From: Leuctra nigra
Lineage: Eukaryota > Arthropoda > Insecta > Plecoptera > Leuctridae
Direction of reading: 5' to 3'
Assembly: GCA_934045905.1 (NCBI GenBank)
Contig: OW203771.1
Coordinates: 20,964,069 to 21,028,068 of the forward strand
Length of the DNA: 64,000 nucleotides
The notes below the pieces were generated by a model, which saw only the letters and a program-made list of their open reading frames with translations, had not been told where the DNA came from and searched no databases. This document shows positions 1-64,000 of the stretch, one piece after another; positions within the stretch are counted from its first letter, which is position 1; every line of letters begins with the position of its first letter. Made by a program: the position numbers and the translations under genes.

Positions 1-121
1 TTTGTCCTGCTGTTCCTCGGCAACTTGTACGTGATCCAGAAGACCTCCACTGCCAGCTCGTGTCTGCAGCACAGCTACAGACACGGCAACAAGAGCGGCG
101 AGTACCTCATCGCACTGGGAC
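1..121 (+). pseudogene. Truncated copy of a lipocalin exon
   Basis: This stretch is a near copy of the start of the lipocalin exon at 155-377. It carries the same Tyr-Val-Ile-Gln-Lys-Thr-Ser segment. The 3' splice acceptor CAG of the intact exon is CTG here, and the first-strand Trp of the GxW motif has become Leu. The copy lacks about 23 bases present in the intact exon and then runs into intron-like sequence just before the real acceptor. It therefore looks like a non-functional tandem duplicate of intron end plus exon start. The window begins inside it, so its 5' extent is unknown. Confidence 0.7.
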
Positions 122-154
122 TGACCACAAGTACTAATTGTCTTTGTCCTGCAG

Positions 155-3100
155 TTCCTGGGCAACTGGTACGTGATCCAGAAGACCTCCACTGCGAGCT
201 CGTGTCTGCAGTACAGCTACAAACACGGCAACAAGAGCGGCGAGTACCTCATCGAGCAGATCAGCGAGCACTTCGCGTTGGGACTGACCAGTGTTGACCA
301 CAAGTACAGATACACCGGGGAGTTGGTGGTCAAGGATCGCAGCGTTCCAGCTAAGATGACGGTCAAGTTCCCACTCAGTGAGTAAAGACTTGATATCTTT
401 GATAGTTCCATCCATGGGTAATGAATTATGATGGAGAAAACGATCTGAAAATTTCAATTTTGTCCAATGGCAAGTGATCGCCTTCGCAGCTGGACCGCAT
501 TGTCTATATTTTGGATTTGGTACACTTTAGATCTGGGTACCTATTCTATATCTCTTTTTGATCTAGTCGTGGCCGATTTCATTTCACTGCCATTAAGATA
601 GCATTACGCCGAAACGAAGGCGGCCGCGACGAGATCAAAGAGAGATATAGAATAGGTACCCTGGATAGTACTTATGTGTATTATTCGTATGGTTCAACTT
701 TAAATAATATCATTACCGTTTGTACTGTGACCTATCAAAATAACACAGTTTTTATTGATATTCACTGAACATCAACATTCTAAGGGCCAGTCGAGGACCT
801 TCAATGCCTTGATAACTTTTAAACAGTAAATTAGGACTATATTGGCATGGGAACAACTAATGACAATCCTCGAATGACCGATTAAAACTTAACTACTGGT
901 TAAGCAGACTATTGAAAGACCGGCCGTAAGTCTTCCTATCGAAACTGGTATCTATATGTATCTAGGCATTTTAGAGTATACCTACGTATATGTACTGATC
1001 ATCATCAGATTTTAAAAAATCTGTTAAATACAAAACTGACATTAGGTTTTGGTTTATTTCTTTTCTATAAAATGAGGAACGTACGAAATATGAAAGAGAA
1101 TAGAAATAATTGTTTTTCGAGGTAATGAATGGAATTGCGGTATGGTACAGTAACAGTTAACGACATTTCAGGGCAATATATTTATTTGCCAAATTATTTC
1201 GGTTTATTAAATGAGGTTCTTGTAATCAACAATGGCGGCGACTTTTCTCTCGCAGACGTACGGAAAGACGTGGTAGTTTGCCATCCCATTGCACTCGGCA
1301 TTGTGGAACTGGATAGCTCGACTGGCGACGCCGCAGTGACCATAACCAGACATGGGTTGGTTCTGTCCCCAGTTGACATATCCAGACTGGCTCAGAAGCA
1401 CGCCTTGAACAAGAGCCACAATCGAAAAACACTGTAATATCTTGAGAATTATAATAATGTAGAAATTACACGGTGACTGGGTTTTAAAATAATCACTTGC
1501 AGTTTGATTTTCTATGTTTCTTAACTATCTATACAATGAGGAAGGGGAAAAAACAGAAAAGTCAATTTCTTAGAATATTTCTGCGCGTTTACACAAAAGT
1601 CGACCATTCAGATTCAACAAACTTCAATATGACTTTTAGCGACGAGTTGATAAACCGCTTAACTTTTCCAACAAATTGACAAATTTTATTTGGATTCTCC
1701 CATTCTTTCGTGATAACATAAAATATATTTACCTTATGGGTTATTTAAAGCCAGGCCTATCCAAATAACGATCAAGAATTAATTTTAAATAGAGGTCACC
1801 AGAAAACTTACCGTCGATCGTGAACCAAGTTCCGTCCTGTGTAACATCATCGATGCCGATCGAGATTCCATCCATGAAGTAGTCAGGGTTCGGTGTAACC
1901 CTCAGGAACATGAGCGCTACGATATTGGCCTCTTCTTGGGAGTTGATAATGACCAGATGAGCGCTTTCGTCTTGGCATGTCTGTGCTGCCACCAACCACG
2001 ACGCCCTCAGTGGGTGGAGCTTGTAGGTGCTGTTGACTGTCAGAGGGTACTGCGGGAAGGCTTCGTAGTCGGCTTGTGGCTCGATGGGAGCTCCCGGGAC
2101 GACGATGGGAGCTCCCGGGACGTCGATCACGGAGGAGGCGATGACAAGAGCCGCCGACAGCAGGCACAGGGAGACGCGTAGGAACATTGTGACGGAGGAG
2201 AGTGATAATCTGTAAAGAGAAATGATAAATTAGAAGCCAAGGGTAGCGTGGAAAATTAGGCAGAGATAAAGCAAATACAAAGTTAATGTGATTGAATCTA
2301 GTTAATTGTCAAAAACTATGTCAAAACTGTTCAACACATTATTTAAAGGGAATGATCGCCCTCTAATCTGCCATTCTTAACATTTTTACCGACTCGTTGA
2401 AGATAAATAATGAAGTTAAAGCGACAAATATGATTAGAATTAGAATAATTGCTATTCGTGCATTATTGACATTCACTTATTCACCCATCAAAAGTCGTCA
2501 ATAATACACAAAGAGCATTCATTTATTAAAACTTTTTCACTTCAATATTATCTACCTTTAACGTCAGAGGTCATCATTGGTATCTTGAAATAATATATTA
2601 CTTGATATTATCAAGTTTGATCTTACCTCTGATGTTGATGTCTTGGATATTCGATCACTTTTGCTGATTTGTGTGACGGATCTCAATATATACCCACAGG
2701 CAGATAAACGATGTAGGCCACTGATGAAAATAATAATTAGAGATCTCTGTTCTGACAAATTACCACTTTTGATGAAATCTCCATTATGAAGTGGAAACAT
2801 TATCAAGTGATCGCTTCCTTTGTTTACTTATCACACATTACGTGCAGAACGAAATATCAGTTCTATTGTGTTGTAATTTCTATTGTGAATTGTATACACC
2901 TAAAAATCTCTGTACCAGAGGCAAAATCGGACGTATATTTCAATAATTTTTTAGGTAAGCTCAAAAAGCAAGTAATTATGTCCACTCAATCATATTTGTA
3001 ATAGTGACATGAGTCATTCATTGTGTAAGAGAATTCTTCAATATAACTGTATTTGTTGATCAGTTAGCTATTGGAGCTTGATTGTATAACATTCCAAAAA

Positions 3101-6100
3101 ATGTGCAACGCACAAAATCGAAAAATGAGCTTTCTATCTTCTGCCTCTGGAGGCACAGAACAGTAATTGTATTTTCTAGGTAGGTACTAGAAAACATAAC
3201 AAAGTGACAGGGTTAAACTTGAATATATTTTGTTTTAAACATTGTTTTAAACATCCACTGTACCTACCATTTTATTCTCTTATCCTTGACAACATTTATA
3301 CATGTAATATATTTTTATATTGTAATACACCATGTGATTAGATTAGATTAATAGGTTTTAACGGCGCGTCAACGACGAGGTTATATTGCGCACATTAATC
3401 ATTTTACTTTAAACTTTGTTGAATTAAGTGGAGGACATTGGGAAGGGGTTGACCTAACGGGCCCGATTCGGGGCAGTCCAGCAATGGTGGGAAGGCCAGG
3501 CCGGAATGGGGACGAACCGGGGGGTGTAAGGATTCTGGCCGGCGGAACCCGATTTCAGGGGGATCACCATCTCGAGGGGGAAGGCCGGCCCGATGGGGAC
3601 CGCAAATTCAAGGGAGGACATGGTTAGGCCGACCCTGGCTGCTCTTTGTCTGGACGTCACCACTGACCTGTCCGGCATGGGTAGCCCTTACACATGAGCA
3701 TATGCTCGCCGGCGTAGCTGCAATGGATCGTTGGCCAACACAAACCCCACCACCGCGATAAGGTGGCAGCCATCGGTGGGGTAAACCATGTGTACAAATG
3801 GCAATAAACAAATACAAATACAAATAAATTGAATAATAATTGATAAGCTGATTGGTTTTACTAACTCAAGAATACCATGAAGTTAATGAAAAAGCGAAAA
3901 AATTTTAATTACTTTCTTCTTAATTACTTAATTTTTAAATGTGTGTGATGTTAAGCATTCTTCTAAGCATTTATTTTTAACTATGTGTGAAGTAGGAGGT
4001 CTTTTTCTTTTTTTTTTAATTGTAACTCGTGATCTTCTTTAGTTCGCTTGTGGTGAATTCTAAGGCGAATTTAATAATAATCCGCAACCAATTACTAAGC
4101 TTGATGACGCAATAGATGTTTGTGTTGATAAATGTCATATTTATCAGATATTGACCCAATGATTGATGGTTGTTGTTGACATTTTGACAATTTTCTGATG
4201 TATGCTGCCGACTTATAAGCAATTAAGTACCATATAGGATTTCCCCAACAAAACAAGCCACGACTGTTCTGCTCCAGCATCATCATCATCATCATCCATC
4301 ATCATCATCATCATCATCGTCATCAACATCTCGAGACAGGCAAATTTCAATGGTTTAAATGTATTTAAATGCAGTTTGATAGAGAGATATTAAAAAGAAA
4401 GACAGATATGGTATCAAACAAAGTAGGGATATAATATCAAGAAGATAATAATAAAATTACTTATTTTTTGAAAGCAATTGTTCTGGTCAGTTGTGACGGA
4501 AGATGAGATTGATTTGGCAATATTTATGGGAAAATCTGTCCTTCAAGATTAATTGTGTCCGTGGATACCTTAGAACCAATTGCAAGGAAAGCCGAAAAGA
4601 ATTGATGAATGCAATTCTACATTTATGTTACCATTGAATTTGATCCTCGGTTGGAGTTCAATTGCAACCAACTGAGGAATTGATTTCCACAAATAATCAG
4701 TTAATTCCGGAACGAAAATTTCAGTAGTTTGAGGAATCGAACCAAAAATAAAATGTATCAAAATCTAGAATAATGTTGTGTGTACCGAATATCTGGTTGA
4801 TCTTCATGAACAGACTAATATATTATCTAATTACTCTTAGAATGTATATCAAAGAGGCACCTCGCAAACCTCTTGCTTCACCCGTGTTCTAAAAACATTA
4901 CTATCCAGCATAGGCAATACAGTCGAGAAACCTGATGTTCACAATGTTCTGAAATGTTTCGATTTCCTAGACGTCGCCGGCACCGCCGCCTTCACGGTCT
5001 TTTCCACCGACTACACCAACTACGCCGCCATCTTCATCCTGCCAGCGTCTCGCCACCGTCAGTCAACGTCGATCTTGTCTCGGGCGCCGATATGACTCAA
5101 CCTATTTCCTGTGCTCTAGGCGTCGCCGGCACCGCCGCCTACACGGTCTTCTCCACCGACTACACCAACTACGCCGCCATCTTCACTTGCCAGCGCCTCG
5201 CCTTCGCCCACCGTCAGTCCACGTCGATCTTGTCTCGGACGCCGATATGACTCAACCTATTTCCTGTGCTCTAGGCGTCGCCGGCACCGCCGCCTACACC
5301 GTCTTCTCCACCGACTACACCAACTACGCCGCCATCTTCACTTGCCAGCGCCTCGTCTTCGCCCACCGTCAGTCCACGTCGATCTTGTCTCGGACGCCGA
5401 TATGACTCAACCTATTTCCTGTGCTCTAGGCGTCGCCGGCACCGCCGCCTACACCGTCTTCTCCACCGACTACACCAACTACGCCGCCATCTTCACCTGC
5501 CAGCGTCTCGCCTTCGCCCACCGTCAGTCCACGTCGATCTTGTCTCGGACTCCGACTCTGGACAGAATGTACCTGGACAAGATCCGAGCCCGCATGTCGA
5601 CCATGGGCATCGACCCCTTTGCGCTGTCAGTCATCAAGCAGACAGAGTGCCAGGGCGTGCAGGCTCCTGATGGGTACGTCGCTATGTGTAACGCGTTGAT
5701 AAGCGAGCATTTGTATTGTATGCGAATGGGGTTGTTCACGCAAAACTATTGTAGATGGCGTTGCTGTCCTAACCGTAATAAGAATCAATCAAAATGCCGA
5801 GAGAGAGCCAATCAAAATGCAGAACGGAATGGAATATTTTTAAACCTTGGCGTGAGTTTGATTCAGTGATCTTGGATTCAGAGATCAACCAATCAGAGAG
5901 AGACACCTCCAATGCCGCTAGCGCTGCGAGTGAGAGCAAATGGCAGTGAACAACCCCATTGATATGCGTTCTGCTCTACAGACCTTGGAAAGAGTCGAAA
6001 TGAAATGTCAAAGGAGCAGGGATGAAATAGCTGAAATTTCCATTAATTCCCGCATAAAATGACAGTAAAATATCAATAACTTTTGAAGCTAACGACAGAT

Positions 6101-7036
6101 TAGTCTGCGCAGGGCGTTTTTTAGGATTTAACCCAATTAAAAGTGATTCTGGGGCTATAAAATACACAAACTGAAGCAAAAATAACCTCCATTTGTTACC
6201 CCGCAGGGAACTTTTTCGAATATAAACATTTTAAAATGATTCTGGGAAATTACAACAAATAACTCCCTAATTTTGCCCCGCAGAGCGTTAATTTTTTATA
6301 GAATTTAAACAATTTTCAAGTGATTCTTGGACACTTAACTTATATAATTTTGTATGGTGAATGGGGGGTCAGTGTGCTCGAGTGGGGGGGGGGGGATAAT
6401 CCCCCATCATCTCCACCCCCCCCCCTTCCTACGCGCCTGTCGCTTAATACATGTTACCTGATGCTCTTCTGTCCACAGCTACGACATCAACATCGACCCG
6501 GACACTCTCTCGCCCGGTAGTATCGCCGGTGTTGTCCGCACAAGATGTAGTGGAGTGGCTGACAACATCCACATGTTACCTGTTGCTTCTGTCCACAGCT
6601 ACGACATCAACATCGACCCGGACACTCTCTCGCCCGGTAGTATCGCCGGTGTCGTCCGCACAAGATGTAGTGGAGTGGCTGACAACATCCACATGTTACC
6701 TGTTGCTTCTGTCCACAGCTACGACATCAACATCGACCCGGACACTCTCTCGCCCGGCAGTATCGCTGGCGTTGTCCGCACAAGATGTAGTGGAGTGGCT
6801 GACAACATCCACATGTTACCTGTTGCTCTTCTGTCCACAGCTACGACATCAACATCGACCCGGACACTCTCTCGCCCGGTAGTATCGCCGGTGTCGTCCG
6901 CACCGCTGGGGACAAGATCGGGGATGGAGTTGAGTACGTGGCTGACAAGGCGTCGTCTCTCTACAACAAGGTGAAGCCCAAGGAACGAGAAGAGCTTATC
7001 GAAGCCAACAGACAAGTGACTGAGTGGCTGCCGTAA
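155..7036 (+). CDS. Lipocalin (apolipoprotein D / insecticyanin-like), 3' three exons
   Basis: Three exons join in frame. Exon 155-377 has acceptor CAG and donor GTGAGT and ends in phase 1. Exon 5430-5673 has acceptor CTAG and donor GTACGT and ends in phase 2. Exon 6841-7036 has acceptor CACAG and stop TAA. Together they encode 220 residues and lack the N-terminal exon with any signal peptide. Lipocalin signs are the first-strand GNWYVIQ motif, the second conserved block VAGTAAYTVFSTDYTNYA, and the Ser-Arg-Thr-Pro stretch before the C-terminal helix that begins LDRMYLDKIR. Family members are secreted barrels that bind small hydrophobic ligands such as bilins. The C-terminal tail from INIDPDTL to EWLP is longer than in most apolipoprotein D relatives. 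A C-type lectin gene lies on the other strand inside the first visible intron. The family call is firm; the ligand is unknown. Confidence 0.85.
533..664. mobile_element. Short MITE with about 45-bp terminal inverted repeats
   Basis: The two ends are near-perfect inverted copies, starting CTGGGTACCTATTCTATATC on the left with its reverse complement on the right. They are separated by about 40 bases. It sits in the lipocalin intron. I see no clear target duplication, so the superfamily stays open. Confidence 0.7.
1207..2187 (-). CDS. Secreted C-type lectin-like protein, two exons, nested in lipocalin intron
   Basis: Exon 1 (2187-1812) starts with ATG and a hydrophobic signal peptide (MFLRVSLCLLSAALVIASS). 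A proline-rich linker with the repeat VVPGAPI follows, then the first half of a C-type lectin fold (Trp-Leu-Val-Ala-Ala-Gln-Thr-Cys, then HLVIINSQEEA). It ends at donor GTAAGT in phase 1. Exon 2 (1403-1207) starts after TTCAAG in the matching phase and continues SGYVNWGQNQP, GHCG, ECNG and YVCERK to a TAA stop. The product is 190 residues. The position usually holding EPN or QPD reads NQP, and the WND calcium motif is replaced by HNAEC, so calcium-dependent sugar binding is doubtful. Such proteins act in insect haemolymph or gut recognition. A broken relative of exon 2 lies at 10,705-10,890. Confidence 0.85.
2188..3359. other. AT-rich non-coding stretch upstream of the lectin gene
   Basis: This contains the region upstream of the lectin start codon and intron sequence of the lipocalin gene. 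Small open frames are present but show no recognisable domain, signal peptide or splice logic. I see no gene here. Confidence 0.6.
3360..3825 (+). mobile_element. 3' end of a non-LTR retrotransposon (5'-truncated)
   Basis: A GC-rich block in AT-rich surroundings ends with a tail built from CAAATA repeats just after a CAATAAA-like motif. A GC-rich 3' untranslated region followed by a short repeated A-rich tail is the pattern of arthropod I/Jockey/CR1-type elements that were truncated at the 5' end on insertion. No reverse transcriptase sequence remains, so the clade cannot be given. Confidence 0.5.
3826..4971. other. Intron sequence with a CAT microsatellite
   Basis: This is lipocalin intron. 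The only structured part is a CAT trinucleotide run with one interruption around 4278-4325. No coding sequence, tRNA or transposon end is recognisable. The last bases (cgatttcctag) form the acceptor of the first partial exon copy. Confidence 0.6.
4972..5429 (+). repeat. Three tandem partial copies of lipocalin exon, about 155-bp period
   Basis: The 5' part of the exon that is intact at 5430-5673 is repeated three times before it. The period is 155 bp (the motif tatgactcaa recurs at 5091, 5246 and 5401). Each unit carries an intron tail with its own CTAG acceptor and about 117 bases of exon, then breaks off at ctcggacgccg without a splice donor. Each copy could be used as an acceptor but would read into the next intron piece, so only the last copy gives a complete exon. 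Confidence 0.85.
5678..5725 (-). mobile_element. Relic 3' end of the Helentron-like family
   Basis: A few bases past the lipocalin donor lies gctatgtgtaacgcgttga followed by taagcgagca. This is the terminal hairpin and subterminal repeat of the family seen intact at 11,188-12,105 and 27,294-28,187, in reverse orientation. The rest of the element is not recognisable. Confidence 0.55.
5960..6439. mobile_element. hAT-type element fragment, same family as 45,763-46,757
   Basis: The right end reads TTCCTACGCGCCTG, the same terminus as the complete element at 45,763-46,757. The body holds repeated units built on a CCCCGCAGGG core, as in that copy. The left terminus is missing. It lies in the last visible lipocalin intron and ends only about 10 bp before the first of the 120-bp exon repeats. 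Confidence 0.6.
6449..6840 (+). repeat. Tandem partial copies of last lipocalin exon, 120-bp period
   Basis: The motif acatgttacc recurs at 6449, 6571, 6691 and 6811. Each unit contains a pyrimidine tract, the acceptor ctgtccacag and the first 63 bases of the last exon. It then switches to acaagatgtagtggagtggc and the next acceptor. Three partial copies precede the full exon that begins at 6841. Copies differ by only a few bases. Confidence 0.85.
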
Positions 7037-7802
7037 TCACTTCAATGTCAGATTTCCGGTGACTTAACTGCACTTGTTGAATGGAAGATAAAGATGTACC
7101 CTGTCTTATCATGATTGGTCGAATAACCTATTTATGGTCAAGATATTACTACTCCACCGGACGTGTAAGATAATTTTTTTAATAATCATACAACAATCTT
7201 ATATCGTACACAAAATGCAAAATGTTTTGTAATTTTTCCGTGTGAGAAAATTATTACACGTCAAATTCAAAATTGTTTTGAAAAGTAGAAAGTAAATCTT
7301 ATAATTCCTGAGTAGATAAATAACTTTCATGTATTTTACTAGACTGACGCGGATTCAAAGTTGGATCAAATTTTAGTTTATTGAACATTCAATATAATTT
7401 AAAATAAATCAATTATTTCTTCATATTTCTTGTAACGCATGGAAATTAAATCTCACGTTGTTGGAATTTTCCTAATTGTAATTTGTGTGTATGTTTTTCA
7501 AGATTGAGTTATACACATGAAATGTGTAGATATTTTAAAGTCGATAAGTTGCTTTATTTAAGGAATAATAATGTTATTTTAAGATCGTGCTCCACTGAAA
7601 TTTATTTATAACACATATTTTGTAATAAAATCTATTTGAATTATTACCACAATATTTTTATAAAATCCTTAATATATATATGTATACAAATCCCACGTTG
7701 CTCCTTAGTATACCCAACACGTTCCTAAACGTACTATACTATATGGTACAACAAAACAATAAAAACAGTTATAAGCCAGTCTTCATTTTCCTGTAAGCAT
7801 AT
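7037..7802 (+). other. Lipocalin 3' flank
   Basis: This AT-rich sequence follows the stop codon. AATAAA occurs near 7400 and again near 7626, and either could serve as the polyadenylation signal. There is no other coding or repeat signal before the fold-back element at 7803. Confidence 0.5.
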
Positions 7803-9452
7803 CTAGTGGAGCGGTCGCTCCACCCAGCCAAGTCGTACTGTACACTTACACTCACTCAAAATACCGTAAATGCCTAATAAACTGAGGAGCAGACCAAACA
7901 CTTTTACTGTAGCATTAACATGGCATTTTCGGCCTACTGGATCTCAAAATTAGAAAATCTCACATTGTTGCAAAATATCTTAATTTCGAGCTATGGCCCA
8001 CCCCACACCATATACCAAATTTTGGAACAATATGTTATTCCATTTGTGAGCTAGAGGGCCGTGAAAACAGTGAAATTACATCACTTTGATCTTCAGATGA
8101 TAATGATCCCCATAAAAAAACACTCCGTGTAAAAATACGAGCCAAGTCTCTTCAACTATAAAAAAAAATAGGTGAAATCTAAACATTCAGCACTGAAAAG
8201 TAGTGATATCAAAAAATGAGCCAAGTCAAAACTTAATTTTAAAAACCAAAATATACTTGGCGCATCGTGTATATAAATAGTATAGCGAAGCATTATGCCA
8301 AAAATCAAATGTACCTAAATATATATAATATACCTATAATGCCCTTAAAAACGATGCGCCAAGTATATTTTGTTTTTTAAAATTAAGTTTTGACTTGGCT
8401 CATTTTTTGATATCACTACTTTTCAGTGCTGAATGTTTAGATTTCACATATTTTTTTTTATAGTTGAAGAGACTTGGCTCGTATTTTTACACGGAGTGTT
8501 TTTTTTATGGGGATATCACTTATTTTTTTAGTTTATTTACACAACTTGTAACACACATCGGAGTAACAATGACTAATTACTTTAAAAAAACTCGCCATTT
8601 CCGAATTGGTTAACACGCAAAATTGTGTTTGGTGCTCAATATACCTAAGCTTAAAGTGATATTCCATGAAGAATTGCGATAGCTTCGTTTCAATTAGTCC
8701 AGCCGTTTTCGAGATATGGTATCACTTCCGGTTTTCAAAATGGCGACTGAAATTACTGCCACCTAGAATTTATTTCTATAAATGTTATGTATCATTATAA
8801 GCCTTCTGAATATGTAGTTATTGTAGTAAGAGGTCATTAAAATCTAGTTCTTCATTTTCATGACGTCATTTCCGGTTTCGGTAATAGTACATCTCTATTT
8901 TAACTATTGATATTCCATAAAGATGACCGTCTGAATCATTTGGCGCTGGTTTAATTCCTAACGGTCCAGCCGTTTTCGAGATATGACGTCACTTCCGGTT
9001 TCAAAATGGCGGCATCCTGTTGGTTTTATAAAAAGGCACCTCAGACGCCAAAAGTGCACATGAGGTGAAAATTTCAGATCGATCGGCTCAGCCGTTTATG
9101 CTGTGGCGGTGATTGCGGTGTTTCCTGATATCATCATCATCATCATCAGATCAAGATAGGTTTTAAAAGGGGTGTAATTTCACGTTTTTCACGGCCCTCT
9201 AGCTCGCAAACGGCATAACATATTGTTCCCTAATTTGGTATATGTAGTGGGGTGGGCCATAGCTCGAAATTAAGATATATCAACAACAATGTGAGATTTT
9301 CCAATTTTAAGATCCAGTAGGCCGAAAATTCCATGTTGTTGCTTACAGTAAAAGTTGTTGGTCTGCTCCTCAGTTTATTATGCATTTACGGTATGTTGAG
9401 TGAGTGTGAGTGTACGGTACGACTTGGCTGGGTGGAGCGACCGCTCCACTAG
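7803..9452. mobile_element. Large fold-back element, copy 1
   Basis: The element begins CTAGTGGAGCGGTCGCTCC and ends with the reverse complement. About 300 bases of inverted arm lie at each end (7803-8105 and 9190-9452). Between them sit a long palindrome (8108-8512) and a unique block with two copies of the motif gagatatg...cacttccggtt next to aaatggcg. ATAT flanks both ends and may be a 4-bp target duplication. There is no open reading frame, so it would move only with help. Copies 2 and 3 are at 9453-10,468 and 62,622-63,946. Confidence 0.7.
8108..8512. repeat. 405-bp imperfect palindrome within fold-back element
   Basis: The arms are about 170-190 bases each, beginning CCCCATAAAA and ending TTTTATGGGG, around a short centre of repeated tatata. 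The arms include acactccgtgtaaaaatacg and the matching inverse. Copies occur at 10,075-10,468 and 62,622-63,007. The RNA or single strand of each would form a very long hairpin. Confidence 0.85.
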
Positions 9453-10468
9453 ATATCAGGAAACACCGCAATCACCGCCGCAGCCTAAATGGCTGAACCG
9501 ATGAACCTGAAATTTTCACCACATTTATGCACTTTTGGCGTCTGATGTGCCTTTTTATAAAACCAACCGGAAGCCGCCATTTTTAAACCGGAAGACACGT
9601 CATATCTCGAAAACGGCTAAACCGATCGGAATGAAACTAGCGCCAAATGATTCAGACGGTCATCTTTATGGAATATAAAGAATTGAAATAGAAATGAACC
9701 AATACCGAAACCGGAAATGACGTCATAAAAATGAAAAATCAGACTTTAATCCCCTCTAAATACAATAACTATACACATTCAGAAGGCTTATAATGATACA
9801 TAACATTTATAGAAATAAATTCTAGGATGCAGTAATTTTAGTCGCCATTTTGAAAACCGGATGTGATGCCATATCTCGAAAACGGCTGGACCGATTGGAA
9901 CGATTCTTTCTTAATTTTTCATGGAATATCATTTTAATCTTATATTTAGCACCAAATATAATTTTTCTTAGTAAGCAATTCGGAAATGGCGTATTTTTTA
10001 AAGGAAATAGTCATTGTTGCTCCCATATGTGTTACAAGTTGTGTACCTAAATGAACTAAAAAAACTAGTGATATCCCCATAAAAAACACTCCGTGTAAAT
10101 ATACCAGCCAAGTCTATTTAACTATAAAAAAAATATAAGAAATCTAATAATTCAGCATTGAAAAGTAGTGATATCAAAATATGGGCCAAGTCAAAACATG
10201 ATTTTAAAAACAGAAATATACCTGGCGCATCGTTTTTTTAGGGCATTTTGGTATATTATTTATATTTAGGTACATTTGATTTTTGACACATACGTCTATA
10301 TTATTTATACACGATGCGCCTAGTATATTTTGGTTTTTAAAATCATGTTTTGACTTGGCCCATTTTTTGATATCACTATACTTTTCAGTGCTGAATTATT
10401 AGATTTCTTATATTTTTTTATAGTTAAATAGACTTGGCTGGTATTTTTACACGGAGTGTTTTTTATGG
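9453..10468. mobile_element. Fold-back element, copy 2, inverted and partial
   Basis: This is the reverse complement of the palindrome plus unique block of copy 1 and abuts copy 1 directly. It ends at the outer edge of the palindrome and lacks the 300-base outer arm. The motif pairs Ttccggttt and gagatatg are conserved. Confidence 0.7.
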
Positions 10469-10704
10469 TATCACAGTACTGAACGTTCTCAGCTTGATAT
10501 GTATGTTCCAACCACATGATCATCGGTCTTCTTTACGAGGAAATATGGTAGATGAAAGAGATAGAAATAACGTTATTTTACAATTTAATGGCACTTTTGA
10601 GTGCATCTCAGAAGGGTAGAGCATTTAAAACAATTTTAAAGCAAATATTTTATTTTACAGTATATTGCTACCTAATAGATATTACGCAAATGACATTTAT
10701 TTAT

Positions 10705-10890
10705 TGGATGAGGTTCTTGTAATCAACAAAGGCGGCGACTTTCTTCTCGCAAATGTACGGAAGACGTGGTAGTTTAGCATCCCATTACACTGGGCATTGT
10801 GGAACTGAACAGCTCAACCGTGACCGTTTCCAAGCTGGGGCTTGTTCTGACCCCAGTTGACATATCCAGACTGGCTCAGAAGCACTCCTT
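10705..10890 (-). pseudogene. Dead copy of C-type lectin exon 2
   Basis: On the minus strand the sequence matches exon 2 of the lectin gene at 1207-2187, including SGYVNWGQN and the C-terminal valine-aspartate-tyrosine stretch. Relative to the intact exon it has lost 12 bases after the Gly-His pair, has a CGA-to-TGA change giving a stop, and has a one-base deletion that shifts frame before the last cysteine. No exon 1 partner is visible. It is a duplicated and decayed exon. Confidence 0.75.
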
Positions 10891-11187
10891 GTATACATAG
10901 GTACCTAATTCAATAATTAAATCTGAATTAACAATAATCCGTCCCCATTGTATGTCCCAGAAAGTTGATCTTTCACCTGGTTTGGGGGACAGTTGGTTTT
11001 TTTCGCCTAAAATTCCTTCGCCTATCTTTCCCTCGCCTATCTTTCTTACAATCAAATCTATGAGTCTAATGAACATTAGACTCATAAGTAAAGACATTTT
11101 CTTCTCAGCATTCGCACAAGAAACTTCACTTATTCTTTTGTTTTTCAAAACTGCAATTATTATGTGTGAATTATAATTATTATTTTT

Positions 11188-12105
11188 TGAGCGAGCGTAG
11201 CGAGCGTCACCACGGTACTCTTATGGCACTTTCTCTGTGTGTTTTTTTTTTGTTTGTTTGTTTTTTTTTTTTTTTTTTTTGCCTGCACTGCCCAGGTCAA
11301 ACCGCACAACCAATCAATCTGAAATTTTTTACACATACTAACGTAATCTATGCGATCCCTGGGATCTTTTCTGAACGAGATCCTGTGATTGGTTCAAATT
11401 TTATAAAAATTATCTTTCGATTGGTTGGTTTGATCAATTTGAAATTTAGCAAAGTCATTGCAACCAACATTGTACCCAATCAAAAAAAAATTCAGCCAAA
11501 TCCTCCAATTGGTTCAAATTTGAAACCATTTTTCCTGTGATTTTTGAAATTTAAACTGGAACCGATTGACCGACCAAATAAAAACTACGCATGGTCATTG
11601 GTACCAACATTTATGGTATTTTTGCCAATTTTCACTCTAATCTGTCGTTATTTTCAAAAGTTTTTGTCATTTTAGTGACATTTTGCGTGTTGGCTGTCAA
11701 ATTCACGGCGACTTCGAATCTACAGTTCAAGGCAAGGTAGTTAGAGCAGAAAGTTTTAAACGATATGAAACTTATAATGACCGTTCAACAGATTGATCTG
11801 ATATTGTGTACACACACTACATATCATATCATATGGGTGGTCCCAGGTATATTTTTTGAACGAGATCCTGTGATTTTCGAAAATTAACAAGGAACCGTTC
11901 AATCATAAAGGTTTAATCAATCAACTTAAAACTTAGCAAGGATTGGCACCAATATTTTTGGAGATTTTGGTGATTTTTATACAAGTCTGTGACGAAACTA
12001 AAGAATTATTGGCTTTTAATGACATTCGATAGACATAATTTCGGTTCGAGGTGTTGCGTGTATCCGTGCTCGCTCATCAACGCGTTTCACAGAGCGTTTT
12101 CCTAG
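11188..12105 (+). mobile_element. Helentron-like non-autonomous element (copy a)
   Basis: The element starts TGAGCGAGCGTAGCGAGCG and ends with the subterminal inverse GCTCGCTC, the hairpin AACGC...GCGTT and CTAG. It is flanked by T on both sides, as for insertion between two T residues, and has no target duplication. An internal T-rich run is present. These are the structural marks of Helentron-derived elements (HINE/DINE type). The copy at 27,294-28,187 is nearly identical along its whole length. There is no protein coding capacity. Confidence 0.7.
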
Positions 12106-12896
12106 TTTATTTAAATTACGATGTTGTTCATAATTACAAAATGTACACTATTTATATTTCTAAATCCGCAAGAGTTGTGTGAAATTAAATGCACATTTCA
12201 TTTCCCTTCCCTGTCAATATCCCATTCATGTCAGCGTGTTTAAATAATCAGCTATGTAAGAAATTATTCGTAAATTAATATTCATAGGTAAGGTTTCAAA
12301 AGTATTGTCATTTACATTTTCAACGCACACTTGCAATATTCCAGTTCCATTTAACTTTCAATTAAAACTTAATTAATTAAGAAAACGCTATGTGTAACGC
12401 GTTGATGAGCGAGCACAGACACGCGCAACATCTCCAATCGAACACAGTTAATTTAATAAAGATCACGATAAAAAGAACTGCATTTGTATTGATTTTCATC
12501 GCAACATTTCAACTGAATTCACTATGAAAAACTGAATAACAGAAAGCGAGGGCTGTTAGCACATAAAACTGGAAAATAGTGAAAAATGTGAAAGGAACTA
12601 ATTTTTCCTTTGGCAGTTTTATTGGAAACTAGAGAGCCCCGCCATGCAATACATGACACAATGAGCTCTCTTATCTGGGCAAGGCAAGGCACAACAGAAG
12701 ATGGACCGTGCACCATTAAAATTAAACTAATCTTATATGTTGGCAAAGAATTGTCTCTCGTGACAATTTTTTTTACCCTCACGGAATGACCTATCATAAA
12801 TGCAAATCAATGCTCTGTTATAGTAATATCTGTGGAAGGTACATTAACTCCAATGCACACCTGTTGTGTATACATACACGTAAGAACATGTGTAAC
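12106..12896. other. AT-rich intergenic sequence with a Helentron-like end
   Basis: Around 12,389-12,440, reading on the minus strand, the family terminal hairpin and GCTCGCTC repeat are found without the CTAG end. Near 12,640 a short block resembles the ctagaggg...catg block at 43,226 and 56,214. Otherwise I see nothing. Confidence 0.5.
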
Positions 12897-12909
12897 TGTT
12901 TTGAAGATA

Positions 12910-13194
12910 CGAAACAGGTATATGGCTGCGTGGTAACGCTCGGAACTTGTATTGCGGAGGCCCGGGTTCGATTCCCGCGGTCGTCCTTCCTGACTGGGGT
13001 TTTTTCGTGGTATTCCCTCAGTCGACAGGCAAATGCTGGGAAGGTACCCTACTAATAGGCCACGACCGCCTCCTTCCCACCTTCCATCCTTACCTACTCT
13101 TCACCATCATCTCCCAATCATCATCATAATCATTCATCCGTCGCCATTAGCCTCGCTGCAGAACAGTGCGACGTTAAGCCCCAGACAAAAAAAA
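12910..13194 (+). mobile_element. tRNA-derived SINE with 13-bp target duplication
   Basis: The element is flanked on both sides by TGTTTTGAAGATA (12,897-12,909 and 13,195-13,207). Its head has a polymerase III B box (GGTTCGATTCC) and an A-box-like stretch (tggctgcgtggtaacgc). The body carries the ttttcgtggtattccctcag and aggcaaatgctggga blocks and the gtgcgacgttaagcccca end. I know these as a conserved core shared by several insect SINE families. The tail is a run of A. Confidence 0.88.
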
Positions 13195-13207
13195 TGTTTT
13201 GAAGATA

Positions 13208-14739
13208 TTTAAATAAATCGTGAATAACTTAATATTAAAACATTTTAAGCTTGATAAAAAATATGAATATACGACTCAATGAAGATTTAATACAAAAATT
13301 GCAGTTGCATGGAATAAAGAATTAAAATAATTTGTTTATATTTGAAACAACAGAATAAATATGTCATTATGATGATCGAATTTAGGTTATAAAATAAGAA
13401 TACATATTTGAAACTTATTTAAAACAAATATGCACGATGATTAATAATAAAATGGAATAATTTGATTTGAAATATGATGAACGAAAAATGGTACCGAGAT
13501 TTAATCAAAGTTTGTCACTTTTTATGTAACAACATATAGAAAATTACTGACATTCCAGGTTACGAAAGGGAATAATAGAAATCTACTCAATTTTATGCAG
13601 GTTTCCACTTTATAACTTATCCTGATTATTTGATCGTTCTCATCTCTGCACACATCAAAACATCAACAAACTATTCAATATCATTTCGATTCCTAAAATA
13701 TACAATTCATTATAAGGTGTATGTTCCACCTAAAATGTTTTAATAAAATGCGAAGTTGTGACTTCAGGCGGATAATGTATGTCCTCGATTGATCCTTGTT
13801 AATAGTTATATCAAATGATAGACGTATTGGAAATAAGGTCCAATATCAAAAGGTAGCAATATTACAGTGTGGATAGAAATGTTCCCTTATGCCTCCCTCC
13901 CCCACAACCCACCCTAAAAATGTCTGCATTTATTCACATGAAATGTGGTTTTGCCCGTGTTTCAAGTCAAGGTCACCAGTGGAAATTCCAATATTTTCTT
14001 CACTGCCAAATGGATTCACGGTTTCCTACATATTATGGAAAGTTTCGAAGAAAGTGACTTTTTCAATGACAATTTGGTTTCTATTTAATATCTCTCTAAA
14101 TACTTATCGGATTCAAACGAATCTTTTTGCTTGGCAGTTCGCTTGAAATTATGTACAGGAAAAGTCAAGTTTCGTAGAAAATTGTGCAAAATTTCTCGAT
14201 GTCTAAAGACGCGAATCGTAACGCAACTTCCGAGCTCCGGATTCCATGGCCAAATATTGTTCTGGTCGATTTTGGAAAATTAGTTTCACCGCCTACTAAA
14301 ATTCATTTTCACTGCACAATTGAAATTGACGTTTAAAATTAAGACATCAGAAAAAGCGGTGTTTTTCACGAAAAACTCGGTAAATACTGAACAGAATATC
14401 GCGAAAGTGTTACTATAAATCAAGTCACGGAACTATGGACATTACTGGCGAGTTTCAACACGATCGGTGGAAAATTAAAGATTTGTATAAAGAACGAAAT
14501 TTTCAGCCACGTTGCTACGGGGACGACGTTCTTCTCTTTTAAGCGTATTATAGTAAAGGATGTGAACCTGTTGAGTTTGCCTTGTTTCATGAGTGTGTAC
14601 ATTACTGTTGAGCTTCTGGTTATCAATGTTCAAGTGAGTGTTAATAGAGGAATGGAAGATGTATAAACTGTAAAGGGTTAGGATACTGTGTTTTATGAAG
14701 TGAGGTTTACAGTGAGGTTTTGAATATGAATTGTCACTT
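13208..14739. other. AT-rich intergenic stretch
   Basis: There are no recognisable genes or complete repeats. Weak open frames around 13,870-14,150 lack domains or splice sites. At its right edge it meets the truncated 3' end of the non-LTR retrotransposon. Confidence 0.5.
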
Positions 14740-16676
14740 TGCCTCTTTTTTTCCAGACCAATTATTATTCTAATTGCTCTTTTTTGTAATTTAAATATTT
14801 TTATTAAGTTTGATGCTGAAGTTCCGCCCCAAATCTAAATCCCGTATCTCAAGTGAGACTCAAAATTTGCGTAATAGGCCAATTTTGCTGTTTTTAAATT
14901 TGTTAATTTTTTTATTGTTTTTAATGCAAAGCAAGCTGAGCTAAGTTTTTTTGAAAGCTCTTCACTATGCCAATTCCAGTTTAGATTTTCATCTATTGTT
15001 ACACCTAAATATTTTGTTCTTGTTACATTAAGTATTTCTGTGTTGTCATTATAATTCTTAATAGATTTGATATTGATGTCATTTCCTCTTAGTTTTTTTT
15101 ATGAATACTAGAGAAGTGTATGAAATTAGTTTTGTTTATATTTAAGATCAACTTATTTGCACTGAACCAGTCTTGAACGTTTGATAGTTCGCTCTGAGCT
15201 TTGTCGACAAGTTTCTCGACAGTTTTGTCTCTAAGAATGAGACTCTTGTCGTCTGCAAAGAGTTCAGTGTTATCTATGCTAGAAGGGAGATCATTTACAT
15301 ATAATATAAAGAGTAGAGGCCCTAAGATGGATCCTTGGGGGATACCACATGTCACTGGCTGAGGTTCTGAAAAATATTTTATCTCTTTGCCTGTGGGCTT
15401 TGAATTTCCTGCAATTGTAGAATTTGGATTCTCTCCTCTAGATAAGAAGTAAGCAATTTGTGGGCAGCCCCTCTAATGCCATAGTAGTGAAGTTTTTCTA
15501 GGAGTATTTTGTGGTCTATACAGTCAAACGCTTTGGATAAATCACAAAATATTCCTAGTACATTCTCATTTTTTTCTAATCCTTCAGTGATTTTACTGAT
15601 AGCATTACTTATTGTATTGGAGGTCGATTTGTTTCTTCTGAAACCGTTTTGTTTTGGTGATAGCAATGATTCTGATTCTAGATATGAAGTTAGTCTTTTG
15701 CAAATTATTTTTTCTAAGATTTTTGAAATAGCTGGAAGTAGTGATATTGGTCTGTAGTTTTCTATATTCCCTTTGTCACCTTTTTTGTGAATTGGAATGA
15801 TTTTTGCTATTTTTAGTTTTTTAGGAAATACTCCTTGCGTCATACATTCATTGAATATATTAGTTAGAGGAGTTTTGATTAAGTGAATACAATCTTTAAT
15901 TAATGAGATGGGAATATTATCAATGCCACTTGAATTTTTTCGTTCGAACTTAGAAACTTTTTGAACTATTTCTATCTCTGCAGTTGGGATACAAGTAGAA
16001 AGAGTTGATAGGGGACAAGGGAGCATTTTTTAGATAAGTGTCAAAAGTTGTGTCTGGACCTCTTGCCAAGTTTGTTTGGATTATTTTCTCTGCCATAGTT
16101 GCAAGTTGTTCATTAAATGCATTGGCTATATATTGTTGATCTGTTACATCCTTGTCGTTAACTACAATCGCTATGTTTTCCCTCTTACGAGCTTTTGAAT
16201 TTTTGTTGGTGTGATATTTTATTATTTCCCATACTTTTTTCGACTTATTTTTACTTTCTGTAATATAATTGACGATGTTTTGCCTCTTTGCGGCTTCAAT
16301 GATTACTTTATAGACTCTTTTGTATTTCCTATAGTAGTTGACAATAAAAGTATTTGGGAAATGTAAGATGAGCTCATGCAAAATGTTGAGGTTTTTGCAT
16401 GAGGTCCGAATGCCTCTGGTAATCCAGGATTGGTTTTTGCATTTATTCGGCAATGATATTTCCTTTTCTGGAAAGCAGGATTCAAAGCTATTTATGAGAA
16501 TTGATTCAAAAGCAGAGAACTGTTCATCTGCACTCCTTTCTTTGTAAACCCTTTCCCAATCTTGCAGATGTAATTTTTCATTAAATAGTTCAATATTTCT
16601 TTTGTTTATTTTACGTCTTGATATAGTTCTATTTTGCGTTGGATTACAAATTAATATTATTAATAACTGTTATTTA

Positions 16677-16706
16677 ATAACCTCAGTTATTAATAACTGA
16701 GGTTAT
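16677..16706. repeat. Perfect 30-bp palindrome
   Basis: The sequence ATAACCTCAGTTATT is followed directly by its reverse complement with no spacer. It interrupts the endonuclease part of the non-LTR element. It may be a fold-back repair scar in which a short tip was copied back on itself. Confidence 0.9.
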
Positions 16707-17070
16707 GAAGCTGTCTTTGTGAATATTTGTTGCGATGTTATCAATTGTAGACGCTGTGTGGTGGAACGTGTCTATTCGTGTTGGTTCTGTTATTGTAAAT
16801 GTTATATTATGAGTCGCCATTATATTTGTAATTGTACATTGAGTTTTAGATAATTTTGAAAAATCAATGTTGAAGTCCCCTAGTAAGATGATGTATTTCT
16901 TTTCTTTTGAGAGGTATTGGATTATTAAGTCGAGATTTTCTATAAAACTTTCTATCTTTCCTGTTGGGGGTCTGTAGATCGAGAGTATTATTATGTGGTT
17001 TTGTGTGAGAAGTTCTATTCCTGTGATTTCTAGTTCTTGCTCTATACTCATTTTGCCAATGTATGCTCTA

Positions 17071-17164
17071 AGGTCGGTGACAGGCAAAGATGAACCCGCG
17101 CTAGCATGGGCCGGCCTATACCTGGCAATGCTAAACAGGGTTCATCTTTGCCTGTCATCGACCA
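17071..17164. mobile_element. 94-bp MITE with TA target duplication
   Basis: The terminal inverted repeat is about 26 bp and starts AGGTCGGTGACAGGCAAAG. TA lies on each side. A second 94-bp copy is at 54,891-54,984, where the duplicated segment near 45,625 is an empty site with a single TA. A TA duplication suggests the Tc1/mariner superfamily. It interrupts the endonuclease of the non-LTR element. Confidence 0.85.
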
Positions 17165-17479
17165 TAGGTTTTGTTTTTCCCATCCATTTGTTATTAACAT
17201 AAATAGCTACCCCACCATTTTTCTTTTTTATCCTACTGTATGATTCAACAAGATTTAGATTTGCAATGTTAATCTGGGAAATTTCATTATTCCTTAACCA
17301 ATGTTCAGAAATACATAGGACGTCTACAATTTTGTTTGACTTGTTTTGTTCTTCTAGGAAAATTTCTAAGCTAGGTATCTTACTACGCAGTCCTTGAACG
17401 TTTTGATGTACAATATGTATTTGTTCGTTGTGAGATTTAATGTTTTGATGAACAATGCCCTTCTTGGGTCACAATGTAA

Positions 17480-18398
17480 AAGGTTTTGTCGGCTTCCGCA
17501 CTCTGCTCGATCTCTTTGGCACCGCATCCGGTGTCGGCTGCTCGGCTGCCTCCTCAATCGCGGTGCCCTCGGGGGTCACGGAGGGGCTCGAGTAGACAGC
17601 TGATGAGATGTCACTGTCGACACGGTTGACCTCGGAGGTCACAGACGGGCTCGATTAGACAGCTGTCGAGATGTCACTGTCGACACGGTTGACCTCGGAG
17701 GTCACAGACGGGCTCGAGTAGACATCTGTCGAGATGTCACTGTCGACACGGTTGACCTCGGAGGTCACAGAGGGGCTCGAGTAGACATCTGTCGAGATGG
17801 CACTGTCGACACGGTTGACCTCGGAGGTCACGGACGGGCTCGAGTAGGCGGCTGTCGAGATGGCACTGTTGACACGGTTGACCTTGGAGGTCACGGACGG
17901 GCTCGAGTAGACAGCTGTCGAGATGGCACTGGCGACAGGGTTGGCCATTAGGGTTGGCAGGATCAGCTCCCATGTAATGTCACTCGGGATCAGCTGTCGC
18001 TTATTTTTTGGTGGACTATTTTCTAGTGTGGGACGAATGGGCGGTGGGAGAAGAATTGATTCCATTGCGTATTTTAATTCGTAGCTGTTAAATGTCCTCG
18101 TTAGGAGGCATATTTCTCTTCTCTGTGTTGGATTTTGCTTTATTATGTTCGGTTTCGTTGCCATCTTGTTCTGCTGGATAACATGGTTGATTATCGCATT
18201 TCCCAGTTTTGTTTTTCCTTCATCGTTCAGGTGCAGTCCTTTTCTGGTGTAGTCTTTTTTTGAGAATAAATCGTTGGTCTTTAGAAAAGAAATTGATGGA
18301 TTTTTGAAGCTGGCGATGAGATCTTCTATATGTTGATTTATTGAGTCTATGAATTCATTTTTCTTGCCGTTACAATCGTGTCTCCCAGTGAACACTAG
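17480..18398 (-). pseudogene. ORF1 remnant with SGNH-hydrolase tail and 21-residue repeats
   Basis: The N-terminal part keeps the end of an SGNH/GDSL esterase fold, with GLHLNDEGKTKLGNAI carrying the catalytic-histidine segment. The nucleophile block is missing because the element is truncated at 18,398. The C-terminal part consists of about six repeats of 21 residues built on SEVNRVDSAIST-VYSSPSVT. ORF1 esterases are known in CR1-type elements. The open frame stops at 17,655, inside the repeats. Confidence 0.65.
17590..17945. repeat. 63-bp coding minisatellite
   Basis: About five to six GC-rich units are built on gacctcggaggtcacagacg, then gctcgagtagacagctgtcg and agatgtcactgtcgacacgg. The period is divisible by three, so it encodes the 21-residue repeats at the end of ORF1. 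It stands out from the AT-rich surroundings. Confidence 0.85.
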
Positions 18399-18790
18399 GA
18401 CGTACCTGGGACGTCCCCAGGACAGACTACTTACTAAGGTAGGATATCCCCAGTCCGTCCTAAACTCGGCCTAAAATGATCCCCATAGTGTCCCCAGAGT
18501 GTCCTAATTACACAAGTTATTCGATCCCAGGTACCTCCTAAATTAGGCGGACCTTCCTAAAAAAGGACGACACTGCCTAATTTAGGATATCCATTGTCCT
18601 ACTTTAGGACGTCATTTCCTAATTTAGGTTGATACTTTTCCTAAATTAATATGAAACTGCCTAATTTAAGATATACATTGTCCTACTTTAGGACGTCATT
18701 TTCTTATTTAGGTAGATGCTTTTCCTAAATTAGGATGAAAATGACTAATTTAATCTATAATTTTTCATTATTATTAGAATAGAATGGTAT
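18399..18790. repeat. Block of repeated short palindromes (CCTAATTTAGG type)
   Basis: Degenerate units of roughly 80-90 bases carry cctaatttagg, tcctactttaggacgtcat and cctaaattagg. Many of these are self-complementary, so the strand could form several small hairpins. The left part (gacgtacctgggacgtcccc) is also near-palindromic. It borders the truncated 5' end of the non-LTR element exactly. Confidence 0.6.
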
Positions 18791-20309
18791 TTCCTAAGGT
18801 AGATAATTTTCCCCTATTGGGATGCAATTGCCATATTTGATAGACAGGCTCTATTTGCATAGACACCAATTCGCACGATTTGCATTATTCATATTCATTA
18901 TTCCTTCATTCAGTCATCAATGTTTGCATCCAAAAAATATGGCTCCGACTCCAAGGTGACAACTAAGGTTCCATTACAAAATAAAAGAAATACAAATTTG
19001 TCCTATCATCCAATAGGACATGTCTCTTTTTGTTATAATATCTTATAATACTTGGCAGATTTTGGAAATAATATAACTTACTTAAATACAAACGATAAAG
19101 AGATATGCTCAAATTAAAAATCTATATTGTGACGTCGAGGGGCAGAGTACTCTGTTGGCAGTTGTAGACACTTTTAAAAATATTTCAGTAGCAGCCATTC
19201 TTAGGACAATTCTTCAACTAATGTTTAATTTCCATTAAACAATGTCACTTGATGAGACTTTGACTCACAGTTTGGAAATAAATCATGATAATTTAAAAGC
19301 ATTTAATTATTCTAACTTTTTAACGTAAGCATTGTTGGATGATGAAATGAAATTTAAATCTCTCATACCCACAGATTTCCATTAATTTACACACCTATAA
19401 ATACACCTTGCATGGACCCTTTAGTGTAGTTTCTTGTTTATTGTAACCGAGCTTCTAAGATTGACAGATTACAACATCTGAAATAATGAAATAATTTTGA
19501 CTAAGTTGTAAACACCTAATATACCTAGTAATGGAGCCATTTTGTGTGGTTTCTTGTTTCGTAACTGAACCATCAAGATTGACAAATTACCATAATTAAA
19601 ATAATAAAATTTATTTTAGAAACTTAAAGTTGTGATCACATAATGGATGCACGTAATGGAGCCTTTTTGTGTGGTTTCTTGTTTCAAGTTGTTCTTGTTT
19701 CTTGTTGAGCCACCAATATTGACAAATTAACTCTATTTTAAATAATAAATAAGTGTGACAAATGAAAAGTTGTAAACACCTAATACACTGAATATTAGTA
19801 ATGAAGCCTTGAATATTTTTCTGGCAAAGACTTTTTAAGTGGGAGAATAAATAATTTTTATAAAATTCACATATTTGAAGTGAAATAGATGGTTGATCCA
19901 ACAGGATTATGTTTTAAAATGTCATTATGAAATTGGGGTCGTGAAAACCCTCGAGAGTAAAAAATTTCGATTATTGAATACGAAAAAGAGCACATGAAAG
20001 TTCCAGTTCTTTGTTTGGAGATGTTTTAATAAATTAACTTAAATTAATTAATAAATTAGCATTTATGAATAAATCAAATAGTTTTTGAAAGTCTAACAAT
20101 ATTTATTACTGGATTAATTCAAAACTAACTAATGAGAAGAATTTACACAATATTATTAAACCTTGGAGTCATTGTCATACAGGAAGCTCTGGGAAACAAT
20201 TAGGTATTGTTTCGTGTTCAAGTACCTAGCATTGTGGAAAGCTAGAGAGACATTCAAAAATTATTTTGTTATTAAACAGGACCATCCACGTCTTCTGAAA
20301 GAAGAATAA
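18791..20309. other. AT-rich stretch with a degenerate tandem repeat
   Basis: Between about 19,400 and 19,810, three to four diverged units of roughly 110-170 bases share ttgtgtggtttcttgtttc, a g-a-t-t-g-a-c-a-a-a-t-t-a core and gtaaacaccta. No genes are visible. The last 150 bases precede the UBR7-like start codon and would hold its promoter, but I see no clear core motif. Confidence 0.5.
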
Positions 20310-22162
20310 ATGTACGACCTCCGACATCGGGTAATCGCCCAAGACGGGCAGGCTTCAGCTCAATGCACATTCTACCTTGGATATAAATATAGGCAAGATT
20401 TGTACTCTTGCCTCACCTGCCAACGGTAAGTTCTTCCTATAAGACGACCTCCAAGCTCCATGCTGACAATACTGCGTCAGCACGTGTTGCGGGCGTCGAA
20501 CTCTGCAGAGTGAAGCTTTAATAGTAGCCATGGAGAACTCTTCTTGAAAGCAATACTCTTGGTTCGAGCAAAAGGGATGGTAAGTTAGTTTGACGTCTTC
20601 CTTCTCTGCATCCAGGGCTAATAACACCACTCCCGTCGGAGTTTGTCAAGGATGTTGCGCCCGATGCCATGACGGACACGAACTAGTATACGTGGGAACA
20701 AAGCGCAATTTTCGCTGCGATTGCGGAGCCGCGCGGCTTACCGACGTCTGCCTCTTCGGCAAGACGGCGCGCAGGAACAACCGGCAGAATAAATACAGCC
20801 AAAACTACAACGGACGTATCTGTACTTGCAATTGCCCCCACCCCGATCATGAGCATCCAGACGACGACAGGATTCTGCTACAGTGTGTTGTATGCGAGGA
20901 CTGGTTCCACACCAACCATTTGGGTAGGTAGCGCACACAGTTCACGTGGTGGAGGTGTGATGTTTCAAATCATTTCGTCTCCAATCGTATCCAACACGCG
21001 GCAAAATCACTCGCGCTTGCACCACCTGCGACTTCTTGGCTGTAATTATCTTTTGACCGTAGCATGAATGTTTGACGTAATTTGCAGGTATCAATCCGCC
21101 CGCAGACCAGAGATCATTCGCTGAAATGATCTGCGCTTCGTGCGTCACACGTCATCACTTTCTCGCCGCCTACCGCTACTTGACCGTCAACGAGGACCTC
21201 AACGACGACGACGAGGAGGACGTCGATGAGGGGAACATCCACGTTGAGGATGACACGTCCGACCACTTATCCGACACCTCGTTCAACAGCGAGCCAGAGG
21301 ACGCCAACAACGCGCCTGTGGAGGCAGACAATAAACAAAAAGCGCTGGAGGAAAACGGCCCCTTTGGCCAAGGCGATGAGGTCGGTGACGGCCGAACTCC
21401 ATCGCGCGCATCGATTCAAGATAACGACCCGGGCAGATTCTACCCATCTGGCAAGCTTGCTGAGGAGGATGAAGAGGACGAGGAGGACGTGTGTCGCGTC
21501 CAGCATTTCTATCAATCCCTGTACGCTCCCGATGCCCACGAGTCGGCTTTCTTCATGACTGAAGGATGGCGGCAGGAACTCTGCAATTGCGACTTTTGCG
21601 AAAATCGGTATATCGAAGAGGTAAATATAAGCTATAGTGAAACGCTTTGATTAGAGTTTATAATTGTTCACATGATCAGTCTGATTGTATATTAGTAGCA
21701 CTTTTTTACTTTTGCTTCGTGCCTTGTTAATTAGGCGCCGGTTATTCAACAAAACCGCTCAAAACTATGACATTTCCGATACGATTGGAGACCAAACCCG
21801 TGAACCAATTGATCTCAAATTTTAATCATGATTAGATGAAAGACAAACTTAGGGTTATCCCTTGGCACATTTTTGAAATTTAATTTTATACGGCGCCCAG
21901 GGAGACAAGAAAATAGCGAATTTTTCACCAAAATCCGTTAATTATTACTAATTATAGAAATTCTCAGGACGTCTATTTCCTCTTGGATGACGATGACCCA
22001 GTCATGGTTTTTGTAACCCGCGAGCTGAACGGCAACGTCGCCGTCAACGTCGAGAATGAAGCAGCAAGCGGCAACCGCAACAACAACAAGAGGCGCGACC
22101 ACCCTGGGCGCGACGACAGCGAGGAAGGCTGCTCGAAGACGAAGTCGAGTAAATGTTGTTGA
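20310..22162 (+). CDS. UBR7-like protein (UBR-box and PHD-type E3 ligase), four exons
   Basis: Four exons join in frame: 20,310-20,425 (donor GTAAGT), 20,616-20,923 (GTAGGT), 21,088-21,620 (GTAAAT) and 21,968-22,162 (stop TGA). They give 383 residues. The UBR zinc box runs from about residue 19 to 85 and includes YSCLTC, CHDGHELVYVGTKRNFRCDC. The PHD-like region follows with QCVVCEDWFHTNHLG and MICASCV. An acidic linker leads to GWRQELCNCDFC and DVYFLLDDDD, the UBR7 C-terminal signature. UBR7 reads histones and acts as a ubiquitin ligase. The usual last 80 or so residues are absent; instead there is an Asn/Arg-rich tail ending KCC, so either an alternative last exon is used or the gene is shortened. 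Exons are GC-rich against AT-rich introns. The start ATG is the first in frame; an upstream exon is possible. Confidence 0.85.
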
Positions 22163-24186
22163 TGTAACTACACGAATTAGTCGTGAAGAGGTTGAAATGA
22201 TATTTTGAAGTAATCTGCGTTTTAGTTTGAAATTCACTTACCTTGATTAAGTTTTAAATAGTTGTTTATGGTTAATCACCAGAACATACTAGTAAATTCC
22301 CTTCCCAACCAAATTGACTGTATTTCCGGAGTCGCCAAGTATGACAATATAGTGTTTTTGTGGTTATGTTGGCAATTTTTATGCAGATCCAACGGAATAT
22401 AATATTTTGAGGATGCCCATCGAAAAATAGCATCAAGAAAAAACATCTAATTTACATAATTACACAACTGAAATGTTCAGTTTTAATACCTAGCTAAATG
22501 TTTGATGCATTGTGTAAAACATAAACATGTTATTTATTTGACTTTACACTTCAAACAGTCAATAAAGTAACAATGAAATTCAACGTAAAAGGCACTATTT
22601 ACTGTGGGATACGTCAATATAGAAACAAAAGGGTCAGGTTTACCGGAATGAACTGACTTTTGCTTCACCGAAATTGACATTTAGTTTTCGGGTATACAGT
22701 CGCCAAGAATTCATTAAAAATACTCTGCAAATTTCGATTTAAAAATGAAAGTAGTTTTGTTATTTATTGCGTCTTGTTGCCATCTAAAGACATAGTTGAA
22801 TACATTGTTGCTAATTTATGTGACATTATTGACAGTTAAGAGCAGCATTACATCATAGCTGTGAGGCTTTTCATAAACAGAGCGTCATATGCGGCTCCAT
22901 TTAGCTCTACTCATTAGAACTCATTTGAAACGATACGCAGAAATCCTTGAGTCTAATCAAAGCATGAATAAAATTGTGTTGACTAGGTTATGGTTTTTCG
23001 GCTAAACAAGTCGTTCGGAAATTTAGTTCAAACAGAGCGTTCTTATTCCAACGACGTGATAGAGAGAAGAAGTTCCTTACAATAATGATTCAAATAACTA
23101 CGGAGATTACTATGCTACGTAGAACTTCATTTTTGGTGAATAATTATGGCGCAAATACCAGAGTATTCAAAATCAAATTATTATTCATGTTCAGTATTTA
23201 AAAAAAAATGTAGGTATCCCCTGGCAATATTTGATTAATGAACAGTTTGTTTGACCTTCAAATTTGATTGTATTTTTAGTTTCTCTGCTGAAGAAAAATT
23301 GTCAAGAACTTGTAAAGTACTTGACACGATCTTGAATAATATTGCTAGTTTGTGGTAAAATATTGACAAAATGTTTGTACCTATCGTACTTCTTATAGTA
23401 TGCGAGATCTTGCATCTCATGTTCTAAGAAAAATAGATATCTAGCAAGATTATAAAGCCAATATTTTTCAGCAATAGAATAGTGCACAACTAGCAATGCC
23501 AGTAGTTTCCACTATTTACCAACTAGGTGCCCACTTTTCATTGAGTATCAAAAGAGAACTTGGCTTTTTCCTAGGTGTGACTGTACCAAGACGTCTTCCT
23601 CACAGTTTATGCCAAGTCATCTTTATTTACATCTCCCCATCGCCTTCATTCAACGCCAACATCTGATCAAATAATTCAATTGATGCAAATCGTGTTTTTG
23701 TCAATTCGGTGCCTACCGGCTGTAATACCTAGCTTTTGATAAAAACACACACCCATTATGAGTCATGAACAAACCACGACAGAGAGATTGCAGCGCTATG
23801 CTCTTCAAATATGCTGTGTTATCACTTCTGTATCAACATGATTGGAAGCACACGCTGTTAATTAAAGCGGAATGGCGCCACTGTAATTTGCAAAGTGTTA
23901 GAGTGCAGATAGATGGTTTCCATTTTGAAGATACTATTAGAGTAGAATGTCCCTATGGAGGGTAAGGTTCACGGTTTCAGATGCATAGAATAACTTGTGG
24001 TAAATTGTGAAGACCCAGCAAAACCTTAACGTTATCTAAACACTGGTCTAATTTTATAGCTTCATTCCACTTTTATTCTATTTTCCATCTTTCACCGTTG
24101 ACTTCGAATAACGTAAAACGTTCTCTCCGCGCTTGAAATGAGGTGCTCTTGGACCCGCTCTAGAAGGCTATGAGTGTTCCTGTTTG
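22163..24186. other. AT-rich intergenic stretch, nothing recognised
   Basis: There are only short open frames without domains. No tRNA, transposon termini or tandem repeats were noticed. Confidence 0.5.
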
Positions 24187-24810
24187 CACAGCGTAGAGAA
24201 CAGCTATCTTCACACTATTAAGCTTACGGTGTGAACACTTCAATGATCTACCATTGGCTCCCGTGAATACGGACTACGGGTGGAATACGCAGAAAAAAAT
24301 GCTATAAATCGACCCTTGGTCAGTCTGCACCCTAGCCGATCGCAGCGCTAAGTTCGCTGGTGGCGATCCCGGAACTAATCTAGGCAATCATTTTATTTCT
24401 TGAGTGATAGTCAATGGCGCGAGCTGTCAAATGCCATCTTTTAGGTTATTTGCTGTTTGGTGAATAATAAGTAAGTGAAAATGCTTGTATTACATGTTAA
24501 TTATTACAATCAATAAACTAAACTCATTGTTACACTGATATCAACCCTTTTAATTTCATCTGATCGTTATCCAAGTTGTTTAAGTTCTAATTTATACATT
24601 TGATTTTGAATTAACCCGCTAAAATTCAGATTAGTTCGATTTTCTAACACCAACCATGGTGCTTAGAGAGCGCTGCGAATGGCTGGTAGCCGCAGCCAAT
24701 CCACTCTATAGACCTGGCCATATTTAGCATTGGAGCCTGTTTCACGTCTCAAGCCCATCTGATCTCACCTTAAATTTAATAGTGTGAAGATAGCTGTTCT
24801 CTACGCGGTG
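24187..24810. mobile_element. 624-bp non-autonomous DNA transposon, probably hAT-like
   Basis: The ends are inverted copies over about 35 bases (CACAGCGTAGAGAACAGCTA on the left, one mismatch on the right). CTGTTTG is duplicated on each side (24,180-24,186 and 24,811-24,817); with an eighth base the match has one mismatch. The interior has no coding capacity. Confidence 0.75.
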
Positions 24811-25109
24811 CTGTTTGAATCTGACAGCTGCCATAAGTTCGAATTTGAACGTAGATTTGAAGTTGCCGCCAAAGTTTGATTGGTGTTTTGCACTTAAGTA
24901 CCCCATATCACCGACAGATGAATATGAAAACATAGTAAATAAATATGTACTATGTACCCGGAGAGAAGAGGAATGAATCCATACAAAAAGGCTCCATTTT
25001 ATGGAAAAAGTCACGCATTTTTATTAGTTCAACGTAAAAATCATTCTCTCATGGTGCAGACAGTTACAGGTTATGGTCTCTAATGATAAATTACAAAAGT
25101 TTTATGTAG

Positions 25110-25666
25110 CTGTTTTTATAATGCAGTCTGAGAAAGAAATGGGACCTTATGGTCAAATGGGTATTTCCTAGAAGTTATCGCTAATCACAGTCCTTAGTCA
25201 TAATGCATAAAAACTAGGGATGTTCACGATTACGATTTAATCGAATCGATTAATCGATTATGACATTCAAAACGATTAATCAATGTTAGTACAATAATCG
25301 TATTACATCAATTTGAATTTGCCGCCTTGAAAATGGTTGCATTTTACAACATCTAAAATGGCTGCCTTCATTATGTCCACATTTTTCTATGTGTGCGTAA
25401 TATTTTAGTGATAAATTTATGTTTGTGTTAATTTTCCCAAGTTTCAGTGTGTATTTCTAATTCGCATTACCATTTATCAGTAATGATTAAATGAATTACG
25501 GCACATTACAGCCTATTTGAAGTAAAAATGAATGACTTCCCGGACACAATTCATTGCTGAGGTTAATATTGCCGTAAAAGACGATAATATGATGACCACC
25601 CTGAACATGATGATATCAATACGATTTAATTCGATTATTAATCGATTTAAATTACGAAAATCGAAT
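25110..25666. repeat. Direct duplicate of 26,736-27,293, including truncated hAT element
   Basis: These 560 bases match 26,736-27,293 with only a few differences. The match includes host sequence before the hAT left end (TAGGGATGTTCACGATTACG at 25,215) and the pre-insertion octamer ATAAAAAC. The right hAT end is missing here. The copied interval therefore arose by segmental duplication, not by transposition alone. Confidence 0.85.
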
Positions 25667-25793
25667 TGAGTGATCATATTTCAATTAAATATGGTTGTGT
25701 ATGTTTTCTTTGCGTTATGTACGCATTTCCGGTTCGAGAATTTGCACGTACCCGTGCTCGCTCATCAACGCGTTACACTGAGCGTTTTCCTAG
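25667..25793 (+). mobile_element. Internally deleted Helentron-like element (copy c)
   Basis: It keeps a TGAG start and the complete 3' end (GCTCGCTC, hairpin AACGC...GCGTT, CTAG, then T). Only 127 bases remain. It sits at the same position in the hAT element as the 894-bp copy b in the duplicate. Confidence 0.65.
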
Positions 25794-26058
25794 TTTTACA
25801 TTTATTTCATCCTCTAGCTAACACTACCATGAAGTTTGAAGACGTTTGCTAACGCTAACAAGAACTTTATCCGGTAGGTAGCTACACCTGTTTAAGTAAA
25901 TTAATTTTACTGTGTTTTTTAAGTACCAAGGTATCCAGCTACTACAGAAAAATACTAGTACTACCTAGGTCTACCTACCTTCAACAAACATTAATTTAAA
26001 AATCAATATTTAAGATAGGTACAACCTACCTACCTACTCAATAGTAAGGTAGGTTAAT

Positions 26059-26735
26059 TGAGCGAGCAAGGCAAACGTCTCCTTTTGGCTCTTTTGGCAC
26101 GGACCTCCGTTTTTTTTTGTTTTTTTTTCCGTTACCTGACTGTATACAGGTCAGAGTTTTTCTTCGATCGAGCTGAAATTTTGCACACATGTGACGACAA
26201 CCTTTTCTGTTTGCAGACCCTAAATTTTTTTGAAATCCATTCATTGGCTAAAATTTAAATAAACATCTCCTGATGGTAGATTGAAAAATTAAACTGGTCT
26301 TCGATAAATCTGATCAAACTCATATTTTGGTATACAGGTCACAGTTTTTCTTCGATCGAGCTGAAATTTTGCACACATGTAGAGACAAACTTTTCTGTTT
26401 GCAGACCCTAAATTTTTTTGAAATCCATTCATTGGCTAAAATTTAAATAAACATCTCCTGATGGTAGATTGAAAAATTAAACTGGTCTTCGATAAATCTG
26501 ATCAAACTCATATTTTGGCTATACAGGTCACAGTTTTTCTTCGATCGAGCTGAAATTTTGCACACATGTAGAGACAAACTTTTCTGTTTGCAGACCCTAA
26601 ATTTTTTTGAAATCCATTCATTGGCTAAAATTTAAATAAACATCTCCTGATGGTAGATTGAAAAATTAAACTGGTCTTCGATAAATCTGATTAAACTCAT
26701 ATTTTGGCTATACAGGTCAGAGTTTTTCTTTGATG
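26059..26735 (+). mobile_element. Helentron-like element (copy d) with 189-bp tandem repeats
   Basis: The 5' end TGAGCGAGC is followed by a T-rich run and three tandem units of 188-189 bases. The motif tatacaggtca recurs at 26,143, 26,331, 26,520 and 26,709. The units are almost identical. The element lacks its 3' end because the 26,736 duplication breakpoint cuts through the fourth unit. Confidence 0.75.
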
Positions 26736-26837
26736 TTTTTATAATGCAGTCTGAGAAAGAAATGGGACCTTATGGTCGAATGGGTATTTCATAGAAGTTA
26801 TCGCTAATCACAGTCCTTAGTCATAATGCATAAAAAC

Positions 26838-28224
26838 TAGGGATGTTCACGATTACGATTTAATCGAATCGATTAATCGATTATGACATTCAAAACGATT
26901 AATCAATGTTAGTACAATAATCGTATTACATCAATTTGAATTTGCCGCCTTGAAAATGGTTGCATTTTACAACATCTAAAATGGCTGCCTTCATTCTGTC
27001 CACATTTTTCTATGTGTGCGTAATATTTTAGTGATAAATTTATGTTTGTGTTAATTTTCCCAAGTTTCAGTGTGTATTTCTAATTCGCATTACTATTTAT
27101 CAGTAATGATTAAATGAATTACGGCACATTACAGCGTATTTGAAGTAAAAATGAATGACTTCCCGGACACAATTCATTGCTGAGGTTAATAGTGCCGTAA
27201 AAGACGATAATATGATGACCACCCTGAACATGATGATATCAATACGATTTAATTCGATTATTAATCGATTTAAATTACGAAAATCGAATTAATTGAGCGA
27301 GCGTAGCGAGCGTCACCACGGTACTCTTATGGCACTTTCTCTGTGTGTTTTTTTTTTTTTTTGCCTGCACTGCCCAGGTCAAACCGCACAACCAATCGAT
27401 CTGAAATTTTTTACACATACTAACGTAATCTATGCGATCCCTGGGATCTTTTCTGAACGAGATCCTGTGATTGGTTCAAATTTTATAAAAATTATCTTTC
27501 GATTGGTTGGTTCGATCAATTTGAAATTTAGCAAAGTCATTGCAACCAACATTGTACCCAATCAAAAAAAATTTCAGCCAAATCCTCCAATTGGTTCAAA
27601 TTTGAAACCATTTTTCCTGTGATTTTTGAAATTTAAACTGGAACCGTTTGACCGACCAAATAAAAACTTCGCATGGTCATTGGTACCAACATTTATGGTA
27701 TTTTTGCCAATTTTCACTCTAATCTGTCGTTATTTTCAAAAGTTTTTGTCATTTTAGGGACATTTTGCGTGTTGGCTGTCAAATTCACGGCGACTTCGAA
27801 TCTACAGTTCAAGGCAAGGTAGTTAGAGCAGAAAGTTTTAAACGATATGAAACTAATAATGACCGTTCAACAGATTGATCTGATATTGTGTACACACACT
27901 ACATATCATATCATATGGGTGGTCCCAGGTATATTTTTTGAACGAGATCCTGTGATTTTCGAAAATTAACAAGGAGCCGTTCAATCATAAAGGTTTAATC
28001 GATCAACTTAAAACTTAGCAAGGATTGGCACCAATATTTTTGGAGATTTTGGTGATTGTTATACAAGTCTGTGACGAAACTAAAGAATTGTTGGCTTTTA
28101 ATGACATTCGATAGACATAATTTCGGTTCGAGGTGTTGCGTGTATCCGTGCTCGCTCATCAACGCGTTTCACAGAGCGTTTTCCTAGTAATCGATTTAAA
28201 TAAAACAATCGTTGAACACCCCTA
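26838..28224. mobile_element. hAT-type non-autonomous element with 8-bp target duplication
   Basis: Left end TAGGGATGTTCACGATT and right end AATCGTTGAACACCCCTA are inverted. The octamer ATAAAAAC flanks both sides (26,830-26,837 and 28,225-28,232). A Helentron-like element (27,294-28,187) is inserted inside. Without it the element is about 490 bases and rich in repeats of the ATCGATTAATCGAT type. Confidence 0.85.
27294..28187 (+). mobile_element. Helentron-like non-autonomous element (copy b)
   Basis: Near-identical to copy a at 11,188-12,105: same TGAGCGAGCGTAGCGAGCG start, GCTCGCTC inverse, AACGC...GCGTT hairpin and CTAG end, with T on each side. It is inserted in the right part of the hAT element at 26,838-28,224, so it is the younger of the two. 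Confidence 0.75.
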
Positions 28225-28602
28225 ATAAAAACACACTCTTTTTACTGTAAACTTAGTTAGTACCTACCTACGTTTAAAAAAAGAGCAGCAGCTAGAACGA
28301 GCCAGTCAAAATCAATTTGCAAGTAGACATGTACCCGTTTAAAATTCTATCACAAACCATCGTTTTCATTTTCAATATTAAATCATTGACAATCAAAACT
28401 GGGGGATAGGTGTAGTCTCAGCGGCCCTTAGCGAGCGGCTTGGCGATTAATGATTTTAATTGCAATGAGTTTATAAAAGTTTTGGTAACGTTTGCTGACC
28501 ACCACTTATTTTTACTCTAAGAAAAATAAGAAAAGAGAGAATTTGGAAAATAACAAAAATGATAAATACCTTAATAAATACCAACTGCAATGTGAAAAGA
28601 TT

Positions 28603-28675
28603 TTCCTCGAGTGGGACTCGAACCCACGACCTTCCGATATCCAGTCAGATGCTCTACCAGCTGAGCTATCGAGGC
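28603..28675 (-). tRNA. tRNA-like sequence, inverted duplicate in 3' LTR
   Basis: Same tRNA-like sequence as at 28,947-29,019, on the other strand, in the extra 260 bases found only in the 3' LTR. With its partner it could form a hairpin of more than 100 base pairs. It is probably a rearrangement product, not a separate gene. Confidence 0.55.
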
Positions 28676-28946
28676 AGTTCACAGTGCAGCGGCTTTGTTC
28701 CAATATAAGCTTTTATTAACATTTTATTTTTTTTATTAACTTTTATTAACATTCACCTAACTGAGGGATTCAGTAAAAATCATATTTCATACATATGCGC
28801 ACTCATCTGCTTATGAGAATACCAAGTCGAATGAAGTTAGTCAGTTGACAAACGTGGATGAAATTCACGGTCTTCTGACCCTATCTTCAAAATCGGTAAG
28901 TTGCTAACGCAGCTTATATTGGAACAAAGCCGCTGCACTGTGAACT

Positions 28947-29019
28947 GCCTCGATAGCTCAGCTGGTAGAGCATCTGACTGGATATCGGAAGGTCGTGGGT
29001 TCGAGTCCCACTCGAGGAA
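28947..29019 (+). tRNA. tRNA-like gene inside the 3' LTR, antisense to the element
   Basis: It folds as a cloverleaf with D arm GCTC/GAGC, anticodon stem TCTGA/TCGGA, T arm GTGGG/CCCAC and acceptor GCCTCGA/TCGAGGA (first pair mismatched). A box (TAGCTCAGCTGG) and B box (GGTTCGAGTCC) are consensus and TTTT follows. The loop CTGGATA gives anticodon GGA, but there is no long variable arm as serine tRNA needs, so it is a tRNA relic or SINE head and not a normal serine tRNA. The same segment is in the 5' LTR, so it was part of the element before insertion. Confidence 0.6.
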
Positions 29020-29680
29020 AATCTTTTCACATTGCAGTTGGTATTTATTAACATTCACCTAACTGAGGGATTCAGTAAAAATCATATTTCATGATAAATA
29101 CCTTGTTTGAAGATTGTAGAGGCGGAGTGTGGTTTGTGAAAACGCACAAGTGCAGAAATCCTCTGGAATCGTAGTTGTACTTGCAGCGAAGATTTAAATA
29201 ATATACTTTTCTTTTGAACTTCGAATTTATAAAAATATAGAAAATATTCTTATCATAAACTATTATTGGAAATATAATAATCGTCTGATTATCTTTGAAA
29301 TAAGTACTTTTAATTGTTGAATAACTTTTCTTGATATTTAAAATATTATAATTGAAAATGAAATGATTGTGATTTGGGAATAATAAGGATTTGTAGGGAT
29401 TTTAGTACCTTGGGTTGTATCCTTTTGTGAAGAACTTGTAGAAATCGAAGTCACTTTGAAACAAAGGGTGTTTATTACACTTTTCTTGAAATACACCACT
29501 TTTACAACACTTTGAACTTTTGAACAGTAGAAACTTTGCGTTCACACTACTTGAACAAAATTAACTCTTAATGAGTTTACTTAACTTCACTTTAAAAGAG
29601 AAAGATATTTAAAAATAACTTGAAGATTGACTTTAAATTAATATTAAAGAACAGGCCGAAATTACTAACAGGTAGTATGA

Positions 29681-32159
29681 AGCATGAAGCATGATGTTAA
29701 TATAATCATGGGGGACTTTAATGCTAAAGTAGGACAAGGAAGAACTGTGGGAGTCGTTGGTGAATTTGGTTTGGGTGTAAGGAATGACAGAGGAGACCGT
29801 CTGGTCCAGTTCTGCCAAGAAGAGGATCTTGTAGTCCTCAATACATTCTTCAAATTACCATCGAGGAGGCTGTACACCTGGAAGTCACCTCAAGATGGAG
29901 CTGGGAACATAGTTCGGAATCAAATAGACTACATCCTCATCAACAAACGGTTCAGAAACTCTTGTCAGGCAGTCAAATCCTATCCAGGAGCGGACATAGC
30001 TTCAGATCACAACCCTCTCGTTGGCTCTATGAAGCTTCGTCTTAGAACAATTCACAGGGAGAGAAGATCAGCGAGAATCGATGTCAGCAGGGTGAAAGAA
30101 ACTGACATAAGTAAGAATGTGGCAGGTGATTTGGCGGAGGGTTTTAGGAATATCCAAAGCGTGAACATCTGTAATGTTGAGGACTTGTGGATGGGAGTGA
30201 AGCAGGTGTTTGTGACAGTGGAGAGGAAGCATCTGGAATCTGTTAAGAGGCCTAAACAGCACCATTGGATGACGGAAGAAATATTGACACTTATGGATGA
30301 GAGACGAAAATGGAAGGCTTATAATCACACAAAGTACTGGGAAATTCATAGATTGATCAGATCAAAAATATTAAGCGCCAAAGAAGAGTGGATGGCAGAA
30401 AAATGTCACGAGATAGAATTGCTGCAGCAGAAACATGACAGCTTTAATCTGCATAAGAAGATAAAAGATGCCTTGGGAGTGTATCGGAAGAAAGGGGGTG
30501 GAGTGTTGGTAGACAACAATAACAAACTGGTTGCTAATATTGATGAGAAACTGAAACTCTGGACAGTCTACATAGAGCAGTTATTTGAGGATGATAGGCA
30601 AGAGGAGCACGATGTAATTGAAGCAGACATGGGTCCAGTTATCATGAGTGAGGAGGTGATACGTGTTATTCGGCAGGCGAAGAACGGCAAAGCTGCAGGT
30701 CCGGATGAAGTATACACTGAACTTCTCAAGTTGATAGACAATGACGGCATGAATGTACTGGTTGATCTCTTCAATCGTGTGTATAGCACTGGATGTATTC
30801 CAGCAGACTGGCTTAAGTCAATCTTTGTTACTTTGCCCAAGAAGATCAATGCTAAGAGATGTGAAGAGTTTCGGACTATTAGTCTTATGAGTCATGTACT
30901 TAAATTGTTTCTCAAAATAATCCATAATCGAATTCACAGAAAGTGCGAAGAGGTGATGACAGAATCTCAATTCGGATTTAGGAATGGCCTTGGTACGAGG
31001 GATGCCAATTGTTCTGCATGCAAGTATTAGTGCAGCGTTGTCAAGATATGAATAAGGACGTTTATGCTTGTTTCATTGATTATGAGAAAGCGTTTGATAA
31101 GGTCAAACACGGGAAATTAATGGAGCTATTGCATAACATTGGCCTGGACAGCAGAGATATTCGCATCATAGCAAATCTGTATTGGAATCAGAAGGCAGTC
31201 GTGAAAGTTGAAGAGAGCCTTTCCGAGGAAGTCCTGATTCGGCGTGGTGTTCGGCAGGGTTGTGTTTTGTCACCGTTATTATTCAATATTTACTCGGAAG
31301 CTATACTGGCAGAAGCTTTGGATGGCGCAGTAGAAGGTATCGTCATCAATGGGGAGCTGGTGAACAGTATAAGATACGCCGACGACACAGTCCTGCTGGC
31401 TGACAACTTGGAAGATCTGCAGTCGCTGTTGGAGAAAGTTAATGTTGCAAGTAACCACAGCGGTCTACGTATGAACTTGAAAAAGACGAAGTTTATGGTT
31501 GTTTCAAAGCTAAGGAACATTTACGCTCAGTTAGTGTTGGATAACGTTGTTATCGAGCGCGTACATCACTACAGATATCTTGGTTGTTGCGTGAATGATC
31601 AATGGGAATATACTCAAGAGGTCAAGAGTCGTATCGAACAAGCACGCTCAGCATTCACTAATATGAGGCAATTACTATGTAATCGCAATCTTAACTTAGA
31701 TCTGAGAATGCGCATGGTCAGGTGCTACATATTTCCCGTATTGTTGTATGGACTTGAAGGTTGGACCTTAAGCAAGTTGCTATGCAAGAGACTGGAAGCT
31801 TTCGAGATGTGGGTTTATCGTCGCATGCTCCGAATCTCATGGGTGGATAAAGTTAGAAATGTCGAAGTGATGGAACGAATGAATAATAACTTAGAGGTGA
31901 TATTTTCCATCAAAAGACGAAAGCTCGAATACTTTGGACACATCATGAGGGGCAATAAATACAGGCTCTTGCAATTAGTCTTACAAGGGAAGATTGAGGG
32001 ACAGCGTAGACCTGGCAGGAGGAGGACTTCATGGCTCAAGAATCTGAGGGATTGGTTCGGGCAGAGCACGGGGTCCTTGTTCAGAGCTGCAGCATCCAAA
32101 GATGAAATAGAAATGATGATCGCCAACCTTCATTAGAAGAGGGCACATGAAGAAGAAGA
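29681..32159 (+). mobile_element. RTE-type non-LTR retrotransposon, 5'-truncated, inserted in the LTR
   Basis: AGTATGA is duplicated at 29,674-29,680 and 32,160-32,166. The 5' LTR has the unoccupied site at about 50,985-50,992, which fixes the boundaries. The 3' end is a GAA repeat, as in many RTE-type elements. It starts inside the endonuclease, so it is 5'-truncated. Confidence 0.92.
29684..32136 (+). pseudogene. RTE-type endonuclease/reverse transcriptase, frameshifted
   Basis: The first frame (29,684-31,030) holds the endonuclease C-terminal part: GDFNAKVGQG, then NQIDYILINKR and SDHNPLVGSM with the catalytic histidine. It continues into the reverse transcriptase fingers (GKAAGPDEVYTELLK). 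A frameshift near 31,005-31,015 moves to the second frame (to 32,136), which has CFIDYEKAFDKV, VRQGCVLSPLLFNIYSEAI and the active site RYADDTVLLA at about 31,372-31,400. The C-terminal domain carries LCKRLEAFEMWVYRRMLRIS and a Gly-His-Ile-Met block typical of this group. The protein would prime cDNA at a nicked target. Truncation and frameshift make it dead. Confidence 0.9.
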
Positions 32160-32868
32160 AGTATGATTTTGGAAGGAAAAAGGAAATACTCTGGACTTCA
32201 AGAAAATCTTACATAATTAACCAAGAGACAGCCTGGTCAACCAGCAGGGGTTATCCTGAAGGGGAGAGGAGCTTGACAAGAGACAGCCTGTCAAAGACTA
32301 AAGTCTTTTGCTCAGTCACTCTGGTTTTGTTACCATCCACGGTCCGCACAGAGGCACCCGGAAGACTTACTCAAATCTATTTTTAGAATTTCATCATTGT
32401 GATGCAACAACCTGTAATATTATATTCTAGCTTTGACGGCAGAGGTCAGTAGCTATACTTACTAGAGGACCACTTCACTCCTGGACCACATGTCCCATCT
32501 ACTGGAGATTGCTCAACTAACAGAACTCAATTATGTCCATCTAGAAGCTAACTGTATTACCTCCAGAAGAAATGACTTTGAGTTTGAACACTACAATATG
32601 GTGTTGATTAATTTAGAAAAACACTTGTTTCAAATTAATGAGATTAACAATAAATGATTAATTATATTGATGAGACTTCTTAGTTACTGTCTCCTATTCT
32701 ATCCCATAGTTTGATTATTTAAATAATAATATATAAGAGTTGAGGTTTGAAGTTTAAATAACTATTGATTAAGATGATCAATGGTTTCTATTAATTAATT
32801 AGATGATACCAATAGATAATTGGTATTGAATGATTTTATATAAGAGTGACCAGGGTCACCTTACTACA

Positions 32869-32883
32869 TACCTCCCACCTTTA
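32869..32883 (-). other. Polypurine tract next to the 3' LTR
   Basis: On the minus strand AAAGGTGGGAGGTA directly precedes the LTR start TGTAGTAAGG. A purine run at this place primes plus-strand DNA synthesis in LTR elements. Position and composition fit; function is inferred. Confidence 0.7.
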
Positions 32884-35071
32884 GAAAATTCATCTATAAC
32901 ATTTAATGTTGTAGTGAAATGTAGAAAATGAAATATTAAAATCATGAAATTCATACAAACTAAGAATAAAGTAATAAATATATAAGAAATATTGAAATGT
33001 GCGTTACTATGATCAAGAATAATAATGAAGAAAGAAGCTACTCTTTAAATACTAAAAAGAAAAGTTCCAATGACCATCTTCTCCATTGCTGTTGTGAGCC
33101 CCAACGTTTGTGACAGTGACTCAGTGACGTCAAGGTCGAAGAGCTGGACTGCGTGAAGGACACGATCTTGTTCTCGTGGACGTCGCGGCGTCGCGATCAT
33201 CGCCAGATGGCGGTTCTTCAGGATGACGACATCAGAGCGACTCTAAGTGGAAGTCGATGTTTAAGAATGGTCGTATGACGAGGATTGTATTGTGATGGAT
33301 AATGAAGATGCTTTCATTATTAATGTCAAATACGTCGTTACGTTTGACATTCTCTTGAAGTACCGAAAATTTGTTGAATTGTACTGGATTGTGCATTAAA
33401 TTCCGTGAAGAGGAAATCAAGGTGATCGCAATGTTGATCAATCTTGACCGGAAATTGTGCACTAATGACTGAGGAAATGTGTGGAAATTGCTTCTTGAAG
33501 TATGGAATCTGGATTATTTTTGGTTTGGAAATTTTGGACACTTGAAGAGAATTGCGCTTCTTCTGCGAATGGGAACATCTTTTTCATGCTTCTTTTGATG
33601 TGAATTGCAAGTATAGATTTGCCAGTTGAATATCTCTTGGGTTGTCGTCTCGTAGCAGAGAGACATTGCATTCTTATCGTCCTAATGGATGGACGAAGAT
33701 TCCAAAGGAAGAGCTTTTGAAGTTCTCGACGATCTGAAGACATACAATTATACAATCTTGAAGCTGGCGACTCTTGATCCTGGATTGTTCTGGATGAACA
33801 ATGTAGATACTCGAAGTAGAGAAACTCGAAGTAGTTCGAATTGTTTGCCAAGGTAATAGGTACTTTGGAAAAGGGTTTAGGGATTTTGGAAATAAGAATT
33901 GTTAATTTTGTTATATTTTTGGATCATAGTAATGTATAAGAAGATTATTTAGTAACTAATAGAAAGTAAATAGAATTGAATATTAGTGTCATGCATAGAA
34001 ATATTGTTTTATGAACATTATATAAATACATTGAAAATTGATAATTGAAAATTAAATCAAGCATGAAAATTATTTTTAACTGTTAATCACGTAGCCGGAC
34101 TTCCTATTGAAGTGTGCCACTGCCAAAATAAAATAATAATAAAATAAAAGCATAGTAATAAATGATAATTGCAAGAAAACGATCTTAAAAAAAATATAAT
34201 ATGAATCAAATGAAACATAGAAAACATGCAAAATATGGTCAAGAAAATTATTGATTACTTGAATTTTATTCAATATCATTGTATCAAAGAAAATTATTTC
34301 TATATGTTTTCAGAGAAAATCAAAAGATTGCGAAATGATTTGACCTATAAACGATATAAAACCTAAGTGGTTTGAAACATCTCGATAAACTACGTGAAAT
34401 TATCCAGAATCTGAGATAAAACACTCGTATGGAGAGAAATAGATCATCAAAATGATGAAAACCAATCATATTTCCAAAGGAAATATTAGAAAACACCAAA
34501 GAAATCGAATAATCTATACGAAAATAACTTTAAACAAAGTTATGAAAAGAACAACGAGTTGAAGAATCTTTTAAAAAGATCGACTCAAGTTGGCTCAGGC
34601 AGCTAAGTAGCTTTTGTAGCGAACTGTACTGCCCATGCCGACCCCTAGCGGCAGCCTCATGAACTGGTGTTTACGACTTTAAAGTCCTTGGCCGTGTGTG
34701 AGCCACAGAGACGTGCACTTGACGACGACGTCGTAAACAAATCAGCTGTTTCGCTATGTTGGTCAGTAAAACAAGGTAAAACTGACGTGTTTTCTTTGAT
34801 GTAGCAAAACGTTTGCTATCCCATTTCAATCAAACAAAATACGAACTTTATTGAAAACACACTAATAAATGATAATAAAATAAACCAGAATTCGTCATAT
34901 TGACGAGTAAACGACGAAAGAAACCATTTTCCAAGCAAACCAACAAAATAAATTCAAACTGAAGAAATGAAAAGAAATTATGATATTTACAACTACGCTA
35001 AATAAGGGACTTTTGACCACAACATTAACCTGGCTTTTCATGTATACCGTTTATCGGTAGGATTGTACGCA
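32884..35071 (-). other. Non-coding 3' internal region of the Gypsy-type element
   Basis: About 2.2 kb lies between the polypurine tract and the Helentron-like insertion. The longest open frames are 129 residues or less and show no envelope features (no signal peptide, fusion peptide or transmembrane pattern). I see no env gene. Confidence 0.6.
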
Positions 35072-36302
35072 CTAGGAAAACGCTCTGAGTAACGCGTTGA
35101 TGAGCGAGCACGGACATGCGCAACACCTCGAACCGAAATTCTGTCTATTGAAAATGTCATTAAAAGCCAATAATTCTTGAATTTCGTCACAGACTTGTAT
35201 GAAAATCTCCAAGAATTCCTAAAATATTGGTCCCAATAACCACGCAAAGTTTTAAGTTTATCGATTGAACCTTTATGATTGAACGATTCCTTGTTAATTT
35301 CCAAAAATCACAGGATATCGTTCAAAAAAATGTTAAACGGTCATCAGTTTCATAATACGTTTGAAAGTTTCTGCTCCAACAACCTTGAAGTGAAGATTCG
35401 AAGATTCCGTGAAATATGAAATTCGAGAAATATGATAGCCAACACGCAAAATATCCGTAAACTGTCGATAACTTTTGAATTTAAACACAGTTTAAAGTTC
35501 GTTCACAATAAGAATTTCACTGACGTTTTAGTCGATCACGTCGTTCATTGGTCAGTCACTTGAACACTGCCCTGTCAATGGCAAGACCTTCTTCTTTGTA
35601 TTATTGAAATTGTATAAATTATGTCAAATACACTATTTTTATTATTAGAAAATATTAGAAAAATTCAATCAAATTGATTTATTTCCATCTACAGTCGTAT
35701 TATACATAGTTTTGGATTATTCTATTGATATTTTCATATGTAGGTATACAATTGTTCATTTGACTACAGTAGTATCTACACGGCCGCCATTACGGCTTGC
35801 AATTCTAATCGTGAATGAACTTTAGTCTGAAAATTGTCAAAAATACAGATAATGTTGGACCCGATGACCACGCAAAATTTTAAGTTGATCGGTTAAACGG
35901 TTCAGGATTAAATTTCAAAAAGCACATGAAATATTTTTTTAAATTTTAACCAATGGGAGGATTTGGCTGAAAATTTGTTAAATAAGAGACAATGTTGGTC
36001 CTAATGACCATGCAAAATATAAGGTCGATCACATTTGTCGAAGTCCATTTTCATTTTTCAGCCTATCAGGAGATGTTTATTTAAATTTCAACCAATGAAT
36101 GGATTTCAAAAAAATTAGGGTCTGCAAACAGAGAAGGTTGGTTTTACATGTGTGCAAAATTTCAGATCGATCGGTGAAACGGTGCGACCTGTGTATCGGC
36201 TATTAGCAGCCAAAAACAAAAAAAAAAACAAAAAAAAAAACAAAAAAAAAACAGAGGTCCGTGCCAAAAGAGCCAAAAGTAGACGCTCGCTTCGCTCGCT
36301 CA
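35072..36302 (-). mobile_element. Helentron-like element (copy e) abutting pol
   Basis: Reverse orientation: the CTAG end with hairpin lies at 35,072 and the TGAGCGAGCGAAGCGAGCG start at 36,302. It has an internal A/T-rich run and a segment matching the copy d minisatellite unit. The first bases of the element supply the TGA stop that now ends the pol reading frame. Confidence 0.75.
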
Positions 36303-37997
36303 ATAATTATGCACTTGTAAATCTCGCAAATCGTAACGAGGATTCATAGTTCTTGACTGAGGTAATGGTGGCGTCCCGTCAGATTCGGTCATCGAATCGT
36401 ATGACGTAGATTGTTTTGAAGAATTATCAAGTGTTTGTGAATTTGTAGAATCTTGCGAAGAGTTTGCTTCGTTTAAATCGACTGAGCTAGAACTCGACTG
36501 TGCAGTGGAGCAAGTTGGCTCAGGTTCCCCTCTTTCTCCTGCGATTGGCTGAACTGGAGTAGATGTGACAACACGGTCACCAAATGATGGGGTTGAGAAT
36601 TGATTGCTCAAAATTGATCTTTCTGAAGCATTTCGAGGACTTGTATGCGGTGTCATTTGACTTTCTATTGAAGAATTATTTGAATAAGATTCTTGGAGAG
36701 TTCGTGAAGGAGTTGTAGATATGTTCGCTGGGCTGTTATGGACATTGCAGTTATTTACTGATGGAATATTACGAGCATTATTAGTTCGAGGAAGAAAAAC
36801 AAAATCATATGCAGGCTCGATATCATTTAGAGGGTCGTAAGCATAATTAGCTCTCTCATTGTTATCGTTTGCTTGATCATCATCAGTGTCAGAACTGTCA
36901 ATAAGATTCATGTTATCATCAAACACTTCAGGATTGAATGTGTTGAACTTTTTCAAACGGGCGCAATGAACAATTTGCTTTTTACCGGTTTGAAGATCTT
37001 GTATTTCAAAGTTCACATCTGATTTAGCCGAAATGATACGGCTAGGACCTTTGCTGTAAAACTTGCTAAATTTTCTTCCACTCATCTTATCGTAGATTGG
37101 AGTGTGTAAGAAAACTAGGTCTCCTGGAGCATAAGTTACGGGTTTAGATTTTCTGTTGTAGTACTCTTCCCTGATCTCAACGTTTTTCTTCAAAGTTTCT
37201 CTTGCTAACTTATAAGCTTTTTGAAGACGAGTGACTAATTGCTGTGCGTATTCGCTTACCGGTTCTTCTTCTAAGACTCTTTTTGGTGTTAAAATAGTTT
37301 CATACGGTAATCGTGGATCTCTTCCATAAGTTAGAAAGAAGGGACTTTCTCCGCTGGACTTGGAGATATTAGTCCTCAGAGCTAGCTGAATCATACCGAG
37401 TAACTGATCCCAGTCTTTTTCATGAGCATAATGACTCATCATGGTCCTAATCGTGCGATGATAACGTTCAATATTATTTGCAGATGGATGATAACTACTT
37501 GTTAGTATATGTTTAATATCCATCATCTTACAGACTTCTCTGAACAAATGTGAGGTAAAGTTCGATCCTCGGTCACTTACAATTATCTCGGGTGTATAGA
37601 ATGATCAGATATTAGGCGATCAACTAATGCAGTTGCGACTGTTTGAGCAGTCTGATTTGGCAATGCAATTGGAGTAACCCATTTTGTAAAGTGATCTACT
37701 AGACTCAGTACGTATCGATTTTGTCTTTTGGTCGTTTTTAATGGACCTAAAATATCAATACTATAGCGAATTCCTGGTCCAGATAGTTCAGGGAATCTTT
37801 GTAAAGGCGGTCGTTCATCTGTCACTGGACGTTTAGATGACTGACAGCTCACACAGTTCTTAATGAACTCTTCAACATCGCGGAACATACCTTTCCAGTA
37901 GACTCTTGACTTTAATAGCTGATGTGTTCTAGTAACACCTGAATGTGCGGCAAAGCCGCGGGCGATGAATGGAATGTTTGCAATATTGACTTTTGCA
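36300..37997 (-). pseudogene. Gypsy-type integrase and C-terminal pol region
   Basis: After a frameshift at about 37,998 the HHCC zinc domain reads through AHSGVTRTH and CVSCQ. The first catalytic Asp is in YSIDILGP. A second frameshift near 37,580 separates this from the rest, where the second Asp is in SDRGSNF and the Glu in NIERYHRTI. Spacing between these two is 34 residues, one less than the usual 35. A GPY/F-like region follows (KFYSKGPSRII). Then comes a long acidic and serine-rich tail (about 200 residues) ending YDLRDLQVHNY. The integrase would insert the cDNA. The frameshifts make it inactive as read, unless they are assembly errors. Confidence 0.85.
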
Positions 37998-39173
37998 TTA
38001 TTTAGGTATTACAAGTCTATCGTGTCTTTCTGGAGGAATACGAATCTTATACAATAACCGATCATCATCAAGAGCATACAATGGATCCGATGAATTATCA
38101 ATTAATAATTTATTGATAATTGGCGATAGTAAAGGATCATTTCTCTGTAATTCTTGAATTCTAAATCTATCCATGATAGGTTCATATGGTAATTGTTCGC
38201 GTATAAGATTCATTCTTAATGGTTCTTCATGATTTTGTTTCGGATGAGATGAAATACCTTGTTCATCTTCTTCTTTGCATAACTTGAGATTTGTCTCAAT
38301 TTGCTTGTCAATGTCTTGAAGGAAGTTGTTGCCTTTTGTCTTTTTCACTTTAGATGGTAATTGCTCAATGTAGTTTATTACTTCATTCGTGCTGTACAAG
38401 ATATCATTCGGATTATCTTGTTCATTGTCTGAATCACTAGGTGGATTTCGTGACAATGAATCCACATGAGGTATTTTGTGACCTGGGACATACTTCAGGT
38501 CAAATGAGTACTGACTCAAGAATAATGTCCATTTAGTGATTCTAGAGCTGTGACTTGGTAATTTTAACAAAAATGACAATGCACGATGATCAGATTGAGC
38601 TGTAAAGTGAGCACCTGCTAGGTACACATGGAATTGACGTACTCCAAACACCAATGCTAACAATTCAAGTTCGGTAACTTGATAGTTACGCTCGGCTGAC
38701 TTTAATTGTCTGGATGCAAAGGCGATAGCTTTTTCTTCCCCATTTATTGTCTGTGATAGTATTGCACCAATCCCTATTCCACTTGCATCTGTAGTGAGAG
38801 TGAAGGGAAGGTCAAACCTGGGGTAAGCTAATATTGGAGCTTTGCAAAGTGCATTTTTGAGCTTATTAAATGCTACTGTATGTTCCTGATGCCAATGGAA
38901 TCTAGAACTCTTTTTTGTAAGTTCTGTGAGGGGTTTGGCAATATCAGCATAATTTGGAACATATTTGCGATAATAAGATGTCAATCCAATAAAAGTTCTA
39001 ACATTACCAACATTTTTAGGCTGAGGAAACTTTTTGACAGACTCAATTATTCGCGGATTTGTAGCTACACCCTCTCTTGATATTAAATGTCCTAAGAAGA
39101 CTGTTTCTTTTGCCAGGAATGAACATTTAGATGGTTTTATCTTGAGACCAGCCTTTTCTAGGCGTTTAAACAC
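37998..39173 (-). pseudogene. Gypsy-type RT connection and RNase H
   Basis: This is the continuation of pol after an in-frame TAA at 39,195. It begins within the RT thumb (KPSKCSFLAKETVFLGHLIS) and reads through GLTSYYRKYVPNYADIAKPL. The RNase H domain has TDASGIGIGAIL, ELELLALVFGV and QSDHRALSF. A linker with PHVDSLSRNPP leads to the integrase. RNase H removes genomic RNA during reverse transcription. Confidence 0.9.
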
Positions 39174-39194
39174 TGTGTGTAATCTTTCAACGTG

Positions 39195-42100
39195 TTAATC
39201 TATGGTTTTTGAGAAGATTACTATGTCATCAAGATAATTGACACATTCCTTATTTATTACGTCTTGCAATACGTAATTAATTAGGCGTTGAAACGTGGCA
39301 GGTGATGTACAAAGTCCGAATGGCGAACGATTAAATTGATATAAATTGGTCGCTGTAGAAAAAGCTGTTTTGTGTTTATCCTCAGGTGCGATAGGAATAG
39401 TATTAAAGGCTCCATGAAGGTCGATTGTTGAGAAGTATTGCGCTCCTCCTAACAAATCTAACACGTCAGAAATTCGCGGACAAGGCGTTGCTTCAGGTAT
39501 TATATGTTGATTGACCTTTCGATAGTCTATCACGAGCCTATATTCCTTTGGTTCGCCTGGTAATGTTCGTTTACTCACAACTAAGCAAGGTGAAGACCAC
39601 GCACTTCTAGAATGTTCAATTATCCCGTGTTCAAGTTGTTCTTGAATTAGCTCATCAATTATTCCACGTTCGTGATATGGTACTCTGTATGGAGCTTGTT
39701 TTACGGGCTTGACATCTGAATTCATTGATATCTGATGTTCAATCAATGGGCAATATCCAACTTCATCTCCTTCAAGATAAAACGATTTCGAATAGCGATG
39801 AATTAATCCTTTAACTGCATCGTATTTCTCAGGAGGAAGTTCCCCTAATTTACATTTTTCATACAATATAGAAAATCTTCTATCTAGTTCTTCTTGTTCT
39901 TCTTTATTTACAGGTTGATGCGTATCAGCATAAGCATTAATAGTAGCAACAAGCAGCGGATATTCTTGACTGATATCATTATCTACTGGCGTCTCTTTGT
40001 CTTGATAATCACAAATTTCTAAATGCCCAAGCAAAGTATCTTCTGGGACTTCTGTCTTGGCATTAGTAATATTTGTGACTAAAACTTTCAATTCCAATTC
40101 CTCATTTTCTGTGTACAATGCATCTGCAGCTCGAATTCCTAATGGCAGATTACTGTGAGGAATGAATAAGACTGATTTCTTGTCTTCTGGATTTCTTTTC
40201 TTGTTTAAAAATCGTTTCTGCCGGACTTCTACTAAAGTCTCGGTGTTTGGCAAAATTACTTGACTTTTAACAGTTCGCACCTGAACTCTCATTGATTGAG
40301 AAACCGAACTTTTCGCGTTCGGTGTATCACCGACTTTAAATGGCATCATGATAGGTTGATCCATATTACTGCTAGCTAACTCAGCTAGATTGATTAACTC
40401 ATTAAGAGTGATATTTGACCCATTGGTAAATTTTGCAGGTTCCAAAATGGGTTGATTGATACTTTGACTTGCTGTTTCAGCAAGATTTATAAGTTCTTCG
40501 AGAGTGAGATTTTTCCCATTAGTAAAATTGATAGATTCTATACAATGATTCTGACAACTACAAATAGGTTCATTGAATGACTGATTACAATTAGATTCAA
40601 CGACTGACTTCTGAATAAGAGGTGTGTGTTCATTAAACGACTTCTTACAGCACGTATTTGCAACATTGGCAACAAAATTAGATGCATCATAATTAGTAGC
40701 AATAGAACTGGCAACACAGGCCATACGATCATTTCCTGCATGAATCGTAGAAAAAGAATTTGCTACACTGGCATAATAATAGGGCTCTTCGTGAGACTTT
40801 GAAAAATCACTTGTATCATTCACAAGATGATTAGATGCATCATTAGAAAACGAGCTTGCTACTCGGGTAATATGATAAGGCTTCAAATTAGCCAATGACT
40901 TCATAAGAGTGTCGACAAATATTAACTTGCAAGAATTTGCACTACAATCAAACGAAACTTTCTTTTTAACTTTCTTCTGAGAATCCAAACTAGATTGAAG
41001 ACATCTCTTCTTAGTTCCAGTTTCTTCTTTTGTTTCTTCCTTTGAAATAGGTATATCAGACATAGAATCCACATACACCTTCTCATCTAGACTTGTTGGT
41101 GAAATCAAAGGGAGTCCTGATTCGATTGGCCAATGACACACGATCATTTGAATGTCGGTGTCTTGAAAAATGCGTATCAACATGGGTCTGACTTGATCCC
41201 ACTTGAGACCATCTAGTCCACACCCAAGAGTGGGTATGGCTAACCGGGTGACACCGTGTTGAACACATAATTTCTTCAGCTGGCACAACGATTCTTCTAA
41301 TTTTTGAAGAGTTGGTTTCATGTAGAAACATTCCTTCGTTATTAAATAGAAGATTGAACGACCCTTTTCTCTGAGGAAAACAACTTTTGGATTATGATTA
41401 TGACTCATTTTTCTTAATGCGTCAATATTTCCGAAATGATTTCTAAACTCCAAACCGAGGCCGCGGGATAATTTCATGTCCCGTGAACAACAATGCGCTA
41501 TAGAAACACTGTCTGGAGAAGACAACAAATTTCCTCTGATTTCCACTAAATTAAAATTAGCTTTTGACTGATTACTAATTGATTCAGACTCAATATTGGA
41601 TGAATATATCTTATCAAGAGCGGGGCACGGTAAGTCGACTCCTAGCTGATTCCCCACCAATTTCTCAGAACCGGTGGACTTCATTTTCTTGATACAAAGA
41701 CATTTTCCTTTTCCAATATTGTTTTTCAAATCTTTTTCTAAACCTAATTTGTTTGATACATACTGATCAGAAAATGTTGTGTCTGGATCGGGGCACAGTA
41801 ATATGTCGGCTCCTTGCTGATTCCCCACTAATTCCATAAAATTAGTGGACTTCATATTCCTGACATTTTCACTTAATAACGCATCAGTATTATCCAAACA
41901 ATGTCTTAAATTTACTTGAACTGACTTGTTGTTTGAATTCTCATGTATTTTATTTGAAGACTCGACTACGCCAAATGACTGATCACTGCTCACAGTATTT
42001 GCGTAAGGAATTACATTTTTACCATGACGAACACACCTGTCTTTAGTATCCAATAACATATGAAAACGTGACATAAAGTCATAACCGATTAGGCCAATGT

Positions 42101-42602
42101 GACCTCCCGTATCTAAAGAATCATCACCCACAACGAAGTTGAAACTATACGTGAAATCTCCTAACTCGATTTCTAAATTTGAAAAACCTTTTATAGGCAA
42201 TAAATCTCCTGTGACACTATAAATAGGTCTTTCGAACTGATATATTGGAATATTAGCTTTCTTAACAATATTCTCATGAAATAAACTAATCTCAGAACCA
42301 CTATCAATTAGTAGATGATAGGGTATAAATTCTGTACGACAAGAAGGATTGATAATAAATCCTTTGACGTTAGGCTTATCTCCGTTCAATACGTGATAAT
42401 TTTGATTACAGAGTAGCCTCAATGTTTCTGTCAACCTTTCTTCGGTTAATCCGAGAGGTGACCTGGGGTTTGACGACGTCGTACTTGCTCGTGAAAACCC
42501 ACAGGATGACGAAAATCCGTCCCTGTGTTGTTTGACTGTTGATTGATGGCTTGACTCTTGTGTTCTTCTGACTTCTGTTTCGGAATCATTGCACAATTGC
42601 AA
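39195..42602 (-). CDS. pol: Gypsy-type Pol: protease, macrodomain, reverse transcriptase
   Basis: This open frame of 1,135 residues begins in a different frame from gag and overlaps its end. The aspartic protease has LLIDSGSEISLF (Asp100) and IGLIGYDFMSR. An OARD1/TARG1-type macrodomain occupies about residues 349-490. Residues 490-830 are a serine/asparagine-rich linker with internal repeats (FTNG..LTLEELINLAE twice). Before the macrodomain, another pair repeats LVGNQ.G.D..CP. The reverse transcriptase starts near residue 950 (PLIEHQISM, SAWSSPCLVVSKR, EYRLVIDYRKVNQH). It has FSTIDLHGAFNTIP and active site NYLDDIVIFSK near 39,215-39,240. The frame ends at a TAA within the palm-thumb junction, after which coding sequence continues in the same frame, so one base change caused the break. 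The start given is a TTG; the true start may be by frameshift from gag. Confidence 0.9.
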   Translation of the reverse strand: MQLCNDSETEVRRTQESSHQSTVKQHRDGFSSSCGFSRASTTSSNPRSPLGLTEERLTETLRLLCNQNYHVLNGDKPNVKGFIINPSCRTEFIPYHLLIDSGSEISLFHENIVKKANIPIYQFERPIYSVTGDLLPIKGFSNLEIELGDFTYSFNFVVGDDSLDTGGHIGLIGYDFMSRFHMLLDTKDRCVRHGKNVIPYANTVSSDQSFGVVESSNKIHENSNNKSVQVNLRHCLDNTDALLSENVRNMKSTNFMELVGNQQGADILLCPDPDTTFSDQYVSNKLGLEKDLKNNIGKGKCLCIKKMKSTGSEKLVGNQLGVDLPCPALDKIYSSNIESESISNQSKANFNLVEIRGNLLSSPDSVSIAHCCSRDMKLSRGLGLEFRNHFGNIDALRKMSHNHNPKVVFLREKGRSIFYLITKECFYMKPTLQKLEESLCQLKKLCVQHGVTRLAIPTLGCGLDGLKWDQVRPMLIRIFQDTDIQMIVCHWPIESGLPLISPTSLDEKVYVDSMSDIPISKEETKEETGTKKRCLQSSLDSQKKVKKKVSFDCSANSCKLIFVDTLMKSLANLKPYHITRVASSFSNDASNHLVNDTSDFSKSHEEPYYYASVANSFSTIHAGNDRMACVASSIATNYDASNFVANVANTCCKKSFNEHTPLIQKSVVESNCNQSFNEPICSCQNHCIESINFTNGKNLTLEELINLAETASQSINQPILEPAKFTNGSNITLNELINLAELASSNMDQPIMMPFKVGDTPNAKSSVSQSMRVQVRTVKSQVILPNTETLVEVRQKRFLNKKRNPEDKKSVLFIPHSNLPLGIRAADALYTENEELELKVLVTNITNAKTEVPEDTLLGHLEICDYQDKETPVDNDISQEYPLLVATINAYADTHQPVNKEEQEELDRRFSILYEKCKLGELPPEKYDAVKGLIHRYSKSFYLEGDEVGYCPLIEHQISMNSDVKPVKQAPYRVPYHERGIIDELIQEQLEHGIIEHSRSAWSSPCLVVSKRTLPGEPKEYRLVIDYRKVNQHIIPEATPCPRISDVLDLLGGAQYFSTIDLHGAFNTIPIAPEDKHKTAFSTATNLYQFNRSPFGLCTSPATFQRLINYVLQDVINKECVNYLDDIVIFSKTID
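41130..41558 (-). other. OARD1/TARG1-type macrodomain encoded within Gypsy pol
   Basis: The segment reads IRGNLLSSPDSVSIAHCCSR, MKLSRGLGLEFRNHFG, FYLITKECFYMKPT, IPTLGCGLDGLKWDQVRPML and ends near VCHWP. It follows the whole length of the human OARD1 fold in order. The two OARD1 catalytic residues, Lys84 and Asp125, have counterparts at pol residues 423 (codon 41,334-41,336) and 464 (codon 41,211-41,213). Their spacing of 41 residues equals that of the human enzyme. OARD1 removes ADP-ribose from glutamate and aspartate side chains. No stop or frameshift lies in this domain. The activity in the retroelement is inferred. Confidence 0.88.
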
Positions 42603-43151
42603 TTAGATGAAACGACTTCTGCGTATGTACGCCGTGTTTGTTCTTCTTGACGAGGGAATGAATGTTCATTGACTGAGCAATGATTGGAGAATGATTGAGA
42701 ATGATTGGAATGATGACAACAATTAGGATTTGGATTACAATGATGTTGTTCAGGATTGAAAACTGGTCTTGAGTAAAGTGAATTGCTTGGAAGTTAGATT
42801 GCTGGTAATTATTAGGATTCATATGCTTGGAGTATCCCGACTGAGAAAATCGCTGCGACGGAGGAGACTGAGGATATCTCTGATTTCCTAGATTTTGTTG
42901 ATTGTAGTTTTGTTTCTGACCGGACGATTGATAACCGCTTGACGAGTTTCTTGAATCGATGTTCCTTTGTCTTTGATAACACATATCAAAAGAATGTCCA
43001 GGTTTGAGACAGAACGTGCAAGAGACGAAATTATTCTTGCTGCCGTTGCTCTGACTCATACCCGTGTATGGTCTTGCGTTGCCGGTCGGCTGGGTAGGTC
43101 CAGTGTTTATACGACTTTGTTTATTATTAGTCTGTCGCTGGCTCGAAGGAG
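42586..43151 (-). CDS. gag: Gag C-terminal part with CCHC zinc knuckle
   Basis: The knuckle is CTFCLKPGHSFDMC (42,979-43,020), a C-x2-C-x4-H-x4-C motif that binds RNA in nucleocapsids. It is flanked by Gln/Asn/Ser-rich sequence. The frame ends at 42,586, overlapping the start of pol by a few codons in another frame. The last 55 or so residues before the stop are of unusual composition (Ile/Asn-rich), so a frameshift may lie near 42,770. The N-terminal part of gag is at 48,924-49,842, across a TTAA-flanked insertion, and the two parts are in register. Confidence 0.8.
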
Positions 43152-43223
43152 TTAAGGGGAAGGACCGGCTGACTGCTCCTAGAGAATCAGCTCTAATTGC
43201 TATTGTGGGCGGGGTTTTTATAG

Positions 43224-44763
43224 GTAAACTAGAGGGACCCGTCATGTAAAACATGACCAATGCGCACCAGTGGGGTATGCGTAAATTAGCATGAGTTGAG
43301 ATATTTGGCAGCAGAGTGTGCGTTGTTGATAACTTTATAGTTATAACACACTACACACATAACGTCGTTAGCATGACTAAAATGCCCAACAGAATACGAA
43401 AATGAGTTACGAAGGAAAGTAATTTAACCATAACTATTATGGAAAAGCCATTTCAAATGAGTTTACAAAGTAAAACAAATTAAGAAAAAAACGCCAGCCT
43501 TTTTGCATTGTGTCGATTCATGATACATAGAGGTTTGCTATCCCAGAAAGAAGGATTTAACTTAGTGTGTGGGGGTTGGGTTTCATTATATCTGTCTCTC
43601 CGAGGTAGAAGGGTGGAAATACATTTTCTCAATTTTCCGTTGCACCCTTTTGGAATGATATAATCAAGCTCATCCAATTACTATTTGACTGATGTCAATA
43701 AGTACAGCTGTATTGAAATATTCTCTTACATTACCCCAACGCATTCAATCAAATAATTACCGATCACCCATTAGAACTGTAGCTGAAATTCTTCATTATA
43801 AATGTTCATTTTAATAGATTAGAATCTGATCATTTCACTGAACTGAAACTTGATGCTACAACAGCTGACTATTTCAGCCACTGGAAAATCCACATGTGTA
43901 TTTTCTTAATATCTTATTACTAAAGTTCAGTTTATTCCTAAACTGTTAATATGATTATATTCTATTCTATTATGTTATATTATATTCTAATGACTCATGT
44001 CCCCTTTACAAAATTATGGTTTGATGAAGTCGGAAAACCTGGTTTATTAGCTCAACTCAAGAATAATTGAAATGGACTTCCGACCTTCTACTTCTAAAAC
44101 ACGGACAAACTATCAAGTTTACCCCATCTGCTTTTTTTATTATGACCGAATAGCAGAGAGGTATGTACGGTCACGTGACAGCTGTCAACCAATGAGAGCA
44201 CATTCTTCACGGTGCTATATTCGGCTTCTGATAGGTATATTGTAAAAACTAAACATTGATGCTAAAAACAGTATCAATAGGCACATTCCTTCAGTAACAT
44301 GACACCACTAATAAGAAACGATGGAAAAGTACATATTTAACAAAATAAAATATATTACAAATGTTCAATTCAATCGGCTTTGGTTTGTTGGTATTCACTA
44401 TTCAGGTTCACGGCCCATGTATAACTCAGAGAGAAGAAAATTTGATGTCAGTTTGAACGAAGTTGTCGGCATGACGTTTTCTATGTAAAGTAATTGATTT
44501 GACAGTAATTATACATTAGAGTAGATTTGTTACAAATACAAAAGCATAAAGTGTGCGTCTTAGGTAAGTTTTGGTTATTTCTTTATTCACAAAAAGCAGA
44601 AGACGTAATTTTAGACATGTTTGGCAATGTAACGCCACCATCTTAGTTATAGTTTTCAATAAATACCAATGTCAAATCGAAGCGCGCAACCGTTCCTGAC
44701 ATACACACACACACACACACACACACAGACAGACAGACAGACAGAACTGGGTAACTATAAGTA
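43224..44763. repeat. Segment shared with 56,213-58,560 (direct orientation)
   Basis: It starts ctagagggacccgtcatg and ends near cagaactgggtaactataa. The other copy carries a MITE at 57,293-57,827 that is missing here. Relative to the second TTAA-type copy, this segment plus the MITE at 44,765 is an insertion after ataggtaaa. It contains no gene. Confidence 0.75.
44703..44745. repeat. AC and AGAC microsatellite
   Basis: An AC dinucleotide run passes directly into a tract of repeated AGAC. The matching place in the second copy, at about 58,500-58,535, has alternating GCGC motifs and a single cagacagaactggg. Confidence 0.9.
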
Positions 44764-44764
44764 A

Positions 44765-45222
44765 TGTCGTTTTCGGCTGGCCGCACTGGGGTTGCACTGA
44801 GTTCTTGATCGTGACGTCATGTCTTAACCTGGTTTAGCCCTAGTGCTGCCTAGTGCTGCCCCCAGTGCGGTCTCAGCCGAGTACGAATGATATGTTTTGA
44901 TTTTGTGTTTTGACACTGACAGCTATTTTCAAATGGCAACCGAAGAAATTGAGCTCCCGAGTGTTTTGAAGGAAAACCTCCAGTAACAACATCAATTTTG
45001 TTTTTCGTGCCGCCATTTTGTCGGAGTGCGGCGGAGTGGAGGGGGCAACTCTACCAAATATTTCCGAGCAAGAAATAGTGCACTGAGTGCGCACCCAGTG
45101 TGCACCACTTCCCAGTCGAATACGAAAACATTGCCCCAGAGCAACTCGCACTGCCAGTCGAACACGCCACTTGCACTCAGTGCAGCTCAGTGCAACCCCA
45201 GTGCGGCCAGCCGAAAACGACA
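44765..45222. mobile_element. PIF/Harbinger-type MITE with TAA target duplication
   Basis: The terminal inverted repeats are perfect over 36 bp and start TGTCGTTTTCGGCTGGCCGC. TAA flanks both sides (44,762-44,764 and 45,223-45,225). The interior is rich in cagtgc/gcactg repeats. A three-base TWA duplication is typical of PIF/Harbinger. Confidence 0.88.
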
Positions 45223-45762
45223 TAAGATAAGGCGGGACCAGATTTGGGGACGAATTTGTTGTCATTTCTGTGATTGGTCTAACTGGGAACAATGTTTGAT
45301 ATGAATGTTTTCTTCCGACTTTAGTTCCCATGCAAAAAATGTAAACAGAAGTGAGATCTGATACCCCGAGTATTGTTGTTATGATTGCTGGGTCTAGACT
45401 GGTTACCATCTCAAATGACATAATTGGCATCACTTTCACAACACGAACAAAATCATCGAGGATCAAGAATAATCACACGCAATAAAGTGTTCAACACTTA
45501 TCTAATAGATTCAAAGATTGCAAAACCTTTTATTGATTTTTATTTCAACCATTATCGGCGATATATGACACTGATCTTATTACACCACCTGAGAGTATAA
45601 AGGTCATTGGACAAATTTGTTTACGAATAGGTATAGGTAGTCTCATTTCTCTCTGGGTTCTTTACAAAGAGAATAATATTATCGCAATCAGAGCAAGAAA
45701 ATCATTTTAGTTTTTGTGCATGTGGTTCTTGTAATAGAACGAGACACTGTCTACTGTCTACT

Positions 45763-46757
45763 CAGGAGCGTAGGAACTTCATTTTGAGTGGGGGGGTCAA
45801 AATTATCGGGGATCGATAATTGTGAGGAAAAGGTGGTACGCCGTTTCAAGGGGTCTGGGGGCTCACCACCCAGTTTGCCCTGCAGGGCCTTTTTTGAAGT
45901 TTTGATACAAAATAATCGAATTTGTAGCTATTTTGGCATTCTTACCAAAGAAATGTACAATGTGTGATATGCAATTTTCAGTGGAAACTTTAGACAAATG
46001 TATATAATCTGTATCGTTTTGTTTTTATGGAATCCCCATTGGTCCCGCAGGGAATTTTTTGAGTTTTTGATTAAAATAATCGTATTTGAAGCTATTTTGA
46101 TATCCATTTCAAAGAAATTTAAAGTGTGTGATTTGTAATATTCTTCGGGAAACATTAGACAAAATGCATTATAATCTGTAAATATCGTTATTTGATAAAA
46201 TCCTCAATGGCCCCGCAGGGCACTTTTTGAATTTTTCACATAACAGAATCGAATTTGAAGCTGTTTTGGCATCCTTTTCAACGAAAATTAAAATGTGTGA
46301 TATGCAATATTCTTAGGGAAACTTTAGATAAAATGCGTTATAATCCGTAAATTTTATTATTTGATAACATCCCCATTGGCCCCGCAGGGAATTTTTTGAA
46401 TTTCTAGTAAAGGAGAATCGATTTTGAAATTCCTTTGAAAAAGGTTGCAATAAACAACACAAGCAATAAGATACATCTGTATGTGTTTTGGTATCCTAGT
46501 TTAACTTATAAGTAATATAACATTTTATTCATGAAGATGATCAAGTTGGACAAATTAGTCATTGTCTCATTGGAATACATCAGTTTAATTAGTTGTCAAA
46601 CTTGGGAAAATTTTGAGAATTTAACCTCAAAATGGAGCAAATATGTGCATTTTTAAATCTCTTTATCAACATTTTTGTATATCTGGGGGTGTCAGGATGA
46701 AAAGTGGTGGGGTCATTGACCCTCACTCCCCCCCCCCCCCCCCTTCCTACGCGCCTG
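45763..46757. mobile_element. hAT-type element, 995 bp, 8-bp target duplication
   Basis: The ends CAGGAGCGTAGGAA and TTCCTACGCGCCTG are inverted with one mismatch. TGTCTACT flanks both sides (45,755-45,762 and 46,758-46,765). The paralogous segment at about 54,760 lacks the element and has a single octamer. The interior has about three tandem units of roughly 170 bases with a CCCCGCAGGG core, and a long C run next to the right end. A fragment of the family lies at 5960-6439. Confidence 0.92.
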
Positions 46758-47832
46758 TGTCTACTTCTTGTAAGTAGAGAGTAGAAAATACGAAAAATAA
46801 TGAAATAAAGTAATAAAAATCACCATGATAAAAATACACATGAATATTTTCAGCCTTTTCTCCGGACTATATAAGTGGTATGTTGTGAAATTTATAAATC
46901 AATGAATTAGGTAACACGATGTTGAAATTTTTAAATAATATCATATATTATTTCATTGCTCAAAACTAGTAGAAAAAATCAACAAAAAGTCACACACTTT
47001 ATATTTTATATTTTGAAACCTTTGACACCTACATCGATTTTTATTTTTTAATGGAATGATTGGAGTAATGATAACGGTCAATACAACAATTAAATAATTA
47101 TTCGCCGTTTGTTTGACAAATCATTGCTATCGGTGACCTAAACCTGTGTTCGGGATTAACGTGTAAAATAACACGTAAAATGTATAATTATTATTCAATT
47201 GCTATGATACACATTGCAACCAAAAATATTTCTATACCTTTATAACATACAGTTTTCAGTTATAAATTATAAAATAGTGCATACAGTAGAGACACACATT
47301 GATGTGCTCTTAGCGAGCGTCGAAATTCATCTGTTATTCTGCACTAGTAATTGTAGACGGGAAAACTGTTCGACATTGTTGTCACAATGAGAATAAATAC
47401 ACATCGTGACATAACCTTGCCGAGATTGACTCAAGAATAATAGATAGCCCGAGATGCTACTATTTACAGTGAATTATTATGGATGCTTAGAGAAGTGTTG
47501 CCGATTTCAACAGTTATTCAATTAGCAAAAATATATTTATATATCTTCAAAAAAACATAAATATTCAAATTCAAATTTAAAAAATAGCATAAAAAATAAT
47601 ATTAAGTGAAGTCTTTATTAATACAACAGCGAATTTTCTTATGATAAATTAAATTGTTGGGAAGATTTGTACATGGCTGTTTTGAATATCAACATTCTAT
47701 GTTTCTGAAAATTTTCACTTACATTTTATCAACTTACAACGAAAATTTAATTTAAGGCCATTTCCAATCATTTTAGACGGTATACACTTTATGATAGATA
47801 GATTTTTATAAATTAGGTGAGATGATTTAGAC

Positions 47833-48361
47833 CAGCGGTCGCCAACCTTTTGGACCTCGCGGACCACTTATATGACAATTTTATATCTCGGGGACCACTC
47901 AGGCGCGTAAAATACGTATGACGGGAAATACGATTGGTGAGGGAGACAATGGGGGGTCTGGGGGGAGGGCCCCCCAGCACCAAGCGGGTCCGGGGCGCTT
48001 AGCCCCGGAAATTTTTGGTTTTCAGGAAGTCATTTGGCGCGTTTCTACGCTATTTCAGCCAACTTTTTTTTCCAGAAAAAGGGTTTAAAATAACTCTTAT
48101 AGGTATTGGAAATATACTCGGAAACTGATATTATTTTCATTATAGAGCTAGTGAATACGTATAGTTGGTAGGTAGATACTTTGTAAAGGCATTATTACGT
48201 ATTGAAACATGTCCGAATTCAATACATTTGTGTTGTGCCATTTTTCTAAATTAAATAAATTGCATGGAAACTTAAAAGTAAACTTCCAATTTTCTCTGCG
48301 GACCACCAAAATTTTCTCGCGGACCACCAGTGGTCCGCGGACCACCGGTTGGCGACCGCTG
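47833..48361. mobile_element. hAT-type element, 529 bp, 8-bp target duplication
   Basis: The ends CAGCGGTCGCCAACC and GGTTGGCGACCGCTG are perfect inverted repeats of the hAT CAGNGG type. ATTTAGAC flanks both sides (47,825-47,832 and 48,362-48,369). The related segment near 53,720 lacks the insertion. There is no transposase. Confidence 0.94.
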
Positions 48362-48927
48362 ATTTAGACAACTCCGAGGTCCGTCTGTCTCCAGTCGTCG
48401 TTGATTGTGTAAATGCCGGGGAAACTGATGATTATTGTTGACATACAAACTCTCGCTATCAGTGCACTATTTATATTTCCATGCTGTCTCTTAGGACCCT
48501 CCCATCATCCCCTTCCACACCGTTACTGGAACTCCCAGAATGTTTACTTGCAACTTCAGTCGGTTTCAGTGCCCCTGGTTTTATGCAAAACTCATAACAT
48601 TGATGGTGTGAGAAAGCAAATTGTGCCTCTACCGATCAAGTTAGAAAAAAAGTTTCAAGAGCAAAGTTGCTTGAAATTAAATCTAGTTTAAGCGTCGTTG
48701 AACCAATTTTTAAAATTATTAGTTTTATTTACTCAATAATTACGCAACATATAACTACTTATAACTTTAAGGTGATTAAAAATTTCAAATAAGTGGTCAA
48801 CGCTGCATAATCTGCAATTCATTCTCCACAACTTTGTCGCTTTAACATCTAGTCTATCTTCAACGAGACGGGGCGATAACTGCTTTCCAGCCGAGGTCCT
48901 CATTCAGAGGCTCTTCCTTCCCCTTAA

Positions 48928-49842
48928 AGAGCCGCCGCGCTGGTAATTAAAATTGCTCTTGAAACCCGGAAGGTTAGTGTTCGCGGCGCCTTGAGTGTAC
49001 GTGTCATTTCTCTGATTTGCAGTTCCATTTGCGTTTCTTGAACCCGGAAGAAAAGACTGTCGTTGATTAGTTTTCTGTATTTGGTCATGAAAACTTGAGT
49101 TTTGACCCCCAACGTTCGTCTGTTCAGACTGCACGAAATTTACACGAGATTTTCCGCGATTTTGCTTTTCAACTTCTAGAGCGAATTCCAACGCTTTCTC
49201 AATAGTTGTTGGTTTGAGAAGACCAATAAACGAGCTACCATTTTCCTGACGCAATCCAGTAATGAAAACTCGAACCAAACTACGATTTACTAAATCTTTA
49301 ATGATCGAAACTTCCGTTGGATCAAGGTGGTTAGCTTTACTGCATGCCAACTTACCGGCAAGTTTCAAACGTGTCAAATACTCTTTGGCTGATTCGCCGG
49401 GTTTTTGACAAGTTTTGTAATAGATTTGTACCAAATCGTCGGAAACTACTTCCTTTTTGAACCATGAAATGAATGTTTTACAAACTTCTGACCAAGATTT
49501 CTTAGCTAATTCGGGGTTGCTACGCAAATAGTCTGACGCGGGACCTGTTGTGCGCACTCTTAGAATCGTGACTTTTATAGAGTCATCCCATTTGCCTAAT
49601 TCGCCTACCGAATTGATTGATTTTATGAATTCGAATACTGAAACTGAACCAGTTGTTCCTGAGAAGTTAGGAACAAGTGGGAGCAATCCTGCAATGTTGG
49701 GGAAAAGGACTGTGCTTGGATTTTCAATATACAATCCTTGACTTCCATCCAACACATTTTCAACTACGTTTTCACCATTGTTGCTATCATTTTCATTACC
49801 GACATTACTCTGAACTGAATTATCAGCGTTATTATCAGCCAT
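48928..49842 (-). CDS. gag: Gag N-terminal part (capsid region)
   Basis: The start ATG at 49,842 opens an acidic, Asn-rich leader (MADNNADNSVQSNVGNENDS). A helical capsid-like region follows: PNFSGTTGSVSVFEFIKSI, then WSEVCKTFISWF, KPGESAKEYLTRLKLAGKL and FITGLRQENGSS. This order matches Ty3/Gypsy capsid domains of the retrotrans_gag type. The tail is Gln/Asn/Arg-rich. The open frame runs to a stop at 48,904 that lies inside the TTAA-flanked insertion, so the zinc knuckle is cut off. Capsid would form the particle in which reverse transcription occurs. Confidence 0.85.
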
Positions 49843-49957
49843 GATTTTGAATTTAAATTACGCGAAATTTTTAAACTGAAAGTGCAAGTACGAGGTTTTC
49901 TACACTCTCACCTATAAGTACCGAATTCAGAGTTACTGATAGGGCACTGATAAGGCT

Positions 49958-49975
49958 ATCCCACCGCTGTCACCA
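49958..49975 (-). other. Primer binding site, leucine-tRNA type
   Basis: Two bases inside the 5' LTR the minus strand reads TGGTGACAGCGGTGGGAT. It is complementary to the 3' end of leucine tRNAs of the AAG type as I know them, with one mismatch. This is where the tRNA primer anneals to start minus-strand synthesis. The tRNA assignment is from memory and needs checking against the host. Confidence 0.75.
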
Positions 49976-49977
49976 TT

Positions 49978-51691
49978 TGTAGTCTCAGCGGCCTTTAGCG
50001 AGCGGCTTGGCGATTAATGATTTTAATTGCAATGAGTTTATAAAAGTTTTGGTAACGTTTGCTGACCACCACTTATTTTTACTCTAAGAAAAATAAGAAA
50101 AGAGAGAATTTGGAAAATAACCAAAATAAAATCAAATTTCATACATATGCGCACTCATCTGCTTATGAGAATACCAAGTCGAATGAAGTTAGTCAGTTGT
50201 CAAACGTGGATGAAATTCACGGTCTTCTGACCCTATCTTCAAAATCGGTAAGTTGCTAACGCAGCTTATATTGGAACACAGCCGCTGCACTGTGAACTGC
50301 CTCGATAGCTCTGCTGGTAGAGCATCTGACTGGATATCGGAAGGTCGTGGGTTCGAGTCCCACTCGAGGAAAATCTTTTCACATTGCAGTTGGTATTTAT
50401 TAATAAATACCTTGTTTGAAGATTGTAGAGGCGGAGTGTGGTTTGTGAAAACGCACAAGTGCAGAAATCCTCTGGAATCGTAGTTGTACTTGCAGCGAAG
50501 ATTTAAATAATATACTTTTCTTTTGAACTTTGAATTTATAAAAATATAGAAAATATTCTTATCATAAACTATTATTGGAAATATAATAATCGTCTGATTA
50601 TCTTTGAAATAAGTACTTTTAATTGTTGAATAACTTTTCTTGATATTTAAAATATTATAATTGAAAATGAAATGATTGTGATTTGGGAATAATAAGGATT
50701 TTTAGGGATTTTAGTACCTTGGGTTGTATCCTTTTGTGAAGAACTTGTAGAAATCGAAGTCACTTTGAAACAAAGGGTGTTTATTACACTTTTCTTGAAA
50801 TACACCACTTTTACAACACTTTGAACTTTTGAACAGTAGAAACTTTGCGTTCACACTACTTGAACAAAATTAACTCTTAATGAGTTTACTTAACTTCACT
50901 TTAAAAGAGAAAGATATTTAAAAATAACTTGAAGATTGACTTTAAATTAATATTAAAGAACAGGCCGAAATTACTAACAGGTAGTATGATTTTGGAAGGA
51001 AAAAGGAAATACTCTGGACTTCAAGAAAATCTTACATAATTAACCAAGAGACAGCCTGGTCAACCAGCAGGGGTTATCCTGAAGGGGAGAGGAGCTTGAC
51101 AAGAGACAGCCTGTCAAAGACTAAAGTCTTTTGCTCAGTCACTCTGGTTTTGTTACCATCCACGGTCCGCACAGAGGCACCCGGAAGACTTACTCAAATC
51201 TATTTTTAGAATTTCATCATTGTGATGCAACAACCTGTAATATTATATTCTAGCTTTGACGGCAGAGGTCAGTAGCTATACTTACTAGAGGACCACTTCA
51301 CTCCTGGACCACATGTCCCATCTACTGGAGATTGCTCAACTAACAGAACTCAATTATGTCCATCTAGAAGCTAACTGTATTACCTCCAGAAGAAATGACT
51401 TTGAGTTTGAACACTACAATATGGTGTTGATTAATTTAGAAAAACACTTGTTTCAAATTAATGAGATTAACAATAAATGATTAATTATATTGATGAGACT
51501 TCTTAGTTACTGTCTCCTATTCTATCCCATAGTTTGATTATTTAAATAATAATATATAAGAGTTGAGGTTTGAAGTTTAAATAACTATTGATTAAGATGA
51601 TCAATGGTTTCTATTAATTAATTAGATGATACCAATAGATAATTGGTATTGAATGATTTTATATAAGAGTGACCAGGGTCACCTTACTACA
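49978..51691 (-). repeat. 5' LTR of the Gypsy-type element
   Basis: 1,714 bp starting TGTAGT and ending ACTACA, with target copy ATAGG just outside at 51,692-51,696. It is the uninterrupted version of the 3' LTR and shows the empty site for the RTE-type element at about 50,990. It contains one tRNA-like gene. The promoter of the element lies here, but I see no certain TATA box. Confidence 0.93.
50299..50371 (+). tRNA. tRNA-like gene inside the 5' LTR, antisense to the element
   Basis: Same cloverleaf as at 28,947-29,019. One change in the D region (TAGCTCTGCTGG in place of TAGCTCAGCTGG) weakens the A box slightly. The B box GGTTCGAGTCC and downstream TTTT are kept. It would be transcribed by polymerase III opposite to the LTR promoter. 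See the other copy for the anticodon problem. Confidence 0.55.
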
Positions 51692-51696
51692 ATAGG

Positions 51697-52282
51697 CAAA
51701 TCGTTTACTTTTCACGGCACGACGGTTGTAGTCAAACGAAAATGCCGCACGCGAATCACAACACGTCTAGAGAAGGAGGGTGCGGGACTTCCGTAGCAAC
51801 TTGTTCTAGAGATGCGAATGAATTACACCAAACTACTTTTACCTAAATACCTTAATCTCACAAAACATGTGAGCAATACCTTCATAGATGATTGAAAAGT
51901 GTACTAGACATGGTCTACTGAATTTTCATAACGGAAATAAGTTTGTATGCTGTGTCAAATCTGACGGTTGTAGTGGCTGGACGCCCGGGAGGCGGGATCA
52001 GAGTATCACGCAATTGTACAAACGAGGGCCGTGCGTTATAGTGGTATTGGCATGGCAGTTTCATATCCCGGTATAGAGGTGTTAGTCAATGATTAAATTT
52101 AACAAAAATTGTATCTTTGACAATTTTGGAGATATCAAAAATTTACCAATGAAATTAATGAAATTTTGAAATTACCAGGAAAATATTCTCAATAAAAAGA
52201 CTCATAACGAAAGACTACTTTCACCATAAGGTCCCTTCTCAGACTGCATCACCGAGTATTGATTGTAGTGTCTAGTTGGTAC
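51697..52282. other. Flank between the Gypsy-type element and the ORC2-like 3' end
   Basis: This is the host side of the insertion and the 3' region of the ORC2-like gene. No gene of its own is seen. Confidence 0.5.
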
Positions 52283-52952
52283 TCAAGCCTCGTTCTGCTG
52301 CCTATCCTGTAAGAATGCCTGGAGCAGTGAGTCTTCCAGAGGGATGTGAAGTGTCTCTCCCGCAGGACCTCTCTTGCACGTCACCAGCTTGTGGTCCAGG
52401 AACTCCGTCAGCTGCGATCGCAGGATCAGGTCGGAGCTGACGAGAAGGTCCTCGCGACAACGTCTGCAACCAAAGATGAGACATGATTAAGAGAGAATCA
52501 ATCCTGATTGAACTATTTGTAATTTGAGAGGACCTGATAGAATCTATAAAATGGTCTCCTGGGTATTTTATGTAGTTTAGCAGATTTTTGGTGGGGTAAA
52601 AATGAACATTGTTAATTCTAATAGGTAGGTATGTCTCTCCAAATGTTACAATTTCGATGAACAAGTAGGTAACTATGTACATAATTCCATTTTATAGTTA
52701 AAAAATAAAAATCACAGCAATGAGTTCAGTTTGTCTTGAACGTAAAGAAAACACTCTGAAAACCTGTCTAGCTTTATCAACTTTATTGCTAGTGATATGC
52801 TTGGATCTCTAGATGTTACTATTCTAAACGTTTCTTGCAAGTTTATTCTTTACAAATCATTGTCTTACCTGTAGAGATCTTTGAACGGCATGCCACTCTT
52901 CTTTTCTCCTTTGCTAAGAGCAAGTTGATACCTCACAACGACAAGGTAGATA
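52283..52952 (-). CDS. Orc2: ORC2 (origin recognition complex subunit 2), last two coding exons
   Basis: Exon 52,952-52,869 (after acceptor TTTACAG) reads IYLVVVRYQLALSKG, then SGMPFKDLY and ends at donor GTAAGA. Exon 52,463-52,283 (after acceptor TTGCAG) continues CREDLLVSSDLILRSQLTEF, DHKLVTCKRGPAGE and HIPLEDSLLQAFL to TGA. The exons join in frame. This is the C-terminal winged-helix domain of ORC2, which aligns along its length with animal ORC2 up to the stop. ORC2 is part of the complex that loads the replicative helicase at origins. The AAA+ core that should be encoded just upstream is not found between here and 55,885, so the gene is incomplete in this window. Confidence 0.85.
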
Positions 52953-53548
52953 CTGTAAACAACTTCATAAACATGACTTCATAAACATGAAATATTGCAA
53001 GTGGAACTCAAGATAATTTATTGAAAAAGGACCTTTAATTTCTGCTACTAATTTCAGTAAGTCTTTAAACTTTTCTTATAATCTTAAATGCTAATTGAAT
53101 TGACACTTCAAATAATTGAATATTAATGTTAATTACAAAATTCTTTAGTTAGAAGCAAGTTTTAATCTGGATAATGTTTATCACATACCTACTTGAATTG
53201 ATGATTGAGGATGGATAATAATTACAGGTAAAACAAATGATTAAATCATGGTAACAAGTTTTGTGAACCTAAGAGGAAATGTATATTTCATTTTATTGGA
53301 ACAATTGGGTATGTTATGTTCATAAGATACATTATGAGGAGTTCAAAGCAAAACCATTTGACAGTTTGGAAGTCTAGATTTTTAATACAGCATTTACTGT
53401 TTTCTATATTATGTAGTCTAGTTTAATCCGCAAGAATTGTCAGTGTTAAAGATTGTAATTGATAAATAATCAATAATATGTTTACTAAGAATCAAATTTA
53501 ATTTTTAAAACTGTACTTCAAATCAAGGTTTTCTCCCATGTCAGCCCA
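52953..53548. other. AT-rich stretch upstream of the ORC2-like last exons
   Basis: This would be intron of the ORC2-like gene. No ORC2 AAA+ exon, or any other coding stretch, is visible on either strand before the repeats begin at 53,549. Confidence 0.6.
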
Positions 53549-53605
53549 AGGCAACAGAGGTCCGTGTCAAAAGAGTCAAAAGGAGACGCTCGCTTCGCTC
53601 GCTCA
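53549..53605 (-). mobile_element. 5' end fragment of the Helentron-like family (copy f)
   Basis: It reads TGAGCGAGCGAAGCGAGCG on the minus strand, then the tctccttttgactcttttg and acggacctc block seen in copies d and e. The rest is missing. It borders the second copy of the TTAA-type element and may have removed its outer end. Confidence 0.65.
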
Positions 53606-54890
53606 ATAAATAGTGTACTGATAGCGAGAGTTTGTATGTCAACAATAATTATCCCTTCCCCCGGCATTTACGCAATCAACGACGACTGGAGACAGACGGA
53701 CCTCGGAGATGTCTTATTCATCTTACCTCATTTAGAACAATCTTTGGTGATCCTATTATAAAGTGTTTAGGTACCGTCTAAAATGATTGGAAATATCCTA
53801 AAATAAAATTTTCATTGTATGTTGATAAAATGTAAATGAAAATTTTCAGAAACACGTATAATGTTGATATTCAAAACTGCCAAGTACAAATCTTTCTTAT
53901 AATTTTATTTGTCGTAACAAAATTCGCTGTATTGACAAAGACTTTACTTATTATTTTTTTTATGCTATTTTAAATTTTAATTTGAAGATGTAGTTTTTTT
54001 TTAAGATTTAAAAATACTTCTGCGAATTGAATAATAATTGTTAAAATTGGCAACACTTCGCTAAGCATCCATAATAACTCACTGTAAATAGTACATCTCG
54101 GGCTATCTATTTTTTCTCGCGTCAATCTCGGCAAGGTTATGTCACGATGTGTATTTATTCTCATTGTGACAACAATGTCGAACAGGTTTCCCGTCTACAA
54201 TTGCTAGTGCAGAATAATAGATGAATTTCGACGCTCGCTAAGAGCACATCAATGTGTGTCTCTACTGTATGCACTATTTTATAATTTATAACTGAAAACT
54301 GTACGTTATAAAGGTAAATAAATATTTTTGGTTGCAATGTGTATCATAGCAATTGAATAATAATTATACATTTTACGTGTTATTTCACACGTTAATCCCG
54401 AACACAGGTAGGTCACCGATAGCAATGATTTGTCAGACAAATGGCGAATAATTATTTCATTGTTGTAGTGAACGTTATCATTACTCCAACCATTCCATTT
54501 AAAAATAATAAATTCGGTGTAGTGCCAAAGGATTCAAAATTAAAAATGTGTGACTTTTTGTTGATTTTTTTCTACTAGTTTTGAGCAATTATTGATATGA
54601 TATTATTTAAAAATTTCAACATCGTGTTACCTAATTCATTGATTTATAAATTTCACAACATTCCACTTATGGTCCGGAGAAAAGGCTGGAAATATTCATG
54701 TGTATTTTTTTACTTTATTTCGTTATTTTTCGTATTTTCTACTCTCCACTTACAAGAAGTAGACAGTAGACAGACTTGTCTACATTCTACTACAAGAACC
54801 ACATGCACAAAAACTATAAAATGACTTTCTTGCTCTGATTGCGATAGCTACATATTCTCTTAGTAAAGAACCCAGAGAGAAATGAGACTA

Positions 54891-54984
54891 AGGTCGGGGA
54901 CAGGCTAAGTTGAACCCGCTCTAGCATGGGTCGGCCTATACCTGGCAATGCTAAACAGGGTTCATCTTTGCCTGTCACCGACCA
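54891..54984. mobile_element. 94-bp MITE, second copy, TA target duplication
   Basis: Same family as 17,071-17,164: start AGGTCGGGGACAGGC, end CCTGTCACCGACCA, TA on each side. The related segment near 45,625 (minus strand gagactaccta) is the empty site. Confidence 0.9.
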
Positions 54985-55205
54985 TACCTACCTATTCGTA
55001 AACAAATTTGTCCAATGGCCTTTACTCTCAGGTGGTGAAATAAGATCAGTGTCATATATCGCCGTTATAATGGTTGGAATAAAAATCATTAAAAGGATTT
55101 GCAATCTATTAAATAAGGATTAAATAAGTGTTGAACACTTAATTGCGTGTGTGATTATTCTTTATCCACGATGATTTTGTTCGTGTTGTGAAAGTGATGC
55201 TAATT

Positions 55206-55615
55206 GTGAAAGTGACACACCAAACGGCTGGTGTGTTGGATACCTCGGTTCTCGTTAGATCACCGAGGTTAAGCAACATTGAGCGCGGTCAGCGATTGGA
55301 TGGGTGACCATTCAACTCTGCCTTGCCAGGTTGCTGCCGTTGGGTCAGAGAGACTGGGGTGTTTGGGGGTCAGTGTGACGACCTTCCTCCACCTGTTATC
55401 AGTCTCTCGACGGCGCGGGTTGTGGAGGCTCGTGCTCTGAATGTTACACCGTCCTTCGGAAGGGACGTTAAGCCGTTGGTCCCCTTGGTATCTTTCGTCA
55501 GGAGTAGGCTACATGCCGGTACCGGGTTTCCTCTCCTCCCTTCTCTATATTACATTCTCACTAGTGGAGCCTGGCTCTGTTGAGAATATAGACTTAATAA
55601 TAATAATAATAATAA
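55206..55615 (+). mobile_element. 5S-rRNA-derived SINE (SINE3 type)
   Basis: The head matches 5S rRNA: TACCTCGGTTCTCGTTAGAT, CACCGAGGTTAAGCAACATT, GAGCGCGGTCAGCGATTGGA and TGGGTGACC, thus including the 5S internal promoter. A GC-richer body leads to a TAA repeat tail. TAATT occurs on each side. The related segment near 45,420 lacks the insertion, which proves mobility. Polymerase III transcription from the 5S promoter is the known mode for this SINE class. Confidence 0.88.
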
Positions 55616-55921
55616 TAATTACGTCATTTGACTTGGTAGCCAGTCTGGACCCAGCGATCATAACAATTAATACACGGGATCTCCGATCTCACTTCTGTTT
55701 ACATTTTTTGCATGGGAACTCCAGTCGGAAGGCAACGTTATCAAACATTGTTCCCAGCTAGACCAATCACAGTTATGACAACAAATTCGTCCCCAAATCT
55801 GGTCCCACCTTATTTACCTGTAAAAACACCGCCTACAATAGCAATTAGGGCTGATTCTCTGGGATCAGTCAGCCGATCCTTGCCCTTAAGGCGTAGGTAA
55901 TAATATCTTCCCACTACTTAC

Positions 55922-56017
55922 CTGTGACTTCTGAATCCGTGCATAAAACAGTAGATTTGTCCTCAACGTGTGCATCATCAAATTCATCTGACAAGTTTTT
56001 GTTGTCATCGTCTTCCT
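55922..56017 (-). CDS. Candidate acidic coding exon, possibly ORC2 N-terminal region
   Basis: A 96-bp segment is bounded by acceptor TTACATAG and donor GTAAGT. It encodes EEDDDNKNLSDEF, then DDAHVEDKSTVLC without stops. It starts in phase 1 and ends in phase 1. ORC2 N-terminal regions are acidic and disordered, and it lies in the correct order and strand between the 59,206 start and the C-terminal exons. The link to ORC2 is inference only. Confidence 0.4.
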
Positions 56018-56212
56018 CTATGTAACAAGACAAGACCCCTTTCGGCGAGGTTTATTTCCTGAAAAGTTAAATAGTTTTAGGCAAAATAGACTATTAAAGG
56101 TTTGAGCAGTTATGCAATTGCGAATGTTGTAGCCACCAAAAAGTTTTAAGATACAGTTAGTATAATTAATTCTATACCTACCTATATAAGTACATAGCAA
56201 TATTATTAAAAT

Positions 56213-58560
56213 AACTAGAGGGACCCGTCATGTAAAACATGACCAATGCGCACCAGTGGGATGCGTAAAGAAGATCAGATTGAGTTGAGATATTTGGCAG
56301 CAGAGTGTGCGTCGTTAATAACTTGAGTGAATACACACGTAACATCGTTAGCAAGACTAAAATGCCCAACAGAATACGAAAATGAGTAACGAAGGAAAGC
56401 AATTTAATCATAATTATTATGGAAAAGCTATTTCAAATGAGTTTCCAAATGCACATCAGAGTATAAGGTTAAAAAATTAAGAAAACATTTCGCCCGCCTT
56501 GATGCATTGTGACGACCTATTTTTCATTTGTAATACCAATTCATAATCCATAGGTACATATTATGCTACCCCAGTAAGATGGATAATTTTTTGTGTGGAG
56601 GTTGGGTTTCATATCTGTCTCTCTGAAGTAGAAGGGAGGAAGTCCATTTTCTCAATTTTGCATTGCACACCATTATATTGATGTAATCATATGTAATCAA
56701 GCTCTTCCAATTACCATTTGACTGATGTCAACATAATACAGCTACTCGTATATTGGAGTATTCTCTTACACAATGACTCATGTCACATATACTAAATTAT
56801 GTTTTAAGAAGTCAGAAATACTGTTTTATGAGCTCACCTCAAGAATAACTGAAATGGACTTCCGACCTTCTACTTCTAAAACACGGACAAACTATTATTA
56901 GCCTATCTACTTTTTCGATCATGATCGAATAGCAGAGAAGCATGTACGGTCACGTGACAGTTGTCAACCAATGAGAGAACATTCTTCACGTAACTTGCTT
57001 TCTGCTTTCACTTGATAATCATTTGATATGTATATTGTAAAAATTAAACATTGATGCTATAAAGAGATTCAGTCAGAGATTCCATAAGAGATTCCATTTA
57101 TCATGATACCACTAATAAGAAACGATGGAAAAGTACATATTTACCAAAATAAAATACATAACAATTTAATCGGCTTTGGTTTGATGGTTTTTCACGGCCT
57201 GATGTAACTCAGAGATAAGAAAATTTGAATACTTATGTCAGTTTGAACGAAGTTGGCGGCATGACGTTTTCTATTTCTATTATATTATATTAAGTGGGTA
57301 TCACACTGAGTTGCAACCCGTGGTTGGAACTGTCGTATGGAAACTTTTGTTGCAAAAGGAGGCAACCGCCTATCACACGCAACTGTTTGGGTTGATGTTG
57401 GTTGGTTCACAATTGACACTCATGAGTTGCGCAGAAAGCAGTTGCCATAGTAACTAAAATAAAAGTAAAGGGAATAACAAAATCTGACAGCGGCAATCCA
57501 AATCTCATATTTAGAGTGATTACTTGTGAAAGAAAGATATTTAAGTAAGTACAAGTTAATAATAATACGCACTATTTATCCATACACATGTTCAAGTTAA
57601 ATATTCACCTGATAAATATGATTTATAGCTAATATTTATAGCATCCTATTGGTAAGTTCACGTCGCGTGGTACCACAACAAATTGTTGGAACCGGAAAAA
57701 TAGAGACTTCTCTATTTTTCAACCCAACCCGTGGGTTGACCAAATTCAGTCTCTGCACATGCGCGACCAACCATATTTTCCAACCGCCGGTTCCATACAC
57801 GGGTTGCAACTCAGTGTGATAGGGCTTTTAGAGTAGATTTGTTACAAATACAAAAGGATACAAATACAATACAAAAGGAAGGATTGAATCGTCCTCGTCG
57901 CTCATAGTAATCAGAGTAACATCGAAGAGGAAAAGATAATATCTTTACCGATGTTAGGATTACATATTAAAATAATAAAGTAAATATCAATATGACATCT
58001 ATCTGACGATCGATATCTTAACAATTAATCAACACAATTATATACTACTACGTGAACGGGCTGATCTTTATACTATGCTACTACTTTAAACGTATAACCA
58101 ATTTCTGAGGGCAAATATTTTATAAACTTTTTAGTACCATCTCGTTACTAAATGATAAATGCATAAAATATAAAAACTATATCGACTTTGGTTTGTTGAC
58201 GATTTCACAGCCGCTTGAAATAAGTTCTAAGGAACAAAATACGACTTTGACAGCATAAAGTTTCTTACCGTGATGACGTTTTCTATGTAAATGTACCTAA
58301 TTGGCCAGTTATAACGTGTTTAAGTAGATTTGTTACAAATACGAAGGAATAAGGTGTGCGTCTAAGGTGAATTTCTGTTATTTATTTGTTCACAAAAAGC
58401 AGAAGACGTTATTTTAGATATGATGGGCAATGTAACGCCGGCCATTGAAAATAAATAGTCGTGATAAATTCCTGGAGTCGAGATGCGCGCGCTTGAGCGT
58501 GATGCGCGCGCAGGCGTTCCGCACAGACAGAACTGGGTAACTATAAATAAGATGTTATCA
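56213..58560. repeat. Segment shared with 43,224-44,763
   Basis: It starts ctagagggacccgtcatg and ends after cagaactgggtaactataa, in direct orientation to the other copy. A MITE (57,293-57,827) is inserted. Between about 57,840 and 58,340 there are bases not found in the first copy, including a second atttgttacaaatac block, which suggests a local duplication. No gene is seen. Confidence 0.7.
57293..57827. mobile_element. 535-bp MITE with TTA target duplication
   Basis: The ends are inverted over TATCACACTGAGTTGCAACC and a few more bases. TTA lies on each side. The first copy of the host segment at about 44,515 (attatacattagagtag) is the empty site. The interior is non-coding. Confidence 0.8.
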
Positions 58561-59131
58561 TTGCAAATAAACCTAGATTTAATAACACTTAAAGGTATAT
58601 CTTCAACTTTTAAAGGGTAATTATAGACGAGACGTTCGCACGGCTAAACTTGATCAGAAAGCTTCTGTGTGTAATCTTCCATCATTTACCAAAAACAAAG
58701 ATCACGTGAGATGAAGGAGGAATAGGTATTAAATCCATAGACATTCTGTGGTGTTCTTGCTTGATTTACCTACCTGATCAGATTTTTAGCCGTGCGGACA
58801 ACTCGTCTATAATTTACCTTTTAAAGATCCAATCATAATTTAAATTCTGCATTTTATAGGTGTGATAATAACCTACCTAGTTTTATCTCCTGTCACAATC
58901 AAAAGTGAGGTTATACACTACAGACCACCGAAACTTATCCCATTCCCATTTACCTAGCAAGTACCAATATAATATAACAATTGTTATTAAATTTAATTAC
59001 TTAAACGATGAATATATTATAAATACGTATGTAAGCCGACTACGGCATTTAAAAAGAGTCCGAGTAACATTCAACAAGTGGTTCCAAATTCTCACCCTTT
59101 TGATTTCTGAGTTTCGCTGTTTCACCGAATG
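58561..59131. other. AT-rich stretch, nothing recognised
   Basis: No gene or clear repeat. A 30-base near-inverted pair (tataattaccctttaaaag / ttataatttaccttttaaag type) spans about 58,610-58,825 and could mark a small inverted-repeat element with ends near 58,618 and 58,815. Confidence 0.4.
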
Positions 59132-59206
59132 GATATATATTATGTGTACTATATCCTCATCTTCAGCGAAAGTTACTGTAGCTTTCTTTCTTGAACGAGT
59201 TTCCAT
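59132..59206 (-). CDS. Candidate first exon of the ORC2-like gene
   Basis: From ATG at 59,206 the reading is METRSRKKATVTFAEDEDIV. The VTFAEDEDIVHII part resembles the conserved N-terminal motif of animal ORC2 (a VxF followed by Asp/Glu-rich residues and a His-Ile pair). Strand and order fit the C-terminal exons at 52,283-52,952. Donor choice is unclear: GTACAC at about 59,147 or GTGAAA at about 59,126. The similarity is short, so this is tentative. Confidence 0.4.
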
Positions 59207-59255
59207 ATTTTAAAGGATAAAAATACAAAGTATGGTAAAATAAACAAAGATCACA

Positions 59256-59292
59256 ATGAGAATGTAGGTTTCTGTGTAACCTACATTCTCAT
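59256..59292. repeat. Perfect hairpin, 15-bp stem, 7-base loop
   Basis: ATGAGAATGTAGGTT, loop TCTGTGT, then the exact inverse. It lies 50 bp upstream of the candidate ORC2 start codon. Confidence 0.85.
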
Positions 59293-59791
59293 CATTCGAG
59301 CTGAAAAGCAACTCGTTAAGTCGAGTAAAAGAGGGTTGCGCACGCTAGTGCAAAGAGTTTGTTTGTTTGTTAGTTTCGTTTGGATGGCCCCACTTAATTA
59401 AAGTATTTCGGCCAGTTTCGATTTCAATTTGATCTTGAATTTCACTCAATACGACCATTCAATTAGAATTAGATGGTAGATAATACTTGTGATAGATTAG
59501 TTAAAATTATAGTTGCACTAAAAGACTAATATTTTAGCCGATGCTAATAGATTTCGGTAAGTAATAATAACTAGCTGTCCGAGCACATTGTGGTTCAATG
59601 GCGATGAATCTCCACGCTAAACACGACCTCCCGGGAACGTGGCAGCACGAAGACTGTAGTGCAAAGAGACATGGTGATAGTATCGTTACCGATGGTCTGA
59701 TAGCTTGTAATGTCCAATCATTACCTTCATTCCATTCTCCTAGGAGATCTCTAACCCTCATCAGTGCGTTGTGTCAAATGTCCGTCCGTCC

Positions 59792-59864
59792 GACCGGGTA
59801 GCTCAGTTGGTAGAGCTCTCACCCGGCAAGTGAGAGGTCCCGGGTTCGAGCCCCGGTTCGGTCG
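59792..59864 (+). tRNA. tRNA-like gene, anticodon uncertain (GGC with C33)
   Basis: All four stems form: acceptor GACCGGG/TTCGGTC, D arm GCTC/GAGC, anticodon CTCAC/GTGAG, T arm CCGGG/CCCGG. The A box (TAGCTCAGTTGG) and B box (GGTTCGAGCCC) are consensus and TTTTT follows at 59,870. The loop CCGGCAA gives anticodon GGC (alanine), but position 33 is C instead of the invariant U. GGC alanine tRNAs are not normally used in animals. It is either a pseudo-tRNA or the head of a SINE. Confidence 0.7.
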
Positions 59865-60580
59865 GATATTTTTCACAACGCACATCCCTTCGTATCAAAG
59901 ATCACAATGCTGTAAATCGGCCCGCCGAATAACTTTGACAGCTGCCGAGCAAAGTCTTCTTGAGTCTCAAGGACACGTTCGAGGAGGCTTTGGGTGCTCA
60001 AGGATTGAATGAAAGGCGGGAAATGAAATCTGATGTGAATAAATGAATGAATAAATTTTTATTGAGCTATGTGACATATTATATTGGCATTTCACGCATA
60101 TTCACGTAGGAACTACAGAAAATTTTGATGTCTGGATAATCTATCATGATTCATAAGTATTGTTATAGAATAGTTTACACAACACGATGCACCCGCCCAC
60201 CCGGTCTTTATTTGTAAAAATTATTCCTAAATTAACGTAAAGCTCCATTTTTATATCACTCGTTCTTTTCACTAACACTTGTTTGTCATCACTACTTTCC
60301 ACTTGTTATCGGTGAGGGATTTCACTTGTTTAATACCAACTTAATTGTATAACTTTTACACAAAAATGTATTATTTTAATTTGGATCAATTAGTTAATTA
60401 AATTCCCCAATATTAGTTTTAAACCATGGCGACTTAATATATAAAATATAAAAAGGGTATACATTTCCTGAATTTACCTAGCACATGATCTATTCAAGAT
60501 AGAGATAGGTAATGCAACGTCATTATCAGTGGCATAAAGCTACCGGGTGGCTGGATCAGCAAATGCCAGGGGCCCTTCCC
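59865..60580. other. Sequence following the tRNA-like gene
   Basis: The first 190 bases are GC-richer and end with an aatgaatgaataaa repeat, which would fit a SINE body and tail attached to the tRNA-like head. The remainder is AT-rich with no features. Confidence 0.4.
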
Positions 60581-60584
60581 TGGA

Positions 60585-60640
60585 GGAAAACGCTCAGTGA
60601 AACGTGTTGATGAGCGAGCACCGAAACGTGAAAAATCTCC
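60585..60640 (-). mobile_element. Helentron-like 3' end relic
   Basis: On the minus strand it reads GTGCTCGCTCATCAACACGTTTC and on to GCGTTTTCC, the family terminal hairpin with one change. The CTAG end has become CTCC. Confidence 0.5.
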
Positions 60641-61224
60641 TATCAAACACGATCCAATAACTCAAAAAAAAATTATAATTTTTTGCAACTTTCCAAATTC
60701 CATCTATTGACTTCCCAGCAAACACAAGAGTGCACGCCTTGTATCATTTTTGTACCTTCATGCGGTGTTGTATTTGTGTTGTACAGAAGTTACTGGGCCG
60801 GCAAAATCATGTCCCGAAAATATGCACATTTTCCATCATGTACAGCGTGCACCAACCCAGTTGCGGACCAGCATCTTTCTTGCACAAAACCAACTGCCAT
60901 GAAAAGATACCTCGCCTTTAACTTACTTGCACTAATCTTGCAGCCATGAAATGTACACTCCCAACACCGGGCGTGCATCGTCCGTGCGGATTGCGTGCAC
61001 AAAATTTGCGCCAACGAAACGGCATCTTTCTTGCACTTACTCTTTCACATATAAAACGCTAGTTCCAAAATTAGCTACGGATATCGCTACTAGTTCATGT
61101 TGCCGTATTTAAAACAAATATTATAGTATTCAAAATCGAAAAAATAATCTAGTTTTATACAAGGAGGTAGTTTGTACTCTGTGATAGAAGACATTGCAAT
61201 TAGTATATGAAAGACAATTTTATG

Positions 61225-61300
61225 AGACATACACTGGATTCGAACTCCGGTCGTCGATTTGGCGCTCTCCCGATGTATCCACTCCTCCACGGTGACGATG
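61225..61300 (-). tRNA. tRNA-related SINE head or pseudo-tRNA
   Basis: On the minus strand an A-box-like GTGGAGGAGTGGATAC is followed about 35 bases later by a B box, GAGTTCGAATCC. The T arm pairs poorly, so this is not a working tRNA. Confidence 0.4.
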
Positions 61301-61989
61301 GAGCTTCGAGGGTGAAATAAGACATTTGACCGGCGAGCGAGCGCGAGCGATCGTACGACACAATTCTGATACAAAACGGGTACCTACTGCTGGGGCACTA
61401 CAATACCGCGCAATTCAATTTGTTTAAAAGAATGCATTAAAAATCATAGTACTTTCAATTTCCTCATCAGTTTTAACATCAAATATTTGTTTTATGTTAT
61501 TAATTTGTACAGTGCAAAGAAATTAATATAATAAGCATAACAAATAAAATGTGTTCATAATTAAAACATCCCGTTTAAATATTGATATAATATGAAATAA
61601 TTATATACGTGATGAAAGTCCAATTCATACTTATATAATTAATTTTATATTTAAGTAACATTGAAATACTTGATTTCTTGTGGATGACCGTATACAATAT
61701 TTGTACCACGCCGGCACCATTGCGTGCACTTTTCGTGCACTTTATATTTAAAATGCTCATTTTGAAGACTTATTGTGAGTATTAACTGAAAAAAACACAC
61801 GGACATGTATTAGGATGTGAAATAATACAACTGATATAGATTAGAATTGATTTCGCATAGATATATTCATGTTTTCTTTATTTATATTTTCGCTATAAAT
61901 TATCTAAACACATCCATAGCGTGACTATACAGATTGGGTAGGCAAGAAAGTGGAACGAATAACAGCGTTGTACAACACTGGGCCAGCAA

Positions 61990-62460
61990 TGGTTTTGCAT
62001 GTTTCCGATAGAGTTGTTTCGCAACGCAAGAAACATGCACTCCTGTTGATACCAGCCCAGCATTGTTGAGTGCACTCCTTGTGTGTATACAAGAAACATA
62101 CACGTCGGTCAACACTGGCCCGGTGTCGTTGCGCGTGAAGTTTTTCGGTATACAAGAAACATGCACGTCGGTAGACACTGGCCCGGTATTGTTGCGCGTG
62201 CAGCTTCTGGTATGCAAGAAACATACACGTCAGTAGACACTGGCCCGGTATTGTTGCGCGTGCAGCTTCTGGTATGCAAGAAACATGCACGTCGGTAGAC
62301 ACTGGCCCGGTATTGTTGCGCGTGCAGCTTCTGGTATGCAAGAAACATGCACGTCGGTAGACACTGGCCCGGTATTGTTGCGCGTGCAGCTTTTGGTATG
62401 CAAGAAACATACACGTCGGTAGACACTGGCCCGGTATTGTCGCGCGTGCAAATTAATTGC
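61990..62460. repeat. 62-bp minisatellite, about seven units
   Basis: The motif aagaaacat recurs at 62,091, 62,154, 62,216, 62,278, 62,340 and 62,402, and a diverged first unit begins near 62,028. The unit holds gcacgtcggtagacactggc, ccggtattgttgcgcgtgca and gcttctggtatgc. The central units are almost identical. Since 62 is not divisible by three, long open frames on the minus strand are by-products of the repeat. Confidence 0.9.
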
Positions 62461-62621
62461 AGTGTTGTACGCGGGTACAGGCCCAGCATACAAAAGGTAC
62501 ACTCTCTGAAGGTAGGAAAGTCTCTGAAGGTCGTCTGAAGGTAGACGAACAGATATCTTTCTTGTCTCAACCGTACAACGCCCAACACTTTCCTTGCACA
62601 TGATGCGTCGGGAAGGCACAA

Positions 62622-63946
62622 CCCCATAAAAAACACTCCGTGTAAAAAAAACAGCCAAGTCTCTTCAACTAAAAAAAAATTATGAAATTAAAAATTCTGC
62701 ACTGAAACGTAGTGATATCAAAAAATGAGCCAAGTCAAAACTTTATTTGAAAATTAAAAAATACTTGGCGCATCGTGTATATAAATAGCTTAGAAGTATA
62801 GGCTAGATATAAATACATATTCTTATAGTATACCTACAACGTCCTAAAAAAACGATGCGCCAAGTATTTTTTAATTTTCAAATAAAGTTTTGACTTGGCT
62901 CATTTTTTGATATCACTACGTTTCAGTGCAGAATTTTTAGATTTCATAATTTTTTTTTTGTTGAAGAGACTTGGCTGTTTTTTTTACACGGAGTGTTTTT
63001 TATGGGGATATCACTTATTTTTTTAGTTTATTTACACAACATGTAAAACTTATTGGGGCAACAATGACTAATTCCTTTAAAAAAATACGCCATTTCCAAA
63101 TTAGTTACTAAGAAAAATATTGTTTGGAGCTAAATATAAACTTAAAGTGATATGCCATGAAGAATTGCGAAAGCATCATTCCAATAGGTCTAGCCGTTTT
63201 CGAGATATGGCATCACTTACGGTTTTTAAAATGGCTGCTGAAAACTCTTACACATTGTATTAATATGTATATAAGTACTAATATTTCATTATAAGCCTTC
63301 TGAATATGTAGTTGGTTTTTATATAAAGGGGAAGGGAATTTAGGCAGATTTCGCTAAACTATGACGTCATTTCCGGTTTCAGTAATTAGAAAACTTTAAT
63401 TTCACTATTGTTATTTCGTAAAGAGGACCGTCTGAATCGATTGGCGCAAATTTGGTTCCGATAGGTCAAGCCGTTTTTGAGATATGACGTCACTTCCGGT
63501 TTCAAAATGGCGGCACAAAAAATTCATAAGGGCAAGGTATCATCAGCAGGCAGACGAGCTGTATATGTGGTGAAAATTTCGGGTCAATCGACCTAGCCGT
63601 TTAGGCTGTGGCGGAGACCGCGGAATTTATTGGAAGATGATTAAGAATAATAATAATCATCTGAAGAAAGCCGTACAATTTTACTGTTTTCACGGCCTTC
63701 TAGCTCGCAAACGGCATAACTTATTGTTCCCAAATTTGGTATATGTGGTGGTGTGGGCCATAGCTCGAAATGAAGATATTTCGCAACAATTTGAGATTTT
63801 CCAATTTTGAGATCCAGTAGGCCGAAAATACCACTTTGATGCTTACAGTAAAAGTGGGTTGCTCCAGCCTTTAGGTTTGAACGGTATGTTGTGTGAGAGT
63901 GTGCGCGCCGTACGACTTGGCTGGCGTGGAGCGACCGCTTCACTAG
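62622..63946. mobile_element. Fold-back element, copy 3
   Basis: The order is palindrome (62,622-63,007), unique block with the gagatatgacgtcacttccg motif, and outer arm ending GTGGAGCGACCGCTTCACTAG at 63,946. It lacks the left outer arm and begins exactly at the palindrome edge, as copy 2 does. It is diverged from copy 1 by several percent plus indels. Confidence 0.75.
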
Positions 63947-64000
63947 ATTAATGTACAAAGCGTGTTTGCTGGGTTACATGTGCCGTGAATAACGTACTAT

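What the first reader, a model, noticed from the sequence alone, without database searches (positions are those of the whole stretch)
41130..41558. A Gypsy-type retrotransposon carries an OARD1/TARG1-type ADP-ribose hydrolase domain inside pol
Seen: an uninterrupted macrodomain lies between protease and RT in the same open frame, with LITKE and GCGLDGLKW. Known: OARD1 catalysis uses Lys84 and Asp125. Both have counterparts (residues 423 and 464), and the 41-residue spacing is identical. Macrodomains in several RNA viruses oppose PARP-based host defence. Inference: this retroelement captured a cellular OARD1 gene and may remove ADP-ribosylation placed on its proteins or nucleic acids. I cannot say whether such elements have been described before.
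Basis: partly seen in the sequence, partly recalled or inferred. Interest (0 to 1): 0.92.

Follow-up and report, generated by a model that had tools for sequence, protein, structure and literature searches.

The report
ADP-ribose eraser domain in retrotransposons
A jumping gene in this animal genome carries, inside its polymerase protein, a domain that matches a human enzyme which strips ADP-ribose tags off proteins and nucleic acids, and many other, partly unrelated jumping genes in the same genome carry it too, which suggests that they may use it against a host chemical defence.

Summary
The macrodomain lies on the MINUS strand at 41130-41555, between protease and RT in one open frame, and is OARD1/TARG1-type: phmmer E 2e-30; AF2 pLDDT 87.5; Foldseek top hit TARG1, TM 0.88/0.94. 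Lys423 and Asp464 match Lys84 and Asp125. The window copy is dead, but the domain is no one-off: two capped searches of the own genome give at least 182 places. Ninety-five that I read form 34 families: 15 Gypsy (between PR and RT) and 19 LINE (in ORF1). At least one copy keeps the dyad in 33 of 34. Finite pairwise dN/dS values are 0-0.29. In one pair the macrodomain block looks exchanged by recombination. The sequences group with animal OARD1; the number of captures is unresolved. Most likely it is an active mono-ADP-ribosyl-hydrolase protecting the element from host PARPs. Activity is untested, and one recently mobile family lacks the Asp. Nearest precedents: macro-domain ORFs in fish retroviruses; NADAR domains in algal Gypsy Pol.

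The parts
41130..41555 (-). OARD1/TARG1-type macrodomain (residues 350-491 of the pol open frame)
   Evidence: phmmer to human C6orf130 E 2.2e-30; AF2 pLDDT 87.5, Foldseek TARG1 E 6.4e-16; coordinates
41334..41336 (-). codon of Lys423, counterpart of OARD1 Lys84
   Evidence: invariant in the 12-sequence alignment
41211..41213 (-). codon of Asp464, counterpart of OARD1 residue 125
   Evidence: invariant in the 12-sequence alignment
39195..42602 (-). pol open frame (1135 aa): PR - macrodomain - spacer - RT
42075..42323 (-). aspartyl protease (res 94-176), sub-threshold Pfam match with LLIDSGS motif (motif read by eye)
   Evidence: E 0.0015; tblastn of this piece finds it upstream of the macrodomain in related loci
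39204..39551 (-). reverse transcriptase (res 1018-1133)
   Evidence: PF00078 E 7.5e-22
37998..39173 (-). RT end and RNase H open frame, separated from the above by a stop
   Evidence: (PF17919 E 4e-36, PF17917 E 2.2e-33)
36300..37547 (-). C-terminal part of integrase
   Evidence: PF22938 E 3.8e-7
42586..43260 (-). gag 3' part with one zinc knuckle (CTFCLKPGHSFDMC)
   Evidence: no Pfam match; motif read by eye
48904..49842 (-). gag capsid part
   Evidence: PF03732 E 4.6e-4 (below cut-off); its relatives lie upstream of PR in L031, L032
43261..48903 (.). sequence separating the two gag parts, partly repeated at 53.6-58.4 kb: a probable later insertion
   Evidence: inference
41058..41990 (-). approximate block (res ~205-515) that is divergent from locus L005 although the PR side (90-97% nt) and the stretch after it (res 526-615, 89-93% nt) are similar: probable recombination block carrying the macrodomain

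Best explanation
The segment is an OARD1/TARG1-type (ALC1-like class) macrodomain of animal-cell origin, kept as an accessory enzyme domain of retrotransposons. In Gypsy elements it is made inside Pol between protease and RT (so delivered with the particle's enzymes); in LINEs it is part of the ORF1 protein of the RNP. Proposed mechanism: it hydrolyses mono-ADP-ribose from Asp/Glu of the element's own or nearby host proteins, and/or from phosphate ends of its RNA or cDNA, undoing host PARP marking during reverse transcription and integration. SHOWN: identity, position, family breadth, conserved Lys-Asp, purifying selection, and divergence of the block in one pair that is best read as exchange. 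INFERRED: catalytic activity, substrate, the benefit to the element.
For: OARD1 by sequence and fold. At least 182 places in the own genome. In the 95 macrodomains read (34 families at 80% identity), Lys is kept in 93 and Asp in 80; 14 of the 15 Asp losses are in a single family; at least one copy keeps both in 33 of 34 families. 15 Gypsy families (PR upstream in 15 of 15; RT downstream in 14 of 15) and 19 LINE families (EN downstream in 19 of 19). NG86 on 26 pairs that I chose: 15 finite values, 0-0.29; 9 saturated at synonymous sites with pN 0.09-0.33; 2 without synonymous change. Within the window-L005 pair omega is 0.19 in the macrodomain. Block: same-residue codons identical/different 50/36 in the macrodomain against 168/14 on the PR side and 225/33 on the RT side, Fisher p 1.1e-10 and 3.9e-8. 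The 34 retroelement representatives group with animal OARD1, apart from 8 of 8 bacterial and 5 of 6 viral-contig rows. The host has PARP catalytic domains (12 exon-level hits). Papers, passages seen: TARG1 acts on acyl-ADP-ribose, MARylated proteins and nucleic-acid phosphate ends (PMC7050489); SIRT6 MARylation of KAP1 silences LINE-1 (PMC4695847).
Against: No activity, expression or phenotype was tested. The L017 Gypsy family lost the Asp (D to G) and the phosphate-loop Gly (G to E) in 14 of 14 copies, yet 12 of them are 99.5-99.9% identical over 3477 bases with 2136-2138-aa open frames, so an intact dyad is not needed for mobility there. A large Gypsy group in the same genome (75 RT rows) shows no macrodomain place within 6 kb in the capped lists, so elements prosper without it. 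The window's phosphate loop reads LSRGLGL where OARD1 has MGAGIAV. The repeat-rich spacer (res ~601-775) also diverges between the window and L005, so the macrodomain block is not the only divergent stretch of that pair.
Confidence: 0.6

Rival explanations
1. Reader, not eraser: the domain binds ADP-ribose or PAR and tethers the integration complex or LINE RNP to PARylated chromatin or DNA-damage sites; hydrolysis is incidental.
For: The L017 family keeps the domain in frame without the Asp and is recently mobile. ALC1-like class macrodomains include readers (PMC7050489, passages).
Against: At least one copy keeps both Lys and Asp in 33 of 34 families, more than binding alone should need; L017 also changed the loop Gly to Glu, which should harm binding (inference).
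Confidence: 0.2
2. Housekeeping of nucleotides or nucleic acids: the substrate is O-acetyl-ADP-ribose, or ADP-ribose on DNA/RNA ends made as a by-product of nicking and reverse transcription, with no host defence involved.
For: TARG1 accepts these substrates (passages). The shared needs of Gypsy and LINE elements are reverse transcription and integration, not a shared protein (general knowledge).
Against: No direct test. Presence in two retrotransposon orders plus block exchange in one pair resembles an interaction with the host more than a metabolic need (inference).
Confidence: 0.12
3. Structural passenger: a captured fold that serves as a spacer or folding unit in the polyprotein and is decaying.
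For: Loss of the Asp in one family; loop changes in others, for example SYSLD in the L032 family.
Against: dN/dS 0-0.29 in the finite pairs; dyad kept in families that share as little as 31% identity with the window domain; presence in two element orders.
Confidence: 0.07
4. Artefact: a host OARD1 gene or a chimeric assembly placed beside RT by chance.
For: None found.
Against: Same order in many copies on many contigs, 140 of 150 matches without inner stop; independent records P0004 and P0005 from other sources.
Confidence: 0.01

Closest known systems
Human OARD1/TARG1 (C6orf130), ALC1-like macrodomain class
   Same: 36-37% identity over the domain, same fold (TM 0.88/0.94), Lys-Asp dyad with 41-residue spacing
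   Different: Encoded inside a retrotransposon polyprotein, not as a free protein of about 150 aa; MGAGIAV loop changed
Macro-domain ORFs in teleost epsilon-like endogenous retroviruses (Basta et al. 2009, as told in one sentence of review PMC4977317; passages seen; the original is not held)
   Same: A macro domain carried by an LTR retroelement
   Different: Told there as additional ORFs of fish ERVs; class of macrodomain, residues and phylogeny not seen by me. Here it is inside Pol between PR and RT of Gypsy elements, and in LINE ORF1
[quoted passage not shown] passages seen)
   Same: An ADP-ribose-related domain acquired by both Gypsy Pol and LINE ORF1
   Different: Another domain family; that paper suggests possible horizontal transfer from bacteria; here an animal OARD1 origin
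GDSL esterase and DEDDy exonuclease ORFs shared among bdelloid LTR elements and Penelope-like elements (PMC5408684; abstract and passages)
   Same: One accessory enzyme type shared by unrelated retroelement classes
   Different: Other enzymes, separate ORF3; intragenomic variation reported there as mostly neutral, purifying selection between families here
CR1-like LINE ORF1 with PHD and esterase domains (Kapitonov and Jurka 2003, title seen in a reference list; ORF1 modules, PMC4120745: one search found 0 occurrences of 'macro')
   Same: LINE families here have SAP, PHD and GDSL-type matches in ORF1 (SAP in 2, PHD in 2, GDSL-type in 3 of 4 examined, two of the last below cut-off)
   Different: The added OARD1-type macrodomain
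Viral macrodomains of coronaviruses and alphaviruses
   Same: Macro fold; counter-PARP role recalled from general knowledge
   Different: Further away: Foldseek ranks IBV ADRP at 1e-6 and VEEV at 1.4e-6 against TARG1 6e-16

Membership tests
OARD1/TARG1 (ALC1-like) macrodomain | Whole-domain homology and fold | tested here: met
   phmmer E 2.2e-30; AF2 and Foldseek, TARG1/C6orf130 in the first 8 rows
OARD1/TARG1 (ALC1-like) macrodomain | Catalytic Lys84 and Asp125 (the review prints Glu125 for the latter; the OARD1 sequence printed has Asp in GCGLD) | tested here: met
   Residues 423 and 464, spacing 41; at least one copy keeps both in 33 of 34 families
OARD1/TARG1 (ALC1-like) macrodomain | Groups with animal OARD1 in a tree | tested here: met
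   99/90 split from 8 of 8 bacterial and 5 of 6 viral-contig rows; order within the animal side is unresolved
OARD1/TARG1 (ALC1-like) macrodomain | Hydrolysis of Asp/Glu-, acyl- or phosphate-linked ADP-ribose | not testable with these tools
   needs purified protein
Ty3/Gypsy LTR retrotransposon | Pol order PR-RT-RNase H-IN | tested here: met
   IN core (rve) not found by Pfam in the window copy, only the IN C-terminal domain; P0004 has rve and H2C2
Ty3/Gypsy LTR retrotransposon | Long terminal repeats | tested here: inconclusive
   No LTR pair found in the window; the 709-bp identical pair at 32160/50983 is a LINE end
LINE (non-LTR) retrotransposon, for L033-L036 and relatives | ORF2 with APE-like endonuclease and RT downstream of ORF1 | tested here: met
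   (EN in 19 of 19 families, weak, E 3e-6 to 3e-5, in three; RT lies within the pieces held for only some)
LINE (non-LTR) retrotransposon, for L033-L036 and relatives | Clade (CR1, L2, Daphne ...) | not tested
   CR1-like only by analogy of the ORF1 domains
Viral MacroD-type counter-defence macrodomain | Closest relatives among viral macrodomains of that type | tested here: not met
   TARG1-like by sequence and fold; that those viral domains are MacroD-type is recalled

The most novel reading that the evidence does not exclude
ADP-ribosylation is a general barrier to retrotransposition in some animals, and retrotransposons of two unrelated orders carry an exchangeable OARD1-type eraser cassette as a counter-defence: an anti-PARP module of transposons comparable to the macrodomains of RNA viruses, captured from host genes (in one group seen in the sawfly Athalia together with a host-like pairing of active plus degenerate macrodomains) and swapped between elements.
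Probability: 0.4. Interest if true: 0.93.

Novelty: new variant of a known kind. Interest (0 to 1): 0.83.

Why it matters
Retroelements with captured enzymes are known, and two earlier reports touch ADP-ribose biology, but an OARD1-type eraser in 15 Gypsy and 19 LINE families of a single genome, with the dyad conserved and the domain under purifying selection, would be a strong sign that hosts use ADP-ribosylation against transposons. It makes that idea testable: PARP 'writer' domains are in the same genome, the domain is small and expressible, and a natural Asp-less family gives a built-in contrast.

Tried and rejected
Plus-strand reading of the given coordinates: rejected. LTR reading of the 709-bp identical pair at 32160-32868 and 50983-51691: rejected, it is the 3' end of a LINE whose second copy has an internal deletion. 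One-off insertion: rejected. Counting captures by tree: failed; on a 60-row tree AU tests do not reject one clade for GYP (p 0.128), LINE (0.085), GYP+LINE (0.21) or GYP+P0004/P0005 (0.125), and the free tree has an unresolved backbone. Two bacterial rows hold stops read as X and one of them is a long branch. Host OARD1 gene: not identified; with a Hermetia OARD1 query the best own-genome match is a LINE ORF1 (49%), and only 150 of 379 candidates were scored, so absence is not shown. LINE-RT search of the genome, to pair LINE RTs with macrodomains: not completed. Host species: not determined. Protein search with the window pol found 2 relatives, with a LINE ORF1 2 isoforms of one Athalia gene; I did not measure the spread across animals. 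The spacer omega (0.68 against L005, 0.52 against L007) is a poor control, because the spacer holds repeats that may be misaligned. Prior-art searches: (open-licence PMC only, exact words); the one macro-domain-in-retroelement report met was the fish ERV sentence in PMC4977317.

Full report
What is there. The feature is real but on the minus strand. The open frame 39195-42602(-) reads protease, macrodomain, a spacer with near-repeats of about 30 aa (seen by eye), then RT. The macrodomain is residues 350-491 (41130-41555); Lys423 and Asp464 are 41 residues apart, as in human OARD1. Sequence search of solved structures gives C6orf130/OARD1 at E 2.2e-30, others at 1.8e-6 or worse. A model from the window segment plus 25 homologues has mean pLDDT 87.5 and pTM 0.84, and Foldseek's first eight rows are all TARG1/C6orf130 (best E 6.4e-16, TM 0.88/0.94), followed by DarG.

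State of the window copy. It is a relic: the pol frame stops just after RT, further stops lie downstream, RNase H and the integrase C-terminal part are in separate open frames, and the capsid-like ORF (48904-49842) and zinc-knuckle ORF (42586-43260) are some 5.6 kb apart, with sequence between that is partly repeated elsewhere in the window. No LTR pair was found. The claim therefore rests on relatives, not on this copy.

Relatives in the same genome. A search with the domain scored 150 of 379 candidates; all 150 matched at E 5.5e-22 or better and 140 of them have no inner stop. An insect OARD1 as query also returned 150 matches (150 of 379 scored), at least 32 of them at places not in the first list, so at least 182 places. 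Only the best candidates are scored, so this is a lower bound, and it is biased to intact copies. I read 96 macrodomains; one piece under 125 aa (L006) was dropped, and the other 95 fall into 34 single-linkage clusters at 80% identity. Domain pieces were placed by tblastn on the flanks held. Fifteen clusters (47 sequences) are Gypsy: in each, at least one copy has PR upstream, and 14 of 15 have RT downstream (together; for L191/L232 the piece held shows PR only). Nineteen clusters (48 sequences) are LINEs: an endonuclease lies downstream on the same strand in the representative of 19 of 19, weakly in three. Only representatives were classed in the clusters fetched as bare macrodomains. Some single copies in the Gypsy families have no recognised PR or RT in the piece held (L003, L006, L022, L026). 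Of four LINE ORF1s scanned, SAP matched in 2, PHD in 2 and a GDSL-type domain in 3, next to the macrodomain (L035's macrodomain and two of the GDSL matches are below cut-off). LINE copies are recent: several macrodomains within a family are 100% identical over 429-459 bases, others 99.1-99.8%.

Lineage trait, not universal. One search scored 150 of 1102 RT candidates. Of the 75 rows outside the large 42% group, 52 have a macrodomain place upstream on the same strand within 12 kb in the list: 29 of 32 at 70% identity or more, 5 of 6 at 50-70%, 14 of 15 at 45-50%, 2 of 5 at 42-45%, 2 of 17 below (one element can give two rows). Three more of these rows gain one from the list, leaving 20 of 75 without. 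The other 75 rows, mostly one family with a 1081-aa frame, have none within 6 kb. Because the macrodomain lists are capped, some 'none' entries may be misses.

Elements from elsewhere. P0004 (1709 aa, an unnamed record) and P0005 (877 aa, Athalia rosae) are Gypsy proteins with the macrodomain between RNase H and integrase, a different site. Both hold a second, degenerate macro-like stretch before the integrase zinc domain. The same active-plus-degenerate pairing occurs twice in P0006, an Athalia gene with several isoforms. A profile of these four degenerate stretches matches the OARD1-like alignment at probability 94%, E 1.1e-7. The tree joins P0004/P0005 with P0006 at 91/85, short of the starred level. 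This looks like capture of a host tandem gene, but that P0006 is a host gene is my reading of its annotation.

Selection. Pairwise NG86 on 26 pairs that I chose gave 15 finite dN/dS values, 0 to 0.29; 9 pairs were saturated at synonymous sites with pN 0.089-0.331 (L031 against L167: pS 0.78, pN 0.089); 2 had no synonymous change and one or two replacement changes. Several close pairs rest on one to three synonymous changes and mean little singly, and several pairs include a copy with a stop (that codon skipped). Between the window and L005 omega is 0.19 in the macrodomain, 0.17 in PR, 0.15 before RT, 0.68 in the spacer after the macrodomain; against L007 0.10 in the macrodomain and 0.52 in the spacer. 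The spacer holds repeats and may be misaligned, so it is a weak control.

Block exchange. In windows of 40 residues, window and L005 share 90-97% of bases in the PR part (res 1-215), 89-93% at res 526-615 and 92-97% from res 776 through RT, but only 60-72% in the windows that start at res 276-426, 82% at 451 and 70% at 476, with third-position identity 0.44-0.70 there. The repeat-rich spacer at about 601-775 also falls, to as low as 30%, so the macrodomain block is one of two divergent stretches. Among codons with the same residue, identical/different are 50/36 in the macrodomain, 168/14 on the PR side, 225/33 on the RT side (Fisher p 1.1e-10 and 3.9e-8). The plain reading is recombination that replaced the macrodomain block in one of the two lineages; the donor was not found, and only this one pair shows it.

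Catalytic residues. Lys is kept in 93 of 95 and Asp in 80 of 95. The losses: L015 Lys to Ile, L202 Lys to Asn (a copy with a stop), L163 Asp to Glu (a copy with stops), and 14 of 14 copies of the L017 family, Asp to Gly with the loop Gly to Glu. At least one copy keeps both residues in 33 of 34 families, and a majority of copies in 32 of 34. Twelve of the 14 L017 copies, those with intact flanks, are 99.5-99.9% identical over 3477 bases. This family is the main evidence against a strict need for hydrolysis; it may use the domain otherwise, be helped in trans, or be decaying.

Origin. In a 71-row tree the 34 own-genome retroelement representatives, P0004, P0005 and the 21 cellular rows lie together (99/90) apart from 8 bacterial and 5 of 6 viral-contig rows; one viral-contig row (L037) falls on the animal side. 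The backbone is open and AU tests on a 60-row tree reject none of the four one-origin groupings tried. So origin from animal OARD1 is supported, while one capture with transfers between Gypsy and LINE, or several captures, cannot be told apart.

How it most likely works. The host has PARP catalytic domains, including four hits close together on C5. TARG1 acts on acyl-ADP-ribose esters, MARylated proteins (Asp/Glu) and nucleic-acid phosphate ends (PMC7050489, passages), and mono-ADP-ribosylation of KAP1 by SIRT6 helps to silence LINE-1 (PMC4695847, passages). A domain made with Pol in Gypsy particles, or within the ORF1 RNP of LINEs, would be at hand when RNA and cDNA ends and integration nicks could be marked. 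That is inference.

What is known. Ten searches of an open-licence library listed no paper that I could recognise as reporting an OARD1-type macrodomain in Gypsy Pol or LINE ORF1; I saw listings, and passages only in the papers cited. A review states that fish epsilon-like ERVs sometimes carry macro-domain ORFs (PMC4977317; the original was not held). NADAR domains in Ectocarpus Gypsy Pol and oyster LINE ORF1 are the closest functional parallel (PMC12477816, passages). Hence a new variant of a known kind.

Noticed in passing
window 28411-32868 and 49978-51691: A LINE (ORFs 29684-32136 +) and a second copy with an internal deletion; 709 bp at the 3' ends are 100% identical. tRNA-Ser(gga)-like units at 28602, 28946 and 50298 lie in the repeated parts.
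   Followed up: partly
window 25111-25667 and 26734-27290; 11266-12106 and 27348-28188: Two direct-repeat pairs at 98.7-98.9% identity, with weaker inverted matches at 35071-36304 just beyond the pol end: possible LTRs of other elements.
   Followed up: no
L031 and relatives (G000 C1, C2, C3, C6, C10, C12, C75): Open frames of 2205 to 2275 aa differing in steps of 10 aa, which suggests an in-frame 30-bp repeat of variable number in pol.
   Followed up: no
L184 (G000 C13:45177340-45177789): A LINE-family macrodomain in a 2914-aa frame with one stop, far longer than other ORF1 frames: perhaps ORF1 and ORF2 in one frame.
   Followed up: no
G000 C5:21453650-21474288: Four PARP catalytic-domain hits within 21 kb, a possible tandem PARP cluster.
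   Followed up: no
L037-L116: 93 stretches in IMG/VR contigs encode relatives of the OARD1-like alignment (80 kept as loci); of 6 put in the tree, L037 groups with animal-side sequences.
   Followed up: partly
P0006 (Athalia rosae LOC105684241): A gene with two active-looking OARD1-like macrodomains, each followed by a degenerate macro-like stretch.
   Followed up: partly
window 61925-62636 and 17655-18395: ORFs made of tandem repeats.
   Followed up: no
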